NCBI RefSeq assembly: GCF_035083965.1 | Contig: NC_089727.1 | Location: 10,359,501 to 10,423,500, forward strand | Source of the DNA: Branchiostoma lanceolatum | Lineage: Eukaryota; Chordata; Leptocardii; Amphioxiformes; Branchiostomatidae | DNA length: 64,000 nucleotides | Direction: 5' to 3' | Shown here: piece by piece, positions 1 to 64,000 of the stretch | Numbering within the stretch: position 1 is the stretch's first letter | Layout of the letters: every line of letters starts with the position of its first letter | Made by a program: the position numbers and the translations under genes | Notes under the pieces: generated by a model | Told to the model about the DNA's origin: nothing | The model's input: the letters and a program-made list of their open reading frames with translations, nothing else | Databases searched by the model: none

Positions 1-150
1 TCTTTGTGCTAGTGTTTCTGACTAACAATACACCCCCTCGCCCATGGTGGTGCAGTCCAGCTGGGCATTTCGCATAATTGCACCAGCCGGATAATTGCAC
101 CAAAAACGCTGACAAATGGGTGGTGCAGTTAAGCGGATTCTACTGTATAT
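1..150 (-). mobile_element. Possible fragment of a DNA transposon end
   Basis: Read on the - strand, the segment has a CAGTAGAATCCGCTTAA-type terminus (around 130-146) followed by repeated GGTGCAATTA-type phrases. This resembles the ends of pogo/Tigger-like elements that start CAGT. No transposase reading frame and no second end are visible in the window, so it is at best a fragment. The rest of 150-640 shows no gene. Confidence 0.3.
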
Positions 151-641
151 AGGCCTATACAATGTCCTTGGTTTAGCTAAATGAACAGAACCCTGGTCCC
201 ATTCCTGTTGTTTTGGGAGTCCTGAATGGCGACGATGTCGTATTTGTGTGAGAGCTTCAATTGAGCTCGAGCACACCGAATTATGTTGCCTTATTCATAC
301 AATGTATACCCCACCTATTAACGAAGTAGGGTGACATTTGAAATGAAAGTAATGAGGTGCTGTTCCAAACCTTAGCTTCCCACTTACAACTGCACACACT
401 CTCCTCAGGTTGAGGTTTTTGCTGTTTCTTACCTAAACCCTTCGCCCGCCAACTTGGTAGTTCCAATCTCTGATCTTCTTCGAAGTTGACTGGTAATTGT
501 CTACGTTCCACAAAGTAAAGTAGGCTCTCGCACGGCGCGATCCAATCATATTTTCTATCTTCTTACGCATCGCAAATGCACCTTGGAAACCGTGACGTCA
601 TGGCATGGACCAGTAACCATATGAATGGTTCTCTTCCACAG

Positions 642-816
642 GTGGACAGTTCACGGATCACCGTGAAAGAGTGAACCGATGGTGAAGACGAAGGACCTCT
701 ACCAGCCCGTGGGGTGGGTGCTGACGGCCCTGGGGGTGGCGACTGTCGGCCTGGGGTTGGGAGGACACAGAGTAGGTCTGGCTACAGCCACCCTGTGTGT
801 GGGTACGGGTGTGGGG
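642..816 (+). CDS. Start exon: short 5' UTR, TM1 and first half of TM2
   Basis: A 3' splice site (pyrimidine run plus CAG, ending at 641) precedes the start, so a non-coding upstream exon probably exists outside or near the window edge. A TGA at 664-666 is in frame with the ATG at 679, so translation begins here. Residues 1-10 are polar. Residues 11-29 and 33-46 are Gly/Ala/Val/Leu-rich and split by His-Arg, as expected of two membrane helices with a very short turn. The donor is GTAAGT at 817, phase 0. Confidence 0.8.
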
Positions 817-3800
817 GTAAGTGTGCCTACATTTCAAGTTTTCAACTTCCATATTGCCGGTTGCTACAAGCTCATAAAAGAGCAAGAAATAGCAATACCT
901 TTACGTATAGAAGTTAATAACTCCTAAGTTACTAATTGATATGACAAAGGTGTTTCAAAATTCAAACCCGTTGCCACCAAGTACAGGTAGGAGCATCCTC
1001 ACTAGATACGTTTGAATGGCGCTTGTAGCTAGATGTGCAAAGGTTAGGTGTGACAGGTCGTTCAGTGTAATATAACTAGCTGCTGCCGTGTAGGATGAAA
1101 CATATACTTGTACAGTGTTTGGTGGGATTTTTGTAATCTCCAAGCAGATCAATAGGTTGCGAAGACCGTATCAAACTGGCAGAAGAAGTACGTTTTGCAA
1201 CCCATACAAGCTCCTTCTTCCAGTTGGATACGGTCTTTGCAATCCATTGGGCCTGGTTGGAGGCTAGGATTTTTGGTGGGATTCGGTGGGATTTGATTTT
1301 GGTCGTTCAGTGTAATACAGCCAGCTGCTGTCGTGTAGGATGAAACAGTATACTTGTACAGTGTTTGGTGGGATTTTTGGTGGGATTTGATTTTGGTCGT
1401 TCAGTGTAATGTAACCAGCTGCTGCCGTGCAGGATGAAACAGTATACTTATACAACGTTTGGTGGGATTTGGCGGGATATCTAGGCACTTCTGTGTACTG
1501 TCACGTGTAGGGATTATCACATGTCAATATGTACTTAAATTTTCTCCTGGTACAGAAGATGACAAACATGCATTTCATAATATCTAAAACATTCAATCAA
1601 AAATCATATTCGGCCTCTATTTCAATGGACTTACCCTCTGATCAACAGGATTTTTCTTTGAATATCATGGACCAAACGTTTCTTTCCTGTAACCACAACT
1701 ACAGGTCGCAGTCGCTGGCATTGTGGGTATTTTCTGCGGTCGGAAGTCTGAAAAAGGCCAGCTGGTAAGTAAATTTCATATACCACTCTTTTCTAGATTT
1801 CATATACCAGTCTTTCCAAGATTTATATATAACAATCTTTCCTAGCTTCAGGCATACGCCCCTATCACACAGTACATGAGCGAACACATTTGTCGATCGA
1901 CAAAAGGTCGCCGGATCTAAAAATTGCCAGAGACTCGACTGCATCTTTCAACACAGATACAACATAAAATCCAGCAAAAGCATTGGATGTGACTAGAAGA
2001 AACATTCATCCGAATCACAGTGTTATTGATTGTACTCTTAGTAACGTTAGTTAGAAACAAACGAACATTTTCTAGCAACTATGTTATATTGAGCACACAA
2101 TGCCTAGAGTTTGATGTGCAAAGGTTAGGTGCCTTATTCCTTCGTAGTACATGCAGATGCTCGCTGTAACGTTAGATACGTATAGAAATGGTTTGCTTTG
2201 AATTTCCCGACAGAATGTTTGGACCTTGACCCTGACCTTGCTGGCGACGATCCTGTCCGTCACGGCCTTGGTGCTGAACTTCAAGGCACAAGTGTGTGCA
2301 GACCCTCCGGACTGGACGGGCGACGTCACAGGCTATCACCAGGAGTACGACGGGGCCATACGCGAGGTCGTCCATGAAGCCAATTACCAACACGGTAGGT
2401 CCGTTTTTACCGTACTATCACATCTATATGTGCTTTCCCAATTCTCATGGTCAATATGCGTTGGTCAGACAATGTCGTTTAGCGTTTGTGATAACTGTTG
2501 GTTGTTTTGGTGATTTTTCCTCCACAGGGTATCCCGATTATTAACTTTTGGTCGTTTTGTCGATTTTTTAATGACAGGAGATCCTGACTCTTCAGCGCCC
2601 GGGTACGGCCTTGCCTGTGAACACCAGATCCTGTCTGCAAACTGTCCGGCTGGCAAGGTCATCCGCATCGTGTCGGCCCTGTACGGCCGAACCCAGCCCG
2701 AAGCCGTCTGTGCAGGTCCGGTGTACACCACCCAGTGCCGCAGTACAACCAGCCTCACGGTGGTACAGGGTCGCTGTAACGGTCAACAGTCGTGTTCGGT
2801 TACAGCGAACAACAGCGAGTTCGGAGATCCATGCGTTGGCACGTTCAAGTACCTGGAGATCGAATACGAATGTACTGACACCGAGCGTGAGTCAAGTTTT
2901 CTGCCCAATGGTGCAAGATTTCCTGACAACTAATGTAAATACAGGCGTTGCCTTTCCCACACGCAAAGTGTTAACATTTCAACACAGTTTGATAGACAAT
3001 ACTGTCATTTTTTCGTTTAAGACATCTTTGCTCTTGAAATATTCATTTTTGTGTATTCAAAGTCACTTACCGAGACTTTATAAGTGGGAATCTCAGAATA
3101 GAAAGCAAATGTTCAGGTCTAGTGTTTAAATTTTCGTCCATCTTCCACAGCTATGTTTGGAAATAGCATTGAAATCTTTACATCCCAAGTTTTCCCCTTT
3201 CCTCGTTTTCCCTTTTCTTTCATTAAAATTCTTCTTCGTTGAACTAGGTCACTTATGTTGTTGTAACTTACATAATGTTTTGGATAACATCTTGTAGTAA
3301 CAAGTCTTTCTCTGGATATGCAACGCTGCCACTGAAATTGTTTGGTTCTATTTTTAAGGTCCTCGCGGTCCTAACCTCGCCTTAGGAAGACCAACACAGC
3401 AGTCAAGCGTGGGGTACGACGGTGTCCCTGAACGGGCGGTGGACGGCGTCGAGAACGGCGTCTACAGTGCCAACTCCTGCACCCACACCCAGCTGACTCA
3501 CAACCCGTGGTGGCGGGTAGACCTGGGCAGTTCGCGCAGCATCGGCGATGTCGTCATCTTCAACCGCCAGGACTGCTGCTCAGAGAGGCTGAGTCCCTTC
3601 CAGGTTCACGTAGGGGATTCCCCTGACGTGATGTCCAACCCGACCTGCGGCGGGAACCACGCGGTACCGGCGGGACAGCCAGCCGTCACCGTGGACTGCC
3701 GTGGTCGCACGGGGCGGTATGTGGGGATCCTGCTACCCACCAGGCAGTATCTCACTCTCTGTGAGGTCCAGGTGTACGAAGGTATGGATGTTATTTGGTT

Positions 3801-6800
3801 ATACCAAAGATATTTGAAGAAAAAGTGGCAACTGGACAGATATTTCTACATTTTGTGATCTAAGATATTAGAGAGTGAAATCAAATTTTATACGAGTTTT
3901 ATTTTTTTGGTTCTTTTGCCTTTTGTGAGTCCAACCAGATCTGTACAATCACCTTAAACCATATTCTAGCCATCTTTACTCGGTTATCATTGACGTTGCC
4001 GGTCAAGTACATCTTACCAGACAATAATGTTGGCGATTCCCCTCCTCAGATGTACAGGTTGAACGGCTTGGGTGCTGGACAGACACCGCTGACAGGGCCA
4101 TCCCTACAGTTGAGGGGTCGGACCCGAGGTTGGATGGACCTTACCAATCACGCCAGCAGGCCTTCCAGAAGTGCCAGGCAGTGGCACTGAATCGGAACTT
4201 GAGTGTATTTGCTCTTCAGGTATGCAGCAATGGGCTCAAGTCTCATCAAAACTATAAAGATTTTCATCAAAATAACTCTACTTTTACATGACTCTTTGCT
4301 AACTTACCTAATGATCTATGTGGTCTATATTATCATGATTGTAATGACTGTTCCGTTTCAAACAGTGGATTTCGCATGATATATTTCCTTCCATGTAGAA
4401 CGGAGGTTGGTGTGCGTCATCTGCAGAAGCTGGAAACACCTACAAGATGTACGGACCTTCGGGAGACTGCCGAGATGACGGCAAAGGCGGTCCTTGGGCA
4501 AACGAGGTCTACAAGATAACTCAACGTGAGTGCTAACGTTACTAATGTGTATGTATGAAGGCATTGATTCTACTGGGACGCCCAGTGAGTTCATGCTTTG
4601 AACCATACCTTTAAGTTATATAGTATGTAAATAGGCTTGTGTGTTGGAGATTTAAACCTTCTACTATATCAAGTCCACAGATTCAGGACCTTCCCATGAC
4701 TTTGCTTTTGACTACTCCCAACCGAATCTGAGTTGGGAGTAGCCTGGAATCGGTCCTATTCTAGTTCTAATTCGCTCCTCTGGTCGCATCTAAGCACAAT
4801 TTGACTTTCCTGACGTTGGTATTTCACTTTATTTTAAAACAAAGTGACGCAGACGACTTTTAAAGACCAGTTGGTAATCTCGCCGACGAACTCCCAAACC
4901 GCAGATAACCTTGCCCACGACTTACTCCCACCCATGGTCTGGAGAAGGTCGGGAGGCCATGGCCGGCTGTGTATGACATGTTGAGAGGGGCTTGAGGCCG
5001 TGCTCGAGCTGCTACATCTTTTTAAACTGACGTTGTGTTTCTTGTAGGAGGAAGCCTGCTGAACGAGCTGGTGTGTGAACACCAGACGGCGTCCCTACAG
5101 TGTCCCGACAGGCAGCAGATCCGCGTGGTGAGCGCCTCCTACGGCCGGACCGACGGGACCGTGTGCGGCGGGCCTGTCCGCACCACCGAGTGTAGGAGCA
5201 GAACCAGTCTGTCGGTGGTGAAGGGAGCGTGTGACGCCCGGCAGTCTTGTGTCGTATCTGCGGAAAACAGCGTGTTCGGAGATCCGTGCGTGGGGACATT
5301 CAAGTACTTGGAAGTGCAGTATGCGTGCATCGCAACACCAGGTAACGACACAGACTTGTGATTTCAACCGTGTACTTGATAAACTACATGTAGTTAAACC
5401 TGGCATTGGCGTGAAGCATCATCACATTCTGTAATTCAGAAGATGACATCGTCATATTTGTCATTGTGACTTCCCCAGACATGCCGCGCTACCTTGGCTG
5501 TTATGAGGACCATCGTGAGCGGATCTTCCCCTCAGACCGCATGGATTCTGACGACATGACGTCAGACTTGTGCATCCAACATTGCCGGGAATACGGACAT
5601 CAGTATGCGGGTACGTAATGACTTACTTTATTCCTTTTCCTTATTCAGTTATTCTATTCCTATATACAGATTTACCAACACCAGAATGGGCCCCTGTCAC
5701 ATAACAGGAAAATCGCGAGTAAAAAAAGACATTTTCGGCAGGACATACGCCCCCATGTTGCCTCGATCATCGTGCGATTTTTACAGACCGGTCGATGTTC
5801 GCAGGTCCCTGAGCCCCGTCCAATGTGATGGGATAGATTTTCAGGTGAAAAATACACCCTGTTTATAAATCCGGTGACCAAAAATACGCCTGAATTCGAA
5901 GCTCGTCTGTGTGACGTCACCTATATGCCACTCCAGCGACGTTTTGAAACTTAGAAGTTACAGGACAAAGTTCTTTGATCTTTTTCTTATTGATGGTCAT
6001 TGTCAGGACTAGATCACCTTACGGATTCAGTAATGTTTATCCCTTTTTCTTTTAACGTTTACTAGTGTTAGCTGAATACAGTAACCTGTACTGAATACCG
6101 GACCCACTACGAAAATCTTTAAGGTATGACCTAAAAGTACCGACTCCTTTGCTTAGCCACCCAGTACGCCCATGAATGTTGGTGTGGCTCTCAAAACGAC
6201 TTTGTCGGGATCGGAGGACGCCGGCCGGACTCTGAGTGCGACCTCCCGTGTCCAGGAGGTTCTACATCAGAGCAGATGTGCGGGGGGACGTGGAGAATGT
6301 CTGTCTACAGGATCGGCCGGGCAGACTGGGGTATATACGCTGTTGCTCTTTTATTTCGAACTCTACAATCGAGGTCGATATTGTAGGAGCTCCCTTACAT
6401 GTGTGTGTGTGTGTTCAAAGTTGTACTTATTTGTTTTGCAAGAGACACACATAATCCAATATTGCAAGATATCTTCATCATGTCATGCGAAGAATTGAAG
6501 CTCTAGCTAACCTCTCAATTATGAAAACAACAATTGAAATTTCAAAAGCAAACGCGATATGATGGATGTGGACTAGTTATGTCGTCTTTACGACACGTAC
6601 TGATTTATTTCGCGCTCTGTGATCGAGCAAACATCGTACGGCTGTAAAGACACACAGACCTCTGTTGACATGACTGTGAGTTCCGAGAACATATACCTCC
6701 GTCAGGCTCCGTGGATTATTTACCAAGTTGCGTCATCTGTACATGAAGGAAGAAATCGTTGAAAAAACCTACTCGTCGGTTATATAGATTACAACATTTG

Positions 6801-9800
6801 CTGTATAATTTGTATTCTGTAATTTCATACTCATTTAAGTCAAGCATTGCCACATCAATCATGAAAAGCCACTGAAGTTTCAAAGGCAAACGCGATATGA
6901 CGGATGTGAGCTAGCTATAGACAAACCTATTGAAATATTCGATGCAGTTTCTCTATTCTCTAATGTGTACTCAATACACAACCACGTGTTCTCAGGACCT
7001 GATCCGGTAGGTCTGTGGCCGTTCAACGAGCAGTACGGCGCAGGAGACGCAACAGGAAACGGAAATGACGGAGTGGCAACAGGAACCCGCTTGGTCCCAG
7101 GTCCCTTTGGAAACGTCAAGGGCGCTTTCCTGTTTTCGGGGACTACAAATTCCTACATCGACATTCCTAACAACGGAGTCTTGGATGTGCGCTCCTCATA
7201 CACCATACTGGCACACATCTTCCCAACCGGCGAGGCCGGGCCGATCTTCAACTACGTCGGGAACAACAACCAGTGGGCGGTGCATCTCTGGCTGACGGCT
7301 CCGCAGGACCTCTTCATGCGGTAAGATTACATACCACACACGGAATATTCAACCTCAAAAAAAAGAAGCATAACCACAAAGACCTGAGGTGTCGAAAAAG
7401 ACTGCTCGTTGCAGATGAAAACACAGAATTAAGTTTACTTGAGTTAGTTTACTGTGCACAAAACTTTATAGGAGCTGCATTAATATATCGTTTGTCTTCC
7501 TTACTGTCCTTACTGTCCTTACTGCGTCCGATTTCAGTAACTAACTAAACGTTAGCCTCAAATTGGCTTCCATCATGAAAAAAAAAAGGAATCGTAAATA
7601 TCATATGTTGTCCAGTGAAAAAACAACATACTAATGGAAGGCCGCAACGTTACATTTAGAGCGATGTATAATCATGGAGATAATTCCCTCTGTTGTAGGA
7701 CGGTGGGAAGAGACGGACATTTCTCACCTGCCATCGGTGCGACTGTCCTGCAGCAGAACGCCTGGAACTACGTGGGCGGAACCTACGACAGTTCCACAGG
7801 CGTGTCATCCATCTGGAACAACGGCCAACTGGCTAGTCAGAAACAGGTCGGAGTCCCAGCGGTCGCAAGTCAGTACCCCATCCGGGTGGGCAAGAGGGAC
7901 GGAGACAGTCGGATTTTCTCGGGCCGTATTGCCTGTCTGCAGCTGTACAACTTCGCAATGACTGCCGACCAGATTGCAGCAGCACGGGATAAGTGTGGAG
8001 GTGAGTCCAGGAGAGATACTACTACACGTAGTAGTATGTAGTGAGGCTGTCCATTCTATGGACTGTTGATGTGTTCAGGTGTTACAAATATGTGCTTTTT
8101 GCCACATCCCTGTCTGCTAAATACAATGTATGGGTCTTTCTCCACATCTCTATCTGCTATAATATGTGCCTTTGCCTAATCTCCTCCTGCTAGCGCTGAC
8201 ACCCCCACGGCCGATTGAGCCCGTCGGTAGTCAGCTGCAGCGTCTCGGCTGTTGGGCGGACACTGCCGACCGCGCCGTCCCCACCTTGGAGGGTTCCGAC
8301 CCCGGCCTGGACGGACGGTACGGATCACGCACTGACGTCATCAGGAAGTGTCGGGATGCCGCCGCCAGACGGGGATACAACGTGTTTGCCATCCAGGTGC
8401 GTCTTATTCAAACTGTGAGGCCGTTGTGGACATAATTTGAACGGACGCCTCTATTGGAACAATGATCTTCGTTTGGAACCCACTAGTCCTTTTGGGACTG
8501 TTCTTTTGGGACTCAAGTATTAGAGTGTAGACTTCAGAACTTGATTTTTGTTTCACATATAGTGGATAATTGTGCACAGTACATGAGTGATCTGTCGTTA
8601 TTGTAAATGAATCTATAATGTACACTTTACAGAACGGTGGATGGTGTGCCGCGTCGGCCGACGCACTGCAGACTTACCAGATGTACGGCCGGTCCGACGC
8701 TTGTCGCGCCGACGGCGAGGGAGGCCCCTGGGCGAACGAGGTCTACAAGATTGTAACACGTGAGTTCGTTATCTGTTACAGACAATGCATTAAATTTGAT
8801 AGCATATCATCATGCCATTATGGAGAAATTAAACTGTTTGCCAACTCAAGAAATTGGACTCGCGGGAATTTCCGACAGAATCGCTCAGTCCTCGACAGCT
8901 ATCTCATCCAATTTCTCTGGACATCAGACTCTATACAAGTCTGACGTCAGCAATGGGTCAAAGGTTGTGGGAAGTAGATATCGCTCCCCGTCCCGGTTTA
9001 GAGAAGATCCCAATGCCATGTTCGCTTGTCATCTAGCAACCACTGTAGTCATTACTTTATAAAGCGCTTGCAGTATTGTATATAAAACCTCACAAATGCT
9101 TCTTGCCGTCACACCAATTGCATTATTTGGCTTACAGGTCCACAACCACAGCCAGGCTTGGTGTGTGAACGCTCCACCATGTCCATACAGTGTCCTGCTC
9201 ACAAGGTCATCCATATCCAGTCAGCCATGTACGGACGCGTGCCCGGTGGGTCGGTGTGCGGCACTGTCTACACCGGAGCGCCGTGCAGGAGCCCCACCAG
9301 CCTCTCGGTCCTACAGGAACGGTGCGACGGCAGGAAGACCTGCTCGGTGCAGGCTGAAAATGGCCTTTTCGGCGATCCGTGTGTCGGAACGAACAAGTAT
9401 CTGGCAGTAGAATATGAGTGCGTCCGCGTTCCAGGTTGGTACGACCTTTTTAACCCCAACATTGAGTGTTCTTAATCATCTTATCGGGAAGTTTTATGTA
9501 CTGTATGACTATGATGTCACATCATCTGTTTACCGGAGTCATGTCCGAATGTAGTGCACCCGGAGCCTCCATGCCTCACGTTTATTCAAATGCCGAAATG
9601 GACGTCTGGGTAGTGGGTACACATGTAAAGGCTTTCCTTCACTTCGACAAGCAAGAAATGTATCACATGAGCGTCTGGTTCAATAACATGGTCTTATTCA
9701 TATCGGTCGTCTATATTGTACCTTTTAGGGAAAATAACAATACTTAGGAAGAAAACGTAAATATGTATGTTGAAAAAGATGTTGAAATCAATGCCCATTA

Positions 9801-12800
9801 TCACCATCACATACCCTCCAGGTTACAAGGGCTGCTACGAAGACATCGAGTCTCGCAAGTTTCCGGCTGACGAAATGCAGTCCGATAAGATGACGCCAGA
9901 GATGTGTGTCCGACACTGTAAAGACAACGGACATGCTTACGCTGGTGAGTCATATATTAGACATCAAGGCACATGTACGTTTCTAACTGATACTGTGACA
10001 AAAACGTTGAACATTTATTGCGTTACAGGCAATGCAATGGCCCATTGTCGCATACGTCACGATACATCGATCATTGTCGGCTGTTGGCTCTGTCATGTCG
10101 TCATAGCCTGCTTGAAAATAACATTCTACAGCATCAAAAGCTAACGACAACCTACGACCGAATGTAAGCACACCTTAAGACATCATTGCCGTGCCGTAAA
10201 ACCTGACGTAAAGTTACTTTCGAATTAGCAGAGGTTGTTTGGGAAAATTGTGACCCCGTTTTTTGTCCGAACTCTCAAAGTGTTCTCGGGGAGTTCAGAC
10301 AAAACATATCATATGATAAAAAGGTCACAGTCTTAACCAACCTCTGCTTGTAGAGTAACTTTAAGTATCACGTATGACTGTTTTCCCCAGCCACTCAGTA
10401 CTCCCGTGAGTGCTGGTGCGGGTCCGAACACCATTTGGACGGTCTCGGCAGCCGCCTACCAGAGACGGAATGTGACAAACCGTGCCCGGGTGATGCGGAC
10501 CAATGGTGCGGGGGGACGTGGAGGATGTCGGTGTATGGAGTCCAGGATCGCGACGGTAAACATCAAGCCTCTCATGGTCACGTACATTCTTTTTGATAAC
10601 TATTCAGAAATCGAACTATTCTATAAGAAATAATGGACCCACTTGAATGTCTTCTTCGGCTTTTTGACCCCTTATTCTGGATATGAGACTTTATGCACGT
10701 GTGACCCAGCAGTGGGTATAAAAGGTTGTTGGAGGTTGATATCGCCCCCCGTCCCGGTTAAAGCCCCTGTCACACTTGTGCGTATAGACAAGTCCGCATG
10801 AGTTGCGTATTAACATGTTTTTGGTTTAGGTTAAGCTTGCAGCCGAAGAAGTTATTTCTTAGGTTCGATCACTTCGCTGTACAACGGTGGGTCAAAGTAG
10901 AAAACAACTTTTCCCCGCAAACCTTACTTAAACCAAGGAAATGTTAATGTGCAACTCACGTGCCCTTGAATATACGCACAAGTGTGACAGGGCCCTAAGA
11001 GAAGGTTTTCGCGCTCTGATGTACATGTAGATGACCGTCTTAACTATCAATGACAGCGATAGTTTCTATCTTTTTGTAAATACATGTGTTTAGAATAACA
11101 ACTATTTTCACGAATGACAAAGTGAATCTTTGTCTGTTTTCTAACAGTTTGTGAGACCCCCAGCACGGACACCCAGTACCGGTACCGCTGGGACATGCCC
11201 CGCCTGACAGGACAGCGCTTCACGTTTGAGGTGCAGGCCAACAATGACGCCCATGTGGCGCTGTCCTCCCAGAGCCAGGACATGGACGACATGTACGAAA
11301 TCGTCATCGGTGGCTGGTCCAACACACAGTCCGTCATACGCCGCAGCAAGCAAGGCAACAACCATGCCACAGCCTCAACATCTGGTCAGTTTCTACTGAA
11401 CCCTCTTAATACTGCTGTGGAGCATTCTGTAGTTCTAATACTTCATAGTTACAGAGTTTTTATTACCTACGTGAAAACAGGGGTGTCGTTTTTGGTATGT
11501 TTGTTTGTCTTGGTGTGTGTTGCGGTTTGTTCCCTCTGGCTTGGGTCCAAGTTTGTCCCTGGGCTGAGTTGTAACCGGAGAGTGGCAGGATGGGAAGGTT
11601 AAGATGGCCTGCCTCCAAATTTCTTCAGCAGGCTGGCAGAAAGTGAACGTTGGTACATGACCATAAGTCAGGAACCCGAGGAAGGCATGTGTCTGAGAGT
11701 GGGCATGTAATGTGTGAAACGGACATGGTTGTGATATATTTTGTCAATAAATTTACAAAAACTCTAAATATTTCACAGAAGTATGAGATCTTGTCTTATT
11801 TCTGTCTTTGCCCACAGGCATCAACTCCCCCACAGAGTACAGGACCTTCTGGATCACCTGGTCTTCAGACGGAACCATTGCTGTTGGGAGGGGTGGGGAA
11901 ACTCAGCCGTTCATGCAGTGGACAGACCCAGACCCTCTGCCCATTGCCTATGCTGGATACACCACTGGGTGGGGGAGTACAGGGAGGTGGAAGTTCTGCC
12001 ACGCTGCTCGGCCTGCAGGTATGTTTGAACACCGATTAATCTGGTGGTCGAAATATATCACAGATGTGATACTATGGAACCAGGTAGAAAGGAATATGAG
12101 GTAAGGGTTTCATTTATGCATTTCTAGGTAGTTGTATTATTCCTGTTTCCTTTATCAGCCGTAGTACAATAGCTTTAATCTGGGTGCTTCCATTCTCACT
12201 CCCTCAAAATAGAATTAAATATTTGTGTTAGGGAGCGAGGCTACACATGTTTTGGACTTCATGTGCTTTCAAGTCAGTTCATAGCACAACGGCCCACTAC
12301 TCACATATCCTCAGATGGTCTTTGAAGATTAAAAAAAATCTACCGATAGCCCTGTATAGCCTCCTTTATGAAAGGCACTGAGATCTGTCATACTTCTCAT
12401 ACACAGAGACAGGGATGCAATCCTCCGTGGAAGCCCCTCGGAAGCGGTCAGGCTGTTCACCATGCAGACATATCGCCTTCTACGTGAAGATCTCCACATC
12501 CATTATGCTCTCCCTGTGCCTGCTGGCCTGCCTTCTGGCATGTTTGGGATATCGACGGTTCGACAGTAAGGTTAGCTGGACTTCATGTTTCTACATAAAG
12601 CAGATTTCATTTATTCTAGTGTGCAATAAACAGATACAAACCCTCTCAACCACTGCACCAGAAATGATTAATGACAAGTTGCAACTTTGCAGTTGTATTT
12701 TCTGACTCCAAAATTGTTTCATAGCAGTTTTAAAGGATGACAAAAAGGATTGTTTTCTGTTATTTCAGAAGTTCAGAAATGCTGTGAAACAGCCACCGGA

Positions 12801-13434
12801 TATATTCTCCATATCCACCGCACCACCCCCAGGTAAGCTGCGCTGTGTTTTCTTTTCATAATTGCATTTTCTAGTACATGTAGCTGTTTTTGAGATCCAG
12901 TAACGTTACCACTGGGACCCAAAAAAGCTTGATGTATCAGATCCTTGGCATTTCGATGTAGCCAAACAGCTAGCAATTGCAAGATTTATACTTGTTACCA
13001 GGTAACCATGTTACATGTACATGTACCTCGGATCCATAAAACAGGTTCACTGTAGTATTGTTTTTGGTCTGTGTGTTTGGTCTGTGTGTATGTGTAGTTA
13101 TTTGAATATTGTAAGGTGACAGGTTGTGAGAATGGCTGAAGATAGCATGATAGAAAGGTTGGCTTGAACGGGTCCAAAGTTGGTCCCACAGGCTGGTAGG
13201 AACATACTTAGACAGACTTAGCGAGGAATCCACAATAATGAATAAAACAAGAAAATTCACAAAAATAATATTTCATGGAAGTATGAGATCTTTGACTTCT
13301 TGCTTTCCATGTCGTACGTAGGTCTCACCAATGATTATGGTGTGGCACCACTGGGTCCGGCTGTGGCAGACGATCCACCACCACCATACCCACAGGAGGA
13401 CAGCCCTTGCTATAAAGCCACCGCTGACACCTAG
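679..13434 (+). CDS. Four-pass membrane protein with a giant lectin/WSC/LamG ectodomain (22 coding exons)
   Basis: Exons, all with GT-AG junctions and agreeing phases: 679-816, 1705-1764, 2214-2394, 2578-2886, 3359-3781, 4050-4219, 4399-4525, 5048-5341, 5479-5610, 6157-6330, 6996-7320, 7699-8000, 8194-8396, 8633-8759, 9138-9434, 9822-9944, 10391-10555, 11148-11384, 11818-12018, 12407-12570, 12769-12832, 13322-13434. They total 4,329 nt, or 1,442 aa. Order: TM1 (about residues 11-29), TM2 (33-57), TM3 (68-89), SUEL, F-type lectin, GCW module, SUEL, WSC, LamG, GCW module, SUEL, WSC, FAMeT, TM4 (1358-1377), tail with PPPPY at 1424-1428. The topology resembles MS4A/CD20 with loop 2 enlarged. Nearly every module is bounded by phase-1 introns, as in shuffled extracellular domains. 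The start is fixed by an in-frame TGA at 664. The likely role is cell-surface carbohydrate recognition (inference). I do not recognise a named orthologue. Confidence 0.85.
1050..1475. repeat. Diverged repeat copies flanking a hairpin, intron 1
   Basis: A unit of about 75-80 bp containing GTCGTTCAGTGTAAT and ending in GTTTGGTGGGATT occurs at about 1053-1133, 1293-1375 and 1394-1465. Between the first two copies, 1154-1245 forms an inverted repeat (GACCGTATCAAACTGG pairing with CCAGTTGGATACGGTC). The arrangement suggests a small fold-back element amplified in place. Confidence 0.6.
1705..2394 (+). CDS. TM2-TM3 exons and extracellular stem (1705-1764 and 2214-2394)
   Basis: The 60-nt exon 1705-1764 completes TM2 (ending IFCGRKSEKG, a charged intracellular turn). 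Exon 2214-2394 gives TM3 (residues 68-89) followed by a hydrophilic stem with one Cys (residue 94) that leaves the membrane on the extracellular side. The basic loop between TM2 and TM3 supports inside-out-inside-out topology. This exon leaves in phase 1, the phase used by almost all ectodomain modules that follow. Confidence 0.8.
2578..2886 (+). CDS. SUEL-type (galactose/rhamnose-binding) lectin domain 1
   Basis: A single phase 1-1 exon, residues about 127-230. It shows the family signatures ACEH near the start, LYGRT in the middle and GDPCVGTFKYLEIEYEC at the end, with eight cysteines in the usual spacing. YGR and DPC are the conserved sugar-contact motifs of this family, and both are present. 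Members bind L-rhamnose or D-galactose and also occur in latrophilins. Confidence 0.95.
3359..3781 (+). CDS. F-type (fucose-binding) lectin domain
   Basis: A phase 1-1 exon, residues about 231-371. It opens NLALGRPTQQSS, the usual start of F5/8-like fucolectins, and has NPWWRVDLG followed by NRQDCCSERL. The fucose-binding motif H-X26-R-X-D-X4-R is met exactly: the His of CTHTQ, then the Arg, Asp and Arg of RQDCCSER. The adjacent Cys-Cys pair that stacks on fucose is present. The domain is therefore predicted to bind L-fucose. Confidence 0.93.
4050..4525 (+). CDS. GCW/WANEVY module, copy A (exons 4050-4219 and 4399-4525)
   Basis: A two-exon module of about 99 residues (371-469), entering in phase 1, split internally in phase 0 and leaving in phase 1. 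Its marks are LGCWTDTADRAIPTVEG, then FALQNGGWCASSAEA and GGPWANEVY. A second copy lies at 8194-8759 with the same split point and an identical second-exon length of 127 nt. I have seen this pattern in marine-invertebrate mosaic proteins but know no domain name for it. A ligand-binding role is a guess. Confidence 0.85.
5048..5341 (+). CDS. SUEL-type lectin domain 2
   Basis: A phase 1-1 exon, residues about 470-567. It has VCEH, SYGRTDGTVC and FGDPCVGTFKYLEVQYAC, with YGR and DPC intact. It follows GCW module A and precedes the first WSC domain, the same order as domain 3 downstream. Confidence 0.95.
5479..6330 (+). CDS. WSC domain 1 (exons 5479-5610 and 6157-6330)
   Basis: Residues about 568-669. 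The first exon gives YLGCYED and SDLCIQHCREYG. The second gives the CWCG motif, then CDLPCPGG and MCGGTWRMSVY. These are the eight-cysteine marks of WSC domains, which are putative carbohydrate-binding units of cell-surface proteins (fungal stress sensors, polycystin-1, kremen). The internal intron is phase 1, as in the second copy. Confidence 0.93.
6519..6918. repeat. Duplicated 60-bp motif in intron 10 of the receptor gene
   Basis: The phrase GCAAACGCGATATGA with its flanks occurs at about 6519-6579 and again at 6859-6918, about 80% alike. No coding sequence lies between them, and the intron (6331-6995) is otherwise featureless. Confidence 0.5.
6996..8000 (+). CDS. LamG/concanavalin-like (LamG-3) domain (exons 6996-7320 and 7699-8000)
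   Basis: Residues about 670-878. It begins VGLWPFNEQYGAGDATGNGN, typical of LamG-like jelly-roll domains of the pentraxin/LamG-3 group. NAWNYVGGTYDSSTG and a closing IFSGRIACLQLYNFAMT strand follow. The internal intron is phase 2 and the flanking introns are phase 1. It is the only module of its type here and sits between the two GCW-SUEL-WSC blocks. Confidence 0.9.
8194..8759 (+). CDS. GCW/WANEVY module, copy B (exons 8194-8396 and 8633-8759)
   Basis: Residues about 879-988. It has LGCWADTADRAVPTLEG, then FAIQ, the exon break, NGGWCAASADA and GGPWANEVYKI. The second exon is 127 nt, exactly as in copy A (4399-4525), and the break falls at the same residue. The first exon has a longer proline-containing leader of about 12 residues than copy A. 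Confidence 0.85.
9138..9434 (+). CDS. SUEL-type lectin domain 3
   Basis: A phase 1-1 exon, residues about 989-1087. It has LVCER, MYGRVPGGSVC and FGDPCVGTNKYLAVEYEC, with YGR and DPC retained. The leader is Pro/Gln-rich (PQPQPG). It occupies the same place relative to its GCW and WSC neighbours as domain 2. Confidence 0.95.
9822..10555 (+). CDS. WSC domain 2 (exons 9822-9944 and 10391-10555)
   Basis: Residues about 1088-1183. It has YKGCYEDIESRKFP and MCVRHCKDNG, then CWCGSEH, CDKPCPG and WCGGTWRMSVYG. The break between exons falls just before ATQY, as in WSC 1. The intron holds a fold-back repeat at about 10209-10365. Confidence 0.93.
10209..10365. mobile_element. Fold-back MITE-like element, WSC-2 intron
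   Basis: Imperfect inverted arms: AAGTTACTTTCGAATTAGCA at the left pairs with a right arm ending GTAGAGTAACTTTAAG. Both contain GCAGAGGTT or its complement AACCTCTGC. An inner inverted pair (GTCCGAACTCTC against GAGTTCAGAC) completes the hairpin. No ORF. The AGCAGAGGTT core is shared with the 39.6-39.9 kb element. Confidence 0.6.
10760..10996. mobile_element. MITE-like element with CCCTGTCACACTTGTGCGTAT inverted termini
   Basis: The left arm begins GCCCCTGTCACACTTGTG and the right arm ends CACAAGTGTGACAGGGCCCT. Inner inverted pairs (GTATTAACATG against ATGTTAATGTG, GGTTTAGGTTAAG against CTTACTTAAACC) extend the fold-back to about 235 bp. There is no coding capacity. Confidence 0.65.
11148..12018 (+). 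CDS. Farnesoic acid O-methyltransferase-like (FAMeT) domain (exons 11148-11384 and 11818-12018)
   Basis: Residues about 1184-1329. The series FTFEVQANNDAHVALSS, MYEIVIGGWSNTQSVIRR, FWITWSSDGTIAVGRG and GYTTGWGSTGRWKFC is typical of the so-called farnesoic acid O-methyltransferase domain. In animals this domain occurs mostly in extracellular mosaic proteins and is thought to be lectin-like rather than enzymatic. It is the last ectodomain module before TM4. Confidence 0.92.
12407..13434 (+). CDS. TM4 exon and PPPPY cytoplasmic tail (12407-12570, 12769-12832, 13322-13434)
   Basis: Residues 1330-1442. A basic, Cys-containing juxtamembrane stretch leads into a Leu/Cys/Ala-rich helix (about 1358-1377) ending GYRRF, a stop-transfer signal. 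The tail has Pro-rich SISTAPPPG and then DDPPPPYPQED, a PPxY motif for WW domains, and ends at TAG 13432. Two acceptors 6 nt apart (exon from 12407 or 12413) are both in frame. A stronger-looking donor at 12566 would run into a stop in the last exon, so 12570 is preferred. Confidence 0.85.
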
Positions 13435-13870
13435 TCCTACCCTACACAGACCAGGATGACCTTCAGAGGCGGGTCATTATTTTGGAGCTGATAGAATTTT
13501 CCGTTTCATTTGTAACGAAAGATTGTTTATTAGGGCAAAGCGTTTTCTTAGTCATCAATAAGTAATAGATGCATGAAGGAGCTAACATTTGTATATTGTG
13601 TTATAAATCATTTCTATTGCTATTTGTACAACTTCCGGGCGCCCAATCTTGAAAGGTAAACTGGATCTATTGATACACAAACAATATTTTCTTTTTCAAA
13701 ATAGAACAGTGCTTGTTGTGAGCTTTATGGGGAAGTTTGCTCATATGTCTCAAAAGTCTAATTGGGTTTCAATATCGTTTTACTTTACATTCTGTATCCC
13801 TTGATGTTAATTGGATTTGATATAAACGTCTGTTATGACAGTATACATAGATCTATACTCTAACTTTAGA

Positions 13871-13876
13871 AATAAA
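13871..13876 (+). terminator. Polyadenylation signal AATAAA of the lectin receptor gene
   Basis: AATAAA lies 437 nt after the stop codon at 13434 in an AT-rich 3' region with no earlier perfect signal that I noticed. It is the likely end of the transcript. Confidence 0.55.
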
Positions 13877-16069
13877 TATATTTCCTCTTGATTCAAATGC
13901 TCTTTTGAGTTCACATCAATTGATTACAATCACTTGTGTTCAGGGGCGTCATGAATATACACATCATGATAATATACCCAACTTGCTCTTGGTGTGGGGA
14001 CTGAAAGAGGCAGCCTTTCAAAGTAATACAGACATTTGCAGAGGATTAGGAGACAAACTGAACTTGCCCTCTAAGGCTTTCCATTCAACATCAAACCTTG
14101 TATTAAGGAAAGGGATTGAAAGAGTTAGAGGGCCACAAGTGAAAGAAACAACCTGTTGTTTTTTTTTGTTGCTGGAGGATGCAAATTTAGCTGCAATGGT
14201 TTTGATAGTTGCTAGGGGCCGCTTTTGATCCATACTGCTGATGGATACTAACATGACACAATGACTGAAAAACACAAACTGCTCGGAAGATTTGACCGGT
14301 TTTCTCTCTGATTTTTGTCTAACTTTGCAGTACATTTGAAGCATTGAATGAGGGATAAGGGTTGTTTGGTGGCGTTATCCACAATTTGATTTAATTCAGG
14401 TTAACGGTGTATGCACCAAACTTGCTTTTCCTGTTTTCCCCATGGGCACCATTGTCTGTACTCCTTCACAGTTCATAAACAGCAGAACATGAGAATTGCA
14501 GGGAGAAGACAAACAATGTTTTAAATTCAATCACAATAAAAGCACTGCTAACATGTATTAACAGCCATCTCTGACAAATGCAGCTAAAGAGGACAGGGGT
14601 CTAGATTTACTGGGGCTTGACCCTGATCCTTATCAAATGTTGATCTGACTTAATCCTTCTTAATCCCTTAAAGCAGAAATGACTTCCTGACTGACAGGAC
14701 ACAAAGCCCATCAGGTCTGCTGTACAGAGACTCACATAGATGGCACGACTGATTAGATTAAATACTGTGTACAAATCATCCTCAACCTTTGATAAACAAT
14801 GACAACCTGTTTTTTCTGTAATACTCAAAGTACTGCTAGCTGGATGGCAAAAAGACTTAGTTGGAGATTTTGAAGACCTTTTCCTGATGTGGGTATCCTG
14901 CCTTATCATGACATGGGTACAAAGTATAGATTTTTGGTTCAAAATAAATTTAGAAAAACATCAAAAATAATTTTAAAGGTGTTGTGACCCAAAAATGTAA
15001 CTTCACACATGTAACATCACACTCACTCTTCAGTCTTCGCTTTACTGAGCCTAGGGTCATACTGACTTCATGCTATTTGGATAAGACACCCCAAAATAAT
15101 CTCAGCGCAAAAAGTTTGAAAACTGAACTAGGTTGATAATTTCTCCACTGTTTCTTGATGAATTTCATTGTATCAATATCATTGGAAAGCTTGTGCAGTG
15201 TATTTGCTATCTATCTATCTAATGAAGTACTCGGAATAAAAGAGAACAAAAAAAAACTGTGTTGGCAGATGATCTTTTAATTAGCAACTTATAGAACAAC
15301 TTATAGTCTTTTGAACAGGTAATTCAAGCCACCACACATACAAGGTATATTTAACATGGTACATACGTTTATATTGTCGTGTCCAGCCAGGATGTCTACC
15401 ACAGCATGGTTTAGAACATGATAATTTATGTGTGCGCCACTCACATTCAATTATGCGGGATTGCACAAGCCCCTTATAATTTCCTTTCAAATTATGTCCA
15501 GTTGTTTATGATTGTGAATTAATCTAATTCCAAGATCATGTGTTATCTAGAATGTTAATTGTATTGATATAGATCTTACAATCATGTAGTAAGATCTATG
15601 TTACCATTCGATCCTGATAGTCCTGATTGCCCTCAATCTCCCTAGGGACCTAGAAGACAGAAATCACAGAATCTGATGTGCAATTACTTATCTGTTTAAC
15701 TTAAATTGCAGCAGTAACAACCCAAAATGTCTATTAATACTGCTCATATACGTGTTTCAATTTCAATGTAACACGATTCTATATAACTCTAGAAAGGCAA
15801 CGTTTGTAAGCAAATACTACAGCATACTTCACTCACTCTCTTTCCCTACCATGTAAAAATGGGCTGTTCCAAATCAACCTTTTGCAAAAATGGACCATTC
15901 CAAAGTCATTTCTTTCCATACATGGACAATCCCAACATCTCCCCACTTCAATCAACAGCCTGTACATATGTATTACCTACTGTGCAGGACCCCCCCCCCC
16001 CCCCACCCCGAATGTTGTAGCTGCCTTCTGGCCCAGTTTGAGAGTCCAGAAATCTTGATGCGTGCCTTT
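13877..16069. other. Intergenic, no gene seen
   Basis: AT-rich sequence with only short random open frames. It includes a short ATCTATCT run near 15210 and a C15 homopolymer near 15990. I see no conserved coding, RNA or mobile-element signature. Confidence 0.6.
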
Positions 16070-16554
16070 AGGTCTCGTGCTTGTATTACTCCGAGTGTAC
16101 AGTCTCAAAGAATCCGTGGTCTGAAAATATGAATAGGCCCCAACAGGGTGTGTTTAGGTGGATCATAAATTGCCTTTAATCGACCCCATCTGATATGAAA
16201 AGGATTTGAGGTGAAAGCTTGTGTATTACTGCCAGGATTGGGTAGGAAAGTTTCGGCATCCGAGCGACTGTCGGACGTGCACGGTTGTTCGTGCTGAGTG
16301 GTGCGGTCAGGGGCTAGCGGCCTAAGAGAGCCTCTTGCGAACATAGTGGATAAGTGCAGTTATGAATACCATAGATATCGATCACGGGGTCAGATTTTTG
16401 TGACATTTTTTTCAGTGCCTCACGAAGAAGTGTGCTCACAGTAGAAAGCAAAACATCTCCAAAAAAACTGTTTCTTTATTGGCTTTGCGACCATAAAAGT
16501 TGCGTAATATAACATGTAAACCAATGGAACGGCCTAATTGCGGTGGGAGACCTT
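16070..16554. repeat. Left copy of the 485-bp terminal repeat
   Basis: It is identical by eye to 17464-17948. It contains a 79-codon open frame on the - strand, duplicated in the other copy, with no recognisable domain. That frame is probably not a gene. Confidence 0.85.
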
Positions 16555-17463
16555 AATAGAAGTGAAAAATATTCGTTAAAAATCAGCAATTGATGATAGG
16601 ACAAAAATTTCAAATGAATCCAAGTCCAGGCTTTAATTTACGTTTTTTCCGCTATAACTCCGATGTTTACCTTTGACCGTTACCATGGAAACGGACATGC
16701 CTATATTTCACGGGGGTGTGGGAAGTGTGTGTTATCTAAACCGCGCTGTAGTGAATATGAAAACAATATTTCATAAGAAAGGAGACGCTCACATACAGTG
16801 TTGGTTACATATGTTTATATATAGTCAAAATTAGCAATCCTGTACAGTTAGAATAGCGGTAAGGGGGATAGATAAAGTGTCAACCAGCCTGCAATCAGGA
16901 CAAAGGCAAATCTGTCAACACAGATATCAGTCATAAACGACTTTGATCGACTTTGCTAGCAAAATAATAGAAATAACGTGCCACAAGGGCAACTTTACAA
17001 AGGAAAGAAAGGTAGAATAGTCATAAAACGCCGTCGCGGGGATTAGGGGACTCAAAGACAATCCAGACCACCTGTCCTACGAGGAGAGTGTGGTGAATCA
17101 GCAGAGGAAGACCTGTTTCTCTGAGAAATGGTGCCAAAGACATGCATGGTATCCCAAATGTCTCATCACAGAGAAATCAATCTAAAAACTGTCTGACCTC
17201 TGCCTCTGTCTAACCAGACCCCCCCCCCCCCCCCGTACCCGTAACACCCCCTGTGGAACTGAAAGTGCGACACGACCCTGTGGTTACCGCTATTGTACTT
17301 CTGCACTGATCTGGTAGGTGACGCTGCCAATGGCAAAGGGAGGCACGCATTCAGTGCGCTGTTGCTTAGCAACGGAGTGACGCAAAGCAGTTAAACTTTC
17401 AGAGATTATGGGGAATCAACTATTCTTTTGATTGACAAACTATCTTAATAATCAATGGTATTA

Positions 17464-17948
17464 AGGTCTCGTGCTTGTATTACTCCGAGTGTACAGTCTC
17501 AAAGAATCCGTGGTCTGAAAATATGAATAGGCCCCAACAGGGTGTGTTTAGGTGGATCATAAATTGCCTTTAATCGACCCCATCTGATATGAAAAGGATT
17601 TGAGGTGAAAGCTTGTGTATTACTGCCAGGATTGGGTAGGAAAGTTTCGGCATCCGAGCGACTGTCGGACGTGCACGGTTGTTCGTGCTGAGTGGTGCGG
17701 TCAGGGGCTAGCGGCCTAAGAGAGCCTCTTGCGAACATAGTGGATAAGTGCAGTTATGAATACCATAGATATCGATCACGGGGTCAGATTTTTGTGACAT
17801 TTTTTTCAGTGCCTCACGAAGAAGTGTGCTCACAGTAGAAAGCAAAACATCTCCAAAAAAACTGTTTCTTTATTGGCTTTGCGACCATAAAAGTTGCGTA
17901 ATATAACATGTAAACCAATGGAACGGCCTAATTGCGGTGGGAGACCTT
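17464..17948. repeat. Right copy of the 485-bp terminal repeat
   Basis: The direct-repeat partner of 16070-16554. Identity between the two indicates recent insertion or recent gene conversion. Confidence 0.85.
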
Positions 17949-19732
17949 TATCCAGTTAGTGCCATGGAAGTCAGCTGAGTCACTACAACAAGTAGGAGAG
18001 GCCTGACAGGCTGACTTCCTCCTGCTGCCAGAGCGGAAGTGACTTATCAGCAGTTGGAGATTGATGGCTGGAGGGGTGGAGGCAGTGATAACCCTTACCC
18101 CTAACCACTTTGTCAACATGAGGGCAGGCTGACAGGGATCGGAGGAAGGCCATGTTGTTCAGAATGGGGGTGGGACATTTCAAAAACACTGAGGGTCTTA
18201 CAGAAGCAAGCTGAGTAGTCTGGGTGTTAATGATCATGGTAAATTTTAGAATTTGAGGGGGATCTGCCGTATAGCTTTCCACAATGGGAAATATTCAAAT
18301 CAATTCATGTTATATGAAATATTTACAGGTTCCTGCTAGGGAAACCTGTTTTGAATCTGTTGGCACCAATGGGCGCCACCATCTTGGGATTCTGATATGC
18401 CTTCCGGTCGCCATCTTGTTTCCGGTCTAATTTAGGCCAATCACGGTTCCAAAGCTGCAGTACCGTCATAGGTTACTAGTTGATGCTTCAGTTCTGCCAA
18501 CTACTTGTACCTCATTTCGACGCGTCAGAAGTCTTCTCCTTCCGCCATTTTCGTGCGACCTTTGCGCTATATGCTAATTAGCCCAAACCCAGTCCTCCGG
18601 ATATCGTAAGTCTGAGAACTTTGCATTACACAATTGTGCTGCAGTTATCAGGGATAACCGCTGAGGTACAAAATGTATATTGTACTTTTACTTTGGAGCT
18701 GTCGTGGGGGATTTTGCGATATCGGGAAAAAGCCTTCGTACGACCTTAAAATTTCTCTTTTATTGGGTGGTCATTGGGCTCGCGATATCCGGATGTCAGG
18801 GTTCAGGTTGATTAGCATATGATGAGCGCATCCGTGCACAGAATTAGTAGCAGGAGAAGACTTGTGACATGTTAAAATGAGGTACATGTAAAAGAATAGA
18901 GCACAGAAGAAATCATTTCTTAGTCACGATAGGTCAAATCAGGCGATTAAAGGTATCTTCGCGATCCTAACAAGTAAACAAATCTCAGTAAGTCCACTGT
19001 AGGAAAAGCTGGAAACAAAATCTATCACCATGGTTCACGACTGCAATCCAAGCGCCAATGGTGCCCTGCAATGGCGGTGTGCTGGTTGTGTGTAAAGCCA
19101 TCCCAAAATCACCATCCCGAAATTGGCGGGTATCAGGACAAATTTTGTAAAGTGGGACTAAGATGTCATGACTGTGATATGACCCCTATAGATCTACTAT
19201 AGTTACCACTCTCTATCTCTTGAGTGGATCCATAATTGCTTGTTAACATAGTGATATCCTTAAGAGCCTGTGTGGAGGCTATTGGTTACCACTGGGTATC
19301 CTCCCACAAGGGTTACCACTCACCAGTCAGATCAAGCAGATGTGTGGCTTGTTCGCCCTTCGTTTTTACAAAATATGATTCACACACACAATTTTGACTG
19401 TAATGTCCCCAATGTAACGACTTGTACTTACCATGTTACATTTAAGGTCTGTTTCCCCCACAGGTGTAAGGTTTGTGTTGTACATTTTCCCAGCCTGCTG
19501 GTGGTTCATGTAAGGCTGTTTAAGCCTGGAATCTCTGCTGCTTCCTTCCTTCCTTCCTGCCTGAGTTGGCTGCACGCCTGCACATTACCCAGGGGTGAGA
19601 GTCATTCTGATCCCAGCCAACTGTGGAACATACCAGAAGAAACGTGCTTCATAACTAACCCAGTCACACAGGGCTGCTTAAGGGACAGCTCAGTGACAAT
19701 GTTGGGGGAGGGGATGGAATGGAACTGGAAGT
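17949..19732. other. Intergenic, no gene seen
   Basis: Mixed-composition sequence without conserved coding signal. The open frames here lack splice-consistent neighbours and known motifs. Confidence 0.55.
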
Positions 19733-20256
19733 TAGCCTGGTAACCATTCTAGGTGTGTTTTATTGGCCCCATGTCCTACTAACCATTGGCCTTTTTCTGA
19801 CAGCCTATCTTTTCAGCTGGCATCTTCTAATTAATCTTTGCGAGTGAAGTAAGTGAAATCAACACCATATTAAAAAGTTCTGTGGTGTATGCTGATGGTC
19901 CTGGGCAAGCAGGCAACACTCCTGGTACCTTGGGAGCCAGACCCTGTATTCGGGGCAAATCACCCACCGCACTTGCGCCGGCCCCACTATCCCCAACAAT
20001 CCACCACGCCCCCACTATCCGCTGGCCGAAGACAGGGTCTGGGGAAGCTGTTGCTGCTGTCAGTTTCTTGGAACAGTTTTGGTGCTAAAACGTCTTCAGC
20101 TATCGGAGAGTGGGGGCGTGGGGGACAGCGGGACAGGTAAAGCTTGGGCGTGCATGCGGTGGGTGATCACGCCGAATACGGGATCTGGCTCCCAGGGTAC
20201 GCAAACAGCACAATAGAGACACCGGGGAGCTAAAGGATCGGACGGTTACCAGGCTA
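19733..20256. mobile_element. 524-bp fold-back element with TAGCCTGGTAACC termini
   Basis: It begins TAGCCTGGTAACC and ends GGTTACCAGGCTA. Inside, about 19930-20200 forms a long inverted repeat, with GGGAGCCAGACCCTGTATTC on the left answered by GAATACGGGATCTGGCTCCC on the right. The 9-bp flanks ACTGGAAGT and AATGAAAGT agree at 7 of 9 positions, a decayed target duplication. It shares the TAGCCTGG terminus with 22098-22217 and 44096-44200. Confidence 0.7.
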
Positions 20257-20660
20257 AATGAAAGTGAACAAACATGGTGATGGCAATTCAGACTTTAAAA
20301 ATTTTTTTTAATACATTTATTTGGCACCTTACATCTGTCAATCAAGGATGTCAAAACTGTCTATCTAAGAGTTACCTGCAGATACTGTGCAAATCATTGA
20401 AAATACCACTGAAGGAATTCGTGGCCACTGGGCAGTACCAAATGTCATGTATACTGGGCTAGTGGCCTGAACAGAAGCTCTGGCAGAGAAGAGAATGGTC
20501 TGTCACATTTTCTCTAATTTTCTCCACCTTTTAGATAAGTATGTGCCCATCATGTTATATTTCAAAGTCTGTAGTGAAGAATTTTGCTTAGGGCCCAGTT
20601 TTGGACCTGTTGAGTCTACAGATATCATCTGTCCTTCAAGTGGTCTACCGAAGGACAGAG

Positions 20661-20725
20661 ATACTGTAAATCTCGAAACTTTTGTGGTGGTTTTATTTTC
20701 GCGTTGACCTTTCCACCACTTTCTA
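20661..20725. mobile_element. Half copy of the TACTGTAAAT palindromic element family
   Basis: It begins TACTGTAAAT, then GAAACTTTTGTGGTGG and TTTTATTTTCGCG, the left half of a family seen complete at 32268-32439, 34916-35114, 38228-38426, 39696-39916 and 61391-61614. The right half is missing. Confidence 0.55.
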
Positions 20726-21179
20726 TCATTCAAATTCTATAATTAAATGCTTTCCATACTAGGACTTCAATTCATGTAACATATTTTATCTATGGCAGGT
20801 GAAACATTAACAGATGTCAATTATGCAAGTAAGGGGCTTATTTGTATCATTAATGTGAAATTCCATAATTCTTTGGTGATCAATGACGGGAACTTGTGAC
20901 ATGAGTAGCATAAATAGGTTATGTGAATATGAAAGGAATTTCCATTATAATTGATGAAATGTTAAAATGGAACTTTGCCAAAGGAAAGGACTTCCACATA
21001 CTAGTATACAATATATGTCACTAGAAGACCATCAGTTAGAATAGATTATGCTAATTACAACGCTATGTGCATAAACAAAGAGACATGACATTTACAAACA
21101 CCCTAAACATCTCAGGGAGGTATTCAAACTCTTGTTTATACTATGTGTTTTGACCAAAAAGTCTTACAATGCATATTTT

Positions 21180-21335
21180 CCAAGCAGATGTATATAGGCA
21201 AAATCCTAATGTTTCTCAAGCGCAGCAGCAGGTCTGTCCAACGATTTACAAGAAAGCTCCCACCTACAATGCTGCTCTGCAGAACCAAGAGCTTGAGAAA
21301 CATTTATAGGATTTTGCCTTTCTACATCTGCTTGG
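21180..21335. mobile_element. Fold-back element with CCAAGCAGATGT termini
   Basis: The left arm CCAAGCAGATGTATATAGGC continues with AAAATCCTAATGTTTCTCAAG. The right arm reads CTTGAGAAACATTTATAGG and ends ACATCTGCTTGG. The arms are about 45 bp and the loop about 65 bp. A related half-copy is at about 37910-37965, inverted or truncated. Confidence 0.65.
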
Positions 21336-22097
21336 AGATTAGACAATGCATACCCCCAGTGATGAGGCTATTTCAAACAACATAGAATTAGGTCACTTGA
21401 AGAACCTGGCAAACTGTTGCTGCAGTATTTGGCATCAGTATGATACATAGTGTTTGGTCACCATTTTATACTATACACTTAGGTTGTTTCCAAATAATCT
21501 TTTTACTCTCCTGTACCCAGGGCGGTTTGATTGACATTAGGTAAAACAGTTCTTGATAAGAATCAGCCTGCAAGGGCCTCATTTTCCCCCATGTATAATA
21601 CACACAGGAAGCAACTTGTCACTCCAACCACAGCCACCAACCTGTCGCTATGGCAACAGGTCAAAGTTTTGATGCTAACACTAAGATTAATGAACCTATT
21701 AGGTAATGAGTGGCTGTGGTTGGCTGGCCCACCTATGCGGACCCCAGCAACCAGAATGCCAGGTTGTTACATGTGAAAATGACTGAATGAAGGCCTTAAT
21801 TGTAACTTTGTACCTGGACTGGATAAGTAAGTACTAGTCCTTGAGATCTATCATGTAGTCACTGGTAATACACAGAAAATAATCATACATGAAATATTGA
21901 CAATACTAGGTTGATGAGGTGTTGACAGGTATCTGTGGTCAGACTTCAGCAGGGCCTGAGCCAGTAAACATCTAACCTGGGGGTCAAAGGCCACCGTCCT
22001 ACAGAATTAATGAGAAAATGATATCATACCATAGTAGAAAACAACAGGAATTTCTTCCTTGCAGCATTTGGAACTTATCATAACCGTTGTGTATTGG

Positions 22098-22217
22098 TAG
22101 CCTGGAATCCCGACCTATTTATAGCTGCCGGGTCTCTTCTCTCCCTCCGCAAAATAGCTATTTTGCGGAGGGAGAGAAGAGACCCGGCAGCTATAAATAG
22201 GTCGGGATTCCAGGCTA
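22098..22217. mobile_element. Perfect 120-bp palindromic fold-back element with 9-bp target duplication
   Basis: Two 60-bp arms are exact reverse complements with no loop (centre at 22157/22158). Termini are TAGCCTGG and CCAGGCTA. It is flanked on both sides by GTGTATTGG (22089-22097 and 22218-22226), a 9-bp target-site duplication. No ORF could be functional here. Confidence 0.9.
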
Positions 22218-22579
22218 GTGTATTGGTGAATCAATAGCCATGAACCATTAGAAAATTTGTGATTTTCTAATTTCATATTAATTTCTGGGACTATTTGGTG
22301 AGATGTAATTCTGAGCTGGAACCTCATACAAATGTACATGTACTAAGTAATTTTGATGGAGGACATCAGTATGCTCATATACAGATTATGCAAATGATGA
22401 CCTACATTGCATAATTAATGAGATACTTGGATAATATTTGAGCAGTACATGATGGGAATTTCATTATCATGTGGCAAATTCACAATCTAACTTGCAGTAA
22501 CAGTGATCCTTTGTTTTACCCATGGCAGGGCATAGAGCTGGAAAACTGGTCCCTTTTCGAATGGCCGTCAGGTTCATTT

Positions 22580-23144
22580 CAAAGACCAAGAGACTTAACC
22601 ATGTATGGTACTTTATACAGAACCTGTGTCACTAGCACTGCTGATCAGCCAGTGCTGCAGTCAAACTGGATCCTAGAATGTCATTGGAATGCCAAAATGA
22701 CTGAGCAAATTCAATTATCTCATCATCATTTTTTATGCTATGTACGTAATTCAATATCTGCTGCCAGTGGCAAAAAGGTGAATACAACTGAGCACATTGT
22801 GGATATATCTAATCATTGATTCCTTAGACAGCGTTTCATGGCTGCCAAGCACCTTCAGAGGCCAAGAGATGCTACCATTTATGGTACATGTACTTTACTC
22901 ACAGAACCAGTGTCACGTCTGATCAACCACCAGTGCTGGAGTCAAACTGGATCCTATAGATAGCAGAATGTTCTTGGAATTCAAAATGAATAAATTCAAT
23001 TCCCAATCATATTTTTTGTGTGCAATGCACATAATTCAATGTTTGCTGCCAGTGGTAAAAAAAGTGAATATTGCTAAGCACATTGTGGATTTATCTAATC
23101 ATTGACTCCTCTGACAGCGTCTCATGGCTGCCAAGCACCTTCCC
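22580..23144. repeat. Diverged tandem duplication, about 280 bp per unit
   Basis: Unit 1 (about 22580-22856) and unit 2 (about 22858-23144) share, in the same order, CCAAGAGA, GTCAAACTGGATCCTA, CTGCCAGTGG, GCACATTGTGGAT and CATGGCTGCCAAGCACCTTC, with small indels. No coding frame is kept across both. Confidence 0.65.
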
Positions 23145-25113
23145 CTGCCACTCCAAGTGGTGATTAGAGGTAGGAAGTAGCATGTCACACTTTAGCTGTT
23201 CCTTCCATCATGATTAGTGCTGAAGGTCAGGCTGATTAGTGGGCCATGGCTGAGGAGAAACAACTTGCAGCACACCAGCTGGCGCTCTTGTACCCACCAC
23301 TAATTGGGATTTTAGATTTACTGATTCTACTTTGTGTGATGTTGTGCAGCAAAAGTGTGTGTTCCTTCATTCTATGTGTCACATCTTATGACTCAAATAA
23401 TGGTCCAAAGTTTAGAATTCTTATCTCAAGAACTTGAAGTAGACAATTCTAGCATTATCTTATCAATTATGCAAATAAGGTCCTGTTTTACATAATTTAT
23501 GTTTCATGATGTTCACCTTGACTAAACTTCCAAATGCTGCAAGCATGAAATTTCCATTATTTACTACTAAAAATTATATGATTTTCTATCATGTATGCAA
23601 ATAAGGTCTTCATTTGTATCACTTATATCAAATAATGTTCCTGTCCTTCTTAGTTACATATCACATGTTTGAATACCATAGTCCTACATGTAACGTTATC
23701 ATGAAACGCAGCAGATTTATAAAACTCCGTCATTAATCATGTAAATATCCTGATTTGCATGTTCAGCATAATTATGTCCAGCATCACTTTAATAAGCTAT
23801 CTAACATTACATACCAAATATAATGATCTGCCAAGTTATTCTCTTTCAAATTCAAAAAATAACTTGGCGCCTGCAGTTCCCAAAAAGCTGCTAGGAGGCC
23901 CAAATCTACACCACTTACTCTCTACCCCAAAAGCTATCTACCACTCTGAAAACCGGAAGTTCAGCTGCAGTATTGTAGAAGGCTGCTAGGAGGACCATTA
24001 TCAAATTTGATGGTCTTTTTCCTAAACCATACCCAAATACCAAATATCATAAACATCCATCCACGAATTCTTGAGTTATGCTGTCCAGTTTAGTTAGTTA
24101 TTTTAATTCACCATTAATCTTTGATTCTACCAAGATTCTAGCACATAATTTGTTATCCTAAATTCATTGTTAACGCAGTTGATAAATTATTCGTACCACG
24201 AAGTCGAACACCAGATTGCCCAAAAGTCACAAGTTGTTGTGTTGGTATTCACAGACTAGTTTTCCAGACAAGCCACATGAAAATCGCCAGGCCCTGGAAA
24301 TCGTTTCCAAAACCTCCTGCCAGTCCTCCTGCTAGGATCCCCCCATGCAGACTCTCACAAAAGCAAGAAAATGGACACCCCTCCCAAATAAAGAATACAC
24401 ATTCATGACTTCCTTTGTCCAACATAATTTTCCAGGCATTTAAAGTACTTGCAAAACAGGGAAGATAGAATTAGAAGAGAAGAAAACAAAGACGTGCGAA
24501 CAGCTGGCCTTGAACTGTTGAAAGAAAGAGTGCAAAGACCCCGCTGGCCGCTGGAATCCCGCCAAAAGCGTTAACTATGCGGCTGGATCGGAAGTTGGTT
24601 TGTCAGGACGTCACCGGCCAATCAAGGACAACAAAAATAACCCACCTGTTCCACGGGCAACAACAAAAGGTCTGCACGTTTGGATCAAACGTTTAATCTC
24701 AGTAGGCATGTCGAACCTCCGCGTTTTTCCATTAGAACGCGGCAGCGCGTGAGGCAGTAAATGTCTTTTAAAAAATCTTAAAAATCAACCGTTTGTATTT
24801 TGCCAATGAAAATCGTTGTCAATAATCTATGGAAGGTTTGCTATCACACTATCATCTTTTAAGTTGAAAATATCCATCGAACAAGGAGCTAAAAATCATC
24901 TAAGTTGGCGATGCAGCCGAAAAACCGCCCCGTTCTGACGCCGCGAACGCGGCACGCGATTTTGAGGCTCCCGGCGGAAGTCCCATTTTCAACTCAAAAG
25001 CCACAAGCCGGTGTAGCACGGAGAACTCTGGGAATGGTTTCAGGTGAAAGGGCAGAGATCAAGGTTCACGTCAGTGGTGGGACAAAATTTCTACGTGATT
25101 CTAGGCGGGAGAT
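23145..25113. other. Intergenic, repeats only
   Basis: AT-rich. Around 23870-24090 lies a copy of a dispersed family also seen on the other strand at about 50450-50700 (CATACCAAATATC, ATCCATCCA, TTCTTAAGTTAT phrases). The segment becomes GC-richer near 24500-25100, possibly a promoter, but no conserved gene is seen. Confidence 0.5.
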
Positions 25114-25723
25114 ATGGAAGAAACGGGAGAAACCTCCAGAAGTAAGTGGACATTTTTGCTATTTTTCTTGAACTTAGCAACTTTGTCCCTATACTGTCGC
25201 AAATATAGATATAATATGGTTATCATGGTGTAGTTTTTGGTTCTATTCAGGCGAGTTTGGCTTGTGGGTTTAGCGATACATTTTGAGAGTTTTTTTCGAC
25301 AGCCCGAAAAATGACGTGCGCTGTGTGCGCATACGTGACGGGGGAGGGGGGCGTGAGATCGCGCACTTTGTATGTGCTCGAAATTGAACTTATTGTCATA
25401 AATCCTGCGCTATTTAACCGTAGAATGGTCATATATTTTATGCTGAATGTAATATACCTTTCATATACGATGATATGGCATACTTTGGACGCAACAAACA
25501 ATTTTCCACTGTCGTAATTATGTTGTGTATATACACTAGCGTTACGATCATACAGTCCGAATTTGTCACACAGTTGTATGATCTTCATTCAGATGTCCTT
25601 TCTTGATTTTCCAGTGGATACAAAGGTGGCATATCTGGTAGAGCTATGCAGAGAACGTGGGCTGCCTTCAAGCAAACTTGAACAAGTTGAAGATACCACA
25701 AACATCAGATCAAGTGCTTGGTG
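25114..25723 (+). CDS. Doubtful small two-exon ORF with a SAP-like helix
   Basis: An ATG at 25114 opens a frame that reaches a good donor (AGAA, then GTAAGT at 25142). Joined in phase to an acceptor TTTTCCAG at 25615-25616, it continues to TGA at 25721-25723, giving 45 aa. The second exon has VAYLVELCRERGLPSS, which resembles the first helix and turn of SAP domains, but the rest of the fold is lacking. A longer upstream frame (from 24911) ends eight codons into exon 2. It could be a lineage-specific small gene, a non-coding transcript with a CpG-rich start, or chance. Confidence 0.25.
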
Positions 25724-28100
25724 ACTAGAATTCAATTTCCTTCTACAAATTTTCGAAGGGAGAAGCTACTTCAGGAGAATAACTTGAACACTAAATTAAT
25801 TACTGATACTGTACTAGTCAGAAAGTAAGTTGTAAGTCTGCAGTACTGTAGGTACATTATTATCTGTACCAATCAGAGATCTTATTAGAATGGGTAACAT
25901 AGGTATTGATACTTATAATTAGCACAATACTATTATCATTCTGATTGATCATGATGTTAATTAGCATATTTAACTAATTAAGCATTGGAATATTAAATTT
26001 TTTAAAGTAAAGATATTGTTAGGAACCTGTTTCAGCAAGCTTACAACATCAGTGAGTTCATGTAGCAGCCAATATCAGTATCAATAACAATGTATGCATT
26101 TTACTATATATGCCTCATTAGTTTATTGCCAATTAACACATCTTCATATAGATCTATTATTGCTCCTGTTGTAAAAATTCCTGTGTTTAAGTCAACATGT
26201 AATGTAGGTTAACAGTTGAAAGTTGTTTTAGGGAATAGGTAGTACAAATAGGGATAAGTAAAACAACTTGTTGTACATGTGTATTTGAGGATCAGTTCAG
26301 TTCATCCTCTGTTGAGGATAATTACCCTCATTTGCATATCTTGCAATTAGCAAAGACTGCAAAAATACATTATTCTCATAATGATCTCTTCAACAACAGG
26401 ATAGTTGGAACATGTAGTTCCTTCTTCAGTTTTCAGCATGTTTAGAAATGTATGTTAATTGATTGGCACTATTGTGAATGAATAAATTAGTTAGGGTTAA
26501 TTAGGGCTAATTAAGATAAGATACTGAATATAGGTCAAAAATAAAACATGACAGTCTGTCCAGTTACATTATCTTTAAATGCTGAAAATTTGAACAATAT
26601 TGGTCAAAGTGTTTAACAGTTACATTAAAACGTATGTAAATAACTGTGGACTTGTGGTCATTTCTGGTGCCATGTTGAGGTCAATCATTCCCATAGGGCC
26701 AATAGATAAGCGTCTTCTAATGAAAACGTCCAACTTTTCAACTTTGAAAAATTCTGAAAAATTTCAACTTTGTCCGATTTCGACAGGATAAAAAGCATAT
26801 TAAGCGGAAGAATCTGATCTGTACTTTGGCAACAATTTCAGCAAGTTATATCCTACCAAAAAAAATGGTGTGACATGCCTAATCTCAGGTTTTCGCTCGC
26901 TGACAAAGGATTCGCCGCCGTCAATCACTTCATCGCTGAGGCAACCGTTCGTGGTATGGTCCTGTTGTGGACCTTGCGGCACCCCCCGGGAAGGAGTGGA
27001 TTGGACCCAGGCTGTGGGGAGGATGCGCTTGTTGTATGAGTGAATGACATCCGGAAGTCAAGCAGAATAAACACGGCCAGCAGCCGACCCCGATCCTTGC
27101 CGCCGTGTTCCCACTGATCAGTTTCATATGGCGCGCCGGGGGGGCCAACACCGGGAGCCCGGAACTCAGCCCCAAGCAGATGTTAGAGTAGAGTAGTCCT
27201 GATGGAAAATCGTTTATGATATTTTAGTTTATACATTTTCTGGGACCTGCCCTGTGTCCAAAATGGTGTCTACACAACCATCTCAAGAGCAATACGCTTT
27301 TACCAGAATAAAAACATCCATGTTTTATTTGGAAGGATCGGAAACTTGTCCACTGCACTTTCTCGAGCACTTCTGGTGTATGTTTCTCCCTGTGTCGGCC
27401 CTCAAATGAATCCAGTGGAGACTACAAGGGATTTAACCTTTTGTAGACAAAGCCCCCTCCCCTCAAAAAAAAGATAATAACCCTGCACATAACGTTGTTG
27501 TTAATTCCGCTCTGTCCAAATTGCCAGGTTGCTCCTCCATGTCGGTGTCTGTAAAAGTTTAATCATTATATTTGTCCCGAAGCGGAAGCAAACAACATTG
27601 TTACAACCGTGTTTGATAAGAAGCTCTTGAATCAATCAAGACAGGAAAGACGTCAGAGCTCCGGACATACTTGTTTATCGTTTCCTTGGTGGGTTCCAGG
27701 TAGAAGACAAATTTCTTGAAGTGCGAACGATGCACATGGCACGCCTGCTTTTAGGTCACGGAGAGCAAGATAAATTTTTGTTCGCCATCATAAAATATAT
27801 GAACCAAAATAAAATGGTTAGAATTCAAGTAGTGTTGGCACAAAAATTACAGCTAGCTAGACCGCCTGCAGATTCATATTCTGGAAGCTTGATCCAGAGA
27901 TTTAACTTATTTCTTGTGCTCGACACGGGAAGAATCTGATATATTCTCTCTTTATTAATTCTTTATATGAAATATTTGACACTCCTGTTGGTCTTGCATG
28001 TGTGTTGTATTCACTGCAAGCGCCCCCGCCCGTACACAGTCAGGCCGACCGCGGCCTTTTACACAAGCCCGTCCGACTGTGACTATAAAAGCAAGCAGAC
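25724..28100. other. Intergenic, no gene seen
   Basis: An AT-rich stretch followed by a GC-richer patch at about 26880-27170. No splice-consistent conserved coding sequence is visible. It is probably part of the upstream regulatory region of the Sprouty gene. Confidence 0.5.
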
Positions 28101-29352
28101 AATTTTCTTTCCCGAGGTGCGTGTGGCTGTGAAAACTTCGGTGCGCAGTTCTTGGTCGCAACAAAAATGCCCGGCTTGCGGATTTGAATAGCTGCGGTGT
28201 TTGAATACCAAAACCTCCGAGCGGATCGCTCTAGAGCACGTAGCCTACACCCCAAACTAATACCCCATTATCACTAGTATAGCCGGACCGGACGAGATCT
28301 CCTGACAACGTGCCCTGTTTTGAGTAGAGGAGCATTTACCCGTCTCTCCGACCAAGGAGGTCGCGCAGACATAGTTTGGATACTATTTTTCTTCAGCACC
28401 ATTAGCATGCGGACCGGGTCAGGGAAGACACTATCCCCTTTGATAAAATGAAAGGATCAGACTGTGACCAATGAGCGGCCAGTGGACCGGATGTAACTCT
28501 CCCCAGAGGCTGCTAATGAGGTGTCAGTTTCCATCAGATTGACGCGGCCTGGCCCTCCATATTTGGTGGACACACATCGGGGGAAGCCTGGCCAACTTGA
28601 TCAGCTCTTCCACCGCAGGATTTACTGGGCTTGGAAACATGGGAGAAGCGAAGGGATAACGATCCATGATCGTACATGGAGGGCTTGTAAGTACAGTAAG
28701 ATCGTTTTTGGCTCGACGTTGCGGTTCTTTAGCGTGCGGGCGACGTTCATTCATAATTCCTGTCGTGTGTTTAAATTAGAGCGAGGCCGGCGGTGCCCGC
28801 GTCGGTCGCTTGCCAGTTGCACCCGTAGTGGTTGTTCTTTTGTACGTTCTGACTTCTTTGGAGTGTGGAAAGTGTGCTGCTATTGAATGCTGATGTGTTA
28901 GAACTGTTGAGACCTCCCAAACCGTCCTATCTTGGCATGTCGGCTCAGCCACGGCTGAGGGAGTTTGCGTGACCCCTCTCCCCCTCGTCAAACCGCGTTT
29001 CCGCTCTTTGCTTATGCTTGAATGGAGCCTGTATTTTACAAGCAGGCGCTCTCAATGCACTACACACCCTTCAAGCAGGGCCAGGTATAACTTCCAGTGG
29101 GCCTGGTAGTGTAGAATCTGGTGTGTTGAGGTACATAACTCAAGTATCAAGTGATGAGGTGGCATATTTCCTTCACAGCGAATTTCGGGAGGCACGAACG
29201 GGCCCTGGCCGCGCTTCCCACGGAAGCTTGGTATAAATTTAGCTACGGAAGAAGCCTGCGATCCCCGGTCGCATGACTCAGGGTCCGGATGTAGTTGGAG
29301 AATGTTGTGGCTGTCGTTAAAATGGTCTCTCTTCTCCCTGTGTTTCTTGCAG
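28100..29352 (+). promoter_or_regulatory. Sprouty 5' region: CpG-rich promoter, non-coding exon ending 28686 and intron 28687-29352
   Basis: CpG density rises from about 28.1 kb. A donor GTAAGT at 28687 and an acceptor TTTCTTGCAG ending at 29352 frame a 666-nt intron whose downstream exon carries the Sprouty start codon 26 nt in. Vertebrate Sprouty genes also have non-coding 5' exons and one coding exon. The exact transcription start cannot be fixed from sequence alone. Confidence 0.5.
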
Positions 29353-29378
29353 AATCGCGGGGCCGCGGTGAGAGCTAA

Positions 29379-30560
29379 ATGGAGCCCCGCAGAAGCCGCC
29401 AGCAGCCGACTGTGCGACACAAGGAGCCGGATCTAGTTTGGTTACCCCGTCAACTGTGTCCGGACAGTCCCCGCACCACCCCGCGGACACAAACCTTCTC
29501 ACGGCGGGACCAGAGCCGACCCGGCCCCGCGCGGAGGGACAGACACAGTTCCCGCGAGCCGGGCAGGCGGTCGGTTCAACCGGTCCCCGGAGTCGCTCGG
29601 GAGGTTTCCAGGGTACATCTCAGGAACAGCTCGGGGACACGAGGGTCCCGGGACTCGGGCAGAGATAGCAGCGCCTCCCGCCTTGAAAATGGCCGCGAGT
29701 CGCGGAGTTCCCCCCACGGAAGTTCCGCTCGGAGTTCACGGGAATCAGCTAACTTTGCGCGGCAGAGCAGCCTGCGGAGTAGCGCCGGTAGAAGGGCGGA
29801 ACATAGCTCTGGGGACAACAGGAACGCGCGAGTTCAAGTCCCAGAGAACGAACAGGACATTCTCTCTATAGACCAGATTAAACCCAGCTCACATCGAGTG
29901 GAGAATGAGTACGTGGATCCCTTCAAGAAAAGCAAAAATAACAACAGTCTGCAAAGAACTTCAACGGGGTCGCTGAGGTCTGTCAACACTATCGTACGAG
30001 TGGACAGTAGGTCTGACCGAGACCATGTAGAGGTGAGAACAGTTGGACACAAGAAACCAAAGTTTCAACACAACACCAGCACGATTAAAAAGGAGACAGA
30101 CAAGAGTAAAATCAAGGTGAGAACTGAAGTCAAATCGGAGGAACATCCTTTTTTCCACTGTTCGGAGTGCGGGAGATGCAAATGCCCGGATTGCGCACAG
30201 AAGAAAGTAGAAAACACACATGATGGAACCTGCGGGAATAGGTTGATGTGTACTGGTGAGGATGCTCTGGAGTATGCGACGTGTATGTGCTGTGTGAAGG
30301 GCGTCTTCTACCATTGTAGCAAAGACAACTGTGACGATGATTTCCGCAGCGCAGACAACCCGTGTTCCTGCAGTAGGAAACACTGCTTCCTGCGCTGGAC
30401 CGCTTTGGGACTGATGGGGATGTTTCTTCCCTGTCTGTTGTGCTACCTTCCTGTGCGGGGATGTATGAGATTAACCACGGCCTGTAACCACAGAGAACAT
30501 AAAAAAGGATGTTTGTGTAGAAGTCAGGCTCAAAGCATCAACTACCAATCGAACTGCTAG
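29379..30560 (+). CDS. SPRY: Sprouty protein, inhibitor of receptor-tyrosine-kinase signalling
   Basis: A single coding exon of 393 aa; TAA sits in frame directly before the ATG. Residues 257-383 are the cysteine-rich Sprouty domain: FFHCSECGRCKCPDC, then YATCMCCVKGVFYHCS, NPCSCSRKHC, RWTALG and FLPCLLCYLPVRGC. This domain is palmitoylated and targets the membrane. SIDQIK followed by NEYVDP around Tyr178 matches the conserved N-terminal tyrosine that, phosphorylated, binds Cbl. A Ser/Thr-rich stretch (about 186-203) sits where other Sproutys have theirs. Residues 1-155 are a long Arg/Ser/Pro-rich, apparently disordered extension, longer than in the vertebrate proteins (about 300 aa total). 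No EVH1 domain is present, so it is not a SPRED. Known role: feedback inhibition of FGF/EGF-Ras-ERK signalling. Confidence 0.95.
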   Translation: MEPRRSRQQPTVRHKEPDLVWLPRQLCPDSPRTTPRTQTFSRRDQSRPGPARRDRHSSREPGRRSVQPVPGVAREVSRVHLRNSSGTRGSRDSGRDSSASRLENGRESRSSPHGSSARSSRESANFARQSSLRSSAGRRAEHSSGDNRNARVQVPENEQDILSIDQIKPSSHRVENEYVDPFKKSKNNNSLQRTSTGSLRSVNTIVRVDSRSDRDHVEVRTVGHKKPKFQHNTSTIKKETDKSKIKVRTEVKSEEHPFFHCSECGRCKCPDCAQKKVENTHDGTCGNRLMCTGEDALEYATCMCCVKGVFYHCSKDNCDDDFRSADNPCSCSRKHCFLRWTALGLMGMFLPCLLCYLPVRGCMRLTTACNHREHKKGCLCRSQAQSINYQSNC

Positions 30561-32176
30561 CAAACAGGAAATGTACAGACTCAACAGTACAGGTAAACGT
30601 ACTTAAGTAGAAGATAAAGCCAACAATGTTCGCAAGCTAGTCGAAATACCACTGGCTGTCATGCTCATTTGCATAGCCTTGTAACCATAAATCTGTTTCC
30701 TTGCCTTCCCCCATCATCTATTCCCTAAATCACCTGAAAATAATCCATAGCTATCTTACTTTATTGTTTCCTGCCATAAAATTCTTAAGTCTTTGTACCG
30801 CTGTAACACTTACGTAAGGTTTCTAAATACTGAAATTGTCTTGTTACCAACTGCACATTCATTATTATGTATATTGTTCATTCTCTATTATTATCGAAAG
30901 TTGAAAATCAAAAGACTATATTGCCCAAGACCCCAAAGAGAATTCAGAGATCTTGTATACCATGGTTGAAAATTTTCCCCATTGGTGTGTACAATGTTGA
31001 TAAAAGGTGACAACACTGAATGATACTCATTGGAAAGTGTTCTGTGGGATTCCTAATTATTACCAAATCTGGCATACCTATGGCTACACTGCTGTTAATC
31101 ACAAACATTGCAGTATATTTTACATTTTTCAAAAGATATCTTCCTAATCCTTTATATCCTTTTCTTATAATCTAACCTTTAACACCCGTTGTGTTTTTCT
31201 AAGTATGAGCACATACTCACTTTTACTTCATTCCTTATCTTTGTTTCAACATGTTTCTCCATGTATCTGTCTGTTGTCCCTGTACTGGGATTCCTCTAGC
31301 AGGCAGAGGCATCCTCTTGGGGGCAGACATTTGTGCTGCAGAGGTCTTGACTGCAGCTGTAGATGGCATTTCCCCCCATCACATCTAAAACCAGATGTTT
31401 TAGAAATCAAACTCTCCCCTTGCAAACAAAACAGAAGCCAAAAGCTCAGCCAGAAATGAAGTTTGTGTCAAAGATTTGTTCTCTGCGATTTGTGCAATGT
31501 ACAGAAAGAGGCAAAGTATGTCATTTTGATTTACAACATCTGTCCCTGGAGCTACATTATGGCTGGTTCATTCCAGCAGCAGTCAAGGCTACTCCATTCT
31601 GGCACATGTAGATGACCCAGTAGGTCCTGCTAGTCTTTTGTAAAGACAGAACATTGTTGAACACTAAACACATTTTCCCTACAAGTCTCCCCAATGGTTA
31701 ATCCTGCTAAAAGGTCACGGGACTGTTTGTTTATTTTTGTATATAATTATGTTGAGAGAGGTGCCATATTGTATGAAAATGTGTACAGTATTATATGATT
31801 TGTTGTATCATTCCTGAAAATATTGAACGTGTAAGAAATTTTGGAAGAATTTGTTGAGAGAAAGCAAAGACAGTAGCACTTTTGCAAGAGTGTATAGTTG
31901 TTACAATGTATGTTTGTATATGTACAAAATTCTGTCTCTTCCTAAAATATTTAAGACCTTTTCTCAACACCTTTATTTGCATCTGTTGCTAGTGGAAGAA
32001 AAGTATTTATTATCATTATTTTGGAATTCTATTATTTTATGATATTTATTTCTGCCAAATGCCTGAAGGTCAACTAGAGTTCATTTAGGATTGGTAGTAA
32101 GTTACTCCTTGTGGGAGTATACTTAAATCCTTCAACACTGCCATTTGTGGGGAAAGTACAACCAATCACCAATAAA
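30561..32176 (+). other. Probable long 3' UTR of the Sprouty gene, with AATAAA at about 32171
   Basis: AT-rich sequence without ORFs of note, containing many ATTTA and TTTATTT phrases. It ends near CCAATAAAAAGC at about 32168-32177, a good polyadenylation signal. Vertebrate Sprouty mRNAs also have long, unstable 3' UTRs. The extent is inferred. Confidence 0.4.
31694..31803. repeat. Segment duplicated at 37982-38075
   Basis: GGTTAATCCTGC, AAGGTCAC, GGACTGTTTGTTTATTT and ATTATGTTGAGAGAGGTGC occur in the same order and spacing in both places, about 90% alike. This copy lies in the presumed Sprouty 3' UTR. Confidence 0.7.
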
Positions 32177-32267
32177 AAGCTTGAGTTACTGAGTTTAATT
32201 GGACAACTCTGTGTCTAGCTTGTTTCCTCTACAGTAATGTGAATGAGGGTGAGTGGGTGCTGTTTGC

Positions 32268-32439
32268 TACCGTAAATCTTGAAACTTTCACGGTGACCAC
32301 TCACCATGAATTCATGATACGCATTTCAAATATGCATTTCCTATGTATTTCTATTGTACCACAACCGCAAATTCAAACCACCGCAAAAACCTCCAACCGC
32401 AAAATAAAACCACTTCGAAAGTAAAATGGATTTACAGTA
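32268..32439. mobile_element. TACTGTAAAT-family palindromic element
   Basis: It begins TACCGTAAATCTTGAAAC and ends ATTTACAGTA. The interior has CCGCAAAATAAAACCAC, the complement of the family's GTGGTTTTATTTTCGCGG. About 172 bp, no ORF. Confidence 0.65.
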
Positions 32440-34915
32440 GAAGGATCAGGGCGTGGCTAGTAGAGGGTTTATAACTTGATCAGTGGTGATATCCAGAGAC
32501 AGGCAGTGGTCTTGTAAGCCAGCCAAGAAAAGATACAGTTCACCTGTTGTTCTTTTTACATTGCATTCTGAGGACCCACATTGCAGAGTCTCATAGTAGC
32601 TCCTGTCCAGCCCAGTGTAAGCAAGCAAAGAGTGCTTCTTCTTTTTGTCACTGTTGTTTTATAAAGATATATTTGTGTTCCCCAAGTCAGATTGTAGTGT
32701 GTATGCCATATATGTAATGTAATCATTATACATAGAGCCAGATATAGCAACCTCACAGCAACCTTGTTTGTAAATCTCAAACTGCTAGGAAAGAAGCTAT
32801 TTCTATACCTGATGTTTGGATGTTATCCTGTTTACGATCCCTTAACTACTAACTTCTACAGAACTCATGGTTAATGGCTGCCTCATAAATCTTTTCCCTA
32901 CGGAAGAACTACAAATTTACTCCAAAGATTTTACAGCAAAAGTCTACCTCAACAGAAAAAACTAGCTTTGGTGAAGTCAGCTCACACATGTGTAGAATTA
33001 AACAACTGTGCCAGGTTTGAAAACATGGCAAGTATGATCAGGACAATCTGTAGTCTGACAGGTTGTGTGAACATCATGACTTTTGATCAGGGCTATTTGA
33101 AGGATTGAGGTGGTACAGTGGTGTGTGTACACTGCCTTGCTTCAATGTACCCCAAACGGCAGCTCCTGCCCTGCCTTATTGTCCCCCACTTGTGTACATA
33201 GGGGAGGCTCACAATGCAGGTATTGAGATTTGTTGTTGCCCCAGGCTTTAGTTTTGTCAAGTCGCCCTAAAGTCGAGCTGCTGGCCATCCATCCGAGGCA
33301 GCCAAACAGGAAGGGACATACAGATGCATCTGGGGCCCAGCCATGCTACACTTCCCCTGAAGGGGAGGACTAGCCTGGTAGCCTTGATTGCAGTGCAAAC
33401 ATTGTCGGCATCGCTGTCCAATATTTGCAAGGATTCATTACGGTAGCTAGCGACCGATTTAGCCGAGTTGTCAGATTACATTTGCAATGTGGTCGGAATG
33501 GGTGGCTACCTGGACGTGTATATTTTACTGCAGTTCGGATGGCTGGTGGTTGGTTGGGTTGCAAGCAGGACTGAATTTCAACTACACTGAGGACTTGTCT
33601 CTTACATAAGATGCTGTACTGGCCCAGGTTGTTTTCAACTGCAAGGGAAATGGTGCTAAAATCTAATCTTGAGAGTGTGGAGTGTATTTGAGAAGTCAAG
33701 GTTGGACCAGGTGTAAATCATGACAAACAGTACTTGTTTTGTGGTCAGACCTGTTCGCTTATCATATCAGTCCATCATCCCTATTTGCACAGTAGACATT
33801 GTGTTGTGGAAGCTTGGGCTCCCGCCTCCGTTCAAACAGGCTGTTATGATGCGTTGCCAGATCGGGTTTCCGTGCTAAATATATATGGAGGGGAGTTACC
33901 TTGGCGTCTCAGGCATTCTGTGTCGGCAAGCACTCTCGGAAGTTGACTCACTCCAGTCTGTTTGCTTCCATTGTCTCTTAGCGTCCATTCAAGTGTAGTT
34001 GATGTTGTAGGGCACTGTGGGAAACAAAAGTTTCACCTCGTGTGTTTGGCAAGCAGGATTCATGTTGGTTTAGTGTTCTGGGTGGGGGGTTGAGCTTCGA
34101 CCAGTGCTCTTGTGCAGTACAGGAGAGGGCTTGTCAGCCAGTTGATAAAGGATTTGGGTGCAAATGTCAGTAACATGAAACACTATGAGGGACAAGTTGT
34201 AGCTTAGTTTGTAACAGTGGGAAAAATTGTAGAAATGTAGGAAGTTACAATGAAGAACTCAATTGTTTTGTGCTGAGTTGTAAATTGACTGCCCATTAAA
34301 GCCACAAAGTGACAAACTGCGATGCCATAAAAATTGGCAGGTGAAAATGATTGACAAACATGCTACGAAGTATAATTTTATCTGATGCTACTCGAACTGC
34401 AAATGTAGGCTTCACCATACATGTGCATTTTTATGCGTAACTCTCAGTATTTTACCAATCCTTTTTTTCATCCTGCAAGATTGCAAGTTGTTTCCAGACT
34501 TCCTACACTTCATGAATTAGAATAACTTGCTAAGCCTCTATATCAGGAAATATCGGATAATAACACATTTTCATGCACAAAATCTACCAAGTGTGGCTCA
34601 TTTTCAAGTAGATAAACAAGTAGATGAAGCTGTAAACTTGCAAAAGTTCCCTGGACATGTTAATACATATATGTAAGCCTCTAGAGGTCACGTGTGTTTT
34701 ATCATGGAGGTTTTAAACCTCCTTGGTTTTATTTTATAGATGGCAGATGTGACTTCCTGCCCAGTGAAGGAGACGCTTTTTCGAACGCTTGTTTTCTTTT
34801 GCTAGCTAGTAAATTGGGCAATTTTTTTTACACCCTCTGAAACTCAAGTGTTTGGTTTACACAGTATTGGAAGTATCACAGACTTCCGGCTGAGGTGTGG
34901 TATGTCTACTCACTC

Positions 34916-35114
34916 TACTGTAAATCTTGAAACTTACGCCAGGTTTTATTTTTACTGTGGCCTCGACACCACAAACATATGTTGCCAATGTATGATAATA
35001 GATTTACTTTTGTACTACATGTATGTGAAACAGTGAACTTGAAACACCACAGAAAACCACTTTTGCCTCCTACCATGAAATAAAACCACAGCGAAAGTAA
35101 ATGAATTTACAGTA
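34916..35114. mobile_element. TACTGTAAAT-family palindromic element
   Basis: TACTGTAAATCTTGAAAC at the left and AAATGAATTTACAGTA at the right, with an AAATAAAACCACAGCGAAAG right-arm core. About 199 bp. Confidence 0.7.
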
Positions 35115-35941
35115 CTCTTAAGACTGACATGCTGCAGGTCATTGAAAAAATTGATACGAGACAAGAATTCTGTCAACATGCCTAGAATAGCTCTCTTATG
35201 ATAGATATCTACATATAATGTACAATTTTTTTTCTAAATCAGGCCTTTGTTTCTTTTATGATTGATGGTCTGGACTGGAAGCTGGATGTGATGGCTTGTT
35301 CCTATGGCACATGTGATTCTGCCTTACACTCAAGTTTTTGCAGAGGAAGTGAAAAAAAACCCTTAAAAAAAGTTATTTCATAAACCAAACCAATTTTTGC
35401 AGATATGTGTAATCTGTAATGTTGCTTCCTTTGCCTCCAGGTACAGCATTCCAAGCTCGACCAAAGTGGTAATTTCTGTCACTCTATAATCATTCCTGCC
35501 AAATTCTTGTACATAGGTGACTAATTATTTTGTCCCACCATCAGGTACCAAACTTCTTCAGGGCTGCCAATAATCCTAGAAGATATGTCCGACAGGCGTG
35601 GTGAGATATCCCACCTATTGCCCAGCTGACAGATGTGTCCTGATAGCCTTCACAATGCATCTCTGACACCATTCTTCTTCCTGTAGCCTAGCCTGAGGCA
35701 GGAATGGGGCCTGGCACGGTCTGTTCACAGGGCAGCTTTCAGTCTACTTTCAAACTTCCACATTGTCAGTCTTTCAGGAGACTGCCCTTGCCGGTTCTGC
35801 ATTCTAATCCATGACCGTAACAGACAGACAGAACAGTTACACATCTAGTGTTTATGAAAACCTGTTCAGGGGACAGCTAAGTGACACTAGTGCACATGGC
35901 AGTATGGTTTTGTGGTTGCGTTTGTGGTTTTCTTTGTGGTT

Positions 35942-36080
35942 TTGTGGTTGAACAGCTATGGATGGACTGTCATGATATTTGGAATGTGGTTAGGGTCTTG
36001 ACCTGTGGAAGAAATAAGCAGATTTTGGGCCTTCTCCTAGCAGCTTTCTTTGGTACTGCATTAGAACTTTTTGTCTTTTT
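35942..36080. repeat. Dispersed GCTATGGATGG repeat family member
   Basis: It has AGCTATGGATGG, ATGATATTTGGAATGTG and a TTTGGTACTGCA phrase about 100 bp on. Related copies: about 38565-38790 (two partial), 42308-42450 and 43440-43550 on the same strand, and about 23880-24090 and 50130-50700 on the other. It is a non-coding dispersed family; the class is not determined. Confidence 0.5.
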
Positions 36081-37981
36081 TATTTGGAACGTGCTATGGT
36101 CATTGTAAACTGATAGAACCTTCATCTTTATTACATTTTTAAGTTAGCCACAGATCATCATGATAAATGAATCATACAAATAAGGGCAACGTTTGCATAG
36201 TAAAGCATTGCATGGTAAAAACTTTAAAAACTGAAAAACATGTTCACCGTTGCTTCTTTCTCCTGTGAGATTGTAGATAAGGCCATGCCAAGTCAATTTC
36301 TTGGTTGTTGGATTTTTACTGGAAATCAATGAAGAGGATGAGTAAAATAGAAAACAGGAATCCCACAAGAATATAAATCCATTTACGTCAGTGGTGCAGG
36401 TTTTATTTCAAGGTGGGAGAAAAAAAAAGGTTTTGAGGTGTTTGGAAAAATATTCACAGTATCCTTCATTTGCAGTGGAGAGGTCACTGCAAAAACTGCA
36501 AAAGATTAACCGTATTCAGCCGGAAGCCTTGCTGAGTTCCTCCAATCCATTTATACTATTATACTTTTTGTAGCCATTGTCTGACATGGTGAGTATCAGA
36601 GTTCTCTCCCCAAGATGGAATTTTGCAGCTATGGATGTTGAAAAAATTTCCCAATACCACCCCCATGGCCAACAAAAATCATAATCTAATGACATTTTAT
36701 TTGCTCATCAACAGTGCAATCAAAACTTCCACAAAATTAAGATGAAATCATTAGAAATTGGCCTCTCAATATTTTCTGAATCCGCCTACACCACTCGCGG
36801 ATCCAGTGCTCGAGGTTTGCTCCATGAAAAGAAGACTTCTTGGGGATAGACAAAAACTAAGAGCTGGGGAGAGCCCTGGTTTATGTTGTCTACATGCTTG
36901 TGCTGAATTCTGGGAGTCCTCCAAGCTTGGGTCACAGTAGAAGAATGATTGCATCATCAATTGTCTATCTCCACTCTGCCTTATAAGGCCTTGTGTCTAA
37001 GCATATGGAGTTTGTGGAGTATGTGGAAGATGTGAGGGAATAGTAGTTGCAGCTGCTTGTAGGAGCCATTTAGGTAAACGACCGGAAGGAAGCTTCAGAC
37101 TGCCAGATGTAAGCTATACATCCTGCCATGGACAGGATTCAGAAGACTACATTCAAAACTCCGGGGACCAATAAAATCTGAAGTCTATGTGGACAGGTGG
37201 TCATTATTATATAAACAGGATGGGTAATGGGAAAAATAATCTTAGGGGGTCATTCTACCAGGTACATCGTTATCTTTTTTAATCTCATGGTAAAGGTGGT
37301 CACTGGCTACACACAATTCCTACAAACTAGCAAAGTTTTCAGCAAACATGCAGCGGTGACCGGTCCAATTGTAGCAGACGAGGCCTTGGTTCCTGGATTT
37401 TTTAAGGAGAAACCTGAAGCAAGAGGACACCATGAAAACAGAGGTTTGTTAGAAAATGTTTAATCTGAGCGTCTGATTTACTCACTGGGTGACTCCACTG
37501 TACAAGATTGAAGAGTACAGACTTTCTGAAGAGCCAACTCATCTTACAGATAGGAACTACCGTATTTTCTAAATCCGAGAGAAAGGATTGGACTGTGTGG
37601 CCTGAGCTCATGAGGGCACCTCGATTTCCTGTTTTAGTTATGTATTTATATATTTATTTCTGCCATCTTTCACCAGGATGTCTCTCTCAGTGATTTATTC
37701 GTGCCAGTCTCATGCTGCTTTCCATGTGCCAGGAGAGGAATACCAGTAAAGCAGAGGTTATGGGCTCTCAAAACACGGTTTGTGCCAAGTCGTCTTCGGC
37801 AACAGTGAAAATATCTGTTTACACACAGGGCCGGAAACCCGTGGAAGATCCGCTGTGCAACCCTGCGCTCCAAACTGTCTTGTCTAAAGTAACGAAATGG
37901 TAATCTCCAAGCAGATGCAAGACAAGATCGTAACATTTCTCAAGCTCATGGATTCCGCGGAGCAGCAGGCCTTTCTGCACC

Positions 37982-38075
37982 TGGTTAATCCTGCCGAAAG
38001 GTCACAGGACTGTTTGTTTATTTCTGTATATGATTATGTTGAGAGAGGTGCAAGAAACAGCATATGATTTGCTTT
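37982..38075. repeat. Second copy of the 31694-31803 segment
   Basis: It keeps GGTTAATCCTGC, AAGGTCAC, GACTGTTTGTTTATTT and GTTGAGAGAGGTGCA. It is preceded by a CCAAGCAGATGCAAG / TTTCTCAAGCTCATGG half-copy of the fold-back family seen at 21180-21335. Confidence 0.65.
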
Positions 38076-38227
38076 ACAAATCGTTTCCAAAAATAAATGC
38101 TAATAAGAGTCATGGTTAGTATGATTATATGTATTTATACTAGAAAGACTGACTACCAATTATGTATTACAATTGTGCATAGTGTGGCAGGAGCTACTGT
38201 TGACCTTGAGACAGTATTATTGTTACA

Positions 38228-38426
38228 AAGTCTAAATCTTGAAACTTTTGCGGTGGTTTGATTTTTGTATATTTTTTTTCGATGACCTTTCCATCGCAGA
38301 TTCATGACACTGGAAAATGCGTTTCCAATGTATTGCCACTGTACTACAGAATTGTTTCAACCACAAATTTAAAACACCACAAAAATCACGAAATAAAACC
38401 ACTGCAAAAGTAAATGAATGAACAGT
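38228..38426. mobile_element. TACTGTAAAT-family palindromic element, decayed ends
   Basis: AAATCTTGAAACTTTTGCGG and GTGGTTTGATTTTTG on the left, and CGAAATAAAACCACTGCAAAAGTAAATG on the right. The terminal 10-mers are mutated. About 199 bp. Confidence 0.6.
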
Positions 38427-39048
38427 TTCTTCAGTTCTGCAGTGCACACATGGCGCTGGGAAGTGTTAAGTAAGGGACCAAGGTACAAAGTCTAATAGTA
38501 TATGGTACATGCTTTCTGTACCATGGAAGTTACATCACTGTAGCATTTGTTTGTAGCTGAACAGCTTAACTCAAGAAGCTATGGATGGGTGTGTTTGATT
38601 TTTGGCAAAGCCTCAAGAGTAGAGGTATTTTTTGGTATCAAAAATTGTATAAAAATTTGTTGTACTGTACTGTACTTCAATAACTAGAGAAGCTGTGGAT
38701 GGATCAGCAAAACAAAGGACAAGTTCGACTATAGGCCTTGGTGGCTTTCTATGGTCCTGCAGCAAAAGTTCTGGTTTTGATCTAACGTTAGCTCTCATGT
38801 TCTAGACATACTATGACCATGATTTTTTGGTGGCTGATAGCTCTTGAGCTCCAGAAGAAATGATATAGGTTTGGGCATCCCAGCAACTCCAATGGCATAT
38901 TCAGTGAACATCATTCGACACAGATTATGCAAAGCGGCACCTCATTTTCATAAATAACATGAAAACGCGTAACATTAGCCATCTGTGCCAGGACAGGACC
39001 TTTATCCGTTGGACAATTGTGACTTGGGTGGAGAAGATCATCATTGGG

Positions 39049-39181
39049 GTTAATGACCCGCTTTTCCCTTGGTGTTTGTGTTGACATAAAGCCTGGCTAG
39101 TAACCACCAAATGAGGTGGTTATAGGTCACTGGCCAGGCGTTATGTCACTGTAAACACCGAGGGAAGAGCGGGTCATTAAC
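39049..39181. mobile_element. 133-bp palindromic element with GTTAATGACCCGC termini
   Basis: The left arm GTTAATGACCCGCTTTTCCC is answered by GGGAAGAGCGGGTCATTAAC at the right. Inner arms include CCTGGCTAGTAACCACC and GGTGGTTATAGG. The loop is very short, around 39112, and there is no ORF. Confidence 0.75.
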
Positions 39182-39585
39182 GTCATTATCATATAGCCAA
39201 ATGAAATAGACACCCCTATTTTGTCATGGTAACAACCAAATCCATTCCCATCACGGAGGCTCGTGATTGGTCCACACAGCCTGGCTTATGATTGAAATGA
39301 ATAAATTGAACCTTATTATCATAGAATGGCTTTGTCCTCAATACATTTGTAACTGAAGTACAGATGAAGAATCAGCTATGTAAATTAGCATGCAAATGTT
39401 ATTATATCTCTTGATAATGATCAGCTCCAAGTCCTTTCCGTTTCTTCTATGTGACGTAGCTTTTGTCATGGTTATTCATTTGGCCCCCTGCATATTTTTG
39501 CAGCATTCGGTACACCTTTCTGGTAGGGCACGGAAACTTTATCCACCCTGGTCCAACATCTCCTGGAACATGCGCTGGAAGGGGC

Positions 39586-39944
39586 TACTCTCCAAGCAGA
39601 GGTTTGTGGGGAAGATTGTGGCCTTCTCATATGCCCAGTTTTCTTTCTGCCAGAAAATGGGTATGTACATGTGTGAAGGTCACAATCTTCTCCACTGATA
39701 CTGTAATTCTTGTTTCTTTCTCTTCTGTACCATGTCACTTCTGTACCATGAACTTATCATCACCGTGAAAAAACCTGTTATTATGATTTAGGATTCCTAC
39801 ACATATACATTCTGTTAATCACTTGCCGCCACCGTGAAGTTAAAGTTCAGTGAAAATGTCCATTTTCCTTACACCATGAAATTTTGCTACCGTGAAGATA
39901 AAGTGAATTACAGTAGTTCTCCACCAACCTCTGCTTGGAGAGTA
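39586..39944. mobile_element. Outer fold-back element (TACTCTCCAAGCAGAGGTT termini) split by a nested insertion
   Basis: It begins TACTCTCCAAGCAGAGG and ends CCTCTGCTTGGAGAGTA. The left inner arm (GTGGGGAAGATTGTGGCCTTC) pairs with GAAGGTCACAATCTTCTCCAC ending at 39695. The right arm is then interrupted by the 39696-39916 element and resumes at 39917. Confidence 0.75.
39696..39916. mobile_element. Nested TACTGTAA-family element with 8-bp target duplication
   Basis: About 221 bp with inverted ends TACTGTAATTC and GAATTACAGTA. It is flanked on both sides by TTCTCCAC (39688-39695 and 39917-39924), an 8-bp target-site duplication as made by hAT-type transposases. It lies inside the right arm of the 39586-39944 element, so it is the younger of the two. 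Confidence 0.8.
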
Positions 39945-42900
39945 TAAAGGGCAAACCTACTGAGGAAAGGTCTAGTGCCCCTCCCAGGAACCATGAAAAC
40001 ATTGTTTGGGTAATCCTTTTTATTGGAGGGGGATTAGTGCGCATCCGGCTTGGATTACGTTTCACCAAACTCCAGCTACTGGTCACATGGCGCGCTGGCA
40101 AAGCAAACATTTCACTCACTGCATCATAAGGCAACATGATACATGTAGATCTACTTATAGTTCCAGATTTTGTAATAGAAACATAACTATTAGGTTTGGA
40201 CTTTGGAAAAGGAACGTACAGTATGAAACATGCAAAAACAGCTGCAGAACAAGCGTTATGAGAGACAACATTTCCATGCAATTTTAGATATTTGTTCTGT
40301 GTCCAAACCGGCTGTATATCATTAGAGACACGGGATATCTTTACACCATAATGATTTGCCTCTCAAAATGGGGGAAATGGCATTTCAGACCCCAAATTTC
40401 CCAACCTCTCTTCTGCACTTACCATTTTCACCACTCTCTGCCTTTGTACCAATATAGTACAGTGAGGGAACATTTCAGACGGTTTGGAGTTCGGAATACA
40501 TAGATATTATCATGGTAACATAATACATTTTGTGGTAACAGGTGTATGTACATAATGTATAAAGAAAATAAAAGTGGTGGTCTCCCAAGTGTGGCTGGTT
40601 CTAACCATTGTACGACAGTTCCTGTGTGCGCTAAGCCGGCCTTAGGTGTGTTGTGATGCGTTGACTGAGCCAGTTGTATTCTACCAGTCTTCCAGAGCGA
40701 GTGGAAGAGAGGAGTATTTGTTTGGGGCAAAATGTATGACATGTCTTGTTTCCTGTTCTTTTGTGTCCGGTTTCTTGTTGTAGCTATTGCCCATCATAGG
40801 AATGTTTTCCCTATGTTTTATAATCCTCAAACTAAAGAAATAAGGCCTCAAGAATGTCAACATAGCAGGGAGAATATAGGTGCTGTAAAATACTTGTCAT
40901 GATGGTTTAGGATTGTGAGTTTTGTATGTATATGCATGTTTTGTTGAAACCTCCTCCCGTCACCACATACAATGTGAAGTACAGTGGCACAGAAGTTCAG
41001 TCCACTCCATTCTTTCCACGAGGCCCACTTTGGTCGCTATAAACTTTGTCTCCTGTAGTATACAAAGTGGTTTATGTTTCTGTGGCAAAAGGCTGACCTG
41101 GTCGGAAACTGTGGGGATAGGTGGGCAGGTCAGCTAAGGATGGAGACTTGTATTCATAGTGCTGTTCAAACAAGGCTGTGCAAGGGACAGGAAATGGACT
41201 GTGTTTGATATAGAAAGACTATTTACCTTCCTATTGTTAGCTGTGGGCTGTTGTCATTACCTGTAGGGTCCGGTTACCGTATCCAGTTACAGCAACCACG
41301 AGGCAACAGATGGGATACAATTGGGCCGGTCACATGACCAGTGCTAAAGAAAGCAGGTAAGGTTGGGGGAGCTGGCCCAGGTTCAAATGTCATCCTTTGA
41401 AATTTCTGGGCTTTCTGTTCGTTTTGCCCCCCTGGTGTTGGTGGTGTCACCGCCCTGGTAGGTGTGGAGCTGACAGGACTGGCTAAACCCAAGGAGCGTG
41501 AGAAAATGCAGGGCTGGAGCTTTGGCAGACTTGTTCAACTTCACAACAAATAAACAAACCATGGTCCAGCATCCATAATGTCTTATATGGACGTCTCTTC
41601 ACCTAAGTCGTTCTTGTCTAGAAAGCCTGCTGCAGCCACACTCGTTTGTTTTGTTGTACTTAAAAGATCTTAAAAGGAAAAGTTGCCCCTTAATTTTAAA
41701 GACATACATGTACGTATGTTATGACTGTTTTCTGATCAACGAATGCACAGTTTCTCCTTTTGCCATACCATCACTTTTTAGAGGAAAAAAAAATGTACCA
41801 AAAATACCTGTTCTGCAATGCATTCTCACCTGTTGGCGATGCTATGTTTGTTATCATTAACAGTAGCTTCCTGTTTCCTCAAAACCGATGAGACACGAGG
41901 ACCGTGTGCAGAGGTAATTTGCCTCCTGAACGTCAAGACCACAGAAGATTTTCCATGATACATGTATCATGTCTGTTTTTACAATTTACAACTGTTTAGA
42001 ACACAATTTTTTTGCAGCCCATTTCTGTATTTAACAAATAAGAGCAAGGACAAATACTGAGTGAAACTTTGAGCTATCTTGGTCCATGACCTGATCCCTG
42101 CAGGCTCTAACAATCTAATCTTACCCGCATACTGGTATCAACCCTCCAGCCTCCCTGCCCAGTGTGCCCAGAAGCAATAGTGCCTGGAGCAAGACAGCAA
42201 CATTGATAAATTTTTGGTGACGCCTTTTTTCCACAAAGGTCACTCTGAAAATATTTTTAAAATTGCATGAATTTATGCCTTAGAGAGTTGACCCTGTTAT
42301 ACCTCAATAACCCAAGAAGCTGTGGATGGATATGTATGATATTTGGGATGTGTATAGGTGTCAGCAAAACAAAGGGCAAGTGAAATTTTGGTCCCCCTAC
42401 AGGCTTATAATGGTACTGCAGCAGCTTCTGGTTTTGATATCTTATGTACTGGACAAGCTATGATCATGATTCTTCCGTTCTAGGAGTGATGTAGATTTAG
42501 GTTCCCTTGCAGATTTTGGGGGGGAACTGCAGGGGCCTTGGCAGACTTTGGAAGAGGATAAATAAATCAAGAAAGAATGTATTTTTATGATTTTTGGTGT
42601 GTGCACAGGTAGCTTAGGTGGAGACTGGTTTAATTAGATGCCAATTATGTACTGTACATCAGGACCTACTTTTCATAATAAATGAGGAAATGTTATAATT
42701 CTGCTGTATTCCATTAAATGACTACCAAAATTTCTAACTTAGAAAGAGAGGAGCATTAACAGTTCCCCTCATCACAGTTCATGGCTTTAGTTGATTCATC
42801 TGTAATGAGGGGTTATTATTAAACAAAGCTGATAAAGAGTCCAACATCTCCTCGGCCCGACATATGGTGACACTACTTAGACAAAATTCTTTTTAAAGTT

Positions 42901-43371
42901 AATACTCGTGTCTTTGGAAAAATCTAAGGGACCACCAAAAAGTGGTCACAATGGCCAGGTGATCCTTGTGTAAAGGTGTAAAGGCTTACAGGCTTGACTG
43001 CAGTGTTACACAATGACGTAACCGAGTGGTGAGATGTCTCCAGATTGCACACTGCAGTCACACAATGCAACTCAGCAGTGAAATGGTCAGGAATGGCAAA
43101 GCACTGGCCACAAGAGGATACAAATGCAGTCACCTATGTGTACAAGCAGATTGTAGTAAGTATGCTGTTGTTTTACACGAAGGTATTGTACTATTACCAA
43201 TATACATACCTCCTTGGTATTACCATCATAAAAGTAAAGAATGGAGTAGCTAAAGGTAAAGCAGCCTATATTAAACTGAGAATGAAGCACATTTTCATTA
43301 GACCTAGGAAAATTAATGTTGTGTTTCTGATTATGGTCCTGAAAAAAAGGGTTTGTAGGTAGGGATTCTTT

Positions 43372-43560
43372 TTATTACCTCCATGAAAAATGGAGGTATT
43401 GTTTAGTGTCTGTGTGTGTTTGTGTTTCCAGGTATATGGACGGATTTTGATGATATTTAGTATGTAGGTAGGTCTTGGGAAGATGAAGGTCAAGGTCGAT
43501 TATGGGCCTCCTGCTGGTATTTGGTACTGCAGCAGAACTTTTGGACTTTAATACATGTAA
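43372..43560. repeat. Dispersed repeat with a TACCTCCATGAAAAATGGAGGTA hairpin start
   Basis: A short perfect inverted repeat (CCTCCAT and ATGGAGG around GAAAA) is followed by a GTGT-rich run, a GGATTTTGATGATATTTAGTATG phrase and GGTACTGCAGCAGAAC. The latter half matches the 35942, 38670 and 42308 copies. This looks like the fullest copy in the window. Confidence 0.55.
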
Positions 43561-44095
43561 CATACAAGTACATAATCTATGTCTCTTTTAGATTGCAGGT
43601 GAAGTGATCCAACAAATACAGTTTAACAATGTATTATCAACATCATATTGTAATCTTTAACAAAATTTAATATACATTGTACAATTACAAGTACTGTACT
43701 TGTGTTTGGCCTCCAAAAAAAGACAGGTTCTGCTTGGATCAGGGAAGCAGAAACACAACATTTTGTTCCTAGGAATTAGCTGGAAATGCAACTTCACAAC
43801 AGCTTGTGAACAGCACACCAGGTCCCCCTTACTCTTCTCGATAAGTGTGTTGGGTTCTTTTATATTCAGAGGCTTGATGTCTGAGGCTAATGCCTGATGA
43901 AGCATCCCCATACACAGGGCCGCCAGTTTTGCGAGAAAATGAGTGCAACCCCTCACAACGTGCCCCAGCTGGAGTCTGAACCGAAGGATCTGCAGAATTT
44001 GATCCTACAGAATCTGACACGGGCAGGCTGGTTACCACTTCCTACTGGAGCCCTGGTCACAGGATGTCTGACTTCCTACACATGGTACAGTCTGT

Positions 44096-44200
44096 TAGCC
44101 TGGGTACTATCCTCCGTAGTAACCCCTGGCTCAATCTTTTTGTGGTTTGCAAGTCAAAAGATTGAGCCAGTGGTTAGTACGGAGGATGGTACCCAGGCTA
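44096..44200. mobile_element. Fold-back element of the TAGCCTGG family
   Basis: Left arm TAGCCTGGGTACTATCCTCC, right arm GGAGGATGGTACCCAGGCTA, with AAAGATTGAGCC and its complement nearer the centre and a 15-nt loop. Flanks are ACAGTCTGT and ACAGACTGT, which read either as a 9-bp target duplication with one mismatch or as an extension of the inverted repeat. A 178-codon frame on the + strand runs through it and is not a gene. Confidence 0.75.
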
Positions 44201-46892
44201 ACAGACTGTCCTGTCAATGCAAGAACTGTAAATTGCATTCCAAGACGAGTAAAGTTCTGAAATTAAAAAGGTCATCAGATTACAAAATTAAACCAGTTTT
44301 TATCACCTTGTGTAGTTCATGGGAGGGGCGTGGAAATCTCAAACAGGACATCATTGTTGGCCCATTTACTGGTGACACTGCCAGTATATCACTTCAGTTT
44401 TGTGGTGTCAAATTCATGTTTCATTTTGAATAGGACTGTCGCGGTGGAAAAACATAGCGATTGGTAAGTATGTTATTTTCTTGGGAAAACTAGATCAGAG
44501 CCTTTGTAGATTTTCAGTGTTTAACTTTTAATGACTTTATCATAGATCTAGCTGCTTATTTGAGCTTATTTGTGGGCTATCATTATGTTAAGAGATACTT
44601 TAAGAGGTCTTTCTCTCTTGGAGCACGGTATTATTGTCAATCCACTGATGCAACTAATGCGACAGACTGTCTTTCAAGAATCTGAGTCATTCTGACTGTT
44701 CTGCCAGTCAACACTGTAACAGGGTATACACCAGCCAGTTCTTCCTGTCCATGTTTTCCCCAAAGACCTTTCCAAAAAGCATCACCCTTTTACTTTTAGA
44801 CCAAATAAAGTGAAAATGAGGGTAGCTTGGGAATCTAAGATTTCTTTTTAATTTCTTACGTACAGCTTCAGCTTTTTTTCTATTTCACCTAAAAATCTAT
44901 GCAGTCAAACCAGTGTGTATACACTCATTCTCACTGACATGTCCAACATAGCAACTTTTAGGATTGAAAAATAAACAAGCACATTTTCAAAAGGACACCC
45001 ACCTTATTTTTGCCACATGAGCAATGCAGGGTATTGAACTTGTCATGTTTTTCTTCAGAAGGCAGCCACTTTTGTAGGGGAGGGACTGTGTTTGTAGTCA
45101 CACATTCTTTTGTGTCCTCAACATACTGAGTGTTTTGGGAAAAAATAGAAAGTGACAATGGTACCTGTCATACGAATTGTATCAAGTCATAAAGGTTGGA
45201 GACAGCTATGTGGACATTTCAAAGAGAACGAGTTAATGGTGAACATTCATGGGAAAATGGTCACAATAGACAGGATTGTTGATGCTTGGGTTAATGGGAA
45301 AAATAAATCAATGGCTAGTTGGTCCTTATGCAGAGGTGGTCACTTGTACAGGTTTGACTGTACATTACTGGCCAGGTGGTCCTTATAAAGATATACATGT
45401 ACATGAAGGGGGGGGGGGTATATGTACAATTTCCCTAGTTGGGTTACAGAAGATAGAAAGGAACAAAATGGAGTTCACTGAAAACATTTTTTTTGGTTAT
45501 TTTAAGTTTATTTGCATACATTTATTGATACAATCACATTTCATCCACCATTATATACTCCAAGCAATCTATTTGACCTTCTATTTCCTTTCACTGTATT
45601 TTTTTCCCCCAGCTTTTTTTGTCTGCATGCTTGCATCAGTTTGGGGGTGTCCAGAGGATGCCCCCCATAAGATCATGTCAGTGTTGCCTTACGACGACCA
45701 TGTTTCAAGACTATCCTGCCATGGGATATTGGAACAATTATTCTAAGAGCCTTAGAAATACATTTCATAACTTGAAAAGGCCAAAACACCAGTAACTTTC
45801 TCTGCTGTAGTTGTTGAAAGTAACTTTTAATGATTCTCTCAGATTAGTGAAGACTCTTCAATAGATACCAGAAAAATTGGTTTTATAATATTAGGGTACC
45901 TTCAATATTGTTTCATCTTTATACAATCTTTATACATTAGACTTCCAAAATCCCATTCTGTTTTCTTCTTCTTGTCCCTTTATTTCAGCTTTCTCCTCAA
46001 TCTGTAACTTACACATAACAATTGACCAATGTTAAACAGGCCAGTCACATGGCTTTCCATATCATTACACACTGCACCACTCGGTGCCACCAAAAATGAA
46101 ATGACCGAAGATTACCAACTTATTTGACACCTTCTAGATCTTTACAATTTACATATCCACTGCTGTCTAGCTAAACTACAGTCTGACATCTTACTCCTTT
46201 CACAGTGACTGAAAGTTACCTACAAACTTTCACCATTAATAATGAGCTGTGCACAATTGAATTTACAGATTACATACTTATAGAATTCCCCAGCACCAAG
46301 GTAGCTTTAAAATGGCACAGACAGTATCATCACGTCGTGCAGAACTTTTTTTACACTTCCATTTATTCATTGTGTTTTTCAATCCCTACATTATGGCACA
46401 TCATCTAATAAATTGCTAAAAGGATATATGACTGGGCAGTTAGGAATGTTTGTAAAAGATAGGAGGCGTTTCCGGCAGAATTTTACATGACCATTCTGTC
46501 TCCATCACCCAAGTGCTGGATTCACTGCAGACATTGGTGCTTGATGGCTGTTTTTAGTAAAGTAAGTTTAAGAACATAAAGTAGTTAAATGTATGGGAGA
46601 TTTTGATGACATCGTTGTAATTCTAATCATGCTTCATGTAGTTTCAAGTTCTAAAAGATTCTCTTGTCCTTCTCTTAACCAGAGGGATCCTCTGACGACA
46701 CTGTTCCACAACCCCCATCCAAACTATACTCTGGTGTAGTACATACAAATAAACGTGCCCTTTCCTGTACATGTAACTAACAGGTGCAGTCTATCAGTAT
46801 TATCACAGATCACAAAGAGGACCCTCTGGAAAAAAAATGGAAGCAAATACTGTTGGATGATTAATAGTCCAGAAAAGATGTGCTCCTACTGT

Positions 46893-49800
46893 TCAGTAGT
46901 AGAAGAACAAGTAGTGTCGGTTGTTGCCCTGTATGGCTTGCCGGCGGACACGCACGTAGTTGAAGAGGCCTTGGAGACATATCATTACACCTGTAGGGGC
47001 AGAAAATATCCAGTTATGGCCTCAGATCTGTTAATTGATACTCAAGCAGGACTCCAATTCTCGTCTGTCTCCAGCAACTCACAATACATGTACTGCATGC
47101 AATTGACTCATTTTCAAACATTTTTTTGAAAACTGCAGGTACATGTAGATCTAATAATACATTTCTATTTCAGACTATTGTCAAGGCACATTGTCACTAC
47201 AGAACTACAGCTTCACTAGTGAGCCCTCTTGGTTTTAGCTTGCTACCACTAAGTCAAATTTTTCTCATAGACAACTTTGTTGAATGCAACACATGTGCTC
47301 CTCTAAAAACAGCCATCCATGAAAAATCATCCTGCTCTACGTGGAGGTAGGGGACCCATGAATGGCACTTTGTCTAGTGTTTAACAATAATGATACAGTA
47401 AAAGAGAGAAAAGCTAGTGACTTTCTGCCTGTGATGAAACTAGAGACAGCACAATGAGATTACAGAGGACAGTTTGCTCCAAAGAATGAAACGTGCTTGC
47501 AGTTTGAAGGGAAGTGTTTATGGGAGGTGGCTCAAAAATGTCATCTCTTCTTTCTAAGGATACTTTGGCCGTGAGTGACTCACCCAACACAATGAGGATC
47601 CACCATAGCCAAGTCTGGCTGTCCACAATATCTGTGCAGCATTGTGAATGCTGGAAAAGAAAAGAGAGAGTGTTAAAATTCAAGGGACTAGGAAAACTAC
47701 ATGAAATGATGTAAAATTTACACATTGATCATCACACATCTGACTTGTACTATCTAGTTTTTGCCTTCAGAGACTTATTCTTGATTTCTCTGACTGAGAG
47801 GTGGTTTGTATCTTGTCTATTGAAATGATTTCCATCCCAACTTGCACCATTTCTGCTCTGTGAAATCTAGCAGGACTGAGTCATAGATATGTATATCACC
47901 GGGAGTGAACAGGATCTTACACAGGTTACCAGGGTTTCCTTCAAATTACTACCGAAGAGAAGACATTTACAGGTAATAACACCTTAACATTCATGTACAA
48001 CAATACCTTTACATTCATGTACATCTGATACCTCACAGTTGATAACAGATCTGACTGAACCTTCAACATACTATAGTCAAAACTTGACCGGAGTGTCTTG
48101 TAAGCACAACTGGCCAGTCATTACATTATACATGCTTTAAGGTGGCACGGTGGGCTTGTATTTATGGTTGCTGACTTAGATACTAATCTGAATTTAAACT
48201 TATGAAATCCGAGCAGGCCCCAAATGCTATTTCCTTGCGAAAGGTACTTAACACATGAAAATGAGTCCCTAGCTTCTGTAAGGGATGTCCTCTCTGATGG
48301 GAGGTAAAGTCGGAAGTGCTGTGTTTGAGGATAGCCACACCTAGACCATATCAAAGATCTGACAGCACTTATTGAAAAGAGTAGGGTCCAATCCCTGTGT
48401 GAGTTGGTCAAACCTCACAGCCCAGTTTTACGCAGCTTCTACGTACTGTACAAAACTGGTGTGTCACATCTGAAGGCAGTTTACTGGTTATGGCAAACTG
48501 GTTATGAACAAAGAAACAATACCTTGAAGATAAGAATCCACTTGACCAGTGACAAGCCAAAGCCTGACAGGGCCCCAAGTCGTCCTGCAGCACTGGAGCT
48601 GAGACAGTATGCCATCAGGAACCCGATCCAGTTAAACAGGAACGCAACTGTCAACAGGGCAGGGAAAAAGAGTTAACCATTTTACCTTGTGCTTAATTGT
48701 GTTGAAAATTCAACTTGTTGTACAATGCGTTATTTGTTTAACTATTGGGACCAGGACCACAATGAAACAAGTAATGTTTTTGAAAAAGTTGGCCAAGCGA
48801 GAATTAGCAGGGGTGTCACGCAGGGGTGCAGAAACTTGGTGGCCAACCAAAGAGAATCCTCAATCCCTCAAACACCTGCATGGTAAAAATAACAAAGCAC
48901 ATATCCCTGATGCAACATGCTGGGTGTTGACCTTCTTGGTGAAATTTCACATCAATAGTCTGCAATATCACTTTCTTAGAGAAGGACAACTTACAGACAA
49001 AGGACAGGAAGAAGATGGAGTCATTGCCGACGGTCATGTCTCTGGCTGTGCCGCTGACCGACTCATCATCACTGCTGAGTGTCTCTGTCACTTGCCCATT
49101 CTGCAAATGAAGTATCAATTAGAGCATGTACTAATTTGACATTAAAGTATACATATGTATCAGGAACAATGCATATCAGGAAGCAAATTGTAGTACACTA
49201 CACTGAAACTTCAGTCCTTGGAGTAATCTTTACTTTCCAACCAAACTCATAAGAAGACTCACACTGTCTGTGATCTTGGTGGCCTCCTCGTAGGTGGGCA
49301 GCTTGGCCGCCACCTCAGAGTAGGGGGGCGGGGCAGGCTGGGCACTGGCATCTAGTCTGTCTTCTTCATGGTCTGAAGGAGTAAGGGTGAAAATATATGA
49401 CACACAATATATCAGAAGATATTGATTGGATTTGGTAGTAAGCAGGGCTGTCTCCAGGACCTGTCCCTCTGTCCTGGACGGCAATCTGCTTGTTGGGACG
49501 GACAAAACTTATGTCTCACTCCACCCTAGGAACGAAAAAAGAAACACTGATTGGAGTTCAGAGACGAAAATAAGCATCTGGCTTATAAAGATATGCATTT
49601 GGATGTATGTGTAGTTTCACTCTCTTATAATAATTATAAGTGGGTCACTGGGTCATAATTTACTTCTAATTGAACTTCCCTTTTACTGCTGTTTGCCTCC
49701 GACAAGCTTCCAAGGCAAGGGTGTGGTCATTTTGAAATCAACTCAGTCGCTGGTGAAAATCTTCACAACACATTGAGAAACTTCAGTCTCGAGAAGAGAT

Positions 49801-51352
49801 GTTCCTTTACATTTGTGCCAAATTTCATCCAATTTCATACATTTTATACTGACTTCCCCTCGTAATATAATAAGTTAAGTCCTTACCTGACTCCTCAGGT
49901 GTGCCTGGCTGTGTCTCAGCAGGTGAAGGAGGAGGGACGACCAGGGCGACTGTTAGAGGTCTGGACATCTCCATAGTAACCTCAGACTCCTCCTCATTGG
50001 TCAGCTGAGCAGGACATGGAAGAAGATAACCGTTATTTCCAGGTTTCAGGTGGTCTTTCAAGTCAATTTCTGAGTCTTACTAGTATTAGCATGTGGGAAA
50101 AGCAGTCAACCCAGACTTCTGAAAGTTTCTAACAAAAATACCCCATGCTGTTCCAGAACAAGCTAGGGAGCCAAAACTTACACCAAGTCTTTTTGACATC
50201 AAAAGCTATGTGCCAACCAAAGATCATCAAAGACCATTGCCTGCCTTGGACAAAAGATACATGGAAAACACTGGTAAGAATTACTAAGATAGAATGTCCT
50301 CATTGATTACACATAAAAATATTAACATAACTGTAGAGTTAGTCAAATTTTGCATGATTTACATTTAATCGTGAACATCTAAGTTACCTAAATGTTCAAA
50401 TCATGCAAATCCGTCATTTTTTCCTTTAAAGTTATCCTTTTTGAAAGTTTCCAACGAAAATGACCATGCACTCCCAAAACAAGGTGCTAGTGGGCCAAAC
50501 CTTTTCCTGACATCAAAAGCTATCTGCCACCAAAAAGTCAAGACCATAGCATGTCAAGGACAGAAGTTGCAAACACATGAAGTGCCACTGCAAGCCATCA
50601 AGGTACCCATATCAACAACTACCTTTATTAATTTCCAAACATCTACTAGTACACACATACCAAATATCAATACAATCCATCCATAGCTTCTTAAGTTATA
50701 TTGGACAATGTATGCAAAAACATAAACAGTGACATGCACAAACTCACTCAAAACAATACCTCTAGTTACCATTTGTCTGCTCACAGAGGTAATGAATCTT
50801 TGACACATAACGCGATGAGAAAGATTTCAATTTGTTTTGACTACATCATGCTTTATTTTTCAAGACATATTTCATACATTATGACAATATGACCTAACTT
50901 AACTATCGATTGTTCACCGAGTGACGGGAGAGAAGGCATGATTGATGAACCTGGAATTTATGTTCCCAGACTGTTTGGCCATACACATTATGTCATCATG
51001 TCACCATACACATTATGTCACATTAAAACATGAACAGAACCCTTTCGATAGTGGCGAATCACAGTTTAAAAATCTATGCTATGACTCACGGCAACGCATC
51101 AACCTCTTCAAACATCTTTACACGTAGTATTAAAATCAGCTACAGTTTGAAACGGTATCCAACGATGCATTTGGCAGGTATAACATGTTCCAAGGAGGTT
51201 CTAACATCTGTCAAAATCAAGGAGGTTAAATATATCACCAAGTTTCGACTTGATTTAAATCCCATCGAAATTCTGACTGACTCGAACAATCCACGACAGA
51301 AATATTGTACACAAAAAAGACTCACCGGCTGATACCTTGTTCCCCTGTCCAT
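46893..51352 (-). CDS. NDFIP: NEDD4-family-interacting protein (NDFIP1/2-like), 7 exons
   Basis: Exons in transcript order, complement: 51326-51352, 49887-50004, 49263-49372, 48995-49100, 48523-48647, 47584-47650, 46893-46990. They total 651 nt, or 216 aa (human NDFIP1 has 221). All junctions are GT-AG and in phase. It begins MDRGTRYQPLTNEEESE, matching the human RYQQLQNEEES region. PPPY (63-66) and LPTY (73-76) bind WW domains of NEDD4/ITCH ligases. Three hydrophobic segments follow: IFFLSFVFAFLFNWIGFLM (114-132), AAGRLGALSGFGLSLVKWIL (140-159) and WLWWILIVLG into the last exon (176-195). It ends YLFFYY. Known role: Golgi/endosomal membrane adaptor that recruits and activates HECT ubiquitin ligases. 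One of the three human PY motifs is absent. Confidence 0.95.
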
Positions 51353-51900
51353 GGAAGATGTACCCGTCTGCAGGGTTAGAATTCTAAATAAACCTCAGAA
51401 TACCTGGATAAACAAGACAACAATCGACAGATTCCGCCCCACTCCTGCAACAAGATGGCCGACAATTAGACAGTAACCTTTGACCTTCAGGTCTTCCCAC
51501 GCAGTCCGAAACATTGTATCTGATTGGTTCATTTTATGTCTTAGCCCATAAAGTAACCAATAACACACGGTCTAACAGAGCACTGGTACAATTGTACATC
51601 AAAAGGGTTTTGTGCAAAACTCTAATTCTATCTTACACATTATATAGGAGATAACGCTAATAACATATCAACTTTTAGTATGAATCAGCAGCAGGCGCGG
51701 AAGTCACATGATTCCGGGTCGGAGTATCATTTACCTGTAGGCCCGGCTCTGATGACGTCACACTTGCTGAGAAGCACTTTGACAATGGGAAACTAGTAGA
51801 GCTCTAGTTCCACGACCAAATAATACTAACCTTTACGACTGACGTATTTTTCATTGATTATGTGCAAAGGTCATTATTTGCAAATACTATGCCTGTCTTG
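51353..51900 (-). promoter_or_regulatory. Presumed NDFIP promoter region
   Basis: The sequence just upstream of the NDFIP start codon on the - strand. No TATA box stands out. This is placed by position only. Confidence 0.3.
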
Positions 51901-52280
51901 GGTTTTGTGCGCGAGAAATTTGCGCGCGAGAAAAATGTGTCAGAAACTGTGCGCTACAAAATTCTTGGTCTGAAAAATCACGGTTTACCCCACGATATGA
52001 GTTTACACCTGTTTCCTGAATTTTTTGGTTTGAATTTTAGGTCCTTTAGGATAAGCTGACAAACAAGGGATTTAAAACATTTTTGGTGGATTTAACGGAA
52101 AAGAGGACACAAATGGAATTAAGTATCCTATTGTTGCTTGGTCCTTCAATTTTCAAGTGATTTCAAGTTTCAAATATTAAATTTTCATGCGCAAAAAAAG
52201 TTTAGAATTTGCGCGTGAAAGAATCTGCTTGAATATTTTCACGCGCAAGTTTTTCACGCGCAGAAAACCCGTTCTCGGAA
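51897..52280. repeat. Inverted repeat rich in GCGCGAGAAA / TTTCACGCGC phrases
   Basis: The left part has GGGTTTTGTGCGCGAGAAAT and GCGCGCGAGAAAAA. The right part has TTTTCACGCGCAAG, TTTTTCACGCGCAG and AAAACCCG, roughly their reverse complements about 330 bp away. It may be a degraded fold-back element or a clustered regulatory motif. Confidence 0.45.
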
Positions 52281-54412
52281 TAACACGAGTTCAATGATCC
52301 AAAATATGAAGGTTTTATCTCAGCGAGAGAAGGCTATTCTGGCATTTTCTCATCTATGCATATGAACCCTGATACACAATTTATGTTTGACGATGTTCAA
52401 CTTCAATTAACTTCCACGTGCCGCAAGTATCAATTCCCGTCATTTCCACTCCAGTATCATACTTGTATATCACTCAGAGTGTACTACCCTAAAAGAGCGC
52501 CTACCCCGAAGTAAACGGCTACATGAACCTGTGTTTTAGCGTTGGGAAATTCCCTTTGAGCCAGTCCAACTGATTCCAAGCGTCAAACTGATGAAAGCTT
52601 GTTTGTAACTGAAGAAATTGGCAGGTAAAAAGTCCACGCGCGAGGTCGGACGCGTGCACAGCCCTGGGCAGTTTTAAGTGCTAGTGGTGCAGTCGTTCGC
52701 TTGCAGCTGGAGAGTGGCTCTTGTGGTGCAGTTTGTGATTACCATAAACAGGGATTGTGTGTAGTGAAGTTGTTGGCAATTGTTTTACATGATCTAGAGT
52801 TATGAATTGTGCCTTATGGTGGTGCATTTCCTGTAGCTTCATTACAAACGCATCCATGTAAAACACGTATTATAACATGTAACGTTAAGCCAGTTCAGCA
52901 CCATGGACAGGCACGGCAGTTATGTTTGGTACGCCTCAGGGATGGAATTATTTTCCGCTCTATGCTTAAGGACGGTAATAAAATGTAAGAAAGTGACGAT
53001 TATTTGCTTTAGTTTCGGCTGCAGGTTTTTCGTCCTTGATAGACCCCGGTACAACTGTTACAGCTCTACAGGAGGTACAGAAGGCCAACAAACCTCTCAG
53101 CGGCAAACCGTGTGACAGTGTACTGCATGTGACTTTATAATAACGGTGTTCGAGCACTGCATTCCACTATTGTCTTGCGCAAATACAGTTATTTCCTGTT
53201 GACGTTCTTGTACAAATTGAACTGTACCTGTTTCCAGGCCTCAGCTGGAATTCCTACATCGGAGCAGCTTACCACAGATGGAGGCTGTAAAAGGGTTTTG
53301 TGTGTTACAGAAAATATCTGACCCACCCTTGTCTTGACTCTTACGTACATTTAGAGTCAGATAAGGCAGATATAGTGTTAAGTCACCATATTGGGAGTGG
53401 AGCAGCATAGAGTTTACCATCCTGTCTTTGCCATATGTCAATGAGTACAACATCGATTGCATCTCTATCCCCTATCTCTTTTACCAGTAAACCCTGACAT
53501 GATGTTGTGAGTCTAGCACTCTGACAACTTCCCCTCCCTGCAGATGTAAACCCTTCCTAAACTCAATCCATACCACTCATTCGGGTAAATTTCTCCCAAC
53601 ATTTTTCATTCTAACCCTGAACCTCCAGTGGATCTTACGCCCTAACGTTAACGTTAACGTTACATACATGTACAATGTACTAACAATTGGTAAACTATGT
53701 AACTATGAGTTAGTAATGTCCATCATAACACACCCTGCTGAAAAAAATGGAAAGAGTTCATGCCACAGGGAGAATGTGAAATGTTCTTTATTAAGACTCT
53801 TGTATACATTCAGTAGCAATAACTGTCTATGTGAGCAGCTTGATAGAAACAACCCATCTCTGCCACCTACATTTGCCACAAGATTTCATGAATTAATGGG
53901 TTTACTAAAAACCATACGTATCAAGGACAAAACTTCCTCAATATATTTTTAATTGTATCTAGCAACAGCAGCTAAAAGCAATTAACCCAATGGAACTATA
54001 TATGTCACTGGGTAAAAGCTGAATGTGAACATGTATGACTGTTCAAAAACAATAATCAACGAGAGTGGTTGGCTTTATAGCATATTCAAGGTGGTCTCTG
54101 ACAGAAATGTCACCCTGTATTTGACAAAGCAATGATTTCTACACAGCACTTTCATGTCTGTTCTTGGAAAAACATTTGTTGCTGGATGAAAATCTCAACT
54201 GAAGAACTGTGATGTGGGAATACAGTTTTCCTGTTCTCTAACAACATTTTTATGGACAAAAGTCTAAAACACTGGCATTGAAGCTTTCTTTTCAGAAAAA
54301 GGTGCTCAAAGTCATTAGTTACAACTTACAGCAATTATGTTGAAACATTACATAAGAGCCTTTTTGACATATTTTGTCATTTTGACACAATATACAAGTT
54401 TTCATACTAGTG
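52281..54412. other. Intergenic, no gene seen
   Basis: It includes a GTTAAC-type short tandem run (AACGTT units near 53645-53661). A - strand AATAAA near 53785 may be the SPATA4 polyadenylation signal. No conserved exons are seen. Confidence 0.5.
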
Positions 54413-57787
<3,375 letters not shown>

Positions 57788-58259
57788 CTTGGCGTGTCAA
57801 TACCTCGTTGTGATCCCCTAACGACTGGTAGGAATAAATGAGCCTCTAAAACAACAGATATACAGCCGATGGGACAATGTACTGTTTACGCGCTGTCAAC
57901 TTTTTCTCCTTGGCAACCGTAGAAGCTACCATAATGTCAAAGGGGGTATTTTCATTATTTTATTGTCATCACATTTTATCAAGTAATCTTTTTCATAAAA
58001 TCCGATCTTTGTAGATATATTATTTGATAGATTATGCCTTTGAAGTAATCAAAACTGAGCTAGAGCCAACTACAGATAGAATCTAAAATAAAGTTTTGGC
58101 AACCCATATCGTAATTGTAATAGTCCCTACAACTTTGACATGCAAACTTTGACCTTTAGAGTTTCCTGAAACATGGAGAGCCATTCATTCAAACGTCTTT
58201 CGAAGCTTTTACTCCAAAATAATTTCTGGGCATGGTGACGACAGTTGAGTAAGTACAGG
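57788..58259. promoter_or_regulatory. Shared intergenic region between divergent SPATA4 and MITD1
   Basis: Only 472 bp separate the two start codons, which point away from each other, so the interval must hold both promoters and both 5' UTRs. No obvious TATA box. A short upstream ORF (58232-58252: ATG, five more codons, TAA) lies 7 nt before the MITD1 start. Confidence 0.65.
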
Positions 58260-61200
58260 ATGTCTAAACTGGCCGGGATGGAGAGTTCGGCCACCAGTGT
58301 GCTGCGGCGGGCGGTAGAGCTGGACGGGACCGCCCGCCTGCCCGAGGCACTGGTCTGCTATCAGGAGGGGATACAACTTCTACTCGATGTTTTAAAGGGT
58401 GCGTCGGCTCATGTCTTTGTTCCTGTCAATAAGAATATGTTTGTACTTTATTTGACAGTATGTTCCTGTCAATAAGAATTTTGTGCACTGTTGACAGTAT
58501 GTTCCTGTCAATACGAATTTGCACTGTTGTCTGTTGACAGAATGTTCCTGCCTGTTAACGTTAAGTAACGGGGGGTGCCCAATATTCGGACGTTTTTTTA
58601 CGCGCTGGAACTCACGGCGCTCCATTGCTGGTTGCCAGAGAGTGGTCAGGTTTTAATGAATGAATTTTGAACACATTCATCTAAAGACCATACTTGGACA
58701 AGAAATGTATTCATACTGTTCATGGGCCCTTCATGCTCCGCGTTACATGCGGAAGACGCTGTGAGACATTTTCACGAATGTACCTTCTGATTTAGTGCTA
58801 CGCCAGATAGTGTGCCTAACTTCGTACGCTTTGGTAATTTTGCTCTCTTCGGAAGTTAGTGATGAAGTTAGGGAAATGTAAATTAGGCTTGAAGTCTGCT
58901 ATATTCTAGCTTTCTTTTGACCGGAAAATTTTGACTGTGTGCACTTCTAACGTCATGTGAGAAGGGCTATATCTAGCGCATCCCAGCTCATGTTCCCACG
59001 GGAAATAGGCTACTACGCGGCCCGACGTACGTATTGAATGCGGCCCGACTTACGAAATCATTACGAAAAAACGACACCGCTTACATCAACAATACTCCGT
59101 CTACTTATTGGGAAACATCTTCGCCATCTCTGTATTCAGTTTCCTTTTCATAGACGGTACCAATCACATGTTAGAGCGTAACAAAGCTGTGCGTTGAATC
59201 GTCCCGCCACCATCGCGGTCCAAAAAAATGGCGGGAAAACAACGTCGTCAGACGACAGCAATGTTTACGTTGTTTTTCTTTGGTCGGTTTTCTTCTCAAC
59301 AAACACTTAAAGACCCAAATTTTTAGTGTTTTATGAAATTATTTTTCTCATGTGTATGATAGCTGTGTGACTTATGTATCAGCTGCTTGGCACAGGTCGT
59401 ATATTTAGGTGCCGGGCCGTCTAGCTACGCAGTGACCCTCTACTCAGCGTTGCCATCATTAATGTCAAAATACTACTTTTCGACAAAACAAGAAATGAAT
59501 ATGTACACATATGTTTTGAATGTAAATGACAATTTTGTGCATGAACTTGGGTTATTTACCTTCCTTATCAGCATAGTCATTGGACACAAACACGGCGTTC
59601 TTATGCAAAATAAGATCAGTAAAAAACCCGTGCGATGTTCGGGCGCGTGCGAGGTTCGGGCGGCCCCCGTTATCTTTTTTTTTCACTATTGACAAGATAT
59701 TCCTGCCAACTAGAAAACTTTTTTGTACTATTGACAGGGTGTTCAAAAAATAGGAAACCCTCCAGTCCAAGTGCTTTGAAAAGCAAAAATGAAAACTGTC
59801 ACTATTGTAACCACCATTTTAACCCTTCTACAGCAACAACAGATGAGGCTAAAAAGACCAGGTACAGAGAGCGGATACGAGAGTACATGGACAGGGCAGA
59901 GGAAATTTAGAAACATGTTCAACTGGAAAAAGAAGGTGAGAAAACCTGTTAGAGTAGAGTTTACAGTCAGGTGAAATGTTCACAGCTGATTGGTATGTTA
60001 TGGCATTTTTAAATTTACTTACAAGTACATACCAGGTTACTTCAGTGAGAGTTACTAGTTTGTTCATATGCATGGTAGATGTGTGTACTACGTAGTAGAC
60101 TGAATAGACCACTACCACGTACCAAAGGACATAAACATCTGACAGTCATCTCTGATCTATGCATATCTGTCCACACAAACACACATGTACGCATGTACAC
60201 ACACACACACACAAATGTAGACACACATAAACACACACACACACACACACAGACAAACCAAAAGCTATACTTCAGTCTTTTGGTGTGAAGTAGTACCACA
60301 ACACAGCTACAGCAATGGTATAGCCCTGCACTGAGGTAAGTCGGCAAGGGTTTTGTCATAACTTCAGTTTGGGGTGCATGGCCTGCCAAGTTATCATAAT
60401 TAAATTAGATTGTCAAGATATTTAGTAGTGTTTGGAAGAGTGGAAATCTTACCTTGTGGTGTATTGCTAAGTTTTGTATTGAATTTCTTATTTCAGCTGG
60501 GAAGTACCATGAACAAATCCACATCGCTGCTGGTTCAGTAGGTTACAGTTATGACAGACTCTTCAGACCATATATGGACAAGACCCTGGCAGAGGTATGG
60601 GTGGATGACCCCTACATTAGGTCAAAACACCAGGTAAGATTGGAGTTCCGCAGTGCATCTGCAAGATGATATTGTGGATAAAATTGGGTTCCTATACTAG
60701 AAATACTACAGTATAACTGTATATGCAATTTATTCGTTGTTGAATCATACCACCAGTATTTCATTATGCTAATGTTAATAAAGCAAATCAGTTCTGAATT
60801 ATATTTTCTGAATAAAGTTACTTAGAAAAAATAAAGATTATTTCTACTTTGATGGCATTATCCCACATCTGTCAATAGCTTGGATTTATCCATGTTTGTC
60901 CAAGTTTATTCCGCTGGGTAATACTTCCAATGCCCTGACAGATTCCCATCTTATTTTGCAGATAATGAATTTCCTGAGGTTTTGTGAGTTACTTGTGAAG
61001 TCTGACTGCCAGGTTCAGAGGATACATCTCACTACAGGAGAAGAGGAGGTAGGACAATGAACAATACTTACAGTAGGGGCAATTTTATGCCAATGGGTAT
61101 GTTGATAATGCCTTCCTTGTTGGTAGTTTTGTGTAAAGCATAGTTCCAAAATTGATGGTAATTTTGTAAAACACTGGTGGCATTATAATTCTGCTGGAGG

Positions 61201-63144
61201 ATATGATATATTTATAAAGCTTTGAAGCGAAACATTCAGGTTCAAGTGTAGGTACAGAGCTTTGGCAAATTATCCGAGTATGCTACCTAATCTTTTGGAC
61301 ATAAAGAATGACAAGAAATGTGAAATGACCATCTCTATATACATACAGTCCACCTGGACAATGTGACCACTTTTTGCTGGTCCCTTAGATACAATTGTAA
61401 ATGCAGAAATGTTTGTGGTGGTTTTATGTTCGCGGTTTTCGCGGCGACCATTTCAACACAAAAATTAAAGCCATCGCAAATATGTTTTGTTCAATACTGT
61501 AGCAGTATATGGCCATAGCGCTGCCGCAAACTTAAAACCACCGCAAACACTAGCTCCATTTTTGCCTTAATTAGCGCAAAATAAAAACCATGTGAACTTA
61601 AATGCATTTACAGTAGTTTCCCATTGACACACGCTTTAGAATCTTGTCTGCAGTGACCACCTGTCCACATAAACCTTATTGGTCCCCTGAGTGGTCCTCT
61701 TGGGCAGTTTTGACTGTATTATGACAGTATACTAGTAGCAATGTTGTCCTGTAGTTAAGCAGAACTACAGGCCGGTCCCTGATGTGTTTTGTAGGGTCCA
61801 CGGTTAGAGGAACAGCAAGGCAGGCTGAGGGAACTGAGAGAGAGCCTGAACAAGTACGGCGTCACCCTGGACGTGCAGTACTCCTCAACATTACATGACA
61901 GGGAAATCAGGTCAGCATCTTTACTGTGCTCTGCTGAAGACTTGACTGTAAGCAATGTGGGAACAACTCCACCGACACTGGAACCAAAGCTAAATAGAAT
62001 TTCAAGTACTCAACATTGAGGGGAGGGGTACAAGGGGAGGTAACAGTAAGGAAGAGGGAGAAAACTGGCAAAAGATAACACTGATGGAAGGGATTAGACT
62101 GATCATGATGGCAAAGAAATTCAACACAGAAACAGGAGGTTTGGCTGCAGCACCAAAGGGAAGCTGTTAGGCCTAAATTGACCTTGCTGGTACCAGTGTT
62201 TGTGGAGTTACAGAGACATTCAGTCACTTGATAAGTTTACTGAGACATGAACAGTTCTACCGCATCTTTGCATGATTTTCACTCAACAGGTAGTGTAAAA
62301 TGTCAATGTATATCTTCCTGAAATGTACTAGACAATGTAGATTGGGTTTGTCTCCAAATATCAATGTGTACCGGTATAACATGTAAATCAGAAACAAAAC
62401 AGGGCTTCTGTATTTTTTCTGAAAGATTTAGTAATGGCTGGATAATCAAGATAGGAAGAGGACTGGACATCTTCAAACCAACAAAGGTAAACTGTACTGC
62501 CACAGCTACACAGTGATGAATTCACACACCTTTAGTTAGTTAGCTGTCGGGCATTTTCATAGCATCAGAATCTTGCATGTACAGATGTAGATGAGCTGAT
62601 ACAATTGTCATTTGTTGCAACATATTTTTGCAGGTATGCTATGACTTATTTTAAGATGGATAACTTTATAATAATGGGATAAGTTATTGTTGTCAGACTT
62701 TAGAAAAGTACATGCACCACATATGTAGGACTTGGTAGAGATTGGGATCCTGTTAAAATACTGATTCTGGCAGTAGAGATAGTCTGAACTTTTCTGTGCA
62801 TGTGAATATTTGCCTAAAAGACAGTCAGAACTTTGATTCATGTCACTTTAGATCAACGGATTGACTTTAAACTAAGAATTAGTGATCTCTGTCATGTACA
62901 AAAGTACATGTCACTGACTAAAGATAGTGGAGTAACTATTTTTGGCGTACATGTACAAAATACCACATAAAGTATACAACATGTAGCAACACACAACTAA
63001 CAGTTGTAAACTTGCTGTTCTCTACAGAGCCCGTTCCAGATCGGTTTCTGTGACTATGACTTACGAGAGTGTCATGAGACAACTGTGGACATCTTTCACA
63101 ACAAACATCTCAAGACTTCCATGCATGGAGATGTCTCATCCTAG
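58260..63144 (+). CDS. MITD1: MITD1 orthologue (MIT domain plus PLD-like ESCRT-III partner), 7 exons, with an in-frame TAG
   Basis: Exons: 58260-58398, 59834-59935, 60497-60633, 60962-61048, 61795-61910, 62426-62486, 63028-63144. They total 759 nt, or 252 codons plus stop (human has 249 aa). All introns are GT-AG and in phase. Residues about 8-80 are the MIT domain ([20 protein letters not shown] and [15 protein letters not shown]). The C-terminal phospholipase-D-like membrane-binding domain follows: [50 protein letters not shown] and [15 protein letters not shown]. Codon 72 (59908-59910) is TAG where human has Lys. The rest of that exon and all later exons remain open and conserved. Known role: binds ESCRT-III tails and stabilises the midbody in abscission. 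Truncated at codon 71 the product would lose the membrane-binding domain. The TAG may be a sequence error, an allele or a real null. Confidence 0.92.
58418..58550. repeat. Short minisatellite, about three units, MITD1 intron 1
   Basis: The phrase GTTCCTGTCAATAAGAAT followed by a TTGACAGTAT-type spacer recurs at about 58420, 58462 and 58500, with a fourth partial copy near 58540. A related ATTGACA...TTCCTGCCAA phrase reappears at about 59685-59745. Confidence 0.65.
60190..60252. repeat. CA microsatellite, MITD1 intron 2
   Basis: Interrupted (AC)n runs, the longest about 9-10 units, near 60196-60212 and 60230-60250. Confidence 0.9.
61391..61614. mobile_element. TACTGTAAAT-family palindromic element, MITD1 intron 4
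   Basis: Left arm GTAAATGCAGAAATG, GTGGTGGTTTTATGTTCGCG; right arm GCGCAAAATAAAAACCATG and AAATGCATTTACAGTA. About 224 bp, with the whole interior palindromic in outline (CGCGG near the left quarter, CCGCAAA near the right). Confidence 0.65.
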
Positions 63145-64000
63145 TTTCTTGGACGGTCTTGATACATGTACATATGTGTCTTTGTCTATCACAGAAATAT
63201 GTGGAAAACCTTGCCCTTAACTACAATTCAATACAAACTTTGATATCTGTTGTTTGATATCTATATTTGCCCCAATTTCTTCATATGTTGCTTTTAACTG
63301 CTTTGTACATCCAGAAGTCAGGGAAGTGCAAATGTCTTATGGTGAATGAATCATGTAGTTTCTGTAATAAAAAAAACAATTTCTCCCAGCATGGTGGAAA
63401 ATTCACATTTAATTTCATAGCATCTGGAAGGGACAAATACTATGATATAATCATGGATTATAGAAACATCACCAAATAGAAAAAGCATGCTTTATCTCAA
63501 CTTTTTTTACGTAACTTGTATCGTAATAGTTGTAAATAATAGGAACTTCATTTAAACCCCATGCTTGCCTTATAAACGTGATTTATAATTATATTACATG
63601 CTATGATAACTTTAGAATTTTTGTAATTCATAGCTTCGTGGTATCTGGTAGACCTGGGTATTGTCGCAAAGAAAACTACAGCATTAAATGCATATTCAAG
63701 AAAATTAGTTTTGGGTTTGTCATACATGTATTTCTACAATGAATAACTTTACCAGTTGAGCCACAGGAATATCCCTACATGACGTTTACACCCAATAGAT
63801 AAAGAAGTTGCAAGAAACATGTAAGATTGAACTATTTTTATTGAATCATCTTGATAACTCTTCAGACAAAATATAAAGATCCTTTTCAGTATTCCTCCAC
63901 ACAATGGATGTGGTAAAGTTTGGTGCATGCCATCACACAATTCCAATGGATTACAACAGGAAGAATGTTTTCAATAATCATAACAATTCTCAGAAACATA
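63145..64000. other. MITD1 3' region and downstream sequence
   Basis: AT-rich, with AATAAA at about 63366 as the probable MITD1 polyadenylation signal. No further gene is seen to the end of the window. Confidence 0.5.

Follow-up and report, generated by a model that had tools for sequence, protein, structure and literature searches.

A predicted lancelet four-pass membrane protein with a ten-module lectin-type array between its third and fourth helices

Closest described systems

Latrophilins (ADGRL) are seven-pass receptors with one N-terminal SUEL (galactose/rhamnose lectin) module in addition to olfactomedin and GAIN domains, and tetraspanins (PF00335) possess four transmembrane (TM) segments with a large loop between TM3 and TM4. 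The CD20/MS4A tetraspans likewise have four TM segments and a second loop that exceeds the first, of only tens of residues. Members of the REJ/polycystin-1 (PKD1) family contain PKD repeats, REJ, GPS and PLAT domains with 0-11 TM segments, according to the accessible part of the source, and some combine a large SUEL- or WSC-bearing ectodomain with many membrane passes; a SUEL module occurs in the sea urchin sperm protein SpREJ3, and WSC modules in SpREJ6, 7 and 10 (PMC1934368). F-type (fucose) lectin domains are reported together with C-type lectin, CCP, pentraxin, FA58C and transmembrane domains, and Branchiostoma floridae F-type lectin proteins with diverse domains are mentioned; an array within the loop of a four-pass protein is not among the combinations named in the available portion of that review (PMC5712786). 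Nor did the excerpts of the literature searched on lectin and multidomain architectures name any four-pass protein with a lectin array.

The gene described here lies in a 64,000-nucleotide stretch of the Branchiostoma lanceolatum genome (the window). As in tetraspanins and CD20/MS4A proteins, its product has four TM segments and, by the predicted topology, a second loop larger than the first. Its first SUEL module matches latrophilins in the PDB search (7.4e-18 and weaker), but three SUEL modules sit in the loop of a four-pass protein. It shares the large SUEL/WSC ectodomain with the REJ/PKD1 family; on the other hand, Pfam listed no REJ, GPS or PLAT match, and the array is placed between TM3 and TM4.

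Gene structure

As the initial annotation had proposed, 22 exons at 679-13434, all on the forward (+) strand, could be joined in silico into a single open frame of 1,442 amino acids, with GT-AG ends at all 21 introns. The start codon is the ATG at 679, preceded by an in-frame TGA at 664, and the stop codon occupies 13432-13434. Exon 1 (679-816) encodes TM1 and the first half of TM2 (residues 1-46) and ends in phase 0, exon 2 (1705-1764; 60 bp, phase 0-0) the remaining half of TM2 together with the cytosolic loop (residues 47-66), and exon 3 (2214-2394) TM3 and the beginning of the second extracellular loop (residues 67-126), ending in phase 1. Exons 4-19 contain the ten modules, each of which is bounded by phase-1 introns on both sides (10/10, class 1-1), the mark of exon shuffling. 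Exon 20 (12407-12570; phase 1 in, 0 out) supplies a basic juxtamembrane stretch and TM4, followed by the cytosolic tail in exon 21 (12769-12832) and exon 22 (13322-13434). The reading phase fits at both borders of the array, exon 3/4 and exon 19/20.

The support for the terminal exons is uneven. None of 4000 random open stretches each matched exons 1 and 3 in codon bias, whereas exons 2 and 20 were matched by 3.7% each and exon 22 by 1.6%; for exon 21 the figure is 31%, which provides no support. All six held-out donors rank within the top 2.5% of the GTs in the window. The held-out acceptors of introns 2 and 20 lie in the top 8% and 5%, but those of introns 1, 3, 19 and 21 do not stand out (top 38%, 16%, 18% and 22%). 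For the continuations from exon 19, paths of up to four exons that stop before 14000 were enumerated from acceptors scoring above -2 and donors scoring above 1; the model ranks 5th of 475,475. All 12 continuations listed pass through exon 20, whole or trimmed, and ten of these end in the PPPPY tail, in a search that let junction-made stop codons through, one of which is present in the 12th path. Exons 20-22 are the weakest part of the predicted gene model. A separate start for the array was sought among single leading exons in 1-2577, where those not beginning at 679 score at most 3.0; of those that do, six variants score 20.6-31.7 and a seventh 5.1, so that no comparable alternative was found among such exons.

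Membrane helices, topology and tail motifs

Kyte-Doolittle windows of 19 residues (threshold ≥1.5) reveal hydrophobic helices at four places only, with the best windows at residues 11, 39, 71 and 1358, in agreement with the three N-terminal helices and the distant fourth one initially annotated. With helix borders as set by us, helices 3 and 4 are 1,269 residues apart, and all ten modules are found within this segment. The tail exhibits the juxtamembrane motif YRRF at residue 1378 (exon 20) and, as predicted for a PPxY tail, PPPY at residue 1425, within the PPPPYPQE stretch of exon 22.

The charge distribution suggests that both protein ends reside in the cytosol and that the array is extracellular: the cytosolic loop carries +3/-1 and the first 20 tail residues +6/-2, and the segment following TM3 +1/-3. 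This positive-inside argument is weakened by the segment immediately before TM4, placed outside, which carries +5/-1, and by the whole C-terminal tail with +7/-8. The whole protein has only two N-glycosylation sequons, which counts against a surface receptor. Motifs of the tyrosine type are frequent, with 20 matches to the YXX-hydrophobic pattern over the whole chain, of which YRRF alone lies at the tail; this weighs against an uptake receptor.

The ten-module array

The array comprises three SUEL modules, one F-type lectin module, two WSC modules, two diverged WSC-like modules, one LamG-type module and one PF12248 module. In the Pfam search of the whole protein, 6 of the 14 families listed pass their cut-offs and the other eight remain below. 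Four modules, the three SUEL and the F-type, retain binding-site residues or motifs of lectins and may bind sugars, judged from sequence.

SUEL (PF02140) was recognized at 3.1e-66 over three stretches of the whole protein, corresponding to exon 4 (2578-2886), exon 8 (5048-5341) and exon 15 (9138-9434), with the best stretch, residues 486-563, in the second module. The YGR, DPC and KYL motifs of SUEL/rhamnose-binding lectins are present in all three modules; together with the Pfam match they place these modules in that family. In the PDB search, the first module retrieved 5h4s (1.4e-65) and CSL3 (2.9e-30).

The F-type module resides in exon 5 (3359-3781). The whole protein gave Pfam matches to F5_F8_type_C_2 (7.5e-21) and F5_F8_type_C (1e-8), and the module itself matched FBP32 (3.5e-55) and eel agglutinin (1k12, 1.7e-20) among PDB chains. 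His272, Arg299 and Arg306 align with the fucose-binding triad His52, Arg79 and Arg86 of eel agglutinin, and a contiguous cysteine pair with its Cys82/Cys83. Fold relatives and a complete His-Arg-Arg triad with RXDX4R thus identify an F-type lectin of the eel agglutinin/FBP32 kind. The His precedes the Arg by 26 residues, as in His52/Arg79; the accessible text of a review prints the motif spacing as HX24 (PMC5712786).

WSC (PF01822) was found in four stretches of the whole protein at 8.2e-42 (141.8 bits, cut-off 27.8). The best one, residues 1089-1170, establishes WSC module 2 in exons 16-17 (9822-9944, 10391-10555); WSC module 1 in exons 9-10 (5479-5610, 6157-6330) was taken from among these whole-protein stretches and not scored alone, and is identical to module 2 at 54 of 93 aligned positions. 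The modules of exons 6-7 (4050-4219, 4399-4525) and exons 13-14 (8194-8396, 8633-8759), 65% identical to each other, gave 3.9e-4 and 3.3e-4 when scanned alone, each at 21 bits and below the same cut-off, and may be weak relatives of WSC; a PDB search with a WSC-like module returned no match. The LamG/concanavalin-like module of exons 11-12 (6996-7320, 7699-8000) was assigned by Laminin_G_3 (6.1e-15, residues 719-871), and that of exons 18-19 (11148-11384, 11818-12018) by PF12248 (1.3e-44), a family named farnesoic acid O-methyl transferase, with a best PDB match at E = 0.059.

A search for paralogues in the window gave a single match outside the gene, at E = 0.25. No relative was confirmed for the WSC-like module in prokaryote genomes, nor for this module or the N-terminus in viral contigs, as expected for an animal gene.

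Relationship to known tetraspan families

The proposed kinship with CD20/MS4A did not hold up. Pfam CD20 (PF04103) gave no match at E ≤ 10 with any of four constructs, one of which was TM4 only, in a search that, owing to its filters, loses most matches with E above about 0.1; both positive controls were recognized (CD20 6.7e-48, FceRI-beta 1.6e-30). Searched against the PDB, residues 1-127 returned five chains up to E = 10, CD20 not among them. Local alignment of TM1-TM3 with CD20 and two FceRI-beta chains scored 24, 33 and 31 (shuffled means 30-31), values reached by 1768, 558 and 884 of 2000 shuffles, respectively, as compared with 100 for CD20 against FceRI-beta. The YP-x-WG stretch common to these two proteins was not found in the lancelet protein by eye. 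Four TM segments are present, a feature that is not family-specific, and the second loop of 1,269 residues departs from the tens of residues typical of the family.

The Tetraspanin profile matched the N-terminal piece only, one of the four constructs, below threshold (E = 0.0074, 16.4 bits, cut-off 32.1), and the CCG motif of the tetraspanin large loop is absent from the 1,442 residues. Smim3 (0.0037) and BCLP (0.034) gave further weak matches to this piece. Segment-wise shuffles of the same piece matched unrelated families in five of eight cases, the best at 0.0086; the three matches were set aside on these grounds, which do not amount to strict exclusion, since the best shuffle falls slightly short of the values for Smim3 and Tetraspanin. 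An NCBIfam match to a V-type ATP synthase subunit (1.3e-4, 20.5 bits, cut-off 1044) was treated as an effect of composition.

Proposed function and alternatives

We favour, at a probability of roughly 0.55, a multivalent surface lectin receptor on a tetraspan scaffold, probably endocytic, with both ends in the cytosol. The second extracellular loop of a four-pass protein would have grown to ten modules by phase-1 exon shuffling, and would present, on a single chain anchored at either end, a number of weak sites for sugars (fucose, galactose/rhamnose, perhaps others). Through avidity, such an array could bind glycan-rich surfaces, be they microbes, mucus, gametes or other cells, while the tetraspan part would anchor and probably cluster it. 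YRRF-type motifs engage AP-2, and PPPY-type motifs recruit NEDD4-type ubiquitin ligases; in this way the tail may direct uptake and turnover. Of the initial annotation, the gene model, the four helices, the loop-2 array and the PPxY tail were borne out, the MS4A relationship was not.

The same protein could instead serve adhesion or gamete recognition, its loop binding glycans of a partner cell and its tail only setting turnover. The match of the SUEL module to latrophilins, as well as SUEL and WSC modules in SpREJ3 and SpREJ6, 7 and 10, respectively, in the part of that source available (PMC1934368), speak for this possibility, which is rather unlikely given that YRRF and PPPY suggest trafficking. 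Less probable than this is that exons 1-3, 4-19 and 20-22 belong to separate adjacent genes, two or three in number, or to a fusion that has decayed, and agree in phase by chance. Gene-prediction errors are a known problem in multidomain animal proteins, as far as the available parts of two reports go (PMC3927609, PMC3713709), and the ordinary acceptors of introns 3, 19 and 21 and the codon bias of exon 21 would fit such an error; intron 3, however, measures only 183 bp and leaves little room for the start of a second gene, the phases agree at both borders, single leading exons in 1-2577 offer the array no comparable start, and every listed continuation from exon 19 includes exon 20, in full or shortened.

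A diverged CD20/MS4A member that gained its array in loop 2 is, like the adhesion role, rather unlikely. The four helices, the large second loop and the 60-bp exon over TM2 and the cytosolic loop favour it; in human MS4A1 the corresponding position (residues 94-112) is encoded by a 57-bp phase 0-0 exon, and an intron in phase 0 directly follows TM4. MS4A1 is not known to have a phase-1 intron in loop 2, which speaks against this origin, as do the silent CD20 profile that finds both controls, the alignment scores at shuffled level and the missing YP-x-WG stretch. In its available text, a survey dismissed MS4A candidates from lancelet and other invertebrates, reports no invertebrate member and places the origin of the family in jawed vertebrates (PMC2826416). 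Less likely still is the full proposal, in which a lineage believed to be without the family carries an ancient CD20-like tetraspan, made into a glycan pattern receptor by ten modules in loop 2. Exon 3 joins exon 20 in phase if exons 4-19 are excised, and the gene would thus record an insertion into a phase-1 intron, the ancestor before insertion being, on the CD20-like proposal, a plain four-pass gene.

Significance

Should the scaffold prove to be CD20-like, this would bear on the origin of a family that the available part of the survey places in jawed vertebrates (PMC2826416). For the multivalent lectin receptor preferred here, the gene would be a clean example of a small membrane protein turned receptor through phase-1 exon shuffling. 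In lectin receptors the head that binds sugar usually projects from one end of the membrane anchor, whereas here it would be a loop fixed on both sides to a four-pass scaffold, an arrangement that should alter avidity, shedding and clustering.

Gene structure and architecture

Splicing at GT-AG sites joins 22 exons at 679-13434 (+) into a single frame of 1,442 residues, as the initial annotation had proposed from their compatible phases, and an in-frame stop codon at 664 lies upstream of the ATG. The exons have a G+C content of 0.50-0.67, versus 0.34-0.45 in the introns. By a codon-bias measure trained on exons 4-19 only and compared with 4000 random open stretches, exons 1 and 3 are strongly supported (matched by 0 of 4000), and exons 2, 20 and 22 moderately (matched by 3.7%, 3.7% and 1.6%); exon 21, matched by 31%, gains no support. 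Splice-site scoring was trained on introns 4-18, with the remaining six donors and six acceptors held out; all six donors fell within the top 2.5% of the window, and four of the six acceptors scored unremarkably. Among 475,475 continuations of exon 19, enumerated within set limits, the gene model ranks fifth, the four above it differing by small tail pieces added or trimmed, and exon 20, whole or trimmed, occurs in all 12 of the best continuations listed. Intron 3, at 183 bp, could hardly accommodate both the end of a first gene and the promoter, start and signal peptide belonging to a second; intron 1 contains a 94-bp tandem repeat (2.1 copies, 1272-1470).

Hydropathy analysis (threshold 1.5) found four helices, at residues ~11-29, 39-57, 68-88 and 1358-1378, and the large ectodomain anticipated between TM3 and TM4 is matched in size by an interval of 1,269 residues. 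Its modules follow the order SUEL (galactose/rhamnose-binding lectin), F-type lectin, WSC-like, SUEL, WSC, LamG-type, WSC-like, SUEL, WSC and PF12248; the two WSC-like modules, below every Pfam cut-off, are diverged WSC relatives.

Predicted sugar-binding sites

The F-type module is similar to FBP32 (3.5e-55) and, less closely, to eel agglutinin (1.7e-20). In the alignment with the latter, the residues that hold fucose (His52, Arg79 and Arg86, according to the review PMC5712786) are paired with His272, Arg299 and Arg306 of the module. The review prints the His motif as HX24; the His-to-Arg spacing here equals that between His52 and Arg79 of eel agglutinin, with whose Cys82-Cys83 the contiguous cysteines of the module also align. 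The cation motif hhDG reads AVDGV, with valine at a position normally taken by a small hydrophilic residue (PMC5712786). The motifs YGR, DPC and KYL occur in all three SUEL modules, and both module types are predicted to bind sugar.

Origin of the array

All ten modules are bordered on both sides by phase-1 introns, the pattern expected of exon shuffling, and exons 4-19 as one block likewise have phase 1 at either end. If this block is removed, exon 3 meets exon 20 in phase, leaving a plain small four-pass protein. From these phases we infer that the array was inserted by exon shuffling. A WSC-like/SUEL/WSC block is present twice, flanking the LamG module (4050-6330 and 8194-10555), with 65% identity between the WSC-like copies, 54% between SUEL 2 and SUEL 3, and 54 of 93 identical positions between the WSC copies, which suggests a segmental duplication. 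The history of the array is not simple, however: SUEL 2 is nearer to SUEL 1 (64%) than to its counterpart SUEL 3.

Family of the four-helix scaffold

The scaffold (exons 1-3 and 20-22) had been regarded as CD20/MS4A-like, an identity not supported by profile and pairwise tests. The Pfam CD20 model recovered its controls (CD20 6.7e-48, FceRI-beta 1.6e-30) and reported no match in any of four constructs of the protein. Pairwise scores against CD20/FceRI-beta chains did not rise above segment-wise shuffles (reached by 1768, 558 and 884 of 2000), and the score of 100 between CD20 and FceRI-beta was reached by 0 of 2000. One lead to MS4A kinship remains: exon 2 (60 bp, phase 0-0) terminates just past the cytosolic loop, and MS4A1 probably has a 57-bp phase 0-0 exon at the matching position. 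A literature search for MS4A exon boundaries found none. A survey describes MS4A genes as absent from lancelets and other invertebrates, and short transmembrane similarities to MS4A as unspecific (PMC2826416). The Pfam Tetraspanin model gave 0.0074 on the N-terminal piece, below cut-off and about equal to the best shuffle (0.0086), which may hint at a tetraspan protein in a generic sense. On these results the scaffold is assigned to neither family.

Other features of the window

Two identical 485-bp direct repeats (16070-16554 and 17464-17948), 1,394 bp apart, each have inverted ends AGGTCTC/GAGACCT; by eye, and with one or two bases of the repeat counted in, both outer borders are TTTA and both inner borders TTAA, and the pair looks like a young mobile element of LTR or TIR type. 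A single-exon Sprouty gene lies at 29379-30557 (+; Pfam 1.7e-29). Open stretches at 59623-60666 (+) encode an MIT-domain/MIT_C protein (MIT_C 2.3e-10; MIT 1.9e-4, below cut-off), which we take to be MITD1-like. The open stretch at 49233-49508 (-), with PPPYSEV and LPTYEEA, has no match in the Pfam search and presumably resembles NEDD4-adaptor tails. The 92-base tRNA-Thr (cgt) called by ARAGORN in bacterial mode at 43960-44051 (-) has no Rfam match and is doubtful.

Topology and possible role

Charged residues in the cytosolic loop and in the part of the tail nearest the membrane favour cytosolic termini, but the basic stretch before TM4 does not, nor does the near-neutral tail as a whole. Within the tail, YRRF lies at the membrane and PPPY close to the C-terminal end. 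Searches of viral contigs with the WSC-like module and the N-terminus, and of prokaryote genomes with the WSC-like module, confirmed no relative. A serious alternative role, in adhesion or in the recognition of gametes, has a precedent in the sea urchin, where, according to PMC1934368, some REJ proteins join SUEL or WSC modules to many membrane passes. The best-supported reading is a surface lectin on a four-pass anchor: the array would act multivalently at the cell surface, the four-pass part would serve as a clustering anchor, and YRRF and PPPY would be the trafficking signals of the tail.
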